Positions 1 through 64,000 of a stretch of DNA of 64,000 nt are shown one piece after another. Position 1 is the first letter of the stretch. Every line of letters begins with the position of its first letter. Location: positions 434,001 through 498,000 of the forward strand of contig NZ_WQHP01000002.1 in the NCBI RefSeq assembly GCF_013035315.1. Direction: 5' to 3'. A program made the translations under genes and the position numbers. The notes under the pieces are model-generated. The model was not told the origin of the DNA. It ran no database searches and saw nothing but the letters and a program-made list of their open reading frames with translations. The DNA is from Ruegeria arenilitoris (GTDB lineage: Bacteria > Pseudomonadota > Alphaproteobacteria > Rhodobacterales > Rhodobacteraceae).

Positions 1-417
1 GATCGTACCCGCGATATTCATCACCGGGCCCAGAAAGGCTTGTTCTTCGCCCAACGTGTGCTGCAAATGGCCGACTAACAACTCGCCACAATGCAAACCA
101 ATGCGCACGTCGGGTTGTTTACCGTCCATCTCAGAAAGCCGCTGAATGATCTTGCGCGCGCTTGCGATGGCTTTGATCGCATGATCTTCGTCCGCTTGCG
201 GCGAGCCAAACACCGCCAGCGCACCGTCGCCGGTAAACAAGGTTGTTGCGCCATTACTCTCGCAGGTTGACATGATCAATTCGATCGCTGGCCCAACCTG
301 ATCAATGGCATCCTCAGGATCCAGCGAGCCAATCATCATGGTTGATTTGACAATATCGACGAACATGACAGTACACATCTTGCGTTCTGTCGGTTCAATC
401 TGGACGTTGCCTATCAT
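1..417 (-). CDS. Class III adenylate/guanylate cyclase, N-terminal part (cut by window edge)
   Basis: Reading the minus strand from an ATG at 417 gives 139 residues with no stop before the window edge, so the C-terminus is missing. The protein opens almost directly into a class III nucleotide cyclase catalytic domain: the first metal-binding aspartate lies in MFVDIVKST, a second conserved stretch reads TGDGALAVFG, and HCGELLVG follows. It would convert ATP (or GTP) to the cyclic nucleotide. An in-frame stop at 514-516 and the lack of another start support ATG 417, preceded by a GCGAAAGA stretch. Whether the missing part carries sensor domains cannot be seen. A second, membrane-anchored cyclase lies at 35289. 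Nucleotide specificity is not decided by what is visible. Confidence 0.85.
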   Translation of the reverse strand, partial: MIGNVQIEPTERKMCTVMFVDIVKSTMMIGSLDPEDAIDQVGPAIELIMSTCESNGATTLFTGDGALAVFGSPQADEDHAIKAIASARKIIQRLSEMDGKQPDVRIGLHCGELLVGHLQHTLGEEQAFLGPVMNIAGTI

Positions 418-594
418 TCTTTCGCGTTCCCGTTTCGAAATGAGTATGCCGTTTGAATGTGAATTTTGCCAGTCCGTAAAAGCATGTTGCAGGTTTGGAC
501 GAGCCGTTATCCGTTAAACTTCGCGTGTCAAATTCGTTGAAACGACACAATAAATGAATTACGCGTAAAGATACATTTTTAAAGAGGTATGATC

Positions 595-876
595 GTGACT
601 GAAAAGCATAAACACGGCCTGACGCTTGAGGATGTTCAGACAATCATCGGGCGAGGCGTTCTTGATGAGGCATTCCGGCAAGCTTTTGTTCAAGACCCCG
701 AGACGGTTGTTAAACGTCTGGGCATTTCTGTCGAAGATGACGGTAACGCGCGTGACCTGCTGAAATCCATCGGCGAGGTTCTGGAAGGCGGTTCCGACGT
801 TCGGTCCGCAATGGATAAAATCAGATCAGCATACGAAGACTCTTCGGACGGCGTAATCCGGCCCCGCTGCGCCTAA
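595..876 (+). CDS. Candidate RiPP precursor peptide (leader-like, 93 aa)
   Basis: A small acidic protein directly in front of a RiPP-maturation radical SAM gene, with only 6 bp between them. Residues about 8-45 resemble the leader of Franean1_4349-type RiPP precursors: a helix LTLEDVQTIIGRGVLDEAFR, then a dPE element (QDPETVVKRLG) and a hydrophobic turn. The protein ends in SDGVIRPRCA with a penultimate cysteine, so the modified core would most likely be the last 10-20 residues. An ATG at 589 is possible, but GTG 595 sits 7 nt after the GAGG at 584-587, whereas ATG 589 is too close to it; GTG is preferred. No protease or exporter gene is adjacent. Precursor status is inferred from leader-like sequence and gene context; it could otherwise be an uncharacterised regulatory protein. 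Confidence 0.7.
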   Translation: MTEKHKHGLTLEDVQTIIGRGVLDEAFRQAFVQDPETVVKRLGISVEDDGNARDLLKSIGEVLEGGSDVRSAMDKIRSAYEDSSDGVIRPRCA

Positions 877-882
877 CGCGAA

Positions 883-2817
883 ATGAGCGAAGCGGCGTTA
901 AGCCAGCCCAACACCCCAGGCGCGGACCATCACCGCCTGTGCCTGGTATCTATGCCGTTTTCCTCGCTCCAGCATCCGGGGTTGGGGTTGGCCTTACTGG
1001 CGCAACTGGCCCGACGGGCGGGAGCGACGACGACCGAAAAGTTCTTTAGCTTTGACTTTGCCGAAGTGATCGGGCTGGACAGGTATTCGCTGCTGTCTGA
1101 CGGCAGGTTCTACCAGGCCCTTTTGGGCGAGTGGGTGTTCACCGACCTTATCTACCCACGCGAGGAAGCTGTTGCATTCGAATACCTAACCACTGTTTTG
1201 GCGGACCACGTGTCAGGTGTGGAATGGCTGACCGTCATGCAAGACGCTATTTCCGCCCGAAAAGCGGCCAAGGAATTCGTTGACCGCTGCGCTGAAGACA
1301 TTCTTTGGGACAATCCAACCGTCGTGGGTATTACGTCATCTTTCCAACAGGTTATGTCGTCATTGGCCATCGCCAAAGCCATAAGGCGCCGGTCGAACGA
1401 TGTGGTGATCGTGATGGGCGGCGCAAATTGCGAGGGTCCGCTGGGACAGACCCTGCTGCAGGCACATCCCGAACTGGACGCCGTTTGTATCGGCGAAGGG
1501 GACGAGGCGTTCCCCGAGTTTCTCAGCAATCTGCAATCTCGCGATGCCCTGCCCGAAACACCTGGCATCTTGACCCAAACGCACAACACCCGATCCCTTG
1601 AGGATGCGAAGGCGCCCCTGGTTACTGATCTGGACGCGTTGCCGGTGCCGGACTTTTCCTCGTTTTTTGACCGGTTTCACAACACCCCCGGGTTACCGGA
1701 CTTGTTCCAGCCTTCGCCGACAATCGAGACCTCGCGCGGGTGTTGGTGGGGGGCCAAGCATCACTGCACTTTCTGCGGCCTGAACGGCCAGTCGATGACC
1801 TATCGCAGCAAATCGGCCGAGCGTGCCTTTGCTGAATTCCGCGAGCTGGCGGATCTTTACGGTCCTGATCTGGTCGTCGTCGACAACATTCTGGACCACC
1901 GGTACCTCAGAACGTTGATCCCCAAACTGGCGCAGGACGAACGCCCGTTCCTGATGCATTATGAGGTCAAATCAAACCTGTCGCCGGCAGTGATTGCGTC
2001 ACTGGCCAACGGGGGCGTCCGCAAGGTTCAACCCGGAATCGAGACCTTCGACACCAAAACGCTTGCCCACATGCGCAAGGGCGTTTCCGGCATCCAGAAC
2101 ATTCAGACCTTGAAGCTTTGTGCTGAGGCGGGCGTCTTTGTCGAATGGTGTTTTCTCTATGGTTTCCCCGGAGAAGATCCCGAAGGTTTCAGCCGGATGG
2201 CGAAATTGATCCCGCACCTGCACCACCTGCAACCCCCGGGGTCGATTGGACCGGTTCGGGCGGACCGGTTCAGCCCCTATTTCGACTACCCCGAGGCCTA
2301 TGGCATTCAGGTTCGGCCGGCTAAACCGTATGGCTATATCTTCGACGTGCCGAACGAAGATCTTGCGCAGTACGCCTATCACTTTGACATCGTAGATGGG
2401 GATCAATCGGCGGCCCAGGATCGCGCCGCACCTACGCTTGATGCTTTGGCGATCTGGCAAAACGATGCGAGCACTGCTGAACTGTATCTGGATGGCGATG
2501 TCGTTGTGGACACGCGCGATCCCGATCAGTCTCACAAACACCAACTTTCGGCGACAGAAATCGCAGTTCTTGACCAAGCCCCAACCATTGTCGGCCGCGC
2601 CCAACTGCAGGACCGGTTGGAAGCCACCTTTGGACAGGACGCCGTTCGCGATGCAGTTCTCCGCCTGTTGGAGCTGAACCTTCTATATTCCGAAGAAGAC
2701 GCCGTGCTGTCACTGGTACTCAGGACACCGGGTTTCACTCGTGCGCCGGAATGGAGCGTGATCCGATCGCACCCGGAACTGGCGTTCTCAGTTCAACGCA
2801 GCGACGAATTTTGCTAA
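883..2817 (+). CDS. RiPP maturation radical SAM C-methyltransferase (B12-dependent type)
   Basis: A 644-residue protein with the architecture of the TIGR03975-type RiPP maturation family: an N-terminal cobalamin-binding-like domain (about residues 140-220, with VVIVMGGANCEG and CIGEGDEAFPEF), then a radical SAM domain (about 280-480) and a C-terminal extension. The iron-sulfur cluster cysteines are C287, C295 and C298 in RGCWWGAKHHCTFCGLNG, a CX7CX2C spacing characteristic of this family rather than the usual CX3CX2C. QPGIETF and GFPGEDPEGF are further conserved radical SAM features. Members are expected to methylate unactivated carbons in a precursor peptide. It forms a two-gene unit with the small leader-like protein at 595 and is followed by a convergent gene, so the cassette has no visible exporter or peptidase. 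Confidence 0.88.
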   Translation: MSEAALSQPNTPGADHHRLCLVSMPFSSLQHPGLGLALLAQLARRAGATTTEKFFSFDFAEVIGLDRYSLLSDGRFYQALLGEWVFTDLIYPREEAVAFEYLTTVLADHVSGVEWLTVMQDAISARKAAKEFVDRCAEDILWDNPTVVGITSSFQQVMSSLAIAKAIRRRSNDVVIVMGGANCEGPLGQTLLQAHPELDAVCIGEGDEAFPEFLSNLQSRDALPETPGILTQTHNTRSLEDAKAPLVTDLDALPVPDFSSFFDRFHNTPGLPDLFQPSPTIETSRGCWWGAKHHCTFCGLNGQSMTYRSKSAERAFAEFRELADLYGPDLVVVDNILDHRYLRTLIPKLAQDERPFLMHYEVKSNLSPAVIASLANGGVRKVQPGIETFDTKTLAHMRKGVSGIQNIQTLKLCAEAGVFVEWCFLYGFPGEDPEGFSRMAKLIPHLHHLQPPGSIGPVRADRFSPYFDYPEAYGIQVRPAKPYGYIFDVPNEDLAQYAYHFDIVDGDQSAAQDRAAPTLDALAIWQNDASTAELYLDGDVVVDTRDPDQSHKHQLSATEIAVLDQAPTIVGRAQLQDRLEATFGQDAVRDAVLRLLELNLLYSEEDAVLSLVLRTPGFTRAPEWSVIRSHPELAFSVQRSDEFC

Positions 2818-2843
2818 AATATAAGAAAGGGGCCAAGGCCCCT
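2815..2843 (-). terminator. Intrinsic terminator for the minus-strand monooxygenase remnant
   Basis: AGGGGCC (2828-2834) pairs with GGCCCCT (2837-2843). On the minus strand the hairpin is followed by a T-rich tract (TTTCTTATATTTT). It sits between convergent ends at 2817 and 2858 and may also stop the plus-strand RiPP transcript. Confidence 0.65.
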
Positions 2844-2857
2844 ATCTCCGAACTCGG

Positions 2858-3397
2858 TCACGAGAATGCCTTGATAACCTTGGCGTAGTTATCCAGCATC
2901 TCAAGCTCTTCTTCCTGCGTGAAGTAACCAACGTGGTGCCAAACCACGAACTCCTCGGTGTTGTACTTCTCTTTCAAGGCACCCACCTGATCGATGACCT
3001 GATTAACGGTACCCTTCCAGACGCGACCCATCGGTACGTGATATGGCGGCGCGTTATACGCGAAATTGAATAGCTCTTCGAAATCGCGATAGTGCTGTTC
3101 GGCTTGCGCTTCGGTCGAGCCAATGGTCAGGTGCCCGCCAAGCACCAGAGTGTTGCCAACGGTCAGATCGGTGTGACCGTGATGATGGGCTTCCTCAAGG
3201 TAGATCGGCATGGTCATGTCCATGAATTCGTCCTTCGAGACGAACGACACCAGTTTCGCCCCTTCCTTGGCCCAGAACTTCGCCGTTTCCATTGACCACG
3301 AGAACGGTACATAGAGCGGCGGGAAATCGCGCCCGTCGGTCCGTTCACGCGGACGCGGTACGATGCCCATCTTGCGCAGTGTGCCGTTTTCATCTGT
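2858..3397 (-). pseudogene. 5'-truncated LLM-class flavin-dependent monooxygenase remnant
   Basis: The reading frame aligns over its whole length with the C-terminal half of the intact luciferase-like monooxygenase at 13000-14133: shared stretches include MGIVPRP versus SGIVPRP, SMETAKFW, APPYHVP, GRVW and VWHHV. Homology continues upstream of the first ATG (3370) to about 3397 (DENGTLRK versus DENKILRK), and then stops at a TGA. About 190 N-terminal residues, including most of the barrel, are missing (170 versus 377 aa). Identity to the intact copy is only about half by eye, so this is a diverged paralogue, not a recent duplicate. An operator-like sequence remains just upstream (3416-3426). 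A short protein could still be made from ATG 3370, but it would be unlikely to be catalytic. Confidence 0.7.
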
Positions 3398-3415
3398 TTG
3401 CCTTAGGTGATTTAT

Positions 3416-3426
3416 CGTTCACTTAC
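3416..3426. promoter_or_regulatory. Operator-like element shared with the monooxygenase/TetR intergenic region
   Basis: CGTTCACTTAC here matches CGTTCACTAAC at 14160-14170 in 10 of 11 positions, in the same orientation and at a similar distance upstream of the monooxygenase coding sequence (about 19 versus 23 bp). It is probably a fossil promoter/operator of the truncated paralogue. The palindrome's other half is not conserved. Confidence 0.4.
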
Positions 3427-3473
3427 TTTAACAACTCGCTTGGCCCTGAAATTTGATTTGAGTCAAAGAATGC

Positions 3474-3504
3474 AAAAAGGGCGCCCGGTTTCCGGGACGC
3501 CCTT
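3474..3504 (-). terminator. Intrinsic terminator at the end of the acyl-CoA catabolism operon
   Basis: AAGGGCG (3477-3483) and CCCGG (3484-3488) pair with CCGGG (3492-3496) and CGCCCTT (3498-3504); A3497 is a bulge and the loop is TTT. On the minus strand the hairpin runs directly into TTTTT. It lies 33 bp beyond the stop of the acyl-CoA dehydrogenase gene. Confidence 0.8.
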
Positions 3505-3536
3505 CCGTTCCGCTGTCTGTGTAGAAGGAGGAGGAG

Positions 3537-5306
3537 TTACAGACAGCGATCAGCCCGAGATACAACACCGGGTTCACCGGCTTGCATAATCAGTTCGTGA
3601 CTTACGGCCCGCGGCAAGGCCCGCGCCATAAAGGCGCGCGCCGCATCTACGCGGTCAGAGTAATAATCAGGCGATTGCGCACCGGTGGCTGCCTTGGCAA
3701 CCCGCGCAATCCGGGCGGACATCCATGCCGAAAGGCTCAGCGCCACGATCTCCAGATAGTCGCATGCGCCAGACAGGACATCGCCTTGAGCTGTTCCCAG
3801 AACCCAGTCGGTCGAGCGCCCAAGACGGGTTGCCGCATCACGCAGGTTCTGCTCGATGTCAGCAAGGTCCGCGTCCAAACGGCCCGCCTCGTCCAGCATA
3901 TCGGCGATAAACCCTTTGATGACGGCCCCATTGTCGCCGCGCACTTTGCGCATCACCAGATCGCGCGCCTGAACGGCACTTGTACCTTCATAAATCTCGG
4001 TGATCCGGACATCGCGGACCAATTGCTCGACCCCGTAATCCTTGATGAACCCGTGGCCGCCGTGCATTTGAACGGCCTCATTCGCCATGCGTGACCCCAT
4101 TTCGGACAGATAGGATTTGATCACCGGAGTCAGCAGCGACAAACGTGCATCTGCTTCCTTGCGCTTCTCAGGGGTCTCGGCGCGATGGGCCACGTCCAAC
4201 AAACCTGCACCGAAATAGGCCAGCGCACGGCCAACATCCATTTCGCCTTGTGCAGTCAATAGACGACGGCGTACGTCCGCATGGGCAATCAGCGGATCAG
4301 CCGGGCCAGTCGGATTCAAGGGTTCCCCGTCCGCGCGGCCCTGAAGGCGTTCGTGGGCATAAGACGTCGCGGTTTGAACTGCCGCTTCCGCCACACCCAA
4401 TCCCTGCAGTCCAACGGAAAGGCGCGCCGCGTTCATCATCACGAACATCGCGGCAAGACCTTTGCCCTCTTCACCAACGATCCAGGCTTTGGTGTCCTCG
4501 AACGAGATTGCGCAGGTGGGCGATCCATGGATACCCATCTTGTTCTCGATCCCGGCGATGGTGATCGTGTTGCGTTCGTCGGTCGTGTTGTTATCGGCGT
4601 CCAGCATGTATTTCGGAGCCAAGAACAGCGACAAACCGCGTGGTCCCGGCTGTGCACCTTCGACCCGAGCCAGGATCAGGTGGGCGACATTCTCCGACAT
4701 GTCGTGATCGCCCCAGGTGATGAAGATCTTGTTGCCGGTGATGGCATATGATCCGTCCTCATTGCGGACAGCCTTGGTACGGATCAAACCCAGATCGGTG
4801 CCGCAATGCGGCTCGGTCAGGTTCATGGTCCCGGCCCAATTTCCGGATGTCAGCTGCGGGCAATAGACGGCCTTCTGTTCGTCCGAACCATAGGCCATCA
4901 GCGCCTCGACAACACCGAAATTCAACTCGTGGATCAGGGCAAAGGCCAGGTTGGTGCCCGCCATGCCCTCACGCAGTGCCGCATGCAGGACAAACGGCAG
5001 TTGTTGTCCACCATATTCTTCCTCCAATGCCAGCGCGTTCCACCCGTCTTCGCAAAACACCTTGTAAGCCTCGCCAAAGCCGGGGGCGGCATAAACCTGA
5101 CCGTCCTCAAGCCGCGCGCCGGGGCTATCGCCCGCTTCGTTGCAGGTCGCTAGGTTGTCCCGCACGAACCCATTAATGGCATCGACCACAGCAAAGAACG
5201 TGTCCTTGTCGCAATGCTCGTACCCTGGAAGGGCAAGGGTCTTGTCGAGGTCAAGAACCTCGTCCAGCAAAAATGTTATGTCCCGCTGAGGGAGTTGATA
5301 GTCCAT
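3537..5306 (-). CDS. Acyl-CoA dehydrogenase, large form with C-terminal extension
   Basis: A 589-residue FAD-dependent acyl-CoA dehydrogenase that would form the alpha,beta double bond of an acyl-CoA and pass electrons to ETF. FAD and substrate motifs are present (MNLTEPHCGTDLG, FITWGDHDM, MHGGHGFIKDYGVEQLVRD), and the presumed catalytic glutamate lies near residue 440 in ITEIYEGTSAVQ. The roughly 150-residue C-terminal extension and the N-terminus MDYQLPQRDITFLL are typical of the DmdC/FadE2-like group, so either a medium/long-chain or a methylmercaptopropionyl-type substrate is possible. It is the last gene of the operon, 11 bp after the hydroxyacyl-CoA dehydrogenase gene and just before the terminator at 3474-3504. 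Confidence 0.88.
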   Translation of the reverse strand: MDYQLPQRDITFLLDEVLDLDKTLALPGYEHCDKDTFFAVVDAINGFVRDNLATCNEAGDSPGARLEDGQVYAAPGFGEAYKVFCEDGWNALALEEEYGGQQLPFVLHAALREGMAGTNLAFALIHELNFGVVEALMAYGSDEQKAVYCPQLTSGNWAGTMNLTEPHCGTDLGLIRTKAVRNEDGSYAITGNKIFITWGDHDMSENVAHLILARVEGAQPGPRGLSLFLAPKYMLDADNNTTDERNTITIAGIENKMGIHGSPTCAISFEDTKAWIVGEEGKGLAAMFVMMNAARLSVGLQGLGVAEAAVQTATSYAHERLQGRADGEPLNPTGPADPLIAHADVRRRLLTAQGEMDVGRALAYFGAGLLDVAHRAETPEKRKEADARLSLLTPVIKSYLSEMGSRMANEAVQMHGGHGFIKDYGVEQLVRDVRITEIYEGTSAVQARDLVMRKVRGDNGAVIKGFIADMLDEAGRLDADLADIEQNLRDAATRLGRSTDWVLGTAQGDVLSGACDYLEIVALSLSAWMSARIARVAKAATGAQSPDYYSDRVDAARAFMARALPRAVSHELIMQAGEPGVVSRADRCL

Positions 5307-5317
5307 GTCAATTTCCC

Positions 5318-7603
5318 TCAGTTTTTTAGTGGCTTGCCGGTGGTCATGGTGTGGCGCATCCGCTCGATTGTCTTGTCCTGTCGGATCAGACGCATCATGC
5401 CTTCGGCCTCAAGCCTGTGCAGCGCTTCTTCGTCCAGAACGCCGCCTTCGCCCCCGGCCAGAACCTGTGCCGTCTCGCGTGCAATCTCGACCGTGTACGG
5501 GGCATCTGACATCGCCTCTGCCAAGGCCTTGAGTTTGGCGTTGATTGCGGCTGCATCCAGCGCAATCTCGGCCTTGGCAGGTGCCTGATAGCCATCCGCC
5601 AAAGCCAGAGCAGCCGCCTTTGCTTCGGCCAACAAACGATCGCGGTTCATGACCACGCCATCTGTTTGTCTCAGATAGCCAGCATGCTGCGCCAGCGGCG
5701 CAGAGCCGGTCATCAGCGCCGCCGAGATCACGTCAAACGCTGCGACGGCACCCTGGGTTGGATCTCCCAACTCGGCCGTCTTCCGCAACAACAAAGCAGT
5801 CGTTCCGCCCCAAGCTGGCAGCAGGCCAACATTGGCCTCAACCAAGCCGATATTACTTTCCAACACGGCCATGACCCGATCCGAATGCATCAGGATTTCG
5901 CAACCACCCCCAAGGGCCAGCCCACACGCAGCAGACACAACCGGGAACGGCGCGTATTTGATCTTGCGCATCGTCGCCTGACCGATGGCAAGTTGCCCTT
6001 CGACCAGATCCAGCTCGCCCGCATCGGCACGATCCAGCGCCTTTTTAAGGTTTGCACCAACCGAGAAGTGATTTCCGTCCGAGCCAATGACCATCGCCTT
6101 GAAGTCTCGGCCCACGACGTCCAACGCCTGGCTGACGCCGGTCATCACCAGATCGTCCAGCGCCGCATTGAGTGCGGTAATGGTCAGCAAAGCAACGCCA
6201 TCACCCATGTCCCGCAGCGCGACAGAGTCCGTCGCAAAGACCGGGTCATCCGTCAAATCCGAGGCAAAAATCACACCCGGGCCGCGCGGCACGTCCGCCT
6301 GTTCGCCGGACGGCAGCAGCACTTTCCGCGCCAGACCTGCGCCAGAGTAAATTCCACCACGTTCGGCTGCCAGCGCCAGCAAGGGCGGCACATCCTGCTC
6401 TTCGGACTTCAGACGCGCAGCAATCTTGTCCGCACCAATCCTGTCGATCAGCTTGAACGGACCCATGCGCCAGTTGTAACCCAGCTCCATAGCGGCATCG
6501 ATATCCGCCGGGTTGGCAGTAATTTCAGGAACGCACCAGGCCGCGTAAGACAACGTCGGGCCCATGACGGCCCAGGCATAATCGGCCAGCCGGTCCTCCG
6601 TTTGATCGATGAAATCAGCGCCAAACGTCTTGGCCAGTTCAGGTCCCTTAACCTGCGGGCGATAGTCAAGCGTGGCCAGATCAATCGCCTCGGCCTTGGG
6701 CTTGCCATTTTCATCCTTGGACCGGCGATAGAAACCGGCACCAGCTTTACGACCGGCCAATCCCTTGGCCGCCATCTTGTCGAAAAGGTCCAAACCTTCG
6801 GTATGGGTCTGCTGCGGGTCGTCCGCCTCAAGCAGGTTGCGCATCGACAGGCGCGATTTGCCCATCAGGTCGATCCCGATCAGATCCATCAGCGCAAACA
6901 CACCCGTGCCGGGCACACCAAAGGGGCGCGCCAGCACTGTGTCCGCCTCTTCCACCGTGATACCACGCGCCACAGCCTCGCGCGCGGCGGCGTTCATCCA
7001 CAGCCCGCCCAGGCGGTTAGCAATGAATCCGGGACGATCGTTGCAGGGTACAACGGTCTTGCCCAAACGCTCATCGCTAAAGGCACGCGCGCGCTCGGCA
7101 GCGGCCGGATCGGTGTCGGGGCCGGTTACAAGCTCGATCAGGCGCATGTAGCGCGGTGGGTTGAAGAAATGCACGATGACGAACCGCTTGCGCAGGCTCT
7201 CATCCATCGGGCCAACCAAGTCGGCCAATGGAATGGTCGAAGTGTTCGAACTGAGCAATGCGTCATCGCGCAGGTAAGGCGCGATTTTGGCATAGAGCGC
7301 GTGCTTGATGGAAAGGTCTTCCAAAACGACCTCAACCACCCAGTCGCATGTCGACAACTGGTCCAGATCATCCTCGAGATTGCCTGCCGTCAACCGGTCG
7401 GCATAGGCCGGATCTGCCAGTTGCGGCGCGCGACCCTTGGTCATGCGTGCGATGGCACCCTTGGCCAGCATCGCACGGTCTTCGGCATCCTGGGGAACGA
7501 TGTCCAGCAGAACAACCTCGGCGCCTGCGTTGGCGAAATGGGCGGCGATGCCTGCCCCCATCACACCCGAGCCGATGACGGCAACTTTATTGATCGCAGT
7601 CAT
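5318..7603 (-). CDS. 3-hydroxyacyl-CoA dehydrogenase / enoyl-CoA hydratase, FadN-type domain order
   Basis: A 761-residue bifunctional beta-oxidation enzyme. The NAD-binding hydroxyacyl-CoA dehydrogenase comes first (Rossmann motif VIGSGVMGAGIA at residue 8, NRPGFIANRLG-like stretch DRPGFIANRLGG near 195), followed by its C-terminal helical domains. A crotonase domain occupies about residues 440-720 (HFSVGANL, GGGCEILMHSD, GLVEANVGLLPAWGG). This is the reverse of the E. coli FadB order and matches the Bacillus FadN type. It hydrates enoyl-CoA and oxidises the 3-hydroxyacyl-CoA. The gene abuts the thiolase stop (0 bp) and precedes the acyl-CoA dehydrogenase by 11 bp, giving a fadA-fadN-fadE-like order. 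Confidence 0.9.
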   Translation of the reverse strand: MTAINKVAVIGSGVMGAGIAAHFANAGAEVVLLDIVPQDAEDRAMLAKGAIARMTKGRAPQLADPAYADRLTAGNLEDDLDQLSTCDWVVEVVLEDLSIKHALYAKIAPYLRDDALLSSNTSTIPLADLVGPMDESLRKRFVIVHFFNPPRYMRLIELVTGPDTDPAAAERARAFSDERLGKTVVPCNDRPGFIANRLGGLWMNAAAREAVARGITVEEADTVLARPFGVPGTGVFALMDLIGIDLMGKSRLSMRNLLEADDPQQTHTEGLDLFDKMAAKGLAGRKAGAGFYRRSKDENGKPKAEAIDLATLDYRPQVKGPELAKTFGADFIDQTEDRLADYAWAVMGPTLSYAAWCVPEITANPADIDAAMELGYNWRMGPFKLIDRIGADKIAARLKSEEQDVPPLLALAAERGGIYSGAGLARKVLLPSGEQADVPRGPGVIFASDLTDDPVFATDSVALRDMGDGVALLTITALNAALDDLVMTGVSQALDVVGRDFKAMVIGSDGNHFSVGANLKKALDRADAGELDLVEGQLAIGQATMRKIKYAPFPVVSAACGLALGGGCEILMHSDRVMAVLESNIGLVEANVGLLPAWGGTTALLLRKTAELGDPTQGAVAAFDVISAALMTGSAPLAQHAGYLRQTDGVVMNRDRLLAEAKAAALALADGYQAPAKAEIALDAAAINAKLKALAEAMSDAPYTVEIARETAQVLAGGEGGVLDEEALHRLEAEGMMRLIRQDKTIERMRHTMTTGKPLKN

Positions 7604-8785
7604 TTACAGAACCTCGAACAGGCCAGCCGCGCCCATGCCGCCGCCGATGCACATGGTGGCAACGATGTATTTGGCACCGCGTTTCTTACCCTCGATCAGC
7701 GCGTGGCCGACCATGCGGGTACCAGACATGCCATAAGGGTGACCCACCGAAATTGCGCCTCCATCGACGTTCAGAATTTCGTCCGGGATACCCAGCTTGT
7801 CGCGGCAGTAAAGCGCCTGCGACGCGAATGCCTCGTTCAGCTCCCAAAGGCCGATGTCGTCCATTTTCAGGCCGTTGCGTTCCAGCAGCTTCGGGACAGC
7901 AAAGACCGGGCCGATGCCCATCTCGTCGGGCTCACACCCGGCGACGACATAGCCGACATAACGCCCAATAGGCTCTAGCCCGCGCTTTTCTGCCAGCTTC
8001 TCTTCCATCACCACCTGCGCTGATCCACCGTCGGACAATTGCGAGGCGTTTCCGGCGGTGATCCACTTGTCCTCACCCATGACCGGAGCCAGACCGGCCA
8101 GGCTTTCCAGCGTGGTGGAAGGCCGGTTGCACTCGTCTTGCGTCAGCGTCACCTCCTCGTAGGTAATCTCACCGGTTTCTTTGTTCTTGTTGGCCTTCGT
8201 GACAGTGATCGGAACGATCTCATCATCGAATTTCCCTGCGGCCTGTGAGGCGGCGGTGCGTTGCTGGGATTGCAGGGCGAATGCGTCCTGCGCCTCGCGG
8301 CTGATGCCGTACCGTTCTGCTACCGTATCAGCGGTTTTGATCATCGGATCGTAAAAGCCGCGGACATTCTGTTCGATCCAATCCTCTTTCAGCCGGAACG
8401 TGTTGTCACGGCCCATCACCAGAGAGATGCTTTCCGCGCCTGCCCCAACGACAACGTCACAACCATCCACCATCACGCGCGAACAGGCGCGGGTCAGGGC
8501 CTCAAGACCTGAGGAACAGAACCGGTTGATCGTCTGGCCCGACGCCGTCACCGGCAGGCCCGCGCGCATGGCGACCTGACGGCCAAGGTTGCCGCCATTT
8601 GCGCCTTCGGGGACGGCATTGCCGATGATCACATCCTCAATCTCGGCAGGATCAACCCCAGCGCGCTTGACCGCTTCGGCTACGGCATGGCCGCCGTAAA
8701 CAGCGGGATGTGTGTCGTTGAAGGCGCCGCGGAAAGCTTTGCCAATGGCGGTACGAGCGGTCGAGACGATAACGGCAGAACGCAT
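7604..8785 (-). CDS. Acetyl-CoA C-acyltransferase (thiolase)
   Basis: A 393-residue thiolase, the normal family length. The acylated nucleophile is C90 in [11 protein letters not shown]. The C-terminal active-site His and Cys are in [14 protein letters not shown] and [12 protein letters not shown]. It carries out CoA-dependent cleavage of 3-ketoacyl-CoA, the last step of the beta-oxidation round encoded by the next two genes; the start of the FadN-like gene follows directly with no gap. A biosynthetic (condensing) role cannot be excluded by sequence, but the operon argues for degradation. Confidence 0.92.
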
Positions 8786-8809
8786 GATTATGATCCTTGA
8801 ACGGTGAGT

Positions 8810-10459
8810 TTAGTCGTCGGTGGGCAGCTTGTAGTCGGCGTATTGCTCACGCAGATGCAGCTTGGAGACTTTGCCGGTTGCGGTGTGCGGAAGCTCGGAC
8901 TGGAACACCACGTCATCGGGCGTCCACCATTTGGCGATCTGGCCGATATACAGCGCCAGAATATCTTCGCGGCTGACATCCGAACCCTCGCGCTTGACGG
9001 CAACGATCAGCGGGCGCTCGTCCCATTTTCGGTGCTTGGCGGCGATACAGGCGGCCTCAAGAACGTCCGGATGGCTCATGGCAATGTTTTCCAGATCGAT
9101 CGACGAAATCCATTCGCCCCCCGACTTGACTACATCCTTGGTTCGGTCTGTCAGGCGCAAATAGCCCTTTGGATCAATTGCGGCGACATCCCCGGTCGAG
9201 AACCAGCCGTCCTCGGTGAACGCATCGGCACCGGCCCCGCCCCAATAGCTGCTGGCCACCCAATGGCCGCGCACCTGCAACATTCCGGACGCTATTCCAT
9301 CGTGAGGCAGCAAATCGCCTTCATCATTCACGATGCGCATCTCGACGCCATAGAGCGCACGACCCTGTTTGGTTTTAATCTGTAAACGCTCATCAATGGG
9401 CAGTTTATCCTCGCCCCACTTGAGCATCGCCAGCGACCCGACCGGCGACAATTCGGTCATGCCCCAGCCGTGAACAACTTCGGTCTCGTGACCTTTCTCG
9501 ATCTTTTCGATCAATGACAGCGGTGCGGCCGAACCGCCCATCATGGCACGCTTGACGGTTCTCAACCGTTCGCCACGCTGGTCGAGATATTCATACAGAC
9601 CCAGCCAAACCGTCGGCACGCCCGAGATCATGGTGACCTCTTCGTTGTCCATCAACTCCTGCAGTGGCGCGGGATCCATGCCGGGCCCAGGCAGAACCAG
9701 TTTGGAACCGTTCATGATGCAGGCATAGGGCAGACCCCACGCGCAGGCGTGGAACATCGGCACCACGGGTAGCACCGCCTCGCGCGCAGTCAGGGCCAAC
9801 CATTCGCCGCCCGAAACACCCATCGCATGCAACACCGTTCCGCGGTGGGAATACAGCACGCCTTTGGGATTACCTGTCGTGCCAGAGGTATAACACAGAG
9901 CCATTGCGGCGTTTTCATCCAGCTCGGGCCAATCATAGACATCCGGCTTACCTGCGATCAGACTTTCGTAGTCACTGATCGGCGTCTTCATTTGCGGCAC
10001 CTGATCCTGTCCGGTCAGGCTGTACCAACCTTTGACAGTCGGGCAACGCTCCGACACCGCATCGATCAGCGGTGCAAAAGTCGTGTCGAAGAACATATGC
10101 GTGTCTTCGGCGTCGTTAACGATAAATGCGATTTGGTCCGGGTGCAGGCGCGGGTTGATCGTGTGACAAATCGCACCAATGCACGCCAATGCGTAATAGA
10201 GCTCCAAATGCCGATTGTTGTTCCAGGCCAGCGTTGCAACACGATCACCAGGCCCGACACCCAACTCGGTCAGCGCATGGGCCAGTTGTTGCGTCCGCCG
10301 CCCCATATCGGCAAAGCTGTAGCGGTCAATTGTCATGTCCGAGTTGCGCCAGACGATCTGCGCCTCGGGGTGCGCGCACATGCCATGACGGAAAATACTG
10401 GTCACGGTCAGCGGCATCGTCATGATTTGCCCGGGGATCGTTTTTGTTTCTATGCTCAT
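8810..10459 (-). CDS. AMP-forming acyl-CoA ligase (FadD/DmdB-like)
   Basis: An ANL-superfamily ligase of 549 residues that would activate a carboxylic acid with ATP and CoA. The P-loop YTSGTTGNPKGV is near residue 185, GWGMTELSP near 335, the STGD motif is in DGWFSTGDVAAID, and the adenylation lysine lies in the C-terminal HTATGKVSK. The start is placed at ATG 10459: GGGAGG (10463-10468) is an ideal ribosome binding site for it, while an ATG 12 nt upstream would contain that site. Its place between an amidase and a full beta-oxidation set suggests that it activates an acid released by the amidase or monooxygenase. The acid itself is not identifiable. Confidence 0.88.
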   Translation of the reverse strand: MSIETKTIPGQIMTMPLTVTSIFRHGMCAHPEAQIVWRNSDMTIDRYSFADMGRRTQQLAHALTELGVGPGDRVATLAWNNNRHLELYYALACIGAICHTINPRLHPDQIAFIVNDAEDTHMFFDTTFAPLIDAVSERCPTVKGWYSLTGQDQVPQMKTPISDYESLIAGKPDVYDWPELDENAAMALCYTSGTTGNPKGVLYSHRGTVLHAMGVSGGEWLALTAREAVLPVVPMFHACAWGLPYACIMNGSKLVLPGPGMDPAPLQELMDNEEVTMISGVPTVWLGLYEYLDQRGERLRTVKRAMMGGSAAPLSLIEKIEKGHETEVVHGWGMTELSPVGSLAMLKWGEDKLPIDERLQIKTKQGRALYGVEMRIVNDEGDLLPHDGIASGMLQVRGHWVASSYWGGAGADAFTEDGWFSTGDVAAIDPKGYLRLTDRTKDVVKSGGEWISSIDLENIAMSHPDVLEAACIAAKHRKWDERPLIVAVKREGSDVSREDILALYIGQIAKWWTPDDVVFQSELPHTATGKVSKLHLREQYADYKLPTDD

Positions 10460-10498
10460 TTTGCCTCCCAAATTCTTCTGCTTTGCACGTTTGTGGGG

Positions 10499-11887
10499 TC
10501 ACAACGGTGCAGGCGACATTGCTCCGATTTCCTGTTCAACCCGCCAAGACATCTGCAATACGCCCAGATCGTCGAAACGTTTCCCGACCAATTGAACGCC
10601 GATTGGCAGACCATAGCGGTCCAGCCCAGTCGGGATGCTGGATGCGGGTTGTTCCGTCAGATTGAACAGGAACGTATTCGCCCAGCTTTCAAACGGCTTG
10701 GCCGGGTTGAACCCCGGCAATTCTGCAGCAAAGGCCGTGTCAGGTGTCGATGGCAGCAGGATGAAATCATACCCGTCGATCAACGCCAGCGCGCGTTCGC
10801 GCAGTGCTTGCGTGTGGTCGAAATTGCGCTGATGCTCGACGGCGGACAAACTACGCCCATCTGCGGTCCAGTCGCGGATGTACGGCGTTTTGTCCTGCTC
10901 GGCATCCGGTTGGCGCATCAACTCGGACAGGGTTCGAATTTTGTAAAACGCCTCAGCCGGTTCCCAGTCGGAGCGACTGAACGGAGCTGTATCCATGGTT
11001 GTCACCTGAACGCCCAGGTCCCGCAGCACCTGCGCAACCTTGTTCACCGCATTGCGAACGCCTTCTGTGACGGGTTCACCCAGCCCCAGTTCGGGAATGA
11101 CCAGAACTGACAGCCTGTCAAAATCAGAACGTCTGAGGCGGGATACGTAGTTCACGTCGTCCCGGGCCAAGGCGGCGAAATCGCGGACGTCCTCACCGGT
11201 CAGCACGTTCATATGCAGCGCAACATCGCTGAAATTCCGCGCCAAGGGACCCGCAGTGATCGCCGGACTGTTGCAGACGTAGTAAGGCACACGGCCCTGG
11301 CTGGGCTTCAGACCCGCCAACCCGCAATATGAGGCGGGCAAACGGATCGACCCAACGATATCGGTCCCGATCGAGACCGGCTCGATCCCAGCCGCGACAC
11401 TTGCTGACGCACCCGAAGACGACGCGCCGGTTGTACGCGACAAATCCCAGGGGTTGCGTGTCACGCCGTGTTTCGAACTGACGCCACCCGCAAGAATCCC
11501 GTAGTCGCACATCGTGTTCTTGCCGAGGATGACGGATCCGGCCTCGCGCATCCGTGCAACTGTCGGGTGATCGGTGGTGCCGATCGACGCAGACCCGGCC
11601 GCCGAACCGCGGTAGGCGGGCATGCCGATACAATCCAGGGCGTCCTTCACCGTGGTTGGCACCCCGTCTAGTGGGCCCATCGGCGCATTGTCGTGCCAGC
11701 GTTGTTCTGACGCCTTTGCGGCCTCAAGCGCGCGCTCGGCGTCTGTATAATAGATCGCGTTGATCTGCGGGTTGACCGCATCAATCCTGTCCAGCGCAGC
11801 CTGTGTGACCTCGACTGGAGACAATTCCAGCCGGGCATAGGCCTGCACCATGGCAAGCGCCGAGAGTTGCGAATAGGGGGCCGTCAT
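10499..11887 (-). CDS. Amidase (amidase signature family)
   Basis: A 462-residue amidase-signature hydrolase. The Ser-cisSer-Lys triad is readable as K81 (GVPTTVKDALD), S156 (TTGASSSGAS) and S180 (GTDIVGSIRLP), with the spacing of fatty-acid amide hydrolase and GatA relatives. It would hydrolyse an amide to acid plus ammonia or amine. An open frame extends upstream to 12124, but that part overlaps the neighbouring gene in another frame and shows no amidase similarity, so the start is set at ATG 11887. It sits 28 bp after the NTF2-like gene and 39 bp before the CoA ligase, consistent with making the acid that the ligase activates. GatA is unlikely because gatB and gatC are absent. Confidence 0.85.
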   Translation of the reverse strand: MTAPYSQLSALAMVQAYARLELSPVEVTQAALDRIDAVNPQINAIYYTDAERALEAAKASEQRWHDNAPMGPLDGVPTTVKDALDCIGMPAYRGSAAGSASIGTTDHPTVARMREAGSVILGKNTMCDYGILAGGVSSKHGVTRNPWDLSRTTGASSSGASASVAAGIEPVSIGTDIVGSIRLPASYCGLAGLKPSQGRVPYYVCNSPAITAGPLARNFSDVALHMNVLTGEDVRDFAALARDDVNYVSRLRRSDFDRLSVLVIPELGLGEPVTEGVRNAVNKVAQVLRDLGVQVTTMDTAPFSRSDWEPAEAFYKIRTLSELMRQPDAEQDKTPYIRDWTADGRSLSAVEHQRNFDHTQALRERALALIDGYDFILLPSTPDTAFAAELPGFNPAKPFESWANTFLFNLTEQPASSIPTGLDRYGLPIGVQLVGKRFDDLGVLQMSWRVEQEIGAMSPAPL

Positions 11888-11915
11888 ACGCGCACCGTTG
11901 ATAGGTAGAAAGGGA

Positions 11916-12293
11916 TCAGGCTTCGGTCCGTTGGACGTAGTAGACCTTGGCGGCGATCCTCCAGCCGTACCCGGTGCGAACCAATGACAGGTAATCGACG
12001 AAATAGCGCGGCTGCACGGCGCAATCGATCTTGACCATGGCCGTATTGGGACCGGACTGGTCGATCGAAATCGTGTGCCCATAAACCGGATAACCCTTGG
12101 ATTTGGGGCTTTCGCTACCGCCAATGACCTCTTTGTACTTGTCCAGCGTCATGTGGATGTAGCTGCCGTCCTCATTGGCGCAGGTCAGGTCACATTCCGG
12201 CAGGAACATCTGGTCTACCTTGCTGATGTCACCATCATGCAGGTTTTCGATGTAGGCCTGCATCAGGGCTTCGATATCGGCGAATGCGGTCAT
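11916..12293 (-). CDS. NTF2-like / putative lumazine-binding fold protein
   Basis: A 125-residue single-domain protein with the NTF2/SnoaL-like pattern: N-terminal helices (ADIEALMQAYIENLHDGD), a strand with LTCANEDG, then alternating strands ending in GYGWRIAAKVYYVQR. Such proteins act as small hydrolases, isomerases or dehydratases, or just bind hydrophobic ligands. It lies between ribB and the amidase in the same transcript (47 and 28 bp gaps), so a role in the same pathway is likely. No catalytic residue can be named. Confidence 0.7.
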   Translation of the reverse strand: MTAFADIEALMQAYIENLHDGDISKVDQMFLPECDLTCANEDGSYIHMTLDKYKEVIGGSESPKSKGYPVYGHTISIDQSGPNTAMVKIDCAVQPRYFVDYLSLVRTGYGWRIAAKVYYVQRTEA

Positions 12294-12340
12294 TGAGTGT
12301 CCTCGGTCGTAAGTGTCTTGAGACGCAATTTATGTCTGGG

Positions 12341-12988
12341 TCAGGCTGCTTTGCTGGCAAGCAAGGCCTGGCGGTGGCGTTTGAGGTCTTCGATCGTGCC
12401 GACCTTAAGGCCGTGGCGGGCACCGAATTCCAACAGATCCGGCAAGCGTGCCATTTCACCGTCGTCGTTCATGACCTCGCAGATCACACCGCCATCGCCC
12501 TGCCCCGACAGACGGGCCAGATCGACTGCGGCCTCGGTATGGCCCTCGCGTTCGAGCACGCCTTCTGGCTTGGCAACCAACGGAAAAAGGTGACCGGGCG
12601 AAACGAGGTCTGCAGAAGACCCCGTATCAGATGCCAAAAGGGCAATAGTCCGGGCCCGGTCGCTGGCCGAGATGCCAGTGGTGGTGCCCTCTTTCGCATC
12701 CACCGAGATGGTGAACGCAGTGTGATGGGGATCGGTGTTCAACGCTGCCATCGGCCCAAGGTCGAACTGTGCGGCCCGTTCCTGGGTAATCGCCATGCAG
12801 ATCAATCCGCGACCGAACCGAGCCATGAAGTTTATGGCAGCAGCATCCGCACAAGCGGCGGGGATCACCAGATCCCCCTCGTTTTCGCGGTTTTCGTCAT
12901 CGACGAGAATGACCATGCGGCCCTGCGCGCAGTCCGCGATGATGTCTTCGATGGGCGACAGCCGATGGACCTCATGCAGGTCGAACAT
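12341..12988 (-). CDS. ribB: 3,4-dihydroxy-2-butanone-4-phosphate synthase
   Basis: A 215-residue DHBP synthase that makes the four-carbon unit of riboflavin from ribulose 5-phosphate. The acidic metal and substrate motif [12 protein letters not shown] starts near residue 30, and [17 protein letters not shown] and [11 protein letters not shown] are all present. There is no fused GTP cyclohydrolase II (RibA) domain. It lies 11 bp downstream of a flavin-dependent monooxygenase gene and inside a catabolic operon rather than a rib operon, which suggests it boosts FMN supply for that enzyme when the pathway is induced. Confidence 0.93.
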
Positions 12989-12999
12989 GATCTATTCCC

Positions 13000-14133
13000 T
13001 TACCCGTTGAGCGGTTTGATGACGCCTTCGGCAAATTCGATCAGCGCTTCCTGCTCGATCTCGTCGCCAAAGTAATTCACGTGGTGCCAGACAAAGAATT
13101 CGCCGATCTGATAGCGCTCTGCCAATTCGCCGACCTGATCCAGCACCTGCTGACGCGAACCATCCCAGACACGACCCAACGGAACGTGGTACGGCGGGGC
13201 GTCGTAGGCCGAGAACCACAGCTTGTCGAACATCTCGCGGTACTGCTTGGTTTTCGCCGGTGTCTTGCCCATCATCAGATGAGCGCCTAGAGCCAGAACG
13301 TCATTGTTGGTGGTATGCGTCAGCCCGTTTTCATGGGCAGCCTGCAGACAGTTCTCCAGGATCACCGGCATGAATTCTTCTTTGTCGGCCGTCACGAAAG
13401 AAACCATCTTGGCACCTTCCGAGGACCAGAACTTGGCGGTTTCCATCGAATACGAGAACGGCGCGTACACTTTCGGGTGCGGTTTCTGCAGCGGGCGCGG
13501 CACGATGCCCGACTTCCGCAGGATCTTGTTTTCGTCAACCGGGTTGTCACCGCCCCACAGTTTTGTGGGATTGAACTCCCACTCGACATTCGACGGGAAG
13601 TTCCAGAACTCTCCCTGATGCTCGGTCAGGTCATCGGTCCACAGCGATTTGATCAGGCGCCAGTTTTCATACAATGCACGGCGGTTGCGCTGATCGGCTT
13701 CGGACTTGTCGGACTCGGCCGAGGTTATGTCCAGATGCTGACCCATGGTCGCTGTCCAGCGCGGCGTATTCCCGCGCGAGAAACCGGCAAAGACACGACC
13801 ACCGGTCATGTGATCTAGCATCGCAATGTCTTCAGCCGTCTTGATCGGGTTCATCGCGGTCAGGTTCATCCCCAACTGACCGACTTTGAAGTTCTTGGTG
13901 TGCTGGGCAATGTACATGTTCCAGAACAACGGGTTGGTGGTGCATTCCACCCCTTCAACCTGCATGTGGTGTTCGGTCAGGCAGAACCCGTCATACCCAA
14001 GCTCTTCGGCCAGAATCATCTGATCACGCAGCGTGTGCATCATCTTGTTGAACCGCGCAGGATCACGCCCGGCAAGCTGGGTGTCCTCGCCATGCTGGCG
14101 CGCGAATGGAATGGCGAGAATCTTGAACTTCAT
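13000..14133 (-). CDS. LLM-class flavin-dependent monooxygenase (luciferase-like)
   Basis: A 377-residue luciferase-like (bacterial luciferase/alkanal monooxygenase) family protein. Family features include the N-terminal strand MKFKILAIPF, DGFCLTEHHM, the barrel stretch GGRVFAGFSRGNTPRW and a C-terminal VWHHVNYFG. Such enzymes use reduced FMN and O2 to oxygenate and often cleave their substrate. It is the first gene of an eight-gene minus-strand operon; ribB follows after 11 bp. A TetR-type operator lies 23 bp upstream. A GGAGAA site precedes the ATG. The substrate is unknown; the following amidase, CoA ligase and beta-oxidation genes imply that the oxygenated product becomes an acid and then a CoA ester. 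A flavin reductase is not encoded nearby. Confidence 0.87.
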   Translation of the reverse strand: MKFKILAIPFARQHGEDTQLAGRDPARFNKMMHTLRDQMILAEELGYDGFCLTEHHMQVEGVECTTNPLFWNMYIAQHTKNFKVGQLGMNLTAMNPIKTAEDIAMLDHMTGGRVFAGFSRGNTPRWTATMGQHLDITSAESDKSEADQRNRRALYENWRLIKSLWTDDLTEHQGEFWNFPSNVEWEFNPTKLWGGDNPVDENKILRKSGIVPRPLQKPHPKVYAPFSYSMETAKFWSSEGAKMVSFVTADKEEFMPVILENCLQAAHENGLTHTTNNDVLALGAHLMMGKTPAKTKQYREMFDKLWFSAYDAPPYHVPLGRVWDGSRQQVLDQVGELAERYQIGEFFVWHHVNYFGDEIEQEALIEFAEGVIKPLNG

Positions 14134-14155
14134 GCAGGCATTCTCCGGTTATTAT

Positions 14156-14165
14156 TGAACGTTCA
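14156..14165. promoter_or_regulatory. Perfect 10-bp palindrome, probable TetR-family operator
   Basis: TGAACGTTCA is a perfect palindrome between the divergent monooxygenase operon (start 14133) and the TetR gene (start 14179). Its position would let one bound dimer block both promoters. An imperfect copy of its right side is found at 3416-3426, upstream of the truncated monooxygenase paralogue. Confidence 0.6.
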
Positions 14166-14178
14166 CTAACATTCTCAT

Positions 14179-15294
14179 GTGAGCACGGAAAACGTCAAGC
14201 CCAGAAATATGTTTCCCTGCGTCGCAAAATGGCTGCGACGATTTCCAACTGGACAAGACACTGAGATTTCAACATTTTACCGTAACGCAAAGAAGCAAGG
14301 GGCAGGCCGGGTGTTTTTGTATTCCGCAGCACAAGTCGATGAATTTATTCAGAAATCGCAACTTGATGGTGTCTGCCTTGCCTTGGCGATTGATGCGGCG
14401 AGGGACGAACTCAAGCGCCTTGGGGACACGCCACACCCGGTTTTGATCAACACCGCAGCTACGAATCTGGCGGCCCCCGGAAAAGGTCAGATAGAGGCGC
14501 AGGCTGTCCGAATGTCACCCGAGGATTCGCCGCTGACCTCGTACCGGGTTTCAATCGTTCAGGCCGGAGCCAAACCGGGCGACACCGCGACGTTGATGGA
14601 AGTGACCTGTACCTTCTCTGTTGATACCGAAATGGCGGATTCAACGAAAACGACACAGGTCGAAAAAACCGAACGCCCTCTATCCGACACAGCCGAGGAA
14701 CGGCGGCGGCAAATCTTCGAAGGGGCCTGCACCGTTATCGCGAAACACGGGTTCGGTAACGCCTCAATGCGCGAGATCGCCAAAGCATCCGGCCTGTCTG
14801 TTCCCCTGATGTACAAGTACATCAAGGACAAGGACGACATTCTGCACCTGATCACCACCATGTGCATGCAAGACATCATCGACTTTTTCGATACCGGAGA
14901 ACTGTTCACCGGACCCGCAGATCAGAACCTTGAGAAAGCTGTGGACCGGTATATCGACTACGTTGGTGAAAACCGCCGCTACATCAACCTCGTCTACTCG
15001 GAAACACGTTCTATGTCCGCGGAAAACCGGGCTCGGGTGTTCGACATGGAACGTGAGTTCATGGGGCGCTGGAAAGCGATCCTGGACAAAGGCGTTGAGC
15101 AAAACGTGTTCCGCCCGATGAATACGGAATTGATGGCCAACTACTTGTATTTCCTGTGCAACGTGTGGTCCCTGCGGCATTGGAACATCGGGAAATTCCC
15201 CGAAAGTGAGATCCGGTCCAGCCTGAAAGCGTTGATCATGGATGGTGTTCTGGCCGAAACTTCGGCGGCAAAACGCGCTGCCAAAGCGTCGTGA
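14179..15294 (+). CDS. TetR-family regulator with a long N-terminal domain
   Basis: A 371-residue protein. A TetR helix-turn-helix is at about residues 172-222 (MREIAKASGLSVPLMYKYIK), followed by a ligand-binding helical domain, so this half alone has the normal length of about 200. The first 150 residues are extra. They carry an alpha segment (QLDGVCLALAIDAARDELKR) followed by alternating strands (PVLINTAATNLAAPGKGQ, SYRVSIVQAG, TLMEVTCTFSVD) that resemble a hotdog-fold thioesterase layout. That assignment is inference. Translation is placed at GTG 14179 with no clear ribosome binding site; ATG 14632 would give a conventional TetR, but the upstream frame is open and looks coding. It probably represses the divergent operon and itself through the palindrome at 14156. 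Confidence 0.75.
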   Translation: MSTENVKPRNMFPCVAKWLRRFPTGQDTEISTFYRNAKKQGAGRVFLYSAAQVDEFIQKSQLDGVCLALAIDAARDELKRLGDTPHPVLINTAATNLAAPGKGQIEAQAVRMSPEDSPLTSYRVSIVQAGAKPGDTATLMEVTCTFSVDTEMADSTKTTQVEKTERPLSDTAEERRRQIFEGACTVIAKHGFGNASMREIAKASGLSVPLMYKYIKDKDDILHLITTMCMQDIIDFFDTGELFTGPADQNLEKAVDRYIDYVGENRRYINLVYSETRSMSAENRARVFDMEREFMGRWKAILDKGVEQNVFRPMNTELMANYLYFLCNVWSLRHWNIGKFPESEIRSSLKALIMDGVLAETSAAKRAAKAS

Positions 15295-15321
15295 TCCACG
15301 GGCCGCATGGCCAAAAGCCCT

Positions 15322-15342
15322 GACTGACCACCTCAGTTTTTT
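15322..15342 (+). terminator. Short intrinsic terminator after the TetR gene
   Basis: ACTGA (15323-15327) pairs with TCAGT (15333-15337) around a CCACC loop, followed by TTTTTT. The stem is short, so the call is tentative. Confidence 0.45.
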
Positions 15343-15540
15343 GTCGCTTACAGGCCAGTAAGTCGCAAACTAACTTGAGTCGTCAGATACCGCCGGTGAT
15401 ATTGGCAGAATGAACAGAAACAGCTCGCCCATTCGTTTGGATCGTCGCGCAACCGGTTGTGACCTCGTCGTCAGCAGGTGACCGCAGGGGCCGTGTGCCC
15501 TTTGCCCTCTGCTTAGACTACGGACAAATCGGACAGTTTC

Positions 15541-17637
15541 ATGACATCGCAACCCTTGCGCCTGGCCATCGATATTGGCGGCACCTTCACCGATACGGTT
15601 CTCGTTTCCGGTAATGAGACCATTCTGGCCTCGACCAAGACACTTACGACCCACCAGAACCCAGCCGATGGCGCGATGGAAGGCGCCCGGCGCGTCATGG
15701 ACCAATCAGGTCGCGCGCTGAGCGAGGTGACCGGGTTTATCCACGGCACGACACTGGCGACAAATGCACTGATCGAACGACGCGGAGCCACAGTCGCGAC
15801 CGTAACGACGGAAGGGTTCCGCGATATCCTCGAAATCGCCTACGAACGGCGCTACGCTCAGTACAACATCAACCTTGAAAAGCCTGATCTGCTGGTGCCA
15901 CGCGAACGGGCGCTGACCATCCGGGAACGAATGGCCGCAGATGGCAATGTGCTGATCCCGCTGGAAGACAATGCTATCGACGCGCTGTTGGCCGATCTGG
16001 ACGCCACTGGGGTCGATGCGGTTGCGATCTGCCTGATGCACGCTTATGCGAACCCCTCGCATGAACGCAGACTGTGTGAAATTCTGGCTGAAAAACGCCC
16101 CAATTTGACCGTGTCGATCTCCTCGGACGTCAGCCCGGAAGCGCGTGAATTTGACCGGCTGTGCACAACGGTGGCCAACGCTTATATCCAGCCGCTGATG
16201 GAGACTTACCTGGCGCGGTTTGTGGCGCAGTTCCAGGCCGCGGGCGTCGGCTGTCCGATCCTAATGATGACAGCGGGTGGCGGTATGTGCACTGTACAGA
16301 CCGCCTCGCGCTTTCCTATCCGTTTGGTCGAAAGCGGCCCCGCAGGGGGTGCTGTTCTGGCGGCGCGCATTGCGGCACGTGCGGGTATCGACAATGTGTT
16401 GTCTTTCGACGTCGGCGGGACCACTGCAAAACTCTGCCTGATCGACAACGCGCGCCCGCAGACGTCGCGGCAGTTCGAAATTGCCCGCGCGGCGCGGTTC
16501 ATCAAGGGTTCGGGAATGCCGGTGCGTATTCCCGTGATCGAGATGATCGAAATTGGCGCGGGCGGAGGGTCAATCGCCGGGGTGGATCGGCTGGGGCGGC
16601 TGACCGTAGGACCCAAATCCGCCGGGTCAGAACCCGGCCCCGTGGCTTTTGGTCGGGGCGGCACCGAACCAACAGTAACCGACAGCGACATCACCTTGGG
16701 CTATATCGTACCCGACACCTTCGCCGAAGGGTTTATCCAGATCGACCCCGAAGCGTCCAAAGCAGCGCTCACCAGAACCATAGGTACCAAGTTGGATACC
16801 GATGCTATCGGCGCGGCAGATGGTGTCAGCCGGATCGTCGATGAAAGCATGGCCAGCGCGGGCCGTATGCATGCGGTGGAATCTGGCAAGGACCTTGGGC
16901 CACGCACGATGATAGCGTTTGGCGGCAACGGCCCGCTGCATGCCAGCCGAGTGGCCCGATCCGCCGGGGTCAGCCGCATTGTGATCCCGCCCAACCCGGG
17001 CGTCGGATCTGCGGTCGGCTTCCTGTTCGCTTCGGTCAGCTTTGAAATTGTCCGGTCCCGCTATTCCCTGCTGGAAACATTGGACCTGGGCGGGATCAAC
17101 GCCCTGTTTGCCGACATGATCACCGAGGCCAGCGACGTCGTGGCCCAAGGCGCAGGCGACGCGCCAACTGAAACACAACGCACAGCCTTCATGCGCTACA
17201 ACGGTCAGGGTCATGAGATCGAGATCGCCCTCCCCGATCGCGACTTGACGGCAGAGGATATCCCACCGCTGATCACCGCGTTCGAGGCGGAATACCGCAA
17301 GCAGTTTTCGCGCCCGGTGCCAGGGATGCAGATCGAGATCCTGAACTGGGCAGTACGTGTTGCAAATCCGGATACGGATGTGCCTGAATTGCCGGAAACG
17401 CCACCCCTGACAACAATCACCCCAGGCCAGACCCGCCCGATCATATGTGACGTGGATGGCCACCAAAAACAGGCCGGTTTTGTACCACGCGATACCCTGA
17501 AGCCGGGCGACCGCGTCCGCGGACCGGCGTTGATCACAGAACCGCAGACCACCACTTTGGTTTCGGCCGATTTCTCGGCACATGTTGATGCCATTGGAAA
17601 CCTTGTCCTGATCCAAGACCAGAAAGGAGGCGCATAA
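15541..17637 (+). CDS. hyuA: Hydantoinase/oxoprolinase subunit A
   Basis: A 698-residue HyuA-type protein of normal length, the ATP-binding subunit of N-methylhydantoinase/5-oxoprolinase-like enzymes. Two actin-fold (ASKHA) phosphate loops are visible: AIDIGGTFTDTVL at residue 9 and SFDVGGTTAKLCLID near 298. Conserved stretches HGTTLATNALIERRG and EIGAGGGSIAGVD are present. With subunit B it would hydrolyse a cyclic amide (hydantoin, 5-oxoproline or similar) using ATP. It is the first gene of a tightly coupled four-gene operon; its stop overlaps the hyuB start by one base (TAATG). Confidence 0.9.
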   Translation: MTSQPLRLAIDIGGTFTDTVLVSGNETILASTKTLTTHQNPADGAMEGARRVMDQSGRALSEVTGFIHGTTLATNALIERRGATVATVTTEGFRDILEIAYERRYAQYNINLEKPDLLVPRERALTIRERMAADGNVLIPLEDNAIDALLADLDATGVDAVAICLMHAYANPSHERRLCEILAEKRPNLTVSISSDVSPEAREFDRLCTTVANAYIQPLMETYLARFVAQFQAAGVGCPILMMTAGGGMCTVQTASRFPIRLVESGPAGGAVLAARIAARAGIDNVLSFDVGGTTAKLCLIDNARPQTSRQFEIARAARFIKGSGMPVRIPVIEMIEIGAGGGSIAGVDRLGRLTVGPKSAGSEPGPVAFGRGGTEPTVTDSDITLGYIVPDTFAEGFIQIDPEASKAALTRTIGTKLDTDAIGAADGVSRIVDESMASAGRMHAVESGKDLGPRTMIAFGGNGPLHASRVARSAGVSRIVIPPNPGVGSAVGFLFASVSFEIVRSRYSLLETLDLGGINALFADMITEASDVVAQGAGDAPTETQRTAFMRYNGQGHEIEIALPDRDLTAEDIPPLITAFEAEYRKQFSRPVPGMQIEILNWAVRVANPDTDVPELPETPPLTTITPGQTRPIICDVDGHQKQAGFVPRDTLKPGDRVRGPALITEPQTTTLVSADFSAHVDAIGNLVLIQDQKGGA

Positions 17638-19289
17638 TGACCGCCGACATATCTGCCGCCCGCCTACAAGTGATGTGGAACCGCCTTCTTGCGGTGGTCG
17701 AAGAGCAAGGCCAAACCCTTATCCGGGCAGCGTTTTCGCCCATTGTGCGCGAATGCGGTGATATCTCAGCCGGGATCTTCGACGCCTCTGGCCGGATGCT
17801 GGCGCAAGCGGTCACCGGCACGCCCGGCCATATCAACACGATGGCCGAAGCCGTGATGCACCTGCGCGACCAGTTCCCTGTTCAGACAATGAAGCCCGGC
17901 GATATCTACATGACTAACGACCCTTGGCTAGCTTCGGGGCACCTAAACGATTTCCTGCTGATGATGCCAGCGTTCAAAAACGGCAAGGTCATCGGCTTTA
18001 CCTCGTGCACCTCGCATCTGGTGGACCTTGGAGGTCTGGGCATGGGCCCTGAAGGCTCGGATATCTACGACGAGGGCCTGCTGATCCCTCCCTGCAAACT
18101 GGTCGACGAAGGTGTGCCCAACGCCCTGCTGCTGGATATCGTCCGCGCCAACAGCCGCGAACCGATTGCGAATGAGGGTGATATCTACGCTCTGATCGCC
18201 TGCTGCGAGGCCGGAGTGACCCGCCTGCTGGATATGATGGAAGAATTCGACATCGACGATCTGGATGCGTTGGGCAGTTATATCATCGACACGTCCCGCC
18301 GCGGCACGCTTGAGGCCATCGCCGAGGTGCCGGAAGGCATCTACAAGAACATGCTGAAGATGGACGGTTATGAGAATGAGTTGGAATTGCATGCGACCCT
18401 GACAGTCAGCAAACAGGGCATGCATGTTGATTTTGCGGGAACCTCGGGCTGTTCGCGCAAGGGTATCAACGTACCGCTCAACTATGCCACGGCTTACACC
18501 GTCTTTGCCCTGCGTTGCATCGTTGGTTCGGACATCCCCAATAACGCTGGATCGCTGGAACCTTTTACCGTCGACGGACCAAAGGGTTGTATCCTGAACG
18601 CGCAGCGGCCCGTTCCAGTGGCGATGCGACACACATTGGGACAAGTGACGCCCGATCTGGTTTTGGGATGCCTGCATCAGGCCCTGCCCGATGAGGTTCC
18701 AGCCGAAGGCGCGTCCTGCATGTTCGATTTGCCGATGCGCCACGCTCCCGAAGTTGCCCGTGACGGCGGGCGCGAGTTCGCCGTTGAACCGGTCCACAAC
18801 GGTGGCACCGGCGCACGACCACATGCGGACGGCCTGTCGGCCACCGCCTATCCTTCGGGCGTGTTTGGATCGCAAGTCGAGATCACCGAAAGCGTGGCGC
18901 CGGTCACCATCTGGCGGCGCGAGCTGCGCCCCGATTCCGGTGGTGCAGGCAAGTATCGCGGCGGTCTCGGTCAACGGATCGAGATGACCTCGGCCAATGA
19001 TGCGCCCTTCCTCGTGTTCCTGTCGGTTGAACGTCTGAAGTTCCCCGCTCTTGGTCGTATGGGCGGACAGCCCGGCGCACCCGGGCGCATTCGCTTCCGC
19101 GACGGTGAAAGCGACATTCCCGGCAAAGGTGAACTGCGCGTCGAACCGGGTGATTACCTTATCTTTGAAACACCCGGCGGCGGCGGCTTTGGCGACCCGG
19201 CCGAGCGCGATCCCAATGCTGTTGCGCTGGACCTCAAACGTGGGTTTATCAGTAACGCGGGTGCGAAATCCTACGGAGATGTCTCATGA
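17637..19289 (+). CDS. hyuB: Hydantoinase/oxoprolinase subunit B
   Basis: A 550-residue HyuB family protein. The diagnostic start (LQVMWNRLLAVVEEQGQTL) and the conserved DISAGIFDASGRMLAQAVTG, YMTNDPWLASGHLNDF and HLVDLGG-type stretches are all present. The C-terminal ETPGGGGFGDP motif closes the family domain. It pairs with HyuA for ring opening of a cyclic amide. The first base of its ATG is the last base of the hyuA stop, and its own last four bases (ATGA) start the next gene, so the subunits and the aminotransferase are translationally coupled. Confidence 0.9.
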   Translation: MTADISAARLQVMWNRLLAVVEEQGQTLIRAAFSPIVRECGDISAGIFDASGRMLAQAVTGTPGHINTMAEAVMHLRDQFPVQTMKPGDIYMTNDPWLASGHLNDFLLMMPAFKNGKVIGFTSCTSHLVDLGGLGMGPEGSDIYDEGLLIPPCKLVDEGVPNALLLDIVRANSREPIANEGDIYALIACCEAGVTRLLDMMEEFDIDDLDALGSYIIDTSRRGTLEAIAEVPEGIYKNMLKMDGYENELELHATLTVSKQGMHVDFAGTSGCSRKGINVPLNYATAYTVFALRCIVGSDIPNNAGSLEPFTVDGPKGCILNAQRPVPVAMRHTLGQVTPDLVLGCLHQALPDEVPAEGASCMFDLPMRHAPEVARDGGREFAVEPVHNGGTGARPHADGLSATAYPSGVFGSQVEITESVAPVTIWRRELRPDSGGAGKYRGGLGQRIEMTSANDAPFLVFLSVERLKFPALGRMGGQPGAPGRIRFRDGESDIPGKGELRVEPGDYLIFETPGGGGFGDPAERDPNAVALDLKRGFISNAGAKSYGDVS

Positions 19290-20353
19290 TCCGCCCCGTT
19301 CCCCACGTCGGTGCGATGGCGGCCTATGCGCTGGCTGATCTTGGTGACCAGCAAACGATCTCGCTGGCGCAAAACGAAAGCGCGTTTCCGGCAAGCCCTG
19401 CATCCATTGCGGCGGGAAAGGCCGCGATGGGCGAACTGCCGCTCTATCCCGACCCTGAATGGCCCAACCTGCGCGCGGCGATCGTCGAAGTGCACGGGTT
19501 GGACCCTGCGAGAATCCTTTGCGGCGCGGGCTCGATGGAGCTGATCGGATGTCTGATCCGAGCCTATGCCGGACCGGGCAACCGGGTACTGGGTACTGAC
19601 TACGGCTACGCTTTCGTCGCCTCGGCATCAGCCCAGGTGCAGGCGGACTACGTCAAGGCGCGCGAAGTCGACCTGACCGTTTCGATTGACGATACTCTTG
19701 ACGCGGTTACTCCAGAGACGCGGATCGTCTTTGTCTGCAATCCCGGCAATCCCACCGGCACGTTGATCCCGAACTCGGACATCCAGCGACTGCGGGACGA
19801 ACTGCCCGCAGATGTGATGCTGGTCGTGGATCAGGCCTATGCTGAATTTTCCGACCAAACCCATAACCCAGCCGAGATTTTCGCGCTTGCTGATCGGGGC
19901 GACACGGTGGTCCTGCGCACGTTCTCCAAGGCTTACGGTCTTGCCGGTGCGCGCGTGGGTTGGGGTTACTTTCCGGCTGAAATCGCAAGTGAGCTGCGCA
20001 AGCTGCTTAATCCAAACAATATCTCCATCGCTGCCCAAGCCGCAGCATCCGCCGCGATGCGCGATCAGCCCCACATGAAGGATGTGGTTTCCCGGACAGC
20101 CAAAATCAGAGACCGGTTTGCCCAAGACTGTCGGGCCTTGGGTCTGGCCGTTCCTGAAAGCCATACCAATTTCGTGCTATTGCGCTTTGCTTCTGTCGAA
20201 GACGCAAAACGTGCAGATGCAGCCCTGCGCGCCGATAACCTGTTGATGCGCGGCATGGGGGGTTATGGCCTGAGCGACTGCCTCAGGGCTACGATCTGCC
20301 AAGCCCCAATCATGAATCGCTGCCTGACCGCCCTGAAAGGAGTGTTGAGATGA
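19286..20353 (+). CDS. PLP-dependent aminotransferase, HisC-like (class I/II)
   Basis: A 355-residue fold-type I aminotransferase close to histidinol-phosphate aminotransferases in length and layout. The cofactor lysine is in RTFSKAYGLAGARVGW (about residue 217). NPGNPTGT and VDQAYAEF carry the Asn and Asp/Tyr that hold PLP. It overlaps hyuB by 4 bp and the racemase-like gene by 4 bp, so it probably acts on an amino acid released by the hydantoinase rather than in histidine synthesis. The amino donor and acceptor cannot be read from sequence. Confidence 0.85.
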   Translation: MIRPVPHVGAMAAYALADLGDQQTISLAQNESAFPASPASIAAGKAAMGELPLYPDPEWPNLRAAIVEVHGLDPARILCGAGSMELIGCLIRAYAGPGNRVLGTDYGYAFVASASAQVQADYVKAREVDLTVSIDDTLDAVTPETRIVFVCNPGNPTGTLIPNSDIQRLRDELPADVMLVVDQAYAEFSDQTHNPAEIFALADRGDTVVLRTFSKAYGLAGARVGWGYFPAEIASELRKLLNPNNISIAAQAAASAAMRDQPHMKDVVSRTAKIRDRFAQDCRALGLAVPESHTNFVLLRFASVEDAKRADAALRADNLLMRGMGGYGLSDCLRATICQAPIMNRCLTALKGVLR

Positions 20354-21087
20354 CCGAAACACGAACCGCGGCCAAAATCGGTGTTCTGGTACCCTTCACC
20401 AACACGAACCTAGAGCCGGATCTGGAGTTGATGAGACCGCCGAACACCACGGTCCATTTCCAACGCATGGGTGGGTATGACGTGGATGAGATTCCCGGCT
20501 CGGACCAAATGGCGGGTCTGGGGGCCTCGGATATCAGCCACGACCTGCGCATGATCTCAGGCGTGCGTCCGGATGCGGTGCTGTATGGTTGCACCTCGGC
20601 CACTCTGACCCACGGACCCGCCTTTGACACGGATCTGGCGGATCAGATCAAAGCGGGCTCGGGCGCGATTTCCCTGACGGCGGCGGGCGCTCTGATAGAG
20701 GGGATCAAGGCAGTCGGCGCAACACGTGTCGGTTTCTCATCCCCTTATCTGGGTGAGATCAATGTTCAGGCCATCGATTTCATGGCCCTAAATGGAATCG
20801 AAACCGTCAGATGCGCCGACGTGGGCCGCGAACTGGGCAATTATGGTCAGGGCGAGCTGACCCCTGACGAGGTATTTGACCTGGCCTGTCAGGCCGATCA
20901 TCCCGACGCGCAGGCGATTGTCCTGAGCTGTACCGATATGCGTTCGGTTGAGGCGATAGACCGTATCGAGGCGGCTTTGGACAAACCGGTCGTCACGTCC
21001 AATCAGGCAATGATGTTTGGCTTGATGAAGGCCCTGAACCTGCCCCGTCACGACGCCCTGCCCGGGCGTCTATTCGATAGGTTTTAA
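20350..21087 (+). CDS. Asp/Glu/hydantoin racemase superfamily protein (maleate isomerase/AMDase-like)
   Basis: A 245-residue member of the Asp/Glu racemase superfamily, nearer to arylmalonate decarboxylases and maleate cis-trans isomerases (VLVPFTNTNLEPDLELMRP at the N-terminus). The two candidate catalytic cysteines lie in YGCTSATLTHG (near residue 79) and LSCTDMRSVE (near 195), both in the expected positions, so the two-cysteine racemase/isomerase pair looks intact. It ends the hyuAB operon. Interconverting or isomerising an intermediate of that pathway is the best guess. A terminator-like hairpin follows at 21095-21120. Confidence 0.8.
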   Translation: MTETRTAAKIGVLVPFTNTNLEPDLELMRPPNTTVHFQRMGGYDVDEIPGSDQMAGLGASDISHDLRMISGVRPDAVLYGCTSATLTHGPAFDTDLADQIKAGSGAISLTAAGALIEGIKAVGATRVGFSSPYLGEINVQAIDFMALNGIETVRCADVGRELGNYGQGELTPDEVFDLACQADHPDAQAIVLSCTDMRSVEAIDRIEAALDKPVVTSNQAMMFGLMKALNLPRHDALPGRLFDRF

Positions 21088-21120
21088 AACAGAGCGGGGC
21101 ACGGAACCATCCCTGCCCCG
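21081..21120. terminator. Hairpin shared by convergent genes
   Basis: CGGGGCA (21095-21101) pairs with TGCCCCG (21114-21120), extended inside by GGA/TCC. On the minus strand it is followed by CTCTGTTTTAAAA, so it fits a terminator for the gene at 21128-22666. It may also end the plus-strand hyu operon. Confidence 0.6.
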
Positions 21121-21127
21121 ATTAACC

Positions 21128-22666
21128 TTAGGGTTCTCCGCTGCCAATTTCTTCGCGACGCTTGGCGATATAGGCGTCCAGCTCTTCGCGTATTGCGGGG
21201 TCCATTTCTGGTGCCTGATACTCACGCAAGGCCTGCTGCCAGATATCCGTCGCCCGCTGCAGCGCGTCCTTTGCACCCGCGGCTTCCCAGTTTTCATAGT
21301 TCTGCCAGTCAGACAGCATCGGGCTGTAGAACGCGGTCTCATACCGGGCCATCGTGTGATCGGTACCAAAGAAATGCCCCCCGGTCGGCACTGATTTGAT
21401 AGTGTCCAGACCCAGTTCTTCGGCGTTGAACTTCATCGGCTTGAGGAACTCCATCATGTTTTGGATGATTTCGACGTCCATTATGAATTTCTCATACGAG
21501 GCAGTCAGGCCGCCCTCAAGCCAACCCGCTGCGTGATAAACGATATTCGCGCCGCCGAGAACCGCGCCCCAGGTGGCCATCATCGTCTCATACGCGGCCT
21601 GCAAATCCACCACATTCGACGCGTTGGCATTTGAGGTCCGGTAGGGAATCCCATAGCGCCGCGCCAATTGACCACCGACGATATTGGCCTTGGCGTTTTC
21701 CGGTGTCCCAAAAGCCGGCGCGCCAGACTTCATGTCCACGTTCGAGGTAAACGAGCCATACATGACCGGCGCACCCGGATTGACGAGCTGGGTCAGTACC
21801 ACCCCGAACAAGGCTTCGGCATTCTGTTGCGCCAACGCGGCCGGCAGAGTAACGGGCGTCATCGCCCCCATCAGCGTAAAGGGCGTCACGGTCACAGGCT
21901 GGCCGTATTCCGCCATCGCAATCAGCCCGTCCCCCATCGCGTCATCGAACAAACGCGGAGAGTTGACCGAAATTATAGTAATCACGCCCGGATCACCCTG
22001 CATCTCTTCGGGTTTTTGACCGCGCGAAATGGCCATCATATTGATGCCATCCATTGCCCGGCCGCGACCGATGGCAGTGCAGTGAAAACTCAGATCACTG
22101 TAGGTCAAATTGGCGTTGTAGGTATCAAGATGGCGGTTGTTGGCAGGCATCTCAATCGGGGCCATCACCTGATTTCCAATCAGGTGTATTGCGTTGAAAT
22201 GGTGAGCCAAACGGATGAAGTTGCAATAGTCCTCATAGTTCCCCTGACGACGACCATTGATACAGTCATGAACGTTCGGAGGCCCCGCAACCAATCCAAA
22301 GTTCACATGATTGCCGCCCAATGTGATCTGCTTGGATCGATTCCGGGACGTCAAAGTGAATTCACGTGGCACCGTTTTCAGCGCTTCGAACACAAGGCTT
22401 TCATCTATGCGGATGGTTTTGGTGTCCCGGTCAACGATTGCTCCGGCACGTTCGAACAGGTCGATCACGTTGTCGCCCATAACGCGGATGCCTGCCTCGG
22501 ATAGGATCCTGATGGATGTAGCGTGCAACTGATCCATCTGCTCGGGGTTCAGTATCTCGAACGGAGGGTACTCGTTGCGAATTTGCTGCCATGGCAGTTG
22601 GTCGATACCGGCTGTGCCACGCCCGGATTTCCCCCGTCGCCCGCCTCCACGTCTGTCCCGTGCCAT
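21128..22666 (-). CDS. Trimethylamine methyltransferase (MttB) family protein, non-pyrrolysine
   Basis: A 512-residue MttB/COG5598-family corrinoid protein methyltransferase-like protein. Family features include ILSEAGIRVMGDNVIDLFERAGA, the long TIM-barrel segment with TPFTLMGAMTPVTLPAA and SGAPAFGTPENAKAN, and GHFFGTDHTMARYETAFY near the C-terminus. The frame runs through without an internal amber codon, so it lacks the pyrrolysine of true MttB. Such non-Pyl members demethylate glycine betaine-like quaternary amines in characterised cases. The basic Arg/Gly-rich N-terminus (RDRRGGGRRGKSGRG) is common in alphaproteobacterial copies. No corrinoid protein is adjacent. It is divergent from a LysR regulator with a 283-bp spacer. 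Confidence 0.85.
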   Translation of the reverse strand: MARDRRGGGRRGKSGRGTAGIDQLPWQQIRNEYPPFEILNPEQMDQLHATSIRILSEAGIRVMGDNVIDLFERAGAIVDRDTKTIRIDESLVFEALKTVPREFTLTSRNRSKQITLGGNHVNFGLVAGPPNVHDCINGRRQGNYEDYCNFIRLAHHFNAIHLIGNQVMAPIEMPANNRHLDTYNANLTYSDLSFHCTAIGRGRAMDGINMMAISRGQKPEEMQGDPGVITIISVNSPRLFDDAMGDGLIAMAEYGQPVTVTPFTLMGAMTPVTLPAALAQQNAEALFGVVLTQLVNPGAPVMYGSFTSNVDMKSGAPAFGTPENAKANIVGGQLARRYGIPYRTSNANASNVVDLQAAYETMMATWGAVLGGANIVYHAAGWLEGGLTASYEKFIMDVEIIQNMMEFLKPMKFNAEELGLDTIKSVPTGGHFFGTDHTMARYETAFYSPMLSDWQNYENWEAAGAKDALQRATDIWQQALREYQAPEMDPAIREELDAYIAKRREEIGSGEP

Positions 22667-22949
22667 GTTCTGTCTGCCCCCGTACCGGATCTGATTTAGT
22701 GCCTTACACAGCCTGCAAGGTAGCAGCCTCAGATCGCCATTTTTGTCACTTGCCGACGCTTCCGTGTCGCAAAAGGATCATGATGGGTCGGATTGAAAAA
22801 GAGGCAGCCATTAGGGACGGCCGACCCAGAATTTACGCGCCCACTCGAAGCCCTGCCGCTTATTATACCTTGCGGATGTCGTTCGCGGACAAGATGCACT
22901 CCTGCTGTGTTTCCTATGGAGTCTTCAAACACACGGAGACAGCCCGCTG

Positions 22950-23846
22950 ATGATGCACCTGCCCCACCTCACTTTCCTTCGGTCGTTCGAGGCCGCCGCC
23001 CGGCATCTGAGCTTTACCAGCGCCGCCGAAGAACTGAACTGCACACAATCAGCTGTCAGCAACCATGTACGATCGCTTGAAGAGTTTATTCAGCGCCCTT
23101 TGTTTGTCCGCCACGCCCGTTCACTGTCCTTGACGAACGTGGCCGAGGCTTACTTGCCGTCCGTGCGCCACGCACTGCAGGAAATCGATGTTGCCACTCG
23201 ATCCGTAAGTCAGCGACCGCACACCCGGAAAGTGGTGATCTCGTGCCCCTTCAGCCTGGCCGAGAACTGGCTTCCCGATGTGATCCGCGATTTCAACACG
23301 ACGCACCCTGACATTGATTTGACCGTCCACGGAACCGTTTGGAGCGACGTCGAGCCGAGCGTGTCGGATTTGTCGATCACGATCCACCATGTTGACGAAG
23401 CGTCTCCGGACATGACCAAGCTGTGGACGGAAAAACTGACGGTTGTCTGCGCACCAGACTACCAGATCAACGGGAAACCGCTGCGCGATCCCAGCCAGCT
23501 AAGGGACGCCCATCTGATCCACATCCTTGGACGACCTGCCTATTGGGAACTGGTCCGAACCTATTTCGACCTGACCGAACTGAGCCTGACCCACGGGCTG
23601 CGAACAAATGCCTCAAACCTAGCGATGGAGATGGCGTCGCGTTCTGTAGGCTGCGTGGTCTTACCAAAGTCCCTGACCCGGTCGTTTATTGACCGGAGCC
23701 TTTTGATCGAGCCCTTCGGCATCGAAATCACCAGCCCATGGGCCTATTACTTCGCAGCACGCGAGAAGTTCCCGACGCCTTCAGTTCAGCTCTTTCAGAA
23801 CTGGGTTCTCAAGGCCGCAGCGGACCTGAAACAGGTGCAGGTTTAA
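22950..23846 (+). CDS. LysR-family transcriptional regulator (GcvA-like)
   Basis: A 298-residue LysR protein. The winged helix-turn-helix is at residues 5-65 (TFLRSFEAAARHLSFTSAAE then CTQSAVSNHVRSLEE), followed by a substrate-binding-like effector domain ending near 295. It resembles GcvA-type regulators. Two adjacent ATG codons (22950, 22953) are possible starts. It is divergent from the MttB-family gene and likely controls it from the 283-bp intergenic region, the classic LysR arrangement. The effector is unknown; a methylated amine or its product would fit the context. Confidence 0.88.
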   Translation: MMHLPHLTFLRSFEAAARHLSFTSAAEELNCTQSAVSNHVRSLEEFIQRPLFVRHARSLSLTNVAEAYLPSVRHALQEIDVATRSVSQRPHTRKVVISCPFSLAENWLPDVIRDFNTTHPDIDLTVHGTVWSDVEPSVSDLSITIHHVDEASPDMTKLWTEKLTVVCAPDYQINGKPLRDPSQLRDAHLIHILGRPAYWELVRTYFDLTELSLTHGLRTNASNLAMEMASRSVGCVVLPKSLTRSFIDRSLLIEPFGIEITSPWAYYFAAREKFPTPSVQLFQNWVLKAAADLKQVQV

Positions 23847-23861
23847 GAAATACCGCCCCGT

Positions 23862-23881
23862 CGCCTCAAAAGCGGCGACAG
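23862..23881. terminator. Hairpin between convergent lysR and znuB
   Basis: GTCGCC (23862-23867) pairs with GGCGAC (23876-23881) around an 8-nt loop, between the convergent stops at 23846 and 23890. No strong T-run follows directly on either strand, so terminator function is tentative. Confidence 0.35.
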
Positions 23882-23889
23882 GTCGAACG

Positions 23890-24687
23890 TCAAATCCTGG
23901 TCTGGCGTTGCCACCCAATAAGGCTGAAACAGGCAAACAAAATTGCGGCGACGCAAACGATGGACGGGCCTGCGGGCGTGTCAAAGATGTAAGCCCCTCG
24001 CAACCCAGCAACGGCCGAAGTTGCGCCTATCGCGGCCGCGATCAAAGCCATCGATTCCGGTGACCGCGCCAGACTGCGCGCGGCCGCTGCCGGTATGATC
24101 AGCATAGCTGCGATCAGCAAAATCCCAACGACCTTGATTGCAACGGCCACCGTAATCGCCAGGGCCAGCGTCAGGATCAACTGCTCGCGCTTGGGGTCGA
24201 ACCCACTGGCATAAGCCAGCTCTTCGTTCAGTGTTGCCGTCAATAACTGCGACCATCGCCATGCAATCAATGCAACGACCAAGGCAGCGCCGCCCCAGAT
24301 TACGATCAGATCTGAGCGAGATACGGAAAGTATGTCCCCGAAAAGATAGGCCATCAAATCGATGCGAATACCGGACAGGAATGAAACAGCTACAAGGCCA
24401 AAAGCCAGCGCCGAATGCGCCATAACACCCAGCAACGTGTCCATCGCATACCCTCGGCCACTCAACAGTGTCACAGTCAGCGCCATCACGAGTGCAATCG
24501 CCAGAGCACCCGGAAAGATGGGCATCTGAAGGGTCAACGAAAGTGCCACCCCCAGAATTGCGGCATGCGCCGTCGCATCCCCAAAATACGCCATCCTGCG
24601 CCACACGACAAAGCAGCCCAAGGGCGCGGCGGCAAAGGCAACACCCACGCCTGCCAGCGTGGCTCGGGTCATAAAATCATCAAGCAT
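23890..24687 (-). CDS. znuB: Zinc ABC transporter permease
   Basis: A 265-residue membrane protein of the ZnuB/MntB (ABC-3) permease family with about seven to eight hydrophobic segments. The family hallmark YFGDATAHAAILGVAL is near residue 34, and GILLIAAMLIIPAAAAR lies in the later helices. It forms the inner-membrane channel for zinc delivered by ZnuA and driven by ZnuC. The gene starts on the last base of the znuC stop (TAATG), so the two are translationally coupled. Confidence 0.92.
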   Translation of the reverse strand: MLDDFMTRATLAGVGVAFAAAPLGCFVVWRRMAYFGDATAHAAILGVALSLTLQMPIFPGALAIALVMALTVTLLSGRGYAMDTLLGVMAHSALAFGLVAVSFLSGIRIDLMAYLFGDILSVSRSDLIVIWGGAALVVALIAWRWSQLLTATLNEELAYASGFDPKREQLILTLALAITVAVAIKVVGILLIAAMLIIPAAAARSLARSPESMALIAAAIGATSAVAGLRGAYIFDTPAGPSIVCVAAILFACFSLIGWQRQTRI

Positions 24688-25439
24688 TATTCAGCCGCTT
24701 CCTGAGGGTTTGAACCATGGTCATGATCGTGGTCGTGGTCGTGATCATGATCGTGCCGGTAAAGAGCCAGAGCTCCGCCTGTGCCGGTGCCGAACAGCGC
24801 CCGGTACTCCGGAGCCGAGGCCACGACTGCTGGCGATCCTTCGCAACAGACGTGACCGTTCAGACAGATTACCCGGTCCGATGCGCTCATCACCACGTGG
24901 AGTTCGTGGCTGATCATGATAATGGCACAGCCGGTCTCCTGCCGGACGGCTTCGATCTGACGGTAGAACGCGGCCGAACCGGGTTGGTCCAAACCTTGGG
25001 TCGCCTCATCCAGCAGCAGGATTTCGGGCCGATTGATCAACGCCCGCGCAAGCAGCACGCGCTGGAATTGTCCACCCGACAATTGTGACATCTGCCGTTT
25101 CATCAGATCTGGCACACCGGCTGTTTCCAAAGCATCCGCACAGTCTTTTTGTGAAGCGCGATGAGTCAGCCGCATGAAGCGTTCGACCGAAATTGGCAAA
25201 GTTGGATCGATATGCAGCTTTTGCGGAACGTACCCGATTTTCAGACCCGGTTTGCGTGTAACCTGCCCAGCCGATGGTTTCGTCGCGCCGATGATGGCGC
25301 GCAACAGGCTTGTCTTGCCTGATCCGTTCGGGCCGACAATGGTCACGATCTCACCGGGCTCGACCCCCATGTTGACACGTTGCAACACGGTATTTGCCCC
25401 ATAGCTTACGCTGAGGTCTTCTACGGTAATCAGGTTCAT
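24687..25439 (-). CDS. znuC: Zinc ABC transporter ATP-binding protein with His-Asp repeat tail
   Basis: A 250-residue ABC ATPase. Walker A is GPNGSGKTS, the signature is LSGGQFQRVLLARA, Walker B is EILLLDEATQGLD, and the switch histidine is in ISHELH. The C-terminus carries an alternating HDHDHDHDHDHDH run, likely a cytoplasmic zinc-binding tail. The start is set at ATG 25439, three bases after the zur stop; an upstream extension would overlap zur and adds nothing family-like. It is second in zur-znuC-znuB. Confidence 0.92.
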   Translation of the reverse strand: MNLITVEDLSVSYGANTVLQRVNMGVEPGEIVTIVGPNGSGKTSLLRAIIGATKPSAGQVTRKPGLKIGYVPQKLHIDPTLPISVERFMRLTHRASQKDCADALETAGVPDLMKRQMSQLSGGQFQRVLLARALINRPEILLLDEATQGLDQPGSAAFYRQIEAVRQETGCAIIMISHELHVVMSASDRVICLNGHVCCEGSPAVVASAPEYRALFGTGTGGALALYRHDHDHDHDHDHDHGSNPQEAAE

Positions 25440-25441
25440 TT

Positions 25442-25954
25442 CTACGCCTTTTCGGTGCAGTCGGGGCAAACACCTTCGGCTTCTACAACTGTCCGTTCGA
25501 TCTCGAAACCCACAGCTCGCGCGGCCGCACCCAATGCACCTTTGGCCGGAGTGGAATGCGCCTCGGCAACGGCGTCACATTTTCTGCAGATCATGAAGGC
25601 CGGGGAATGCGACGCGCCCGGATGCGAACAAGCCACAAAGGCGTTCAGGCGCTCGATCTTGTGGACAAACCCGTTCTCGACCAGAAAATCCAGCGCGCGA
25701 TAAGCGACCGGTGGCTGCGAGCCGAACCCGGCGTCACGCAACCGATCAAGGATCGCGTAGGCCCCAAGCGCGCGATGTTCCTGAAGCAGCATTTCCAACA
25801 CCTTGCGACGCACGGGCGTCAGGCGCCGACCTTCCTCTTTGCACCGAGCTTCGGCGATGGACAGGCTGCTTTCGACACAATGCGCATGGTCATGCTTCTG
25901 AAACCCGACCAGGCCGGTGTCCTCAGAAATCGCAGGGGTCGTCTCACTTGTCAT
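25442..25954 (-). CDS. zur: Zinc-responsive Fur-family repressor
   Basis: A Fur-family regulator of about 170 residues. The DNA-binding winged helix covers residues 35-95 (RRLTPVRRKVLEMLLQEH, PPVAYRALDFLVENGFVHKI), and two CXXC zinc sites (ICRKCD and VCPDC) lie in the dimerisation half. Its place at the head of znuCB and opposite znuA identifies it as Zur rather than Fur. ATG 25954 is preferred: a GGA lies six bases upstream and no other site is better. TTG 25984 and ATG 25969 are in-frame alternatives. It is expected to repress the znu genes when zinc is ample. Confidence 0.9.
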   Translation of the reverse strand: MTSETTPAISEDTGLVGFQKHDHAHCVESSLSIAEARCKEEGRRLTPVRRKVLEMLLQEHRALGAYAILDRLRDAGFGSQPPVAYRALDFLVENGFVHKIERLNAFVACSHPGASHSPAFMICRKCDAVAEAHSTPAKGALGAAARAVGFEIERTVVEAEGVCPDCTEKA

Positions 25955-25970
25955 GTTATTCCATATCATG
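25952..25970. promoter_or_regulatory. Imperfect palindrome, candidate Zur box
   Basis: CATGTTAT-TCC-ATATCATG is an inverted repeat with 7 of 8 matching pairs in the 56-bp spacer between zur and znuA, overlapping the zur start. A second AT-rich element (CGTTATAAAATCAC) lies at about 25985-25998. Both resemble the TTATnnnATAA core of alphaproteobacterial Zur sites. Confidence 0.5.
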
Positions 25971-26010
25971 TATGCCGCTCGCAACGTTATAAAATCACAC
26001 AGAGGGTTAG

Positions 26011-27123
26011 ATGTCCAGAAAGCTTCTTCCTGTTTCGATCACGGCTGCGTTGTTGGGCGGCACAGCAATGGCGGAAGTTCCGAACGTTGCGGTTGATATT
26101 GCACCGGTTCACTCACTGGTCGCGCGCGTGATGGAAGGTGTCGGCACACCGAACCTGATTGTGCAACCCGGTGCCTCGCCACATGAATACAACCTGCGCC
26201 CCTCTGAGGCGGCAGCATTGCAGGATGCGAATCTGGTGTTCTGGGTTGGCGAGGATCTGACCCCTTGGATGGAAGGTGCGATCGACACGCTAAGCGACGG
26301 CGCAACGGTCACAGCACTGCTTGAGGCCGACGGCACAACTCTGCTGGACTTCCGCGAAGGCGCGCTGTTCGAAGCGCATGACCACGGCTATGATGATCAC
26401 GACGATCACGGGCATGACGAGCATGACGAAGACAAAGACCACGACCACGCTGATCATGAAGATCACGACCACGGCGACGAACATGCCGAAGGCGAGGGCC
26501 ACGATCACAAGGATGAACACGGCCACGACGATCACGCCGAAGGTGATGACCACGATCACGAGGACCATGAGGACCACGCTGGTCACGATGACCACCACGG
26601 TCATGACCACGGGGAACATGATCCCCACGCCTGGCTATCCCCAGAGAATGCCAGCGCCTGGCTGAACGTTATCGCCGCACAGCTTTCCGCAGCGGACCCG
26701 GACAACGCGGGGGCCTATTTTGCAAACGCGGCAGCCGCGCGTGAAGAGATGGCGGCCTTGTCTGCCGAGGTCGCCGCAACACTGGACGCGGTTCGCGGTG
26801 GAAACTTTATCGTGTTCCACGACGCCTATCAGTACTTTGAGAACGCTTTTGACTTCCCCGCATCCGGCGCGATTTCGATCGGAGACGCATCCGACCCAAG
26901 CCCCGCCCGGATCGCAGAGATTCAGGGCCGCATCCGGGATGAAGGGATCAAGTGTGTCCTATCCGAGCCGCAATTCAATGCTGGCCTTGTAGCCACCGTC
27001 ATGGAAGGAACCGAGGCAAACACAGCTGTGATTGACCCATTGGGTTCGGACCTGGAAGCTGGCGCAGCCTTGTACCCTCAGGTGATCCGCAACATCGCGA
27101 CAAACCTGGCCGAATGCCTCTAA
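26011..27123 (+). CDS. znuA: Zinc ABC transporter periplasmic binding protein with extended His-rich loop
   Basis: A 370-residue cluster A-I solute-binding protein. A signal peptide covers residues 1-21 (cut after AMA). Zinc ligands are recognisable at H58 (PGASPHEYNLRP), H206 (DPHAWLSPENA) and the histidine of FIVFHDAYQYFE. Between the first two lies a very long His/Asp/Glu loop (residues about 123-206), far longer than the E. coli ZnuA loop, likely to trap zinc. It has a good ribosome binding site (GAGGG) and is divergent from zur-znuCB. Two hairpins follow the stop. Confidence 0.94.
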   Translation: MSRKLLPVSITAALLGGTAMAEVPNVAVDIAPVHSLVARVMEGVGTPNLIVQPGASPHEYNLRPSEAAALQDANLVFWVGEDLTPWMEGAIDTLSDGATVTALLEADGTTLLDFREGALFEAHDHGYDDHDDHGHDEHDEDKDHDHADHEDHDHGDEHAEGEGHDHKDEHGHDDHAEGDDHDHEDHEDHAGHDDHHGHDHGEHDPHAWLSPENASAWLNVIAAQLSAADPDNAGAYFANAAAAREEMAALSAEVAATLDAVRGGNFIVFHDAYQYFENAFDFPASGAISIGDASDPSPARIAEIQGRIRDEGIKCVLSEPQFNAGLVATVMEGTEANTAVIDPLGSDLEAGAALYPQVIRNIATNLAECL

Positions 27124-27132
27124 CGAAATTGG

Positions 27133-27168
27133 TCAGCCCGTTTGGTGTGTAAATCAGGAACGGGCTGA
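27133..27168 (+). terminator. 10-bp inverted repeat after znuA
   Basis: TCAGCCCGTT (27133-27142) pairs perfectly with AACGGGCTGA (27159-27168), with flanking GAAAT/ATTTC able to extend the stem. It starts 10 bp after the znuA stop. The following bases are only weakly T-rich. Confidence 0.5.
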
Positions 27169-27173
27169 ATTTC

Positions 27174-27210
27174 GCCGGGAACAACGGTTGACCGAAAAAT
27201 TGTTCCCGGC
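27174..27210 (-). terminator. 11-bp inverted repeat before the convergent aminotransferase stop
   Basis: GCCGGGAACAA (27174-27184) pairs perfectly with TTGTTCCCGGC (27200-27210). It lies 24 bp beyond the stop of the minus-strand gene at 27234 and directly after the first repeat, giving each convergent gene its own hairpin. Confidence 0.45.
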
Positions 27211-27233
27211 GCTCGACTATGGTGGCTGTTTAC

Positions 27234-28484
27234 CTAAGCTGCCAGGGTCTTCATCGCGCCAAGGAACTGCGCGACTTCGGCAACGCTGTTGTAGTGGCAC
27301 ATCGACACGCGAACGCAGCTATCCATGCCCAGTGGCGTCAGGATGTTCCCTGAATAATGGTCAGCCTTGCGCAGATGGGTGCGGATCCCCTGCTCATTCA
27401 ACGCCCGCACAACGTCGGCAGATGGCACGCCATCGACCACCAGAGACACCAGACCTTCGCGCGCCGGATTGTCGACACCGCCCAGAATGGTCACCTTCTC
27501 CATCTCGGCCAGACCGGGCAGATTGCCGGTCCCGTGGATCATTGCATCAGTCAGCGCCTTTTCCTGTTCATGAATCGCTTCGCCCGCTGCTAGGAACCGC
27601 TCTCGCCGATCGGTCGAGTCGGTAACCTGCGACCCCAACCATTCGAAATAGCTGACGACATCAGACATGGTCGCGTATGAACCGGTGTCACGTGTGCCCA
27701 TCTCCCAGTTTTCGGCCGGACCATCGATCAAGCTGTTGTGCGGCAACGCCGTTAGCCGGTCCGAGATCCAGGCCACCCCGTAGCCATGGCGCGAAAACAC
27801 CTTGTATGGCGAAATCACATAACCATCGACGTCATACGCAGTCAGGTCGATCCGGCCATGTGCGGCGTGCTGGATGCCATCTACGATGATGTAGCAATCA
27901 GGCGACACGGCGCGGATGGCCGCTGCGACCGCTTCGACATCAACGCCCATCCCGGTGACCGGCGATGTATGGACGACGGTTGCCACTTTGGTGTCTGGCG
28001 TGACAAGCGCGGCATAACCTTCAGCTGATACCGTACCGGTTGCGTCGTCGTGCTCGACCAGAACATGGCTTTGGCCAGCGATCCCCGCCCAACGAGCGCA
28101 AGCGCTGCGGGTCGCAGGATGCTCTAGCGTGGTGCCCAGAACCTGCCCCGGCCCGGTTGCCAGACAGGCGTTCATGATCAGGCGGAACAATAGTTCTGTT
28201 CCGCTTTCGCCCACAAAGAATTGACCGCCGGGCGCGTTCATGAACGCAGCCATATCTGCCTTGGCCTGATTGATTACCCGAACCAACTCGTGGCTACCCG
28301 GATTGTCGCGCCCCTGATTGTCGGGGATTGCCGCATAGGCCTGCGAGGTTTCAACCACAGAATTCAGCGTCAACGCGCCACCAGCATTTTCAAAGAATAT
28401 GCGCGGCCCCTGCTGCGGGCAGTGGTCTATCTGAGCAAACCGGTCACGGATTTGCTGAAGCAATTCGTCATTGATCTGGGGCAT
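27234..28484 (-). CDS. Class V aminotransferase (cysteine desulfurase-like)
   Basis: A 416-residue fold-type I PLP enzyme of the class V/NifS-like family. The cofactor lysine is in VISPYKVFSRHGYG, preceded by the PLP aspartate in IIVDGIQHAAHG; VGESGTELLFRLI binds the phosphate. It lacks the mobile cysteine loop typical of cysteine desulfurases, so a transaminase, lyase or epimerase-like role is as likely. It is monocistronic, facing away from the enoyl-CoA hydratase gene, so context does not define the substrate. Confidence 0.78.
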   Translation of the reverse strand: MPQINDELLQQIRDRFAQIDHCPQQGPRIFFENAGGALTLNSVVETSQAYAAIPDNQGRDNPGSHELVRVINQAKADMAAFMNAPGGQFFVGESGTELLFRLIMNACLATGPGQVLGTTLEHPATRSACARWAGIAGQSHVLVEHDDATGTVSAEGYAALVTPDTKVATVVHTSPVTGMGVDVEAVAAAIRAVSPDCYIIVDGIQHAAHGRIDLTAYDVDGYVISPYKVFSRHGYGVAWISDRLTALPHNSLIDGPAENWEMGTRDTGSYATMSDVVSYFEWLGSQVTDSTDRRERFLAAGEAIHEQEKALTDAMIHGTGNLPGLAEMEKVTILGGVDNPAREGLVSLVVDGVPSADVVRALNEQGIRTHLRKADHYSGNILTPLGMDSCVRVSMCHYNSVAEVAQFLGAMKTLAA

Positions 28485-28802
28485 TGGGGCTCACGCGTGC
28501 AAATGTTCTGTTTCGACAACGTATATGTGAACCGGCACAGTTTTCGCACAAAGAATTCGGGGGCTGAGCGGTAAATTTTTGTTGTAGCTTGCGACAGTTG
28601 GGTGACACCAACGCGTAACGTGGCTGCCGGATTCGCGACGTGAGGTCATCGGCTTGATTTATTGACGATAAGGGGCGGCCCGCATACGACAGAAAATAAT
28701 CGGTCCTGAACCGGGCCTTGGATTGCACGCCTGCCAGCGGCGATCCCACACCCCAAAATCAAAAGCGGCAAAGTTTCCGCTGGAACCCCAAGGACTTACC
28801 TC
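28485..28802. other. Divergent intergenic region
   Basis: This 318-bp spacer separates the divergent aminotransferase (minus) and enoyl-CoA hydratase (plus) genes and must hold both promoters. No convincing promoter pair, operator, RNA or small gene was recognised; open frames within it look non-coding. Confidence 0.5.
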
Positions 28803-29567
28803 ATGACCGACAACATTATCATCAACACCCAGGATCGCGTCACTACGGTTACTATTTCCCGTGAGGAAAAGAAGAACGCGATTACATTTGCGATGTACAC
28901 GGCGATGGCAGAAGCCATTGAAGACTATGGGCGCACAGACGAGGCCCGTGCGCTGGTGATCACGGGGACCGGGGACATGTTCACTGCCGGCAATGACCTG
29001 CAGGACTTCATGGGTGGTGGCGTCCCTTTGGGGAGCGGTGAGAACCCTATTGTTCGGTTCCTGAACGCCATCCGGGATTGCCCCAAGCCGTTGATCGCAG
29101 CGGTCAACGGGGCGGCAATTGGAATTGGCCTGACGATGTTGCTGCACTGCGATCTGGTCTATGCAGGCGAAAGCGCCACGTTCAGCGCTCCGTTCGCGCA
29201 GTTGGGTCTGGTACCCGAAGCGGGATCTTCGATGCTGTTGCCTGCGTCCGTTGGTATGGCAGTTGCCAATGATGTTCTGCTCGCCGGTCGGGTCCTGACA
29301 GCGACAGAGGCGCTGAACCATGGGCTTGTCGCACGTGTGTTTGCCGATAATGACCTTGCGGCCAACGCCCAGCAGATCGCCGCGCAGATTGCCGGTTCCT
29401 CCCCCGCCGCGCTGAAGAAATCCAAAGCGCTGATCCGTCGCCAACGAGACGAAATCGCCGGTCATATGAGCGCAGAAATTCAGGTTTTTGCAGAGCAACT
29501 GCAGTCCGCCGACTTTGCCGAAAGCGTCGCGGCCAAACTGCAGAAAAGGACACCAAGCTATGGGTAA
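28803..29567 (+). CDS. Enoyl-CoA hydratase/isomerase family protein
   Basis: A 254-residue crotonase-fold protein of typical length. CoA-binding and oxyanion-hole motifs are visible (FTAGNDLQDF near residue 60, GAAIGIGLTMLLHCDLVYA near 105). The active-site region reads FAQLGLVPEAGSSMLLP, with a glutamate at the usual hydratase position (LVPEAG). It hydrates or isomerises an enoyl-CoA; it stands alone. AAGGA lies 9 bp before the ATG. Confidence 0.88.
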   Translation: MTDNIIINTQDRVTTVTISREEKKNAITFAMYTAMAEAIEDYGRTDEARALVITGTGDMFTAGNDLQDFMGGGVPLGSGENPIVRFLNAIRDCPKPLIAAVNGAAIGIGLTMLLHCDLVYAGESATFSAPFAQLGLVPEAGSSMLLPASVGMAVANDVLLAGRVLTATEALNHGLVARVFADNDLAANAQQIAAQIAGSSPAALKKSKALIRRQRDEIAGHMSAEIQVFAEQLQSADFAESVAAKLQKRTPSYG

Positions 29568-29888
29568 GCTGCTTATGCCTCAGATGCGCACGCTACAAAC
29601 GGCCAGATCAATGCCCCTCAAATGAGCCCAGAGCTTTCTGCAACAGATTTTTTTGATCTGCGGAACCTTCGCAGAAAAAGGTAACCTGCAGCCTCGACTC
29701 AAAAGGCCTTCGCGAGGCGGCGTGATTAAATTTCGAATCAGGGCTGGTCAATCCCGACTGGCGATGGAATCAGTGCGCATCAGCAAATTTTGATTCGCTC
29801 AGACAGGCTTGTACTGGCATTGCCCGGGCGTTTTTTGTGGCTTTCCGGTGGAGCCCCACCCAACGCCACGCGAAGTCAGAGGAAAAGC
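29568..29888. other. Intergenic region upstream of the CBS protein
   Basis: A 321-bp spacer. It holds a small stem (TCTGCG at about 29657, CGCAGA at about 29670) without a plus-strand T-run. An open frame enters from 29790 into the CBS gene, but its N-terminal part is not CBS-like. Nothing else was recognised. Confidence 0.45.
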
Positions 29889-30377
29889 ATGGGCCTGACC
29901 TGCTATGACGTAATGGTACCGCCCGAGGTACAAAAAACCATTCTGCCCGACGAAAGCGTCGCCACAGCCTTCAACATTATCCGCTGCAGCCGCGCACGGT
30001 TTTTGCCCGTGGTGGACTCCGATGGAACTTATGTTGGCGTGTTCACCGCACCAACGCTGTTGAAGCTGATCCTGCCAAAGGCCGCAACCATTGGCCTGAA
30101 TGATGATGCATCGCGCGTCGCCATCGACTCGCTGAGCTTTATGAACCTGACTCGGGACGATTTCGAACAGCAGCTTGACCGGCTCAAAACCGAGAAGGTT
30201 CGTGACAACATGTCAAGACCGTCGAACATCCCCGTGGCCGCCCCTGACACGCCGGTGATGGAAGGCATCTTCCTGATCTACAAGTACAAACGGCACGTGA
30301 TCCTTGTTGAGCCCGAGACCAAGCGTTTCGTTGGCACTGTCAGCGCCAATTCGCTTCTGGACCGCGCACTCAGCTAA
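29889..30377 (+). CDS. CBS-domain pair protein
   Basis: A 162-residue protein made of two CBS motifs: CYDVMVPPEVQKTILPDESV to LLKLILP (residues 5-65) and VRDNMSRPSNIPVAAPDTPV to the C-terminus (about 105-160). CBS pairs bind adenine nucleotides and regulate partner proteins. The start is set at ATG 29889 because AGAGGAAAAG precedes it at proper spacing; 33 further upstream codons look non-coding. The next gene, an ion transporter, begins 24 bp downstream, so this protein probably senses energy or ionic state for it. Confidence 0.85.
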   Translation: MGLTCYDVMVPPEVQKTILPDESVATAFNIIRCSRARFLPVVDSDGTYVGVFTAPTLLKLILPKAATIGLNDDASRVAIDSLSFMNLTRDDFEQQLDRLKTEKVRDNMSRPSNIPVAAPDTPVMEGIFLIYKYKRHVILVEPETKRFVGTVSANSLLDRALS

Positions 30378-30401
30378 CCCCATACAAACCGGACTAATAC
30401 C

Positions 30402-31766
30402 TTGGCAACGCATTCGACGTCACACGGAGAGACCGCCCTCTCTGTTCCACAACTATTGGGAATCGATCCCCTTTGGGTCGCAACAGGCATTCTGATCCTT
30501 GTCTATGCCGTCCTGATCACCGAAAAGGTCAACCGCGCCATTCTGGCCATGCTGGGCGCATCACTGATGGTCCTGTTTGGCATCATCAACCAAGAGCAGG
30601 CCGTGGCCGGGGTTGATTCCAATACTCTGGCCCTGCTGATCGGCATGATGGTGATCGTAGGCATCACCAGCAAATGCGGCCTGTTCCAGTATGTGGCGAT
30701 CAAGGCCGCCAAAGCGGTGAAGGCAAATCCTACCGGTATTCTGATCATGTTGACCCTGATCACAGCAGTTTTCTCGGCGCTGCTGGACAACGTAACCACC
30801 GTCCTGCTGATTGCTCCAATTACGCTGCTGATTACCGAAGCGCTGGAAACGCGGGTGTTTCCGTTCTTTATCGCTGAAATCCTGGCGTCGAACGTCGGCG
30901 GCACCGCCACCCTGATCGGTGACCCGCCCAACATTATCATCGGCTCGGCCGCTGGATTGAGCTTTAACCAGTTTGTGGTGAACCTCGCCCCGATTTCGGC
31001 CATTTGTCTGGTTGTTCTGACCGGCATTATCTATCTGATGAACCGCAAGGAACTGGCCAGAATTCCGAAGTCCGCAAGCGAGCGGATCATGGGATTCAAC
31101 GAATCCGAAGCGGTCACCGATGTTCCTTTGATGATCAAATCGCTGTCCGTTCTGGCATTGGTCCTGCTTGGCTTCACCTTGGGCCATAGCTACGGCATTC
31201 AGCCGGGCACTTCGGCGCTGGCCGGTGCAGGCCTGCTGATGCTGCTGGCCTACGGTCATCAGCACGGCGAAGAACAGACCGAGTCCGTGCACCACATCTT
31301 TGGTGAGGTGGAATGGGTAACGATCTTTTTCTTCGGCGGCCTGTTTGTCATCGTTGCCGGGGTCGAGCACGTCGGACTGCTGGCCTTCTTCGGGGAAAAA
31401 GTTCTGGAGCTGACCCAAGGCGACATGATGTGGACGGCGTTCTTCATCTTCTGGGCCTCAGGCATCCTGTCGGCCATTCTGGATAACATCCCATTCGTTG
31501 CCACAATGATCCCGCTGATTGAATCCACCGCCGACACCTTCGGTGGCAAGGACGCGATTGAGCCGCTGTGGTGGTCGTTGGCACTTGGGGCCTGTCTGGG
31601 CGGCAACGGCACCCTGCTGGGTGCAAGCGCCAACCTGACCGTGGCTGCATTCGCGGAAAAGGCCAAGCAACCCATCGGCTTTATCGCCTTTGCCAAAATC
31701 GCATTCCCGATCATGATCCTGACCCTGATGATCGCGAACGTGTATATCTGGCTGCGCTACTTCTGA
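30402..31766 (+). CDS. ArsB/NhaD-type ion transporter (IT superfamily)
   Basis: A 454-residue membrane protein with about 11-12 hydrophobic segments. The superfamily's two inverted-repeat signatures are clear: LASNVGGTATLIGDPPNIII (about residues 160-180) and LGACLGGNGTLLGASANLTV (about 395-415), plus DNVTTVLL and DNIPFVATM at matching positions in each half. This fits Na+/H+ antiporters of the NhaD type, ArsB and related permeases; the ion is not decided. The start is a TTG at 30402, with GGA eight bases upstream; no ATG occurs before the second helix. It follows a CBS protein gene by 24 bp. Confidence 0.85.
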   Translation: MATHSTSHGETALSVPQLLGIDPLWVATGILILVYAVLITEKVNRAILAMLGASLMVLFGIINQEQAVAGVDSNTLALLIGMMVIVGITSKCGLFQYVAIKAAKAVKANPTGILIMLTLITAVFSALLDNVTTVLLIAPITLLITEALETRVFPFFIAEILASNVGGTATLIGDPPNIIIGSAAGLSFNQFVVNLAPISAICLVVLTGIIYLMNRKELARIPKSASERIMGFNESEAVTDVPLMIKSLSVLALVLLGFTLGHSYGIQPGTSALAGAGLLMLLAYGHQHGEEQTESVHHIFGEVEWVTIFFFGGLFVIVAGVEHVGLLAFFGEKVLELTQGDMMWTAFFIFWASGILSAILDNIPFVATMIPLIESTADTFGGKDAIEPLWWSLALGACLGGNGTLLGASANLTVAAFAEKAKQPIGFIAFAKIAFPIMILTLMIANVYIWLRYF

Positions 31767-31883
31767 TCTTGCGGCCCTTTGGACCATTCACCTTTCTGGT
31801 TCATAGGGCCCAAGCCTTCACAAGGTCGATGGCGTCGTCGAATATGGTTGTCTTTCGACCCAATCCCTCCTAGTGACACCTTT

Positions 31884-31968
31884 ACCTCGGGGTGCGCGGC
31901 CTGCCGCGCTGAGATGCCATTGGCGAACCCGTAGAACCTGAACCGGCTAGAACCGGCGGAGGGAAGGG
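31884..31968 (+). ncRNA. TPP riboswitch (THI element)
   Basis: The leader of thiB carries the conserved THI-box blocks in order: CTCGGGGTGC, then a GCGCGGCC-type stem, GCTGAGATG, ACCCGTAGAACCTGA, the P4/P5 stem ACCGGCTAGAACCGGC, and GGAGGGAAGGG. It ends about 45 nt before the thiB ribosome binding site. Binding of thiamine pyrophosphate should lower expression of thiBPQ when thiamine is plentiful. Confidence 0.95.
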
Positions 31969-32014
31969 TTGCGGTTTCATCCATCCTTGCCCTCTCGCCG
32001 CAATGGAGGATGAC

Positions 32015-32995
32015 ATGAAACATCTGCTGATTGCTGCGGGAATCCTGAGTGCAACGTCGGCCATCGCCGCCGACAAACCTCAGTTGACCGTTTACACCTA
32101 TGACAGCTTTGTATCTGACTGGGGCCCCGGCCCGCAGGTCAAAGAAGCGTTCGAAGCTGTATGCGAATGCGAGCTGAACCTCGTTGGCGTTGAGGACGGC
32201 GCGGCCCTGCTGTCGCGTATCCGGCTTGAGGGCGAAAACTCGGATGCCGATGTGGTTCTGGGTCTGGATACCAACCTGATCACTGCGGCAAAGGAAACCG
32301 GCCTGTTTGCGCCCAACCCTGTCTCCGCGGAATTCGCGCTGCCGATCGAGTGGTCGGACGACACATTCACACCCTATGACTGGGGCTACTTTGCCTTTGT
32401 TCACAACGCTGACGCCACCGCACCCGCCAATTTCCGCGAGCTGGCCGACAGCGACACCAAGATCATCATCCAGGATCCCCGCTCATCCACACCCGGCCTG
32501 GGCCTGCTGATGTGGGTCAAAGCGGCCTATGGCGATGAAGCGCCCGAGATTTGGGCGGGCCTGGCCGACAACATCGTGACCGTCACCAAAGGCTGGTCCG
32601 AAGCCTATGGCCTGTTCTTGGAAGGCGAGTCCGATATGGTTCTCAGCTACACCACGTCGCCAGCCTATCACCTGATCGCTGAAGAAGATGCCAGCAAGGC
32701 AGCTGCTGCCTTTGACGAAGGCAACTATTTGCAGGTCGAAGTGGCAGCAAAGCTGGCTGGGACAGACCAACCTGAACTGGCCAATAAGTTCCTGAATTTC
32801 ATGGTAACAGACGCATTCCAGCAAATCATCCCGACGACCAACTGGATGTATCCTGCCGTTACCCCGGCGGATGGCCTGCCAGAAGGGTTCGACACCCTGA
32901 CCGTGCCAGCCAAATCCTTGCTGTTCTCACCCGATGAAGCCGCCGCGGTGCGGGATCAGGCACTGGCTGAATGGCAGAACGCGCTCAGCCAATAA
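32015..32995 (+). CDS. thiB: Thiamine ABC transporter substrate-binding protein
   Basis: A 326-residue periplasmic binding protein of the ThiB family. The signal peptide MKHLLIAAGILSATSAIAAD is followed by LTVYTYDSFVSDWGPGPQ, matching ThiB. VVLGLDTNL, TPYDWGYFAFVHN and TTNWMYPA are further family stretches that surround the thiamine site. The start is ATG 32015, with GGAGG at 32005-32009; the ATG at 32003 overlaps that site. It is first in thiBPQ under the TPP riboswitch and overlaps thiP by 25 bp. Confidence 0.94.
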   Translation: MKHLLIAAGILSATSAIAADKPQLTVYTYDSFVSDWGPGPQVKEAFEAVCECELNLVGVEDGAALLSRIRLEGENSDADVVLGLDTNLITAAKETGLFAPNPVSAEFALPIEWSDDTFTPYDWGYFAFVHNADATAPANFRELADSDTKIIIQDPRSSTPGLGLLMWVKAAYGDEAPEIWAGLADNIVTVTKGWSEAYGLFLEGESDMVLSYTTSPAYHLIAEEDASKAAAAFDEGNYLQVEVAAKLAGTDQPELANKFLNFMVTDAFQQIIPTTNWMYPAVTPADGLPEGFDTLTVPAKSLLFSPDEAAAVRDQALAEWQNALSQ

Positions 32996-34518
32996 GCGCA
33001 TGGCCGGGCATCGGTGCAGCGGCGCTGGTCGCTGCGCTGATCCTGGGCACTCTTGCAGCGGTCGCCCTGCGTGCTGAGACAAGCGGCGGGTTCAGCCCCG
33101 CCGACTGGGCGGCGCTGCGGTTCACGCTGACTCAGGCCATACTGTCCGCTTTGTTCAGCGTCGCGCTAGCCGTACCGGTGGCACGAGCTTTGGCCCGTCG
33201 GCGGTTCCCGGGTCGCCGTGCGTTGATTGCCCTTTTGGGCGCGCCGTTCATCCTCCCGGTCATAGTGGCTATCCTCGGTCTGCTGCAGGTCTTTGGCCGG
33301 TCGGGATGGATTTCTGACGTTCTAGGTGTTTTCGGCCTGCCGCCCATTCGGATTTATGGTTTGCATGGGGTTGTTCTGGCCCATGTGTTCTTCAACCTTC
33401 CTCTGGCCACCCGCCTTGTGTTGCAGGCTTGGCAAGAAATTCCCGCCGAACGCTTTCGATTGGCCGCCCAACTTGGCTGCAACGGCATGGCGATGTTCCG
33501 CCTGATCGAATTGCCGATGCTCAAACGGACGTTGCCGGGCGTGATCGCTGTGATCTTCGCAATCTGCCTGACCAGCTTCGCCGTCGCCCTGACGCTGGGC
33601 GGAGGACCTCGGGCAACCACAATAGAACTGGCAATATATCAGGCCTTTACCTACGACTTCGACCTTGGCCGCGCCGCGCTTTTGTCGGCCCTGCAGTTGG
33701 CTTTGACCGCAGCAGCAGCTCTGGCTGCGCTGAGGTTTTCGCGGGGCGACGGGTTTGGCACGGGTCTAGATCGCGCCTTGCAACGCTGGGACGGCGGGGC
33801 ACCCGCTCTGGACGCCTTTTGGATCGCGGCAGCCGCTGCCTTTCTGCTTTTGCCCTTGGCTTCCGTCGTGATCTCAGGGCTGGCCGGGGTATTTGACATG
33901 CCTGCGCTGGTGTTTCGCGCGGCGCTTACGTCTGTCTTCGTTGCCGCAGCCAGCACGCTCATTTTGTTGGTTCTAGCCCTGCCCATGGCCACCGCCGTCG
34001 CAAGTGGGAGGCATGGACTGGTTGAACTGAGCGGCATCCTTGGACTGGCCGCCTCACCTCTGGTTATTGGCACCGGCCTGTTCATTCTGATCCGGCCTGT
34101 TGTGAACCCGACCATGTTGGCATTACCCGTTACCGCCCTGGTGAATGCCGCGATGGCCCTGCCCTTCGCATTGCGCATTCTGGTGCCTGCCGCAAAGGAC
34201 ATTACCGCCAGACACGGACGTCTGGCATTGTCACTCAACATGGGGAAATGGACGTACTTCCGCCGTGTTCTGGTGCCGCGCATGCGTCCTCAAATCGGTT
34301 TTGCTGCCGGACTTGGAGCGGCCCTGTCGATGGGCGATCTTGGCGTGATCGCCTTGTTTGCTGATCCACAGATCGCCACGCTTCCCTTACAAATCTATCG
34401 TCTGATGGGAGCCTATCAGATGCAAGCCGCCGCTGGAGGCGCGCTTTTGCTGCTGCTACTGTCGATGGGCGCGTTCTGGCTTTTGGACCGAGGAGGCCGC
34501 TGGCATGCTGAAGCTTGA
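32971..34518 (+). CDS. thiP: Thiamine ABC transporter permease
   Basis: A 515-residue inner-membrane permease with two fused transport domains, about 12 hydrophobic segments in all. Each half has an EAA-like loop: ERFRLAAQLGCNGMAMFRLI near residue 160 and RHGRLALSLNMGKWTYFRRV near 410, which contact ThiQ. The ATG at 32971 lies inside the end of thiB, giving translational coupling, and the 3' end overlaps thiQ by 14 bp. It moves thiamine (or TPP) delivered by ThiB. Confidence 0.92.
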   Translation: MAERAQPISAWPGIGAAALVAALILGTLAAVALRAETSGGFSPADWAALRFTLTQAILSALFSVALAVPVARALARRRFPGRRALIALLGAPFILPVIVAILGLLQVFGRSGWISDVLGVFGLPPIRIYGLHGVVLAHVFFNLPLATRLVLQAWQEIPAERFRLAAQLGCNGMAMFRLIELPMLKRTLPGVIAVIFAICLTSFAVALTLGGGPRATTIELAIYQAFTYDFDLGRAALLSALQLALTAAAALAALRFSRGDGFGTGLDRALQRWDGGAPALDAFWIAAAAAFLLLPLASVVISGLAGVFDMPALVFRAALTSVFVAAASTLILLVLALPMATAVASGRHGLVELSGILGLAASPLVIGTGLFILIRPVVNPTMLALPVTALVNAAMALPFALRILVPAAKDITARHGRLALSLNMGKWTYFRRVLVPRMRPQIGFAAGLGAALSMGDLGVIALFADPQIATLPLQIYRLMGAYQMQAAAGGALLLLLLSMGAFWLLDRGGRWHAEA

Positions 34519-35200
34519 TCGCTGCGTGATTGAAAACGGATCTTTCACCCTGAGCGCGGATATCGAGATCGAAACCGGTGCCAACGTCGCGATTATCGGC
34601 CCATCGGGTGCAGGTAAATCCACCCTTCTGGAAACCATCGCCGGGTTTCGGGACCTCAAGAAGGGCCAGATCCTTTGGGATGGCGCGCGCATTTCCAATC
34701 TGCTCCCGGGTCAGCGCCCTTTGGCAATGCTGTTTCAGGATGGGAACCTGTTTCCTCACCTTACTGCTGCGCAGAACGTCGCTTTGGGCCTGCGCCCGAA
34801 CGGGCGTTTGACAACTGACGAAGAGGCCCAGGTTCTATCCGCGCTTGACCGGGTTGCTCTGCCCGGGTTTGGGGACCGCCGACCGGCAGAGCTGTCCGGC
34901 GGACAGCAAAGCCGGGTCGCACTGGCGCGCGTTCTGGTTCAACACCGCGCGCTTTTGCTTTTGGATGAGCCCTTTGCCGCTCTGGGGCCGGCTCTCAAAG
35001 CTGAGATGCTGGATTTGGTCGCCGGTCTTGTCGCCGAGACCGACACGACCTTTTTGATGGTCAGCCACGATCCGCAGGATGCACGCCGCATTGCCGGTCA
35101 GACTGTACTTGTCGCAGACGAGGTGGTACACGCGCCCGCTCAGACTGAGACACTGTTCGATAATCCTCCGCCAAGCTTGCGTGCCTATCTCGGCTCCTAG
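34505..35200 (+). CDS. thiQ: Thiamine ABC transporter ATP-binding protein
   Basis: A 231-residue ABC ATPase. Walker A is GPSGAGKST, the Q-loop is MLFQDGNLFPHLT, the signature is LSGGQQSRVALARV, Walker B is ALLLLDEPFAALG, and the switch histidine is in VSHDPQDA. The D-loop reads ALGP where ThiQ and most ABC ATPases have ALDP, an unusual Asp-to-Gly change that might lower coupling. It ends the riboswitch-controlled operon. Confidence 0.92.
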   Translation: MLKLDRCVIENGSFTLSADIEIETGANVAIIGPSGAGKSTLLETIAGFRDLKKGQILWDGARISNLLPGQRPLAMLFQDGNLFPHLTAAQNVALGLRPNGRLTTDEEAQVLSALDRVALPGFGDRRPAELSGGQQSRVALARVLVQHRALLLLDEPFAALGPALKAEMLDLVAGLVAETDTTFLMVSHDPQDARRIAGQTVLVADEVVHAPAQTETLFDNPPPSLRAYLGS

Positions 35201-35288
35201 AGCTATTGGCCCACCCTTCGGCGGGAACGGGTCGAACAATGGCTATGTCTGCGTTGAAACGAACCAGCAAGCCAAATAGTGTTCAAGT

Positions 35289-37163
35289 ATGGCCAGCAGA
35301 GACATAGACTTAGGGCGCTCCAATAACATTGCGCGCGAACGCACAAGTTCGGGCTCTGGATTGAAGATCAGAATTTCCGTCCTGCTGGCACTGACGATCG
35401 GCGGCCTCGTCGCGCTGTCGGCGGGTGCGGTGCTGTTGGTGTCGACTTACGCAAACGTGCGGAACACCACGGAACTGCTCAACACCTCTGCCGCGATGAT
35501 CGTCGAGTCAATTCAGGACAACGTCTTTAGCCTTACGACTCCAATCGAAGAACTGGCCAAATCCCTGGAAGAAGACGCAAGATCGGGCGAAGTTGACCTG
35601 TCGGACACCGAGTTTCTGAAGGCGTATTTTAAGGGTGTCGCAGCCTCAGCCCCGTATCTGAGCGACCTTGCCATCGTGTACCCAGACGGAAGCCTTTTTA
35701 TCACGACACATGTGACCGACCCCGGCGGACCCTCATTTGTTGCAACCAACCAACCCCCTGCGGCGGGGACACTCAGGTATCTGGAAGACGTGAAAAGCTA
35801 TGATCAGCTGTTCTGGAACGAACCATTCTTCGACCAGGGACGCACGCATATCTCGGCGACCATACCCGCGTACCGGGACGGCACGTTCCTTGGGGCGATC
35901 CTTGTGTCGTCTACCGTACATCACTTCTCGGGCCTCATAAATGAGTTGGGGGGGAAATACGGGGCAACCGGGTTCATTCTGTATGGCGACAGCCGCGTTC
36001 TGGCTCATCCGAAACTTTTGAACCTGACCGGCAATGGGCTGAACGCCGACGCGCCTTTGCATTCCGTCGCCGCATTGGATGACGCGGTGATTTCACAGAT
36101 GCTGACACAAGCCCCCGAGTTTCAGGGCAGTGACGGATCTTTTGATGGCTTTGTTGTCGAACGGCCAGATGGCGAGCATCTGGTCCTGACCAGCACCGTT
36201 CACGAGTTCGGCGCAGAACCCTGGGTGATCGGTCAGTATTCGCCACTAAGCGATTGGAGCAACCAATGGTCCCGGCTCAGCGACGCCGCGCTTGTCAGCG
36301 GCGGCCTGCTGTTGGCGTCCGTCATTGCGGCATTACTACTGGCAAAAAGACTTGCCGCGCCCATTCACAGATCCACTGAAGAAGCTATCAAAATCAGTGA
36401 ACTGCACCTGGATCAGATCGATTATCTTCCCCCGTCTCGGGTTGCTGAATTGAACCTCCAAGCGGTGGCTTTCAACAAGATGCTGGATGGGTTGCGATGG
36501 TTTGAAACCTACTTGCCGCGCGCACTGGTACGGCAATTGCTGACCACCGAAGATCCCAACCTCGTGCAACCGCGAGAGGTCGAACTGACCGTTGTGTTTG
36601 CCGACATCGTTGGGTTTACCCCCGCGTCCGAGGCCATGACGCCACAAGCCACAGCGGACATGCTGAACCGTCACTTCGAGATCCTAAACCGTTGTATTCA
36701 AACCGAAGGCGGCACCCTCGACAAGTATATTGGTGATGCAGCGATGGCATTTTGGGGCGCTCCGCAGGAACAAATGGATCATGCCGAACGAGCGTGCAGA
36801 ACGGCGTTGGCTATCAAACGGTCGCTGGCAGATGCAGAGGTGGCCTATGGCGTCAAAATCGCAGTCCACACCGGCCCACTGATCGTTGGAAACATCGGAG
36901 CAACAGACAGAACGAATTACACGGTAATCGGCGACACCGTAAACACCTGCGCACGCATTGAAACTTTGGCCGGAGACCTGCCCGGAGACGAGCAAACCAA
37001 GATATTGATCAGTGATGCTACCGCTAAACAGATCGGGTCATCGTTTGATCTGCAGGATTGCGGCGCGTTCCCGGTCAAAGGACGCTCTGGCAAGGTGCGA
37101 GTCTACAAACTGAAAGGCGGGCCAACACGGGCTTTGCCGCACGACGCGACCGAAATAGCTTAA
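35289..37163 (+). CDS. Membrane-anchored adenylate cyclase with Cache and HAMP domains
   Basis: A 624-residue receptor-type class III cyclase. Transmembrane helix 1 is at about residues 28-52, an extracytoplasmic Cache-like sensor at about 60-325, helix 2 at about 335-352, a HAMP linker follows, and the catalytic domain covers about 425-600. Metal aspartates are in VVFADIVGFTP and YIGDAAMAFWGAP. The lysine of TLDKYIGD and the TVIGDTVNTCARIE stretch point to ATP as substrate. The Cache domain should sense a small extracellular ligand. It has no clear operon partner; a weak ribosome binding site precedes ATG 35289. Confidence 0.9.
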   Translation: MASRDIDLGRSNNIARERTSSGSGLKIRISVLLALTIGGLVALSAGAVLLVSTYANVRNTTELLNTSAAMIVESIQDNVFSLTTPIEELAKSLEEDARSGEVDLSDTEFLKAYFKGVAASAPYLSDLAIVYPDGSLFITTHVTDPGGPSFVATNQPPAAGTLRYLEDVKSYDQLFWNEPFFDQGRTHISATIPAYRDGTFLGAILVSSTVHHFSGLINELGGKYGATGFILYGDSRVLAHPKLLNLTGNGLNADAPLHSVAALDDAVISQMLTQAPEFQGSDGSFDGFVVERPDGEHLVLTSTVHEFGAEPWVIGQYSPLSDWSNQWSRLSDAALVSGGLLLASVIAALLLAKRLAAPIHRSTEEAIKISELHLDQIDYLPPSRVAELNLQAVAFNKMLDGLRWFETYLPRALVRQLLTTEDPNLVQPREVELTVVFADIVGFTPASEAMTPQATADMLNRHFEILNRCIQTEGGTLDKYIGDAAMAFWGAPQEQMDHAERACRTALAIKRSLADAEVAYGVKIAVHTGPLIVGNIGATDRTNYTVIGDTVNTCARIETLAGDLPGDEQTKILISDATAKQIGSSFDLQDCGAFPVKGRSGKVRVYKLKGGPTRALPHDATEIA

Positions 37164-37177
37164 ACGTGCCGCCCAAT

Positions 37178-38143
37178 TCACTCGGTCCGGCGCAATTGGT
37201 TTGGCGTCTTGCCGTACTCTGCCTTGAATGTCTGGGACAGCGTTGAAGTCGAGGAAAACCCGCAGGCAATTGCAACATCGATGATCGGCATTTGCGAGTG
37301 CGAGACCAGCGTCAGCGCCTTTTTCAATCGGATCTTCCGGTAAAACTTGCCCGGTGACGTACCAAGGTGCAGCATGAATTGCCGTTCCAACTGTCGGGTT
37401 GAGACACCCACGCGGCGCGCCAGAGTGGCGGTTGGCAAAGGGTGTTCCGTATTCTCTTCCATAATGCGGATGGCGTTCTGCAGTCGTTTTTCCAGAAAAT
37501 TCGGATTGGCGCTAAGGCCCTTTGGCTGTTCTTGCGCATGACCGCGCACGTTGTTGAGTATCATCTGGCATGCAAGCTCGGCTCGGTCCTGCGGCTCAAG
37601 CACTTCAGACAGAATACCGATCACAGCCTCGGCGGTATGCCCGGCCCCGGCACATGTCAGCACCGTACCGTTGCGCGCGACCAAGTTGTCCGAAAGCGTC
37701 GGGAAATCTCCGACCTCACGCAGCACGCCGATATCGCGCCAATGCGCCGTAACTGGCCCGGATTGAGGTGCCGTTGCCTTGATGTATTCGCGTGCTGCGT
37801 CCGAAAACAGGGCAACTGGTCGCTTGAGTTTCTGCATCGCTCTAACGCGCCGCAACCACGCCCCTACATCGCCCATCTGACCGCCCAAAACGCACAGACA
37901 ATCGCTTAGGTACTGGTCCGAAATAGTGGGGATCGCCCGCACAATCAGGTCCGAACTGCTGGACACCAGACCCGGGGTGTCGGAAGTGATCTGCCATGTA
38001 AATAGATCGCGGTTGAGAACGTCGTTTGCTGTCTGCAAAACGGCGATGACTGATGACAACTCCAAATAAGAAAATTCTGCCTGAACAAAAATCTCAAATG
38101 ATATTTGTTGCTCGGTATACGATTTGCCTAAGGACAGTAACAT
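37178..38143 (-). CDS. GlxA-type AraC regulator with DJ-1/PfpI-like domain
   Basis: A 321-residue GlxA-family regulator. Residues 15-175 form a DJ-1/PfpI-like domain (LYLELSSV-type start, LCVLGGQMGDV, LTCAGAGHTAEA at the nucleophile elbow position). Residues 220-318 form the AraC double helix-turn-helix (PTATLARRVGVSTRQLERQF and DVAIACGFSSTSTLSQTFKA). Such regulators often control catabolism of quaternary amines or amino acids in this clade. Its stop lies close to the convergent cyclase gene stop. It sits upstream of the serine-cycle cluster but is separately transcribed. Confidence 0.88.
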   Translation of the reverse strand: MLLSLGKSYTEQQISFEIFVQAEFSYLELSSVIAVLQTANDVLNRDLFTWQITSDTPGLVSSSSDLIVRAIPTISDQYLSDCLCVLGGQMGDVGAWLRRVRAMQKLKRPVALFSDAAREYIKATAPQSGPVTAHWRDIGVLREVGDFPTLSDNLVARNGTVLTCAGAGHTAEAVIGILSEVLEPQDRAELACQMILNNVRGHAQEQPKGLSANPNFLEKRLQNAIRIMEENTEHPLPTATLARRVGVSTRQLERQFMLHLGTSPGKFYRKIRLKKALTLVSHSQMPIIDVAIACGFSSTSTLSQTFKAEYGKTPNQLRRTE

Positions 38144-38327
38144 TCGACAAGTTCTTGTTGTTCTTTGCCAATGAGATGGCCTATTTTTGAGACCGGGTCA
38201 GCCACTAGCGCAACCAGACATCAATTGGCGAGGGGCTAATCTGAACCGATAATCAGATCGAAAGCAAGTGCGAGTGCCAAACGCACTCGAAATGAGAGTG
38301 GCACGAAAAATCGATACCGAGCGGAAC

Positions 38328-38357
38328 TGAAAACGCAGGGTCGCAAGTACCCTGCGT
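38328..38357. terminator. Intrinsic terminator after the serine-cycle cluster
   Basis: ACGCAGGGT (38333-38341) pairs perfectly with ACCCTGCGT (38349-38357). On the minus strand it is followed by TTTTCAG. It lies 24 bp beyond the stop of the malyl-CoA lyase gene. Confidence 0.75.
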
Positions 38358-38380
38358 CAAAAAACTCTTCATTAGACTGC

Positions 38381-39358
38381 TTATGCAGCCGCGATCTGAC
38401 CAGCTTTCTCGACCAGCACTTCTGCCTGGCGGATCGATGCGTAATCAATCAGCCGACCATCCAATGACACGGCCCCTTTTCCGGATGCCTCGGCTTCGGC
38501 CATAGCAACGAGAATACGCTGTGCTTTGGTCACTTCGGCGTCCGACGGGGACATAACCTCGTTGGCCAATGCAATCTGGCTGGGATGGATCGCCCATTTG
38601 CCCTCACACCCCAAAACAGCGGCGCGTTTGGCCGCAGCCCGGTATCCGTCCTGGTCCTGGAAATCCCCAAAAGGGCCGTCGATCGGGCGCAAACCATTCG
38701 CACGCGCCGCGACGACCATTCGGGCCAAGGCATAGTGCCACATATCGCCCCAATGGGTCAGACGTCCACCGTCTGCGTCCGCATCCGTCAGGACCGAGTA
38801 ATCCGGGTTCACACCACCGATAGTCGTTGTGCGCGAACGGGTGGAGGCCGCATAGTCGGCCACTCCAAAGTGCAGGCTTTCATTGCGCTTCGACGCGGCA
38901 GCGATCTCGCTGACGTTTTGCATTCCAAGTGCGGTTTCGATGATATGTTCGAACCCGATGCGTTTCTTGTGTCCCTTGGCATCCTCAATCTGAGTGACCA
39001 GCATATCGACCGCATAGACGTCTGCAGCGGTCCCAACTTTAGGGATCATGATCAGGTCCAAACGCTCGCCGGCCTGTTCCACCACGTCAACCACGTCGCG
39101 ATACATATAGTGGGTGTCCAACCCGTTGATTCGCAACGACATGGTCTTGCTTCCCCAGTCGATATCGTTCAGCGCTTCAATGATGTTCTTGCGTGCTTGT
39201 TCCTTTTCATCGGGTGCGACAGCATCCTCGAGGTCAAGGAAAATGACATCGACGTCCGATTTAGCGGCCTTTTCGAACATGCCGGGTTGACTGCCCGGAA
39301 CGGCCAACTCGCTGCGGTTCAATCGGGCGGGCGCTTGGTCAATAGAATGAAAACTCAT
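38381..39358 (-). CDS. mcl1: L-malyl-CoA/beta-methylmalyl-CoA lyase
   Basis: A 325-residue HpcH/HpaI/citrate lyase-family enzyme with the alphaproteobacterial Mcl1 pattern: LNRSELAVPGSQP, FLDLEDAVAPDEK, SLRINGLDT, IPKVGTAADV, GFEHIIETALGMQN and GKWAIHPSQI. The Arg and two acidic Mg2+ ligands of the family are present. It cleaves malyl-CoA to acetyl-CoA and glyoxylate, the last step of the serine cycle, and can serve the ethylmalonyl-CoA pathway. It lies 89 bp after hprA with a hairpin between. Confidence 0.92.
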   Translation of the reverse strand: MSFHSIDQAPARLNRSELAVPGSQPGMFEKAAKSDVDVIFLDLEDAVAPDEKEQARKNIIEALNDIDWGSKTMSLRINGLDTHYMYRDVVDVVEQAGERLDLIMIPKVGTAADVYAVDMLVTQIEDAKGHKKRIGFEHIIETALGMQNVSEIAAASKRNESLHFGVADYAASTRSRTTTIGGVNPDYSVLTDADADGGRLTHWGDMWHYALARMVVAARANGLRPIDGPFGDFQDQDGYRAAAKRAAVLGCEGKWAIHPSQIALANEVMSPSDAEVTKAQRILVAMAEAEASGKGAVSLDGRLIDYASIRQAEVLVEKAGQIAAA

Positions 39359-39395
39359 CGGTTACGGTCCTTCGTTATAGCTGGTCATGGTGGTG

Positions 39396-39434
39396 GAATG
39401 CCGGGCAGCCTCGTGATTTGTGCTCCCGGCATTC
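39396..39434 (-). repeat. 10-bp inverted repeat between hprA and mcl1
   Basis: GAATGCCGGG (39396-39405) pairs perfectly with CCCGGCATTC (39425-39434) around a 19-nt loop. No T-run follows on the minus strand, so it may be a processing or attenuation hairpin that sets the ratio of mcl1 to the upstream genes rather than a full terminator. Confidence 0.45.
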
Positions 39435-39447
39435 ATCTGGCGCGTTT

Positions 39448-40419
39448 TCAGATCACACGGTCTCGCGGCGCTCGGCCCGCAAAAAAGTCGCTGAGGTTAT
39501 CCAGCACGCGGAACCCCATCGCTTCGCGGGCCTCACGCGAGGCGCTGCCCAAATGCGGCAGCATCACAAGGTTGTCACACTGCAGCAGGTCCGCGCTGAT
39601 CCGGGGCTCGCCATCGAAAACATCCAAGGCCGCACCACCGATCATGTCGAACATCAGGGCCTGGATCAGCGCCCATTCGTCGATCGCCTCGCCTCGTGCG
39701 GTATTGATCAGTAAGGCATTCGGCTTCATCAAGCTCAACCTGCGCGAATTGATCAGATGCCGGTTTGCGGCACCGCCAGGGCAGTGCAGCGACACAAAAT
39801 CACACTGAGGGAGAAGGTTGTCGATCTCATCCATTTGGGTCGCATTGCACTGCGCAAGCACGTCTGGTGCCACCCGACTGCGGTTATAGACAAGGACGTC
39901 CATACCGAACCCGTGATGGGCACGGCGGGCCATCTCTTGCCCGATACGGCCGTAACCTACGATGCCCAGTGTTTTTCCACTGACCTTTGTGCCAACAAGG
40001 TGCGTGGGCCTCCAGCCGATCCAATGACCCGAGCGCAATTCACGCTCACCCTCGCCAGCTCGGCGCGCCACCATCAGCAGCAACGTCATCGCGATATCGG
40101 CGGTGCATTCGGACAAAACATCCGGCGTGTTCGTCACCGTCATACCCAATTCGCGCGCGGAAGGTTCACAAATGTGGCTGTAGCCGACACCATAGTTGGC
40201 CAGAATTTTGGTTTGCGCACCTGGCACGTCCAGGGCCTCGGCATTGAGCGTGTCGGTTACCGTGGGCAACACGGCATCATAGTGTTTCAACGCATCGCGT
40301 ATCTGCGACGGGGACATAGGCTTGTCCCCGGCGTTGAGCACAGCGTTGTAACTCTCAGCCAGCTGCGCCTCAACTGCGGTGGGCCAGCGACGGGTCACCA
40401 GTACAGAAGGTTTGGTCAT
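39448..40419 (-). CDS. hprA: NADH-dependent hydroxypyruvate reductase (D-2-hydroxyacid dehydrogenase family)
   Basis: A 323-residue D-2-hydroxyacid dehydrogenase. The nucleotide-binding loop is LGIVGYGRIGQEMARRA (about residue 148). The catalytic Arg is in NTARGEAID, the Glu in DVFDGEP and the His in MLPHLGSAS. In serine-cycle context it reduces hydroxypyruvate to D-glycerate. Its ATG overlaps the mtkB stop by one base (TGATG); a GTG three bases earlier is an alternative. It is the fourth gene of sgaA-mtkA-mtkB-hprA. Confidence 0.87.
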   Translation of the reverse strand: MTKPSVLVTRRWPTAVEAQLAESYNAVLNAGDKPMSPSQIRDALKHYDAVLPTVTDTLNAEALDVPGAQTKILANYGVGYSHICEPSARELGMTVTNTPDVLSECTADIAMTLLLMVARRAGEGERELRSGHWIGWRPTHLVGTKVSGKTLGIVGYGRIGQEMARRAHHGFGMDVLVYNRSRVAPDVLAQCNATQMDEIDNLLPQCDFVSLHCPGGAANRHLINSRRLSLMKPNALLINTARGEAIDEWALIQALMFDMIGGAALDVFDGEPRISADLLQCDNLVMLPHLGSASREAREAMGFRVLDNLSDFFAGRAPRDRVI

Positions 40420-41300
40420 CACGCGGCCTTTCCCATGACACGGGCGATTGTCTCACCGATGACCGCAGGGTTTTCAGCGACCGTGACGCCCGCAGCAGAC
40501 AGGATTTCGACTTTTTCAGACGCGCTTTCGCCAAACGCCGAAATGATTGCACCGGCATGTCCCATGGTCCGCCCTTTTGGCGCGGTCAAACCGGCGACGT
40601 AAGCCACCACAGGTTTGGTCACGTGATCACGGATGTATTCGGCGGCCTCAGCCTCTTGCGGGCCACCGATCATGGCGATGACTTTGGTGCCTTCATCCTG
40701 TTCGAACCGTTCGAGAATGTCGCGGAACGAAGACCCGTTGATCGGATCGCCGCCAATCCCAACGCTGGTCGAAACACCCAGCCCGCGCTCCTTGAGCTGC
40801 GCGGCGGCTTCATATCCAAGCGTCCCTGATCGTCCAATGATCCCGACTGTGCCCGGCAGATAGATATGGCCCGGCATGATCCCCAGCAACGCCTTGCCCG
40901 GGCTGATCGTGCCCGCGCAATTCGGCCCGGTCAGCACCATGCGTTTGTCCTTGGGATAGCGGTACATATAGCGCTTAACGCGGATCATATCCTGCGCAGG
41001 GACGCCATCGGTGATGCAGACGCAGTAGCGGATACCTGCATCAGCCGCTTCCATGATCGAATCCGCTGCAAAAGGGGGCGGCACAAAGACTAGGCTGGCA
41101 TCCGCTTCGGTTGCCTCTACCGCCTGTTTGACGGTGTCAAAGACAGGCAAACCTTCAACGGTCTCGCCTCCCTTGCCGGGGACGACTCCGCCGACGACGT
41201 TTGTACCGTAAGACAACATGTCCCTGGTGTGAAAGCGCGCCATGCGCCCGGTAATCCCTTGAACGATGACACGTGTATCGCGGTCGAGAAGAATGCTCAT
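40419..41300 (-). CDS. mtkB: Malate-CoA ligase alpha subunit (SucD-like)
   Basis: A 293-residue SucD-family subunit of a CoA ligase. The CoA-binding Rossmann start (VIVQGITGRMARFH) and VVPGKGGETVEGLPVFD are present, as are GPNCAGTISPG and the phosphohistidine motif GHAGAIIS. By sequence alone it could be succinyl-CoA synthetase, but the operon with sgaA, hprA and mcl1 identifies it as malate thiokinase. It works with the beta subunit encoded just upstream, whose stop overlaps its ATG by one base. Confidence 0.85.
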   Translation of the reverse strand: MSILLDRDTRVIVQGITGRMARFHTRDMLSYGTNVVGGVVPGKGGETVEGLPVFDTVKQAVEATEADASLVFVPPPFAADSIMEAADAGIRYCVCITDGVPAQDMIRVKRYMYRYPKDKRMVLTGPNCAGTISPGKALLGIMPGHIYLPGTVGIIGRSGTLGYEAAAQLKERGLGVSTSVGIGGDPINGSSFRDILERFEQDEGTKVIAMIGGPQEAEAAEYIRDHVTKPVVAYVAGLTAPKGRTMGHAGAIISAFGESASEKVEILSAAGVTVAENPAVIGETIARVMGKAA

Positions 41301-42496
41301 TACACAGCCCTCATCTTTGTATTTTGCGTCAGGTCATTGCGCCAAGCGCCAACGGCGCGTTCGGCCGCCTCTATGAGCGTCGTAGCCCGGATGATCGGAA
41401 GGCCGGATTTTGCGAGGATCTTCTGACCCTCTTCCACGTTCGTACCGGCAAGACGCACGATAACCGGAATGTCGATCTCGATCTCGCGAAGCGCCTGCAC
41501 AACGCCTTCGGCAACCCAATCACAGCGGTTGATGCCCGCAAAGATATTGACCAGAACTGCCTGAACATTCGTATCGGACAGAACCAACCGGAATGCTTTG
41601 GCCACACGCTCAGGCGATGCTCCGCCACCGATATCGAGAAAGTTGGCAGGCTCGCCACCGGCCAGTTTGATCGTGTCCATCGTCGCCATGGCCAGACCGG
41701 CCCCGTTCACGATGCAGCCGATATTGCCTTCAAGTCCAACATAGGACAGACCCCGATCCGCTGCGCGGCTTTCGCGTGGGTCTTCCTGGCTTTTGTCGCG
41801 CAGCTCGGCAATTTGCGGATGGCGGAACAGAGCATTGTCGTCAAAGCTCATCTTGGCGTCCAGCGCCAAAACCCGATCGTCACCCGTTATGACCAACGGG
41901 TTGATTTCGACCATGGTTGCATCCAGCTCGCTGAAAGCCGCATAGCACCCCTGCAATGTCCGTACCATTTGTTGAACCAAACGCGGTTCAAGCCCAAGGT
42001 TGAAGGCAATCTCGCGCGCTTGAAACTCTTGCAGGCCAACCGCCGGTTCCACGATGGAGCGCACGATACTGTCAGGGCGCTCGGCTGAGATATCTTCAAT
42101 TTCCATCCCGCCTTCCGAAGACGCGACGATCATCACCCGCTGGCTGGACCGGTCCAGAACAAATCCAAGATAGATCTCTCGGTCAATCGGCACCGCGGCT
42201 TCGACGTAAACACGGTAGATGCCTTTGCCTTCCGGACCTGTCTGATGCGTTACCAATTTGCGACCAAACAAATCATCGCAGGCCTCGTAAATCTCGTTTT
42301 CGGTATTGCACAGCTTGACGCCACCCGCCTTGCCGCGACCACCTGCGTGAACCTGGGCTTTCACAATCCATTTATCCCCGCCCAGTTCGCGCGCGCGGTA
42401 GGCCGCCTGTTCGGGGCTGTACGCCAAAGCACCCGGCGGTACGGCTACACCAAAGCTCGAAAGGACCTCTTTCGCCTGGTACTCGTGGATATCCAT
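41300..42496 (-). CDS. mtkA: Malate-CoA ligase beta subunit (SucC-like)
   Basis: A 398-residue ATP-grasp/SucC-type protein: [20 protein letters not shown] at the N-terminus, the nucleotide lysine region [23 protein letters not shown] and the CoA ligase domain with [12 protein letters not shown] and [10 protein letters not shown]. It activates malate to malyl-CoA with ATP, the substrate for Mcl1. The start is set at ATG 42496, seven bases after GGGAGG; another ATG lies two codons earlier but is too close to that site. Confidence 0.87.
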
Positions 42497-42524
42497 CTGC
42501 ATTCCTCCCGTTCATGCAGTGTGA

Positions 42525-43775
42525 TCAAGCTGCGATCGATGTGCCGTAACGGCTTTCGAGCAGCGCTTCGATGTCTTCGAAATCAACGTGACCGCCCAAT
42601 TCGCGTATGGCCTCGGCAAACAGTCGAACGATGCGGCTGACGGCCTCGCGGTTGAGCTGATTGAGGATACCAATCCGTACCTGCACAGGCGCGCTGAGCG
42701 TCGGCCAGATGCCAAACCCTTGCGCTCGGCAGTTCTGCACCAGCTCCATCTCGCGCCCAGTAAGCTCCGGCGGCAGGTTGAGAACAACCAGGCTGGGCAT
42801 GTCCGAAGTGACCTCGCACCCCATGGCCGTTACGGCGTCGCGCAAAACTGCCTGATGGGTTTTGTAGGATACCGTCCGTCTGGTCAGCCCTTCCTGCAAT
42901 GTCAGGCGGAGGGCTTCGTGGAACGCGGCAACCGCATAGCCGGAATGGGTTCTGTGGTAGGTCCCTTTGTCGACGTCGTGGCCGTCAACAATGCCCCAGT
43001 GGCGGGCTTCAAAGATCGGATTGTGCACGTAGGTATAAGCACCCGACGCCTTCAGGCTGTCGATATACGCATCAGTGAAGCTGACCGGCGCATAGGTCAG
43101 CGGCAGACAACACAGGCCCTTTTGCGGGCAAGACGCCCAACCGGCAATCCCCGGATAGTCGTCGATCGCAAAGTCATCGACACCCAGGGAAGACACTGCA
43201 TCAATCAGACCCATAACGTCATGGCGCTCACAAGCATCCGAAAACCCGCGCAGATCGTTCACTCGACCGGAGCCGGTTTCCCAATGTGCCATGAAAGCCC
43301 ATTTCGGCTTGTGTTCGGCCAAAGCGGCATCGACCATTTCTGCTGTCACAGGTTCGCCATGTGGAACGTCAATCACCGTGACGCTAGCAGCCTGCGGGTT
43401 GAGCGGGTTGGCCGCATGTTCCTGAGACGTCGCCGCCTTGATCCGCAAGGTCAGCGCATTAATCCCAGAGAAGGTTCCATTGGCAAATGCAACAACCTTG
43501 TCGCCGGGCATAACGGCGGAAAACATGGTGTCCAGTGCGCTCCAACCTGTACCAGCGACGGCGATAGTATAGGTGTTGCGGGTACCCCAGATCTTGCGCA
43601 GCATATGCTTGCACTCGATCATACCTCTCAGGACGTCACCCTGCATATGGTCGGCCACGCCTGCACCGGCGAATGCTTGTAGAACGCGGGCATCCGTGTT
43701 TCCCGGTCCCGGACCTGCGGCCAGAGTTTCGGGGATACTGAGCGGAGGGTAAATCTGAAATATCTTCGTCGACAT
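42525..43775 (-). CDS. sgaA: Serine-glyoxylate aminotransferase
   Basis: A 416-residue class V aminotransferase. GPGPGNTDARVLQAF at the N-terminus, AVAGTGWSALDTMF for phosphate binding, LIDAVSSLG with the PLP aspartate, and the cofactor lysine in CPQKGLCCLP match SgaA/AGT proteins. It converts serine and glyoxylate to hydroxypyruvate and glycine. It is the first gene of the serine-cycle operon, followed by mtkA after 28 bp, with a complex 243-bp regulatory region upstream. Confidence 0.9.
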   Translation of the reverse strand: MSTKIFQIYPPLSIPETLAAGPGPGNTDARVLQAFAGAGVADHMQGDVLRGMIECKHMLRKIWGTRNTYTIAVAGTGWSALDTMFSAVMPGDKVVAFANGTFSGINALTLRIKAATSQEHAANPLNPQAASVTVIDVPHGEPVTAEMVDAALAEHKPKWAFMAHWETGSGRVNDLRGFSDACERHDVMGLIDAVSSLGVDDFAIDDYPGIAGWASCPQKGLCCLPLTYAPVSFTDAYIDSLKASGAYTYVHNPIFEARHWGIVDGHDVDKGTYHRTHSGYAVAAFHEALRLTLQEGLTRRTVSYKTHQAVLRDAVTAMGCEVTSDMPSLVVLNLPPELTGREMELVQNCRAQGFGIWPTLSAPVQVRIGILNQLNREAVSRIVRLFAEAIRELGGHVDFEDIEALLESRYGTSIAA

Positions 43776-43804
43776 CCTCGGCTGTGGGCCAGGCGCAAAG
43801 GCCC

Positions 43805-43859
43805 GTTACGTTGCAATGACGGGTAGAAAACGCGGACTTGCCCTATAACGCAACGTAAC
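43805..43859. promoter_or_regulatory. 10-bp inverted repeat upstream of the serine-cycle operon
   Basis: GTTACGTTGC (43805-43814) and GCAACGTAAC (43850-43859) are perfect inverted copies spaced 45 bp centre to centre, 30-84 bp upstream of the sgaA start. The arrangement resembles paired half-sites for a dimeric or tetrameric regulator. Direct repeats CTAAATTGG lie further on at 43880-43888 and 43904-43912, and a GGTATACC palindrome at 43925-43932. Confidence 0.55.
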
Positions 43860-43939
43860 TTACTACTGCTTTAGGATGGCTAAATTGGTGGGAAGTTGAC
43901 TACCTAAATTGGCAAAAATACCAAGGTATACCAAAATGG

Positions 43940-43964
43940 TACCCACCTGAATGGGTAGTTTTTT
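43940..43964 (+). terminator. Plus-strand terminator-like hairpin in front of the LuxR gene
   Basis: TACCCA (43940-43945) pairs with TGGGTA (43952-43957), followed by GTTTTTT (43958-43964). No annotated plus-strand gene lies before it, so it would end a short transcript or attenuate the LuxR gene that begins 55 bp later. Confidence 0.5.
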
Positions 43965-44018
43965 AAGAAACTGGACCGAAATCAAATGGTTGACACTTTG
44001 TAATCCCCGATCGACGTC

Positions 44019-44615
44019 ATGCTGGCTGACAGCAATCCGCTGGTTTCGTCTGCCATGTCCGAAATTTTCGAGCGTGACCCGCGATTCTCGCTGGTGGCGA
44101 CCTCTGCGACCGCTGAAGGCTTTTTGGGAACAGTGATGCGCGTTCCGGTCAAGGTCGGTGTGATAGACTGGAACCTCCCAGTGCTGGGCGCGGCCAAACT
44201 GATCGAGGTGCTGCGCGAACAGGCCAATGCCCCACGGTTTGTGGTTTACGGCGAGACCACTGGCGACGTTCCAAGACTTGCTATGCAAGCCGGTGCCGCT
44301 GGATTTGCCGCGCGCTCCGGCGAGGTCGAGGGCCTTTTGAAAACTTGTGTTGATGTGGCTGCCGGAAAAATGGTCTTTCCGTTCATCGACATTCGCAAAG
44401 TGCAGCAGGACCCGATCCAGAGCCTGTCCAAAAAAGAACGCACAATACTTGATGCACTGGCGCAGGGTATGTCCAATAGGGAATTATCCAAAGATCTCCA
44501 GATTTCAACAAATACGGTCAAGTTTCACTTGTCCAACATCTACGAAAAACTGGACGTGAGGAACAGAACCCAAGCAATCGCATACTACTATTCTTCGCAG
44601 ATGTCCCGAGACTAG
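44019..44615 (+). CDS. LuxR/NarL-family response regulator-like transcription factor
   Basis: A 198-residue protein with a receiver-like N-terminal half and a LuxR-type helix-turn-helix at about residues 135-192 (LSKKERTILDALAQGMSNRE, NTVKFHLSNIYEKLDVRNR). The receiver part keeps an aspartate in VGVIDWNLPVLG at the phosphoacceptor position, but the acidic pocket is reduced (LADSN) and the first strand is short because an in-frame stop lies just upstream. It may not be phosphorylated in the usual way. No kinase is adjacent. It borders the exopolysaccharide locus and may regulate it. Its stop overlaps the convergent flippase stop by 4 bp. Confidence 0.8.
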   Translation: MLADSNPLVSSAMSEIFERDPRFSLVATSATAEGFLGTVMRVPVKVGVIDWNLPVLGAAKLIEVLREQANAPRFVVYGETTGDVPRLAMQAGAAGFAARSGEVEGLLKTCVDVAAGKMVFPFIDIRKVQQDPIQSLSKKERTILDALAQGMSNRELSKDLQISTNTVKFHLSNIYEKLDVRNRTQAIAYYYSSQMSRD

Positions 44616-46105
44616 GCCGAACGTTCCGTCGATTCTTCTGCCGGAGGCTTTTGAGATCTTCGCTGTCGCAGCGTTTCCCAAAGGCTTTTATCCAACACAA
44701 GAATGGCGGGCAAAAAGAGAACCAACATGGCAAAACCGGTTAATACAAAACGGATCAATTCGTGGAGGCCCGAAAACACACTGAACTCGTCTGCTAAAAA
44801 CACAGGAATGCACGAAATTGCCAGTGCGGGCACAACGGGCCAAGTCTTGCCCAGGACAGAACACCACTCAATCCCGGCGTAGCGCTTCATTATGAAGGCA
44901 TTGATCACAAAGACAATCGCTGCAGCAAAAACCTCGGCCATAGCGATTGCTGTGATACCAAGGGGCGCTGCTGCAAGAACCATTCCTACCGCGATAACGG
45001 AATAAAGCGCTGTTAAACAAGGCAGAAGCCGGACATGACCCGCCAAAGTGATGATCGCGAGGCTCGCATGACCGCTGCACCGGATCAGGGCCGCCACGGC
45101 CAAGATACGCAAAACAGGTGTCGCGGCGTCCCAATCGGGTCCGAGAATTCCGGTGGTAAGTGCATCCGCCATGAGGAACACACCAGTAAAAAGAGGAACA
45201 ACTCCGTAGTACAGAATTGGAAAAAACCGCAAGGCGAGCGCACCAAATCCTCTCGGCCCTCTGTTGTTGTCACGGCTTCGGCGGAAAAGATTCCAAGATA
45301 AGACACGCGTCGGCTCACTTACGATCTCCTCAAAGGCCGCAACAATCCGCTGGGCGGCCCGGAAATAGCCAACAGATGTCGCTCCCAAGAACCCCCCAAT
45401 GATCAACGTTGCCGCGTAAATTCGAATATTCACAACAACGCGGGTCAAAATAATTTTCCAAGAAAACTCTGCAGCCTCACGCAGTGTCTCAGAGCGCACA
45501 AACTTAGGGGGCATTCTGCTGACGACAAAACCGCTGACACTCCAGATCAAAGCGCTGGACAGGCGCCCCCACGCCAGAGCCAGCACGCCATAGCCATGAA
45601 ACAGGGCCCAAGTCGCAACGATCAAATTTGCAAAATCAGCCAGAAGTGTCAGCAACGCGCCTGCTGTCAACCTATTCTGCCAGATCAAAACTCCGTTGTA
45701 GGCTGCGCCTATCGAGGTAAAAAAAACACTCGCCGACAATATCTGGATAAGCGGTTTAGCGGCCGGTTCGGAAACGACAGCACCAATCGCACCGCCTCCA
45801 ACTAGGCCGAGCGCAGCAATCGCGAACCCACAAAGCATAGAAACACTCAGCGTTTCTCTTATGCGGGCCGTTTTCCCGTGCCACTGCATTATGTACTCAG
45901 GCCAACCTGCGGTTGAAACCTGAGTTAGGATGACCACTACTGCAGCAGCAAGCGCAAAGATACCGAACTCTGCTGGCGTCATCAGGCGCACAGCAACCAT
46001 AAAGATCGCGAATTGGGTTAATTGGGTGAAGACTTTGGACACAATTGTCCAAAGCCCGCCCTTTAGTACACTTTCTTCTTTCTTATCCGCCGTTGTCATT
46101 TGCAA
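44612..46105 (-). CDS. Polysaccharide flippase (Wzx/MATE-like)
   Basis: A 497-residue membrane protein with about 12-14 hydrophobic helices, in the oligosaccharide flippase family (N-terminal GGLWTIVSKVFTQLTQFAIF, LMTPAEFGIFALAAAVVVI, FGATSVGYF-type stretch GFLGATSVGYFRAAQRIV). It would move lipid-linked repeat units across the inner membrane before polymerisation. It ends with a charged cytoplasmic tail. It is the last gene of a minus-strand run with two glycosyltransferases. Confidence 0.85.
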   Translation of the reverse strand: MQMTTADKKEESVLKGGLWTIVSKVFTQLTQFAIFMVAVRLMTPAEFGIFALAAAVVVILTQVSTAGWPEYIMQWHGKTARIRETLSVSMLCGFAIAALGLVGGGAIGAVVSEPAAKPLIQILSASVFFTSIGAAYNGVLIWQNRLTAGALLTLLADFANLIVATWALFHGYGVLALAWGRLSSALIWSVSGFVVSRMPPKFVRSETLREAAEFSWKIILTRVVVNIRIYAATLIIGGFLGATSVGYFRAAQRIVAAFEEIVSEPTRVLSWNLFRRSRDNNRGPRGFGALALRFFPILYYGVVPLFTGVFLMADALTTGILGPDWDAATPVLRILAVAALIRCSGHASLAIITLAGHVRLLPCLTALYSVIAVGMVLAAAPLGITAIAMAEVFAAAIVFVINAFIMKRYAGIEWCSVLGKTWPVVPALAISCIPVFLADEFSVFSGLHELIRFVLTGFAMLVLFLPAILVLDKSLWETLRQRRSQKPPAEESTERSA

Positions 46106-46162
46106 TTCCTGATGGACCCGGCACCCGGAATTTTGGCAAACAGGCGATTTTGGCGAGACCCT

Positions 46163-47431
46163 TCATGAAGCAGTTCGGGCATATTCATGCTCAGCCCTCC
46201 GGGATTCGTTCATCCCCCAAAGTATTTCTTGGTAAACATTCAGCAACTCAGCACACCAGTTTTCGGGCGTATGGGAGATATTGCGCGCGCCACGTCTGGC
46301 ATTAGAAGCCATTTGCAGGATCATGTTATCGTCCTGTGAAAGGTCTCGCATAGCCGCCGCCAGCGCTTCACTATCACCCGCCGAAAAGTTTAGACCCATG
46401 TTTAGCGTTCGAATTTCTTGGCTCAGCAACAGGCTGTCGGATACAAGAACGGGAACGCCGCTTAGCAGCGCTTCAACCGGTGCCAGACCAAAGGGCTCTG
46501 GTCCCAAAGTCGGCGCTACCAGCATTCGTGCGTTGGTCATGGCGCGCTGCAATCCGACTCGGTCTTGCCAACCATCAAACTGATGTTCGGGAAAGCTAGT
46601 GCGCAACTGGTGCAGGTCCTGTCCATCACCTACAAAACGCACTTTGACACCAGCTTTTCTTCCAGCTTCTGCAAGCAGAAAGACGCCTTTGTAAGCGTGT
46701 ATATCTCCAACGTATACAAATTCACTGTTCAGCTGGCTTGCAACCGGTTGGGATAACAGGGGTTCCGACGGGTTCGCAATTGCCACGACGGGACCGCTCG
46801 TGCCGTCCGGAAACAGTAGTCGCTCCATACCTGAGTGGATGAGCAAAGTCGTAACATCTGGCAAAAGCCTGTTCCGAGCTTGGTTTTGAAGCGCTTGACG
46901 CAAGACCCTCCACAGTTTCTGTCCATAGTTGCGCTTGTCACAATTGTGCAGAATGCAGGACCCAGACATTGCCAACCGGGGACAGGTGCTTTGCCCACGG
47001 AAATCAAAAAATGCACCATTGGGGCAGCTCAGAAAGTAATCGTGAGCATGCATAACTGTACGACTTTTGACCTGCTTGAGAGGCCAAAGTAACGACGGTG
47101 ACAAGGTCTGGTGATACCCATGAACATGATAGATCACACCACCGCAATCATTCATTTTGATCCAATTTGCCAACCGTTTTTGGACCGCATAATTCCAAAT
47201 CCCAGATGCGGCCGCGGACAATCCGCCCCGTTCTAACAGGCTTTGGCCACCCATTGAAATTAATTCAATTCCGGCATTCAAACGATCACCGTCATCGCCG
47301 CAAAAATAAGTAACTGGAATGCCTTGCTCGGCAAGTAATTCAGCTTGAAGGACAGCCAGCTTCGACGCACCTCCTCGAATTTTTGCGAAATCGCTAAGTA
47401 TTACGACACGACTGGGCACCAGGTCCGTCAT
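46163..47431 (-). CDS. Glycosyltransferase family 4-like protein
   Basis: A 422-residue GT-B glycosyltransferase. An N-terminal donor-independent half (VVILSDFAKIRGGASKLAVL) is followed by a GT1-type C-terminal domain with FVYVGDIHAYKGV, VRFVGDGQDLHQL and the E-rich nucleotide-sugar loop GPEPFGLAPVEALLSGVPVL. It contains a cysteine-rich insert (CPNGAFFDFRGQSTCPRL, CILHNC) often seen in such enzymes. It would add a sugar to the lipid-linked repeat unit. Its start overlaps the upstream GT2 stop by 4 bp. Confidence 0.85.
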   Translation of the reverse strand: MTDLVPSRVVILSDFAKIRGGASKLAVLQAELLAEQGIPVTYFCGDDGDRLNAGIELISMGGQSLLERGGLSAAASGIWNYAVQKRLANWIKMNDCGGVIYHVHGYHQTLSPSLLWPLKQVKSRTVMHAHDYFLSCPNGAFFDFRGQSTCPRLAMSGSCILHNCDKRNYGQKLWRVLRQALQNQARNRLLPDVTTLLIHSGMERLLFPDGTSGPVVAIANPSEPLLSQPVASQLNSEFVYVGDIHAYKGVFLLAEAGRKAGVKVRFVGDGQDLHQLRTSFPEHQFDGWQDRVGLQRAMTNARMLVAPTLGPEPFGLAPVEALLSGVPVLVSDSLLLSQEIRTLNMGLNFSAGDSEALAAAMRDLSQDDNMILQMASNARRGARNISHTPENWCAELLNVYQEILWGMNESRRAEHEYARTAS

Positions 47432-48306
47432 TCGAATTTTACCACGTTTTCCGGGTTTAGTTTTCCGCGCGCCAAATCACCAAAGGCTTGGAGGTTTCCT
47501 TTCAATCGTCCCAACCGGTCTATTTCGGGCTCGGCATTGAAAGACCTGACAAAATTGCTTGCCAAGTTCCTCCACATTATCTTGAGAGCACGGCTAAAGG
47601 CCATCGTGCCCTTCCGATTCAAATAAAGCGGGTTAGCAATTTGCGAATAGCCTATACGTTGGCCGCTTGTTCGCCCGACCTTGGTCCCCAAATGCACTCC
47701 CCGCAAATTGCTCGAACGAACGATACGTCCGTGTGCAGCCATCTGGCGCGAGAAATCCACGTCCTCTAGCCAAGCATATAACTTGAGTTTCGTGTCAAAC
47801 AGTATCTTATCCAACAAAGCCGGTGCCGCACGCAGCGCCATGTTGCACCCATAGCAATTGTAGACTTCTGTTATGCTAGGGTCATTGTTATCGGAAGTGC
47901 GCGAGACCAAATCAATACCACGCCAATGGTCAATTCCCGGCCCGTGTATCCCGTCGGCCAAAACGGTGCCTGTTGCCATTACGACATCGGGTTGAGTTTC
48001 AAACAGTTTCTCTAGGTTGGCCAGATAGTCCGGCGCCATCAGAAAATCGTCATCCAAAAACAGAAGAACATCGTCTTCGTGCAGCATACTCAAGGCAGTA
48101 TTTCGTTGAACACAAGTGCCACGTTCACTTTGAACGACGCAGACCGGAAACGGTAAATCGGCGATTTTGTTCGCGTCGATATCTCCGGCGTCTGCGACTA
48201 CTACTATTACCAGGTCTGGAAATCGTTTTTGGCGCGCTAAATCAAGAACTGTAGTAACCACAACATCAGGGCGGTTCGCAGTCGGTATGGAAACAATAAT
48301 ACGCAT
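47428..48306 (-). CDS. Glycosyltransferase family 2 protein
   Basis: A 292-residue GT-A enzyme. It starts with MRIIVSIPTANRPDVVVTTV, then QSERGTCVQRNTAL and the metal motif LLFLDDDFLMAPDYL (DDD near residue 84). WLEDVDFSRQM carries the later ED/DVD acceptor-base region. It would transfer one sugar during repeat-unit assembly. Translationally coupled to the GT4 gene by a 4-bp overlap. Confidence 0.87.
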   Translation of the reverse strand: MRIIVSIPTANRPDVVVTTVLDLARQKRFPDLVIVVVADAGDIDANKIADLPFPVCVVQSERGTCVQRNTALSMLHEDDVLLFLDDDFLMAPDYLANLEKLFETQPDVVMATGTVLADGIHGPGIDHWRGIDLVSRTSDNNDPSITEVYNCYGCNMALRAAPALLDKILFDTKLKLYAWLEDVDFSRQMAAHGRIVRSSNLRGVHLGTKVGRTSGQRIGYSQIANPLYLNRKGTMAFSRALKIMWRNLASNFVRSFNAEPEIDRLGRLKGNLQAFGDLARGKLNPENVVKFE

Positions 48307-48431
48307 AACGTTATCCCACTTTAGACATAATATTGCCGATAAACCGCCATCTCAGCTTGCGTTGTTGACAGGTATTCGTCTCCAGCGTAGCCGTGGTAGT
48401 AATCATGAATAAGAAAAGTCGAGCATAGCAA

Positions 48432-48575
48432 ATGGCACTCGTTCACGAGAATAAAACGTTGCGCTTCAATATCATCGATCTGATCGAATCCGCGTCACCG
48501 AAGCTACTGCGCCGGTTGGTGATTGGCGGTTGTCTCCTCTTTTGGTTAATAGTGCTCCTGTTCGTTTTCTTTTGA
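48432..48575 (+). CDS. Possible small single-span membrane protein (47 aa)
   Basis: A short plus-strand frame (ATG 48432, TGA 48573) between minus-strand genes. Residues 1-28 are polar and amphipathic (NIIDLIESASPKLLRRL), and residues 29-47 form one strong hydrophobic helix (GGCLLFWLIVLLFVFF) ending at the stop. It has only a weak GAG eight bases upstream. The clean two-part layout suggests a real tail-anchored miniprotein, perhaps linked to the polysaccharide machinery, but there is no homology evidence and chance is possible. Confidence 0.4.
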   Translation: MALVHENKTLRFNIIDLIESASPKLLRRLVIGGCLLFWLIVLLFVFF

Positions 48576-48594
48576 CCCGGATGACTAGATGACG

Positions 48595-49296
48595 CTATCT
48601 TGCTCCGTCACCCATGATCATTACTTTGATTGTCTTAAGGATGATAATTACGTCGCGGGCGAATGATTGGTTGCGAACATAGTCAACATCCATTTCCACC
48701 CTTTCCGCGTAAGTTGTATTGCTACGTCCATTTACTTGCCAATGCCCAGTAATCCCAGGCTTAACTGATAGGTAGTCGCAAAAGTGCTCGCCGTAGTGGG
48801 ATGCTTCAGCAGCGACCACAGGGCGAGGGCCAACGATCGCCATATCACCTCTTAAAACGTTCCAGAACTGCGGAAGTTCGTCCAAACTTGTCTTACGAAA
48901 AAACTCTCCGACCGTTGTAATTCGCGGGTCCTCATCCAATTTCTGATGCGCCTCCCATTGGGCACGAGCTTCGGCGTCGGATTCCAAGATATTAGCTAGA
49001 CGCTCTTCAGCGTCCCGAGCCATAGTTCTGAACTTTAGGCAGTTAAACTCTTTGCCACCGCGACCGATACGTCTATGAGCAAACAAAATCGGCCCACCGT
49101 CCGTTATCAAAATTACGACGGAGATCAGAACAATAAAGGGTGCGAAAAAGATCAGGGCTAAGAATGCGAACAAACGGTCAAACAAAGATTTGATCGCAGA
49201 ACCCCAACCACCTTTGTACTTTTTTAATCTGCTCGTAGTTGAGCTTCCAAGCAATGAAGCATTCACTTCAGCGCCCCGATTAAAATCAGTTCCCAT
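48595..49296 (-). CDS. Undecaprenyl-phosphate sugar phosphotransferase (ExoY-like)
   Basis: A bacterial sugar transferase, the initiating enzyme that puts a sugar-1-phosphate on undecaprenyl phosphate. It has one membrane helix (FLALIFFAPFIVLISVVILI), then the family motifs FAHRRIGRGGKEFNCLKFRT, KTSLDELPQFWNVLRGDM, IVGPRPVV and KPGITGHWQVNGRS. The chosen start gives 233 residues, the usual ExoY size; ATG 49470 would add 58 residues that do not look family-like. Neither start has a clear ribosome binding site. Confidence 0.88.
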   Translation of the reverse strand: MGTDFNRGAEVNASLLGSSTTSRLKKYKGGWGSAIKSLFDRLFAFLALIFFAPFIVLISVVILITDGGPILFAHRRIGRGGKEFNCLKFRTMARDAEERLANILESDAEARAQWEAHQKLDEDPRITTVGEFFRKTSLDELPQFWNVLRGDMAIVGPRPVVAAEASHYGEHFCDYLSVKPGITGHWQVNGRSNTTYAERVEMDVDYVRNQSFARDVIIILKTIKVMIMGDGAR

Positions 49297-49540
49297 AACG
49301 CAGCCAATCGTTAAAAAATATTCACAAGTCGCGGCCCAAAAAATGTTGGCTCGCGGATCAATTCGCCTAGATAAGCAGTATAAGAAAATCCCCCTCGACG
49401 TCGCAACTTTTTTGTATTTTTGACACAGGGCATCAAGCGGCTTGTGGATAACCCAATTTCTAGAGTCCATTTGTTGGAGAAATGGAAACAGTGTTTAATT
49501 TCAGTTCAGCACTGTTGCCATTCAGCCAAACTCTCTGAGG

Positions 49541-50956
49541 TCAAAGGCGATTCGAAAGTCCGACTGCAGATTGCGCCAGTGGCTCCGTAGCATTGCGCGC
49601 GTACACTTCTTCACGGGCGACAACGCACAGCGCCGAAGTCGTCATTAGGAGCAGGGTTGGATCCGGCGTAGTCGCCGAAACCAACATAGCCGTCAACAAG
49701 GTCATCGAACTTACACGGCCGGCGCAAAACAACCGCAAGGTAGTTTGGTTGGCTCCACTTACCGAAACTCCAATTGCGGTGATAACGAAAAGCGAAAAAG
49801 CAATCGTTCCAGGAAGTCCGACACTTCCTAAAAGGACAGATGCAAACCCGCTGCCGCGCAGTGAACCGACCCCGGCTCCAAGCCCCCAAGTTTGAACTAA
49901 GGCGTCAAATCCAGCAACTGACCACGCCCCCCGTTCCCGACCTGACAAGGAATCCTGTTTGGAAAAAATCAACCGGTCCATAACATCTGAAAGCCCATCC
50001 AAAACAAATGGAAGTAGAAGCATAGCGCTCGCAGCAATTGCGAGGAATGAAACACCAACGACCAATAGATGACCAAAACCACGTGACATACGGAAACCCA
50101 GATAAACCCTGAAATGGAGCGCCACAAAAAGCACTCCCGCGGCAAGAGCAGCAATTCCCGTACTGGACATGGCCAGCAAAGCTCCAATGAAATTAGCGGC
50201 TGCCAACATGCCATGGCTCTGCTTTCTGCCAATCAAATAAGACATAAAAAAGTAAGTAAAGAAGACGGCCGAGGCGGCACCATAAGCGGATGCCTCTGCA
50301 TAACCCCCGATCACCCTGCTAAACGGCCCGACGAGGTGCTCATTCAACAACGCGTAATCGGCAGTTCTGACAAGGCTCAAAACTGCGTCAGCACCTAGAA
50401 AATCAAAAAGTCCGAGTAGAACGTTTAATAACGCGGCCCAAACCAATCCTTTCTCGATGAACTCAGCGCCACGTCTTCTAGCGACGAAGACCGTCGCCAG
50501 GAAAAAGCCAAAGGACAACAAAATGTAGACGGATTGAGCAATATTGGAGTTCGTAGGTCGTAACGGCAACATTACAGAGTTAAAAAAATTGCTAACTTGC
50601 GGCCCCTTGTTTGTCACTGTCATCGGGAAAACAAGAAACTGCCCTTGAAACAGGCGCACGAGCACGACACCCGAAAAAACTGAGTACAGCGTAAAGACCA
50701 GAAGGTAGACACCTGATGGAGGGAATCGGAGATACCTCGGTTCGTACGCATGCGCGATCCAACGTATCAACAAGATTGAGATCGAGAGGACAGCCAAGAA
50801 ATTGGCCATTATCAGTGAAAGGCCACCTACTACCATCGCCGCGAACATCCCAAAGGGTATGACCGCAACCGCCATCAGTATTCCGGTGTCTGCATTTCGT
50901 GCGCTAAGCCAAAGCCACAATAGCAAAAAGGCGGCTGCAGCGGGATAAACAGCCAT
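49541..50956 (-). CDS. O-antigen ligase/polymerase-like membrane protein (Wzy candidate)
   Basis: A 471-residue membrane protein with about 10-12 hydrophobic segments and a larger periplasmic loop in the second half (FSKQDSLSGRERGAWSVAGF followed by WGLGAGVGSLRGSG), the pattern of Wzy_C/WaaL-type polymerases and ligases. It would polymerise the flipped repeat units in the periplasm. The assignment rests on topology, the loop motif and its place beside the ExoY-like gene. Confidence 0.75.
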   Translation of the reverse strand: MAVYPAAAAFLLLWLWLSARNADTGILMAVAVIPFGMFAAMVVGGLSLIMANFLAVLSISILLIRWIAHAYEPRYLRFPPSGVYLLVFTLYSVFSGVVLVRLFQGQFLVFPMTVTNKGPQVSNFFNSVMLPLRPTNSNIAQSVYILLSFGFFLATVFVARRRGAEFIEKGLVWAALLNVLLGLFDFLGADAVLSLVRTADYALLNEHLVGPFSRVIGGYAEASAYGAASAVFFTYFFMSYLIGRKQSHGMLAAANFIGALLAMSSTGIAALAAGVLFVALHFRVYLGFRMSRGFGHLLVVGVSFLAIAASAMLLLPFVLDGLSDVMDRLIFSKQDSLSGRERGAWSVAGFDALVQTWGLGAGVGSLRGSGFASVLLGSVGLPGTIAFSLFVITAIGVSVSGANQTTLRLFCAGRVSSMTLLTAMLVSATTPDPTLLLMTTSALCVVAREEVYARNATEPLAQSAVGLSNRL

Positions 50957-51364
50957 TTACGTCCTCACTCAAAGTCTCGGAGTGCAATCCGCGAACATTA
51001 AACTTACGTGATACTAGTCTAGGCCAATATGTAATTTGCTTAGTCCAACTCTCTATGTCCTTTGCGATTTTAACAAGCATCGCCGCCCGCATGAAAAATT
51101 TCTGGAATACAGCGCTTCGAACTGCTTAAGCGCTAAGAATAATGAAATAATTTCAGGTAGATATCTAATGGCGATCACGGCCGAAGGTCAGAGAGACAAT
51201 TTCCGAAAACTAACGTGAACGTTTCGAAAACAACAACAATAGCACGATTACTTTGCCTTTGAGTTTTATCGAATCCAATTTGAAAGCAATTCGATTGAAA
51301 GTTCTGGGACTCCAAGATTCACAGTTGCAAACACTATACTCGTTTTTCCAATGGCAAGATTGTC
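50957..51364. other. AT-rich divergent intergenic region
   Basis: A 408-bp spacer between the divergent polymerase and methyltransferase genes. It is clearly more AT-rich than the rest of the window. A 7-bp inverted repeat (AGCGCTT at about 51110, AAGCGCT at about 51128) is the only structure noticed. A 60-codon open frame (51036-51218) looks random. It should hold promoters for both sides. Confidence 0.5.
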
Positions 51365-52264
51365 GTGACATCACGTGAGACACTAAAATTTGGGTTAGGC
51401 CTTTTTAAGCGCGGGATTGGGTTACCGGTTTCTGCAGCGTGGGCGAGATTAATGGCAACTGGTATTCGCCCTCCAGCTATGATCGGTGCTTATCCAGACT
51501 ATGCGACAGCCGCAATTAACACGAACGGCAATGGGTATAACGATGAAGACGTAGCACAGGTAAATGCTGAGCTGATGCGCAAAACTACAGTTTGGGATTA
51601 CCCGGTAATTTATTGGATCAATGAAGTATTCAGCGAAGGAATGCATCTGCTGGATGCGGGCGGGCATTTCGGATCCAAGTATATTGCCTTTGGAGACTTG
51701 TGCCCTATCGATAGGCTGCACTGGATAGTTTATGATTTGCCAATAACAATTAGTCTGGCCCGTGCCGCGCAAGAGAAACAAGAATTACCTGCCGAGATTG
51801 TGTTTCAAGACCACCTATCAGAAGTTGGTTCTGTAGATGTTTTGCTGGCGTCTGGTCTTTTGCAATACTTGGATATTTCCCTGGCAGAGTTGGTCGGAGA
51901 ACTGGACTCCCCCCCCAAATACATTTTGTTGAACAAAGTTGCTACGCGCTGTGGCCCGTCTATTGTAACTCTAGAAAAGATCGGGCCTGGCCGGGTCCCA
52001 TATCAGATCAGAAACCAAGTGGAATTTGAAAAAGGTCTGACCGAAATGGGTTATGTCATACGCGATCAGTGGGACATTCCGTCTCTAAGTCACGTCGTCT
52101 CAACGCATCCGGGCTTGGGTCCAAGTGTCAGCCGAGGCTACTTCTTGGAACGTTGTGATCAAGCTCTAACAATCGGTTCGCCCGATTGCCAGCAAAGCTC
52201 AACAGGGCCGTCCGTGTCGCGCAGGGCCAAAGCACCGACCCAACCCGGCGCAGGCTCGAGGTGA
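51365..52264 (+). CDS. Methyltransferase, TIGR04325 family
   Basis: A 299-residue protein. The family's SAM-binding motif is HLLDAGGHFGSKYIAF (about residue 95), preceded by a conserved helix and followed by IVYDLPITISLARA and DVLLASGLLQYLD, all typical of TIGR04325 putative methyltransferases found in polysaccharide loci. Translation appears to start at GTG 51365. The last 35 or so codons overlap the convergent phosphopantetheinyl transferase gene and are low-complexity, so the natural domain ends near SRGYFLERCD. Likely role: methylation of a sugar or a linked group. Confidence 0.8.
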   Translation: MTSRETLKFGLGLFKRGIGLPVSAAWARLMATGIRPPAMIGAYPDYATAAINTNGNGYNDEDVAQVNAELMRKTTVWDYPVIYWINEVFSEGMHLLDAGGHFGSKYIAFGDLCPIDRLHWIVYDLPITISLARAAQEKQELPAEIVFQDHLSEVGSVDVLLASGLLQYLDISLAELVGELDSPPKYILLNKVATRCGPSIVTLEKIGPGRVPYQIRNQVEFEKGLTEMGYVIRDQWDIPSLSHVVSTHPGLGPSVSRGYFLERCDQALTIGSPDCQQSSTGPSVSRRAKAPTQPGAGSR

Positions 52265-52851
52265 AAAAGAGACCAGCTTGTCGGGTCGCCATCTTCAATC
52301 CGGTTCAATTTGGCTGGAACGTCAGGCGACAAGGTCACATCAAAGGAGTCGAGTGGCATGTGCAGACCGTGGCCCAACATTTTTAGCACGGCCTCTTTCC
52401 TGGTCCAGCAGCGAAAGAATCCCTGCAGCCTGTCCGCCTGTGGCAGTCTCGACAACTCAGCATATTCCGCAGAAGAGAAATTATGTTTGGCAACCGCATC
52501 ATCAATGGGTCTAACCAACTCAATATCGAGGCCGGGGTCAGACCGAGTACAAACCGCCAAAGCGGCGAGGCCACCCGAGTGACTAAGATTAAACCAGGGA
52601 CCATCTCGCAAGTACGGCTTACCATGCGGCCCATAATTGAACTGGATCGTCTGTGAGGTGACGCCGACGTATTCCGCTAAAATTTTGCGCAAACCCGAAC
52701 GGCCCACGATGTACATGCTCCTATCGCTGAGTTTGACAAAACGTTCTGCCCTTTGGTGTTCTTCCGTGGAAAGATCCTTACTGAAATGGTTTATGCTTTC
52801 TTCCGGTTCGTCCAGAGACCATTGCCAAAGATCCACATTGAGCACACGCAT
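52159..52851 (-). CDS. 4'-phosphopantetheinyl transferase (Sfp type)
   Basis: A 230-residue Sfp/Gsp-type enzyme that attaches phosphopantetheine from CoA to carrier proteins. Family motifs are clear: NYGPHGKPYL, FNLSHSGGLAALAV, the Mg2+ motif GLDIELV and FFRCWTRKEAVLKMLGHGL with the WxxKEAxxK signature. ATG 52851 directly follows AGAGGAG; the GTG two codons later (52845) has better spacing and may be the true start. Its likely target is the carrier domain of the protein at 59629. The 3' end overlaps the convergent methyltransferase gene by 106 bp. Confidence 0.9.
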   Translation of the reverse strand: MRVLNVDLWQWSLDEPEESINHFSKDLSTEEHQRAERFVKLSDRSMYIVGRSGLRKILAEYVGVTSQTIQFNYGPHGKPYLRDGPWFNLSHSGGLAALAVCTRSDPGLDIELVRPIDDAVAKHNFSSAEYAELSRLPQADRLQGFFRCWTRKEAVLKMLGHGLHMPLDSFDVTLSPDVPAKLNRIEDGDPTSWSLFHLEPAPGWVGALALRDTDGPVELCWQSGEPIVRA

Positions 52852-52914
52852 ACTCCTCTGTTCAGATTCTGAAATCTTCTCGCGAAAAACCCAACTAGTC
52901 GATAGGGTGTCTAC

Positions 52915-54693
52915 ATGAAACGCAAGGTTATTCTTGTCATAGTCGCAGTGATCGCAATTGGGTTTGTAGCCGTACTGGGAAAAAAATTTTTGGACCAGAA
53001 TCGGAACCAAATTGCTTGGTGGGTTCAAGCTGGCGCACCAGATATTTCGGATGTCATGGTAACAATGCCAGACGGGGTCCGCCTTGCGACTGATGTTTAT
53101 TTTCCGGGTGCGTCCGGCCCTCGACCTACGGTGCTAATGCGCCTTCCCTATGGCAAAAGATATTATGGAGAAGTGCGGTTTTGGGTGGGGGAACTGACGC
53201 GCCGGGGCTTCGTTGTCGTTGCCCAAGACATGCGTGGGCGACACGGTTCAGAGGGGATTTTTGCGCCCTATCCCAATGCAGGTCCAGACGGTGTCGCTAC
53301 ATTGGACTGGATCATTAACCAACCATGGTCGAACGGTCGAGTCGGCACACTGGGCTGTTCAGCCTTAGGAGAATCCCAACTCATGCTGGCAGTTCAAGGT
53401 CATCCAGCACTTCATGCCATAGTTCCAATCGCAGCCGGTGGCGCGGTAGGCTCAGTCGATGGAAAAAACGCCTTCTTTAGCGCATTCGAAGGCGGGGTAT
53501 TCAATCTTGCGCTCAGCGTCGGTTGGTTTGGCGCTGAGGGCGGAAAATCCGCGCCCGTGTCGAGCCATCGTCCTATCGACCCCAGCCCGGTACTCGAGCG
53601 TCTTCCTGTGGAGGGCCTTGTCGCGAAACTTCGCCCTGACAACACTGATTATGAAGCGTTCTTACAGAACTTCGAGAATCCGCAGTATTGGCGAGATGCA
53701 GGTTACATTACGGGCGACGAAAACTTTGCGGTGCCAGCCCTGTTCATTGATACATGGCACGATCCCGGAATAGACTCGAGCCTGACATTGGCAAAAACGC
53801 TGCAAGCGTCAGGAGCATCCGTAAAAACGATCATCGGCGCAGGAACGCACTGCAATTACCTCGGCACGGATGATGTTACGGTCGTAGGAGACCTGACAGT
53901 CTCGCCAGATCGACACATCGGCTATGTCGACCTCATTAGCCAGTTTCTTGCTTGGCATCTGGCGGATGGACCCGCTGTCGATCTACCCGCATACACGTAT
54001 TTCACACTCGTCGAGAACAAGTGGCGCGAGGCCGACAGCTGGCCGCCTGCACACGCAATTCAACGTCAATTGTTTTTGAGTGCTAATCAGGCTCTAGTTT
54101 GGGAGAAAAGCGGCATTTCGGACTTTGTGCATGCCTTCTTATCTGACCCCGACAATCCTGTTCCGTCTATCGGCGGCCCGCTTTGCTGCACTGGTAATCC
54201 AGAAGATCGTGAGGGACCCGTGTTCCAGAATTCGATCGAGTCACGAAATGATTTGCTGTTATTTTCGTCAGCGCCTTTGGAAAATCCGGTAACCATAGCA
54301 GGCCCAATCCAGGCAAAACTACGTATCAGTGTTTCAACTCCGGATTCCGACCTGATTTTGCGCCTTACAGACGTGGACACGCGAGGAAATTCGCTTCTAG
54401 TACAAGAAGGTGCATTGAGATTGCGGTACAGGGATAGTTTTCAAACGCCCGAACTGTTGGTACCTGGAGAGGTCTACGAAGTGACAGTCGACATGCGCCA
54501 AATCGCTTACAAGTTTGACGTTGGTCATCAAATTCGATTGCATTTGGCGGGCTCCAGTTTTCCTCGGCTTTCAAGAAATACCAATACCGGCGGACCAATC
54601 TATTCTGAGACCGGCTTTAGGGTGGCTGAGATTTCTGTACGCAGCGATTCAAATGCGCCGTCCGCTTTGATCCTGCAGATCCTACCAGATTGA
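52915..54693 (+). CDS. CocE/NonD-family hydrolase, membrane-anchored
   Basis: A 592-residue X-Pro dipeptidyl-peptidase/cocaine esterase-like hydrolase. An uncleaved signal or anchor helix covers residues 4-22 (VILVIVAVIAIGFVAVLG). The alpha/beta-hydrolase part has MPDGVRLATDVYFP, VVAQDMRGRHGSEG, the nucleophile elbow GTLGCSALGESQ (Ser in GCSALG), a candidate Asp in DTWHDPG and His in GAGTHCNYLG. The C-terminal third is the family's jelly-roll domain (PVTIAGPIQAKLRISVSTPD). It faces the periplasm and may cleave an ester or amide on the glycan or on a product of the NRPS-like protein. Confidence 0.83.
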   Translation: MKRKVILVIVAVIAIGFVAVLGKKFLDQNRNQIAWWVQAGAPDISDVMVTMPDGVRLATDVYFPGASGPRPTVLMRLPYGKRYYGEVRFWVGELTRRGFVVVAQDMRGRHGSEGIFAPYPNAGPDGVATLDWIINQPWSNGRVGTLGCSALGESQLMLAVQGHPALHAIVPIAAGGAVGSVDGKNAFFSAFEGGVFNLALSVGWFGAEGGKSAPVSSHRPIDPSPVLERLPVEGLVAKLRPDNTDYEAFLQNFENPQYWRDAGYITGDENFAVPALFIDTWHDPGIDSSLTLAKTLQASGASVKTIIGAGTHCNYLGTDDVTVVGDLTVSPDRHIGYVDLISQFLAWHLADGPAVDLPAYTYFTLVENKWREADSWPPAHAIQRQLFLSANQALVWEKSGISDFVHAFLSDPDNPVPSIGGPLCCTGNPEDREGPVFQNSIESRNDLLLFSSAPLENPVTIAGPIQAKLRISVSTPDSDLILRLTDVDTRGNSLLVQEGALRLRYRDSFQTPELLVPGEVYEVTVDMRQIAYKFDVGHQIRLHLAGSSFPRLSRNTNTGGPIYSETGFRVAEISVRSDSNAPSALILQILPD

Positions 54694-54717
54694 AGAAGGT
54701 CCGAAAGAGCCCGACAA

Positions 54718-55815
54718 TTAGCGACCACAACCGCTAAGAACAGTTTCTACAACGTCAGAAAATTCGCGACGAAACCGATCGGCTCCAAACCCTCTTGCGT
54801 GTTCGCTGATGTCCGCGAAACGGAATTGAATGTTTTCAAACAGACGAATTGAATCGATGATCGATTCAGTTGATTGCGTGTCAAAGAACAAACCTGTTCG
54901 ACCTTCTACAACGCTGTCGCGTACACCCCCTCGACCGTAGGCCAGCACGGGTGTTCCGCAGGCCATGGCTTCGACCGGGACGATGCCAAAGTCTTCTTCG
55001 GCCGGGAAAATCAGCGCCTTAGCGGTTTGATACAGACCCGGCAAGTCCGCACTGGGAACCCGGCCCAGCAACTTTACGTTCGGGGGTAGATTCCGCTCCA
55101 ATTCGGACCGCTGGCTGCCGTCCCCTACGACGACCAGATGTCGGTCGAAACCTCGGAACGCCTCTATCACCAAGTCTGCCTTTTTGTAGGGAACCAGCTC
55201 AGAGACAAACAGATAGTGGCTACGGTCGCTGGTTTTTTCAGGTAGGCGATAGGCATCAAGATCGACAGGTGGATGCACAACCTGTGCGTCGCGGTGATAG
55301 TACCGGCGGATCCTCTGTGCCACAAAATTGGAGTTGGCCACAAACTTGTCGACACGGGCTGCGGTGCTGACATCCCAAATTCTGAGCCTGTGTGCGAGAT
55401 GCGAGAAATACAGCCGCTCGACGCGAGACAACCGACTACTATAGGCTCCGTACTGATCCCATATGTATCGCATCGGTGAATGCGTGTAGCAGATATGAGG
55501 CGTCCCCGGCGGCGCAATGATACCTTTGGCCGGACCACTCTCGGAGGAGATGATCAAGTCGTAGCCTGACAAATCCAGCTCTTCGAGCGCGCGGGGCATG
55601 AACCCAAGGTATTTCTGGTAGTGGCGCCGTGCGCCCGGAAACTTGCCAATAAAAGTTTCTTGGATGGGTCGGCTTCTCAGAAGTGGCGACAATTTGTCCG
55701 GATCGGCAACATGCGTGAACAAGTCTGCCTGTGGGTACAGATTGACCAACTGTTCCAACACGCGCTCGCCGCCACGCATTCCAGTCAACCAATAGTGAAC
55801 AAGGGCAACTTTCAT
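54718..55815 (-). CDS. Glycosyltransferase family 4 protein
   Basis: A 365-residue GT-B glycosyltransferase. The N-terminus MKVALVHYWLTGMRGGERVL is typical of GT4 enzymes in polysaccharide loci; SESGPAKGIIAPPGTPHICY follows. The C-terminal donor domain has FVSELVPYKKADLVIEAF, VVVGDGSQRSELE and PAEEDFGIVPVEAMACGTPVLAY. The start is ATG 55815; eight codons upstream (FCTNCEV) look non-coding. It lies 29 bp after the Wzc-like kinase gene in the same minus-strand run. Confidence 0.88.
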   Translation of the reverse strand: MKVALVHYWLTGMRGGERVLEQLVNLYPQADLFTHVADPDKLSPLLRSRPIQETFIGKFPGARRHYQKYLGFMPRALEELDLSGYDLIISSESGPAKGIIAPPGTPHICYTHSPMRYIWDQYGAYSSRLSRVERLYFSHLAHRLRIWDVSTAARVDKFVANSNFVAQRIRRYYHRDAQVVHPPVDLDAYRLPEKTSDRSHYLFVSELVPYKKADLVIEAFRGFDRHLVVVGDGSQRSELERNLPPNVKLLGRVPSADLPGLYQTAKALIFPAEEDFGIVPVEAMACGTPVLAYGRGGVRDSVVEGRTGLFFDTQSTESIIDSIRLFENIQFRFADISEHARGFGADRFRREFSDVVETVLSGCGR

Positions 55816-55844
55816 AACTTCACAATTTGTACAAAACACTCAAA

Positions 55845-58064
55845 TCAATAGTTGTACTTGTACGAATAGCTCCCAAGATCACGCGCAGCGACGTCCTGGC
55901 GGCGCACCATTGTCATAACAGTTCCGAACACCGGGTGCCCGTTCTCTTCGAGCCGCGCGATCGAGTTACGAACGACCTTGGCCGGTGTCTTGCCACTCCG
56001 CACGGCGACTAGAGTTGTGTCCGCATGTTTCGTGAGCAAAATTGCATCTGATAGATACAGGACAGGTGGCGCGTTTACGATCACCACGTCGTAGCGGGCG
56101 CTAATTCGGTTCAATAGTCCGTTAAACAAGTTAGAAGACAGCAAATCCGCAGCGCGCGCGCTTTGAGCTCTGGGTGAAATGACGTCGACACCAGCCAGAT
56201 CAGATCTGATGGGCAAGTCTTTAATCTTTTCGTTCCCATTAAGATACTCCACCAAACACGGCCCGTCCGACGGCAAGTCCAACGCTTCTCGAACATCCGG
56301 ATGGCGCAGATCCGCATCCAGCAGCAGAACAGACGTCTTTGAAGTGCTTACGACCCGCGCCAAAGCGCAACAGAGTGATGATTTCCCTTCAGCCGGAACA
56401 GAAGACGTGATCATTATTACTTTGGGCTGGCGGGATTTCCGCAGGCCGAACAGGCTGGTGCGAATGGTGCGCACATTTTCCATGAAGTGTGATCTTTCCG
56501 CGCCAGACAATTCTTGTCGCAGCCATCTGTACTTGCTTCCAAAGTGGCGGACGTATGGCAACAGAGCTAGATTACGACGCTGGGTCAGTGCTTCTAGTTC
56601 ATCAGCTGTATTCACCGGTGAGCGCGCCAGGTTGCGTAAGAAAACAAATGCAGTAGCCGCAGAAAGGCCGAAAACAAAAGCAGCGATCATGTGCAAAGTT
56701 TTCCGCGGGCCGGATGGGATAGAAGGCACCTCGGCCTGTCCAATTATACGCGCTTCAGGAAGTTGAAAATCTGCCTGTGCACTGGTCTCCTTGAATCGCG
56801 AAAGAAAATTCTCGTACACCAGCCGGTTGGCGTTTGCGGCCCGTTCTAGTTGCCCTAAACGTACCGACGCCTTCGCCAACGAATCTGCCCGCTCAGATAC
56901 TACAGCAATTTGGCTTCGCAGTGCGTTCTCTCGATTGGTGGTCACGATAACGTCGCCACGCATTTCTTCGATCCGGCGCCGCAGTTCGGAGTCAATCGAT
57001 TGGTCTATGTTCGCGATCTGCGCATTTATGCGAACCATTTCCGGATGCCTACGTCCGAGGGTGCTGGCCAATTGAGCCTGATTTGTCGTCAATTCCGTTC
57101 GTTGTTGAGTTAATGTTTCCAGTAACGGTGAAGTCACAACATCGGAAACCGCGCGCAAACCACCGAGGTTTTGTAGCGCCTCAACCTGGGAGAGCCGCAC
57201 TTCCGCATCTGCGCGCTCAGTTGAGCTACCCACCAACTTAGTATTCAATTCGGCCAATAGTTGGCTGATGTTTTCTTCATTGCCGTCCGCAATTTCGATC
57301 ATTTCGGCTTTGAAATCGACCACAGCTGCATCTGCAGCTTCAAGTTGTTCGCTAAGTTCTGCCAACCGGTCTGATAACCACGAATTGGCTCGTAGTGTTG
57401 CTTCCATTTTCGAGCTCAATTGGCTGTTAATGTATTGGTTCGCTATCGCGTTTGTAACATCGGCAGCAAGCACCGGATCAGTGTTCTTAAAGCTCACACC
57501 TATGACGTAAGACACACCAATCTGCGTCACAGACAGGTTCCCACGCACGTCAGAAATTACCCACGAACGCAAGGTTTCTATTGGCAGTCTTTCGGCAACT
57601 ACATGTGGCGGATCGCCTCCACGTAAGAGACGTTTTGCCTTGTCAAAAAGTCCTTCGCTCCGCGGCAAACGGGGGTCGTATTGTGGATGTTCCAATAGAC
57701 CCAATTCGTCGACCACCTGACCGATCAAGACATTCGACCGGATAGTGACGACCTCACCCGCAATAACTGAACTGTTCAAGTTAAGGTCAGAAACCACCTC
57801 CTCCACGGGCGATACACTTTCCTCGCGTGTATCGAGAATAATCTGCGCATAAGCGGTGTAAGTCGGTGAGACGAAGAGCAAGTATACGTACATCGCGATA
57901 GCGCACACTATCGCCGAGGCGGCAATTAGCCGTGCATTGACCCGCAATATCGAGAACAGATACATCACGTCGATGGATTGATATGCAAGGAAACCAGCAT
58001 CCGGTTTGACGAGACCTCCTGCTTCGCTAGTAATGGAAGAATGCGGGTTTCTACGCACGTTCAT
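55845..58064 (-). CDS. Wzc-type polysaccharide co-polymerase/tyrosine autokinase
   Basis: A 739-residue chain-length determinant fused to a BY-kinase. The first membrane helix is at about 45-65, a long periplasmic coiled-coil Wzz part follows, and the second helix with the PxxP-like SIPSGPRK stretch is near 455-485. The cytoplasmic kinase has Walker A (SSVPAEGKSSLCCA, about 553-565), Walker A' (LLLDADLRHP) and a C-terminal tyrosine cluster (GSYSYKYNY). Walker B reads VVIVNAPPV, with N664 where BY-kinases have Asp, which could weaken catalysis. It controls polymer length and export with the ExoF-like protein. Confidence 0.88.
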   Translation of the reverse strand: MNVRRNPHSSITSEAGGLVKPDAGFLAYQSIDVMYLFSILRVNARLIAASAIVCAIAMYVYLLFVSPTYTAYAQIILDTREESVSPVEEVVSDLNLNSSVIAGEVVTIRSNVLIGQVVDELGLLEHPQYDPRLPRSEGLFDKAKRLLRGGDPPHVVAERLPIETLRSWVISDVRGNLSVTQIGVSYVIGVSFKNTDPVLAADVTNAIANQYINSQLSSKMEATLRANSWLSDRLAELSEQLEAADAAVVDFKAEMIEIADGNEENISQLLAELNTKLVGSSTERADAEVRLSQVEALQNLGGLRAVSDVVTSPLLETLTQQRTELTTNQAQLASTLGRRHPEMVRINAQIANIDQSIDSELRRRIEEMRGDVIVTTNRENALRSQIAVVSERADSLAKASVRLGQLERAANANRLVYENFLSRFKETSAQADFQLPEARIIGQAEVPSIPSGPRKTLHMIAAFVFGLSAATAFVFLRNLARSPVNTADELEALTQRRNLALLPYVRHFGSKYRWLRQELSGAERSHFMENVRTIRTSLFGLRKSRQPKVIMITSSVPAEGKSSLCCALARVVSTSKTSVLLLDADLRHPDVREALDLPSDGPCLVEYLNGNEKIKDLPIRSDLAGVDVISPRAQSARAADLLSSNLFNGLLNRISARYDVVIVNAPPVLYLSDAILLTKHADTTLVAVRSGKTPAKVVRNSIARLEENGHPVFGTVMTMVRRQDVAARDLGSYSYKYNY

Positions 58065-59332
58065 TGCGCTTCACCCAAAGTTTCTGGCGGCTTCACAACA
58101 ATAACCAACAGATCGCCAGGTGACAGTTCTTCATCGGGCCGCAGGAGTAGCTTACGAACCCCGTTGCCTTCGCGCCGACGTACTTGAAATTCAAGCAGTA
58201 GTTCACTTTCCAGACCGGAAGCTGCATTCATCCACTGATCCAGCAATGCCAAACGATCTTCGACCGAATTACGATTTGAAATCAATTTATTAATCTCATT
58301 CCGAATCCGCTGGGATTCAGTCAGGCGTTGCTGTTCCAGATGCGAATCGAATTGGGACAAACGCCCCATGAGGGTCGTAAGTTGCACAATTGCCTCAGAT
58401 TGTCGCTCACGGTGATCCAAAAGGCTGCTTTCTGCCTGCGAAGCCTGAAGCTCGAAATTTCGTACATCGAATTTTGGGATCAGGCCTCTGGTCGCCAGGT
58501 CGATCATTCTCTCTAGCTCTGTTTGAGAAACAGTAACAATTTTACGCTGTACAACCTCACGCTGCCGCAGAATGGCGATCTGATTTTCAGCTTCCGAAAC
58601 AGCCTGCGTCAGAAGACCCCGCTGCGTCACCGCGTTCTGCGTTTCCAAGGCGATAACCTGATCTTCGTTTGCCTTGTGTTCGTCGAACAATTCGCGGTTC
58701 ACGCCTTGGCGCAAGTCAGATGGTAGATTAGACCAATTTAGGTTTCCCTCACCTTTTAGCAGCGCTTGTGACCGAGCGTATTGGGCGGCCAATAAACCAA
58801 GATCGTACTCAAGACTGTTTAGCGCGCCCTTCAAATTACGACGCTCCAGAACTCGGGCTTCTTCATTATTTGCCGAGATCGCCGGCCCCCCAGCCAGCCC
58901 TACGGCCTGCTCAGCTGTCATAAATGGCTGGTAATCAAAATTTCCTGGGTTCTGAACATCCCCCAAAACCGAAATCGGTCGGAAACTTGCAATCGAAAGT
59001 TCTATTGAAGGGTCCACAAAAATCTCACGCTGCACATAAGTGCGATGAATTAAGTCCCGCGCATCGCCCACCGCAATTGAAGACACCTGTAGACCACCGA
59101 TATAAGGCAATTGCACCTCGCCGTCGCGGCCGACGGTAAATCGCTGAGGCGGTTCATTGTCATCGAGTATATCAAGCTCGAGTTCGTCACCGACACTGAT
59201 CAAATACCCGTCAGGGGTTGTAGCCCAGCCAATACTGCTGACCATCGCTGCGCAAACAAAAGTGGAAACAGCGCATATGCTAAACACGAGAATTCGCGCA
59301 GAAGCTAAATCAGAACCCTTAAGCCAACTCAT
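58061..59332 (-). CDS. Polysaccharide export protein (ExoF/Wza-like)
   Basis: A 423-residue ExoF-type outer polysaccharide export protein. A signal sequence covers about residues 8-36 (ILVFSICAVSTFVCAAM), then a Poly_export domain (VGDELELDILDDNE, GRDGEVQLPYIGGLQV), an SLBB-like part (PISVLGDVQNPGNFDYQPFM) and a long coiled coil (about 170-380) typical of ExoF. An upstream open frame to 59548 lacks family features, so ATG 59332 is chosen. It overlaps the co-polymerase gene by 4 bp. Confidence 0.87.
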   Translation of the reverse strand: MSWLKGSDLASARILVFSICAVSTFVCAAMVSSIGWATTPDGYLISVGDELELDILDDNEPPQRFTVGRDGEVQLPYIGGLQVSSIAVGDARDLIHRTYVQREIFVDPSIELSIASFRPISVLGDVQNPGNFDYQPFMTAEQAVGLAGGPAISANNEEARVLERRNLKGALNSLEYDLGLLAAQYARSQALLKGEGNLNWSNLPSDLRQGVNRELFDEHKANEDQVIALETQNAVTQRGLLTQAVSEAENQIAILRQREVVQRKIVTVSQTELERMIDLATRGLIPKFDVRNFELQASQAESSLLDHRERQSEAIVQLTTLMGRLSQFDSHLEQQRLTESQRIRNEINKLISNRNSVEDRLALLDQWMNAASGLESELLLEFQVRRREGNGVRKLLLRPDEELSPGDLLVIVVKPPETLGEAQ

Positions 59333-59628
59333 CGAATCGCTTACAACTAAATAACAACTGTCACATGATACCGATAAATCATGGCCTGTCAGGATCGTTT
59401 CGCCCCATAATTCACGTAGTGTCGGATTAAACCTCACACTGTTGAGCTGCACTGGTGTTTTTTTAACAGTTTTGTTTGACTCAAGCGTCCGCTGCAGTGA
59501 CACTTGAAGTGTGTAATTAGTACCCGCATTTTGCCCTGTTCGCCGCATGCCGGAAGTTTATTGGCTCGTTTTAGCTTGCGACATTTTTCCGCGCCCAGGG
59601 CAATTGGGGATAGCGGAGTGTTTTTTGA
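59333..59628. other. Divergent intergenic region of the export and NRPS-like genes
   Basis: A 296-bp spacer with the promoters of the minus-strand exoF-like operon and the plus-strand condensation-domain gene. It is AT-rich with short T-runs near 59458-59475. No operator or RNA was recognised; the open frame crossing part of it on the minus strand is regarded as non-coding. Confidence 0.45.
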
Positions 59629-62124
59629 ATGAAGGCATTAAAGCATCAACAGGTTGTCGGAACCTTTCCCACTTCTGTTACGCAAAAACGGTGCTGGTTC
59701 ATGGACCAGATTCACCCTGGCAATAAGGGATTGAATCTGGCAATCCGATGGGAATTGCGAGGACCGGTAACAAGCGACATGGTTCAAACCGCATTCCAGA
59801 AGATTGTCGACCGCCATGAGATTTTTCGAACCCGTTTTATAGAACAAAACGGAGAACCTCTGCAGGAAGTTTTCGGACACGTAGATTTCAAACTCGATCT
59901 TGTGGATATCCGCAACGTTCCCGAAGAGGACCGCGCCGAACGCATCAACTCAATTGCCGTTGCACATTCCGAAGAACCATTCGATCTATCTAAGCCCTGT
60001 CTCTTTCGCGTTGCGATGGTGCCAATAGAGACAGAACGCGCCGCTCTATTGATTTCGGTACACAACAGCGTGTTCGACGGATTTTCCATCGGCGTCCTAG
60101 GCCATGAGCTTGGGATGCATCTCGAAGCGCTCTTGACCGGAACAGACCCTAAATTTCCGGAGCTCTCGCTACAATATGGTGACTATTCTATGTGGCTTGC
60201 TGATTACGAGCAAAGCGGCGGCATGGACGATGAGGAGGCTTACTGGAAACGAACGCTGGAAGGTATGGAGTATTTCGAGCTGCCACTTGACCGACCGCGC
60301 GCACCTTCAGAGCCTGAGCCGAGGTCAATCACTAGAGAGCTTCCGGGGGATTTTGAAACCTCCCTTTCTGAAATCGCGAGAGAGCTTGATACTTCGGTTT
60401 TTACCTTAGGTGTTTCAGCATTCAGTATCGCGCTGGAGCGATTTTCCGGCCGTAGCGACGTAAGCTTTGCCATTCAGGTTGCAGGCCGAACGGAAATAGA
60501 TCTAGAGCCGCTGATTGGTATTTTCACCAACCCAATTGTAATGCGTTTTGATATTGATGCGAACAAAACACTGATCGATCAAAGTCGCGCCGCGCGTGAT
60601 GTTGTGAACAGTGCCTTGGCACACCAGACGCTGCCGTTCGACAAGCTAGTTAAAGTTCTGAACCCACCGCGCGACCCGTTACGAATTCCGCTTGTTTCTG
60701 TCATGTTCAACCTTCAGCGCGTATTCTTAAACGAAAGGAAATATGGTGACATAGAGCTGGTCTCGGTTCAGTCACACTCACCGGGTACGCTCTATGATCT
60801 CAATGTCAATGTTATTGGCCGAAATTCTGGTTGGCGCTTGGCGATAGACTACAACGCCAACTTGTTTAATGAAGCGACGATCAAGACGTTCTCAGATGTT
60901 TTGCTAGAGGCGTTTCAGGCCTTGATGCGGCGCGACGATGTACCGATCTCAGCAATCGCGCCAAATCGTTCCCTTGAGGCAAATGCGGCGCCGCTTGAAC
61001 CAAAAAAGCCTAGGTTTACTGTTAAGCAAACACCTCCTCCTAACAGCGTCAAACCTAAACTGGCTGCCTTGTGGTCTGACATTCTTGCGTTGCCTGTTGA
61101 CCAAGTCGATGGAGATTTTTTTGAACTGGGCGGTTATTCTGTTCTTGCCTTACAAATGTTGTCGCGCGTCGGAGAGAATTTCCAGGCCCGGCCAAGCCTA
61201 CACGCGTTTCTAAGTGAACCCACCCTGGACGGTTTGACCGGTCTACTGGGGCAAGCTGAACCAGTCTTGGAAACGCATGCGACACCACAAGCGGTATCCA
61301 CACCCAATTCAATTTGGGCCATGGCCGAGCTAAAATCTTCGCCGGAAACCGCGCCGGTCTTACTGACGGTCAATCAGCCCTTCCTATATCAATCACTCGG
61401 CAAAGAAATCGAAGCCACTTGCGCCGTAGCTAATATTGGCGTCGCTGATCGGGCACAGCTCCAAGCTTTGTCACAAGCCGGGTTCGATCCAGCGATTGAT
61501 GCGGCAGCAGCACTGGTCCAAGGCCGATATGCTGGGCGCGACATTCTTTTGTGCGGACTTTGCGTCGACGGCCGCGTCGCATTGCGGCTCGCGGAACGGC
61601 TAAACGCTCTCGGCGAACGGGTGCGTTGCGTTGGTATGATTGATACTTGGGCTCCCGGCGCAATTGGCAGATTCACGCGGTTTCAACGTGCCCGTGATAA
61701 ATGGACCATTCGACTGCGCCGACTACGGTATTACCTCGCACTAAGGTGGCGCGGACAGATCAGCACGACGGAACTTCTCGGGCAAAACGATTTTCTGCAG
61801 CGAGTCTTAGAAGTGATTAAGCTGGTAAAGCCCACAGCACCCGCCGCCGCATTGGTCGACGACACCGTAGATGTTTTGGTGAAGCAAACACGTACTTACA
61901 AATTCGATACATATGACGGCGAAGTTGTTCTGTTTGTCACTCGATCGCAAGCCATGGTTCCCGAGGACGGCATTTTGGGATGGTCGGAACTCCTTCCAGC
62001 GGACACAGCTGTCTATCAGGTGAATGGCTGGCACGGCGACTCGCTCATGAGATCGGGGTTTGGCCGCATATCCGAAGTCTTTGATGCAAAGGCCCGCCGA
62101 CTGGAGAGCGACCGTGCCAGATGA
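59629..62124 (+). CDS. NRPS-like protein: condensation - carrier - thioesterase, no adenylation domain
   Basis: An 831-residue protein. Residues 10-440 form a condensation domain (RCWFMDQIHPGNKGLN, IVDRHEIFRTRF, QYGDYSMWLADYEQ, PFDKLVKVLNPPRD); the HHxxxDG motif reads H145-N146-SVF-D150-G, so the second, catalytic histidine is Asn. A carrier domain lies at about 470-540 with the phosphopantetheine serine S504 in FFELGGYSVLAL. The C-terminal 280 residues look like a thioesterase with GLCVDG at the nucleophile elbow (C645 instead of Ser) and H802 in NGWHGD. With no adenylation domain it must receive an activated unit elsewhere. The Sfp gene at 52159 can prime it. It overlaps the next gene by 11 bp and lies in a polysaccharide locus. 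Confidence 0.85.
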   Translation: MKALKHQQVVGTFPTSVTQKRCWFMDQIHPGNKGLNLAIRWELRGPVTSDMVQTAFQKIVDRHEIFRTRFIEQNGEPLQEVFGHVDFKLDLVDIRNVPEEDRAERINSIAVAHSEEPFDLSKPCLFRVAMVPIETERAALLISVHNSVFDGFSIGVLGHELGMHLEALLTGTDPKFPELSLQYGDYSMWLADYEQSGGMDDEEAYWKRTLEGMEYFELPLDRPRAPSEPEPRSITRELPGDFETSLSEIARELDTSVFTLGVSAFSIALERFSGRSDVSFAIQVAGRTEIDLEPLIGIFTNPIVMRFDIDANKTLIDQSRAARDVVNSALAHQTLPFDKLVKVLNPPRDPLRIPLVSVMFNLQRVFLNERKYGDIELVSVQSHSPGTLYDLNVNVIGRNSGWRLAIDYNANLFNEATIKTFSDVLLEAFQALMRRDDVPISAIAPNRSLEANAAPLEPKKPRFTVKQTPPPNSVKPKLAALWSDILALPVDQVDGDFFELGGYSVLALQMLSRVGENFQARPSLHAFLSEPTLDGLTGLLGQAEPVLETHATPQAVSTPNSIWAMAELKSSPETAPVLLTVNQPFLYQSLGKEIEATCAVANIGVADRAQLQALSQAGFDPAIDAAAALVQGRYAGRDILLCGLCVDGRVALRLAERLNALGERVRCVGMIDTWAPGAIGRFTRFQRARDKWTIRLRRLRYYLALRWRGQISTTELLGQNDFLQRVLEVIKLVKPTAPAAALVDDTVDVLVKQTRTYKFDTYDGEVVLFVTRSQAMVPEDGILGWSELLPADTAVYQVNGWHGDSLMRSGFGRISEVFDAKARRLESDRAR

Positions 62125-63655
62125 AAAGCTGAAGGTCGTGCTGATTGCACCGCCAAGTCCGGCAGGATTGCAGGATTGGCAAGCACTTTTGATTGACCGA
62201 ATAAGAAACGATCCTCGGTATGAAATCACAGGTCAGATTGTTGGCGCAAAGGATAGGCGAGACCCCTCTGGAACGCTCTTGTCGCGCTGCCTTAAACGCG
62301 CGGAGCAAGCTTTGGCTGCGCGTCGTATTCTGCCTTACGACACTCAACATGCTGAGCGTTTCATCAAAGCGCTACCGATCACTCAAGATCAAGCGGATCT
62401 GGCCCTAGCGCTGGGTCCTTCATCGCTAACAAAATACCAATTGGCCCAGATCCGGTACGGAGAATGGTCAATTACTTTCGGCGGCATGAGCGATCCGTTC
62501 AACGCATTCATGACTTCGGGCGCCAGAAGCATCCCTCGGGTCCAAGTCGAAATCCATACACGATCGTACGAAAACCCGGCGCGAATGGTTCTTCGACAAA
62601 CCAGCTATAATCGCAAACCGGGAACAGTATTGACAGGGGCATTTGTCGCCGAAAAATCTGTTCTGCTGTTGTTACATACATTGGCTGGGTTGGCAGAGTA
62701 CCGCTGCATGCCTGATCCCAAGCATTTGCCTACCGCTTCGAAAGAAAAACCTGGTTTTGAACCCGCCCTCACTTATGCTTTCAATCTTGCAAATGAAGTG
62801 TCAAAAAAACTGAGATCTGAACGTCTGGCCAGGTCCGGAAAGAACATAGAGTTTTGGCAACTGGGCAGTTCTTCAGGTCCGGTCTCAGGCTTTCATCCGC
62901 GTGAAGCAAAAGCACTGTCGCGATCATCGTGCGTAATGGCCGATCCTTTCCTGTTCGAGCACGAAGGACGGCGGTGGGTATTTTTCGAAGCTATGAACGC
63001 CAATGATGTTAACGGTCGAATAGATGTGGCGTGCCTTGATGGAGACCGCCTCGAAGACCCCGTTACCGCATTGAAATGTTCTTATCACCTATCATTTCCA
63101 TTCGTATTTCGTGCAGAAGGTTCGATATTTATGATGCCTGAAACACAGGCATCTAAACGCCTTGAGATCTGGCGTTGCACCACGTTTCCCGATGAATGGG
63201 AGTTACATGCCACAGCATTCGAAGGACAGTATTTAGCGGATTCCAGTATGTATCTCGGGGATGATGGGCGTTGGTGGCTGATAACCAATTTGTCAGATCA
63301 TTACGCCTTTCAGGATCACTCCAGCGAACTCTACCTGTTCGAAATCGACGGCCCTAATCTGAAATCGATCAAACCTCATCCCAAGAACCCGGTCGTTTTC
63401 GGTTCGGACTCCGCCAGAAACGCCGGAGCGATTATTCGGCAAGGGGATCGGCTGTTCCGGCCATCGCAAAACAACAGCCATGGGGTTTACGGTTTTGGCT
63501 TAAACCTCATGGAAATCTTGAAGCTTGACGAGACAGAGTACGAGGAACGGTTTGTCCGGCAGTTCACGCCCAAAGATCGACCCGGTGTGAAAGCTATGCA
63601 TCATCTGACCGTCGCTGGTGACCAGATCGTAATGGACTGGAGCGGAGCGGAATGA
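62114..63655 (+). CDS. GINT1-like putative glycosyltransferase with formyltransferase-like N-terminus
   Basis: A 513-residue protein. The C-terminal 280 residues match the beta-propeller-like region of glucosamine inositolphosphorylceramide transferase 1 relatives: CVMADPFLFEHEGRRWVFFE, YHLSFPFVF, MMPETQASKRLEIWRC, DDGRWWLITN, HPKNPVVFGSDSARNAGAI and RLFRPSQNNS. The N-terminal 200 residues (VVLIAPPSPAG, LALALGPSSLTK) resemble a formyltransferase/GT-B-like fold, weakly. The start is GTG 62114, five bases after GGAGAG and inside the end of the previous gene, so the two are translationally coupled. Probable role: adding a sugar or acyl group to a glycan or lipid; the substrate is unknown. Confidence 0.75.
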   Translation: MPDEKLKVVLIAPPSPAGLQDWQALLIDRIRNDPRYEITGQIVGAKDRRDPSGTLLSRCLKRAEQALAARRILPYDTQHAERFIKALPITQDQADLALALGPSSLTKYQLAQIRYGEWSITFGGMSDPFNAFMTSGARSIPRVQVEIHTRSYENPARMVLRQTSYNRKPGTVLTGAFVAEKSVLLLLHTLAGLAEYRCMPDPKHLPTASKEKPGFEPALTYAFNLANEVSKKLRSERLARSGKNIEFWQLGSSSGPVSGFHPREAKALSRSSCVMADPFLFEHEGRRWVFFEAMNANDVNGRIDVACLDGDRLEDPVTALKCSYHLSFPFVFRAEGSIFMMPETQASKRLEIWRCTTFPDEWELHATAFEGQYLADSSMYLGDDGRWWLITNLSDHYAFQDHSSELYLFEIDGPNLKSIKPHPKNPVVFGSDSARNAGAIIRQGDRLFRPSQNNSHGVYGFGLNLMEILKLDETEYEERFVRQFTPKDRPGVKAMHHLTVAGDQIVMDWSGAE

Positions 63656-64000
63656 AATGGAAAATTGCGATCTCAACGTTGCTTTTAGCAAACACAGCCA
63701 TGGCCGGGGATATGACTTTCAAGCTCGGCGTTCAAACACACATGGAACAAGGATGGAGTGTAGCCGCTGTCGAACTCGCGCAAGAACTCGGTGCAACGCA
63801 TCTGCGCGATGAAATCGGGTGGGCCACGGCGGAAAGACAGCCCGGCGTTTACAACTTTGAAGTCGCCGACAAGTACATGTTGCCCATGCTTCAAAAAGGC
63901 ATGGTCCCTTTGATTGTTATCACCGATACAAATCCACTATACGACGACGGTGACACCCCGCACAGCAAAGAGGGTCGCGAAGGTTTCGCTGCCTGGGTCA
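63652..64000 (+). CDS. Secreted glycoside hydrolase-like protein, N-terminal part (cut by window edge)
   Basis: The first 116 residues are visible. A signal peptide MKWKIAISTLLLANTAMAG is followed by the start of a TIM barrel: FKLGVQTHMEQGW, LGATHLRDEIGWATAERQPG and VYNFEVADKYMLPMLQKGM, then VPLIVITDTNP. This resembles GH39/GH5-type glycosidases acting on polysaccharides. The ATG overlaps the previous stop (ATGA), so it belongs to the same plus-strand operon. It may trim or turn over the exported glycan. Confidence 0.75.
   Translation, partial: MKWKIAISTLLLANTAMAGDMTFKLGVQTHMEQGWSVAAVELAQELGATHLRDEIGWATAERQPGVYNFEVADKYMLPMLQKGMVPLIVITDTNPLYDDGDTPHSKEGREGFAAWV

Follow-up and report, generated by a model that had tools for sequence, protein, structure and literature searches.

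Several described systems come close to parts of the locus analysed here. The Os1348/PosA and PflA precursors of the Pseudomonas pos and pfl clusters, gathered in the NF038399 profile, come closest in leader family to the precursor reported below, whose profile match lies just under the cut-off, and, like it, lack a double-Gly site. Their family also ends in a conserved C-terminal motif, given as ARMD in the relevant passage of the published account (PMC12636437), whereas the tail here is a different one; their partners, as far as that part of the literature names them, are a GNAT, an HEXXH enzyme, a nitroreductase-type enzyme and transporters rather than a B12-dependent radical SAM enzyme and a cyclase. 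Classical NHLP clusters (TIGR03793; Haft et al. 2010) have a related leader, and the passage that bears on them (PMC2887384) describes a Gly-Gly site, an ABC exporter and a hypervariable core, in contrast to a locus with no conserved Gly-Gly, no shared exporter and a conserved core. The TIGR03975 C-methyltransferases have the profile and the B12 domain of the radical SAM enzyme found here, and PoyC of polytheonamide can be likened to it by its published description, in which a Cx7Cx2C spacing is named as a peculiarity of PoyC and the enzyme methylates the beta-carbons of Val and Ile (relevant passage of the review PMC11285071). Unlike these systems, the present locus has one short tail, no other shared modifying enzyme or exporter, and a STAND cyclase as partner. 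Class III cyclase-AAA-TPR (STAND) proteins such as 6mfv, CyaC and Cya2 show the same domain order and folds as that partner, which in our case is coupled to a RiPP pair and differs in its base-specifying and transition-state residues. Cyclases in the vicinity of RiPP genes have some precedent in the literature: adenylate cyclases and a SPASM radical SAM enzyme are mentioned in the graspetide gene clusters of branch 6 (PMC8939145); these are ATP-grasp/YcaO clusters, and a link to TIGR03975, NHLP or STAND proteins is absent from the relevant passage. Pycsar systems pair a cyclase with an effector.

The window, a stretch of 64,000 nucleotides of Ruegeria arenilitoris (contig NZ_WQHP01000002.1, positions 434,001 to 498,000), begins within a three-gene cassette in which, with a probability of about 0.5, a C-methylated peptide works with, and most likely controls, a STAND cyclase. 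The genes and their motifs, the conserved tail, the co-occurrence of the three genes and their presence as a single insert are established; it is the genetic association that suggests the peptide as ligand or regulator of the cyclase, and ligand sensing by the TPR part is proposed by analogy. The following features were assigned:

1..417, minus strand: first 139 codons of the class III cyclase-STAND-TPR gene (963 aa in total), the rest of which lies beyond the window, up to contig position C12:431529
418..594, no strand: divergent intergenic region between the cyclase and precursor genes, 177 bp, with an imperfect palindrome found also in L034 only
595..876, plus strand: RiPP precursor gene, 93 aa, GTG start, Os1348/NHLP-clan leader (profile, alignment, codon data, AF2 model)
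625..735, plus strand: leader with conserved helical motif, precursor residues 11-47 (alignment; NF038399 match; helices at 11-41 in the AF2 model)
844..873, plus strand: C-terminal tail SDGVIRPRCA, precursor residues 84-93, predicted core (conservation; pLDDT < 50 at 86-93)
883..2817, plus strand: B12-binding radical SAM enzyme, TIGR03975, 644 aa, predicted peptide C-methyltransferase (NCBIfam, Pfam)
1183..1521, plus strand: B12-binding domain PF02310, residues 101-213 of the radical SAM enzyme (Pfam)
1741..1776, plus strand: Cx7Cx2C cluster motif, residues 287-298 of the radical SAM enzyme (motif alignment; PoyC spacing as in the relevant passage of PMC11285071)
2827..2843, minus strand: terminator-like stem at the cassette end (from a scan yielding no more sites than in shuffles)
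2858..3370: remnant of an LLM-class flavin gene at the insert edge, 170 aa versus 378 in L123 (homology comparison)

The precursor frame occupies 589-876 and would give 95 aa from an in-frame ATG at 589 or 93 aa from the GTG at 595. An AGAGG box at 583-587 is spaced 7 nt from the GTG versus 1 nt from the ATG, and the GTG/Val start position is matched in L034 and L035. The product contains DEAFRQAFVQDPE and has the C-terminus RPRCA, and 6 bp separate its stop from the start of the radical SAM frame. The dN/dS of the gene is low (~0.24 versus L034, ~0.21 versus L035) and its tail codons vary synonymously with the peptide unchanged, which together argue that the precursor is not a chance ORF. Its match to the NF038399 Os1348 profile, over residues 12-47, reaches 39.8 bits, just below the cut-off of 40; among five other clade precursors scanned, L002 (41.0), L040 (41.1) and L041 (41.4) lie above 40 bits and L037 (32.5) and L038 (36.1) below. 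Weaker matches, to TIGR03793 (24.4 bits, cut-off 50.9) and TIGR04509, were also below cut-off. The RiPP pair itself is of a known kind and is so annotated in the record of Ruegeria sp. B32, where the precursor orthologue is named as Os1348 family NHLP clan. The closest solved structure by profile is 6lk7 (Os1348), a weak match (E 0.0024), and a fold search with the precursor model placed three 6lk7 chains at ranks 1-3, again weakly (E 0.4-0.55); the model itself has a mean pLDDT of 73 and five helices, and its tail is disordered from residue 86.

The precursor ends in the motif DGV[IL]RPRC plus a final A, G or M in 10 out of 10 loci of the clade (nine distinct precursor sequences), across Roseobacteraceae and Rhizobiaceae, and the segment between leader motif and tail is variable. 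The core is most likely the last ~10 residues. No conserved Gly-Gly site occurs in the alignment of the ten precursors, and a hypervariable bacteriocin core can be ruled out for this clade by the conserved tail. The preliminary description had seen in this pair a 93-residue leader-like protein ending in RPRCA, 6 bp ahead of a TIGR03975 gene, with its core near the C-terminus. The ORF coordinates and the profile score of the enzyme bear out the arrangement, the small protein is read as an Os1348/NHLP-type precursor, and conservation places the core where it had been expected. The core sequence, unrecognised in that description, is strongly conserved, whereas classical NHLP precursors have a hypervariable one; this speaks against a plain natural product of an arms race.

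The radical SAM enzyme matches TIGR03975 at 576.3 bits (cut-off 281.85) over profile positions 2-606 of 606, its PF02310 (B12-binding) and PF04055 (Radical_SAM) domains both score above cut-off, and Cx7Cx2C is kept in 87 out of 87 aligned radical SAM rows. From its family membership, it most likely C-methylates the precursor tail, which supplies Val87 and Ile/Leu88. Ten other TIGR03975-linked precursors, which form a second group with an unrelated leader, feature V/I-R-P/A-C repeats: IR[PA]C occurs 15 times in six of the ten versus a shuffle mean of 0.1, and [VI]R[PAQ] is likewise enriched, with both patterns picked post hoc and both counts inflated by internal repeats; the exact string VIRP occurs 0 times. 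This likeness across two precursor groups may be a hint, not proof, of a common recognition element. The second group (L051, L054, L059, L066, L067, L072, L074, L078, L089 and L105), hosted by Paracoccus, Acidobacteria and others, has its precursor upstream of the radical SAM gene, a leader like EMRVAELEDKL, a Cys-rich repetitive core (IRAC, VRPC and VVQQC in several) and a Gly-rich end. Other surroundings of TIGR03975 enzymes were also seen: a conserved small protein (ISAQV...PPPDFGP) downstream in 12 loci (L048, L052, L053, L058, L064, L068, L075, L085, L092 and three more), a putative 2OG oxygenase (named by eye) nearby in 11 loci, and, in a same-family genome, an ORF with recurring IHYHG motifs (L007, 660-1367) upstream of two tandem TIGR03975 genes.

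The window opens inside the third gene, which is transcribed divergently and whose remainder was read from the adjoining contig sequence (L033). The protein has the domain order Guanylate_cyc (PF00211, 45.9 bits, cut-off 21.9), AAA_16 (PF13191, 82 bits, Walker A/B motifs retained) and TPR (TPR_12 at its cut-off, 30.1). The metal-binding residues D21 and D64 are present in 17 out of 17 cyclase rows. The Lys that we take to specify the base is found in none of the 17 and is Leu in the window's protein; of the residues presumed to stabilize the transition state, the Asn is found in six rows and retained in the window's protein, and the Arg is found in nine and replaced there by Thr. Such a non-canonical active site may mean a different product or inactivity. 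The AF2 model (16 rows) has a mean pLDDT of 83, and its top match in the fold search was the STAND-TPR protein 6mfv, at E 1.8e-13 but with a TM of only 0.28 by query, followed by class III cyclases, with Avs3 at rank 27. PADLOC gave weak PycC matches confined to the cyclase domain (best E 1.2e-6), no match for the radical SAM enzyme or the precursor at E 0.01, and no Pycsar effector among the three proteins. Proteins matching over both the cyclase and ATPase parts number four in the own genome, trio member included.

For the intergenic region between the divergent genes, a common operator was considered and rejected, the palindrome being confined to the window and L034. Among nine such regions, one 7-mer recurs in five, but no 8-mer or 9-mer does, and a sigma-70 scan was uninformative (0 sites).

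The same trio lies on a plasmid of Ruegeria sp. B32 (identity 60% for the cyclase, 65% for the precursor and 68% for the radical SAM enzyme). A contig scan with two radical SAM proteins returned 254 relatives; the analysis used the best 80 matches, corresponding to 78 loci (L034-L111), with adjacency of the cyclase defined as a tblastn match at E <= 1e-5 in the sequence around the radical SAM gene. The cyclase adjoins it in 15 of these 78 loci, divergently in L034-L041 and on the same strand in L043, L044, L045, L047, L049, L050 and L081; the other 63 have no cyclase match, including 15 with < 4 kb upstream of the radical SAM gene, which could conceal one. In a tree of 84 radical SAM rows (the 87 less L001, L005 and L003, repeats of others), the 10 DGVIRPRC rows form one group (support 99), and a second cyclase group of 8 rows, to which L046, on a cut contig without cyclase match, was assigned, forms another (support 99). 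These two and Thiobacillus L042 make up one group (support 98), with the branching among the three unresolved, and all 15 cyclase-adjacent loci fall within it. L042 has precursor and radical SAM enzyme, and no cyclase within its 8 kb. Across 17 loci, pairwise distances of cyclase and radical SAM enzyme correlate at r = 0.978, and inside the two groups at 0.992 and 0.971, which could come partly from shared descent. As a side observation, the L042 record (a Thiobacillus MAG, 6697-11287) encodes in a row an NHLP precursor that scores 53 bits with NF038399, a small radical SAM protein, the TIGR03975 enzyme and a clostripain-family peptidase.

The preliminary description had spoken of a two-gene cassette, and here it needs amending: the STAND cyclase gene belongs to the conserved unit, being present in all ten clade loci, in the same genomes of the genus and in one insert. 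Cyclase, precursor and radical SAM genes are the only ones common to the ten loci when chosen ORFs are compared, a choice that missed the precursor or radical SAM gene in some of them, where a separate locus comparison shows them. Near relatives share flanks in pairs (window and L034; L002 and L036; L038 and L039), and the 10 loci thus represent seven flank settings. Widespread genes, for example TRAP or ABC components, recur beside some of the ten. No exporter or protease gene is common to them in the comparison of shared genes, in keeping with the absence noted earlier for the window, and neither is a gene for immunity, a leader peptidase, an oxidoreductase partner or metal handling. With no protease or exporter common to the ten, the peptide is likelier to act inside the cell or to be processed by host enzymes than to have a secretion route of its own.

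Of 54 genus genomes, five match the precursor profile, the cyclase occurs at E <= 1e-70 in the same five, and the radical SAM enzyme at E <= 1e-50 in those five plus one distant member (35% identity); four of the five correspond to loci L034, L035, L036 and L041. No cyclase orthologue (E 1e-70) stands apart from the precursor-radical SAM pair in the 54, and each genome with the precursor also has the radical SAM enzyme, which leaves the idea of a precursor family independent of the enzyme, named in the preliminary description as a refuting outcome, unsupported in the genus; the same pair, which that description proposed to look for in related strains, recurs with the cyclase in the ten loci. 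In wider sets, 295 evenly drawn family genomes gave the precursor in the own genome alone, a TIGR03975 match was present above cut-off in seven of 394 family genomes, own included, and a credible precursor match only in the own genome among 385 class genomes, where an extra match (E 7e-4) inside a 718-aa frame was taken as chance.

The trio in the window is an insert of ~5.4 kb between thiolase and acyl-CoA dehydrogenase genes (named by eye). Both flanks are present in eight of the 54 genus genomes, and the trio sits at this site in two of them, the own genome and G433. Five others carry different genes at this place, and G398 has only 91 bp there and the trio elsewhere in its genome. Homology to the five ends at the thiolase end and resumes in four near window 2838-2858, directly after the radical SAM gene, within the LLM-flavin gene. 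Two of these four have that gene at full length, with 378 aa in L123 and as part of a 439-aa frame in L124; in the other two it is broken or short. These break points indicate that the difference amounts to ~5.4 kb with just three genes. Farther along, a like-ordered block of hydantoinase A/B, aminotransferase and Asp/Glu racemase genes (names from the B32 record) lies at window 15541-21087 and at L002 6342-11996, downstream of the cassette in the window and directly upstream in B32, and window 52159-53028 and 59629-62124 hold, by eye, a phosphopantetheinyl transferase and an NRPS condensation-domain protein, with polysaccharide-type genes nearby.

In the neighbouring clade, the cyclase lies upstream of the pair on the same strand, and in three of its seven cyclase-bearing loci (L044, L047 and L050) a Crp-type gene (cNMP_binding plus HTH_Crp_2) starts 2-3 bp past the radical SAM gene; none occurs in L043, L045 or L049, and the L081 contig stops inside the radical SAM gene. 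No Crp-type gene is common to the ten loci of the window's own clade. The precursor tails of the neighbouring clade are MAEC/MAEM in six of eight and different in L045 and L049, and all lack DGVIRPRC. In L047 (2427-4118) and L081 (2621-4327), a gene next to the cyclase and divergent from it encodes an S41-family peptidase, possibly a processing enzyme there.

How far these results favour a peptide-controlled cyclase depends on what else the trio could be. It could make a modified, bacteriocin-like antimicrobial, with the cyclase-STAND protein as the regulator that switches the cluster on. The trio is accessory, in five of the 54 genus genomes, and weapons are often accessory in genomes. Deletion of Os1348 also lowers antibiotic activity in Pseudomonas sp. 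Os17, according to the relevant passage of PMC7726476. However, a tail kept from Roseobacteraceae to Rhizobiaceae is not hypervariable, and the lack of a fourth gene common to the 10 loci leaves no place for an immunity, exporter or leader peptidase gene, which makes this reading rather unlikely. The same lack of a shared protease or exporter, together with the conserved penultimate Cys and RPRC, would suit a modified protein that stays whole in the cell, cofactor-like or binding metal or redox centres through its Arg/Cys tail, with the cyclase sensing the same stress; full-length Os1348 was detected in whole-cell lysates, as the pertinent section of PMC12636437 states. No oxidoreductase partner or metal gene is common to the loci, however, and we regard such a role as unlikely.

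The cyclase could also be a passenger beside a two-gene RiPP cassette, since proteins of its kind are not rare (the four in the own genome) and L042 has the pair without it; this is improbable given the trio in 10 out of 10 loci with seven flank settings, its identical presence pattern in 54 genomes, and its recurrence in two gene orders in two clades. An anti-phage or abortive module, with a STAND sensor, a cyclase effector (Pycsar- or Avs-like) and the peptide as an accessory, could account for the PycC matches, the Avs3 fold match, and an accessory presence at a variable site. However, the PycC matches stay within the cyclase domain, the radical SAM enzyme and precursor have no PADLOC match at E 0.01, and the unit holds no effector gene; we consider this highly improbable. 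On the one hand, the reading of the cyclase as receptor of the peptide is favoured by the 10 loci in seven flank settings, the same five of 54 genomes, the distance correlation and the three Crp-type loci. On the other hand, the non-canonical active site, the absence of Crp in the own clade, the differing tails of the neighbouring clade and L042 without cyclase argue against it.

As a mechanism, the helical leader of this NHLP/Os1348-clan precursor would dock on the TIGR03975 enzyme, as suggested by the family. The B12-dependent enzyme would then most likely C-methylate DGV(I/L)RPRC, a first guess being the beta-carbon of Val87/Ile88. The cyclase-STAND-TPR protein would work with the modified peptide, most likely as its receptor, and the peptide would control nucleotide output. 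More tentatively, and with less likelihood than the mechanism just described, there may be a peptide-gated cyclic-nucleotide module of proteobacteria, in which the C-methylated conserved tail would be a dedicated ligand of the co-encoded STAND-TPR cyclase, with a Crp-type receptor completing the operon in one branch. In the open-licence literature searched, no description was found of the conserved tail, the dedicated STAND cyclase or their unit-wise presence. If the module exists, the RiPP would not be an antibiotic but a ligand that regulates a second-messenger enzyme, or else it would report B12/SAM/redox state. A tail that is conserved and partly resembles the V/I-R-P/A-C repeats also suggests where the large TIGR03975 family acts. 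That the three genes recur together in relatives is a hint of a signalling module under peptide control, as opposed to an antibiotic on its own; should the peptide control the cyclase, radical-SAM peptide chemistry would be tied to second-messenger signalling in Gram-negative bacteria, in a compact and testable three-gene system.
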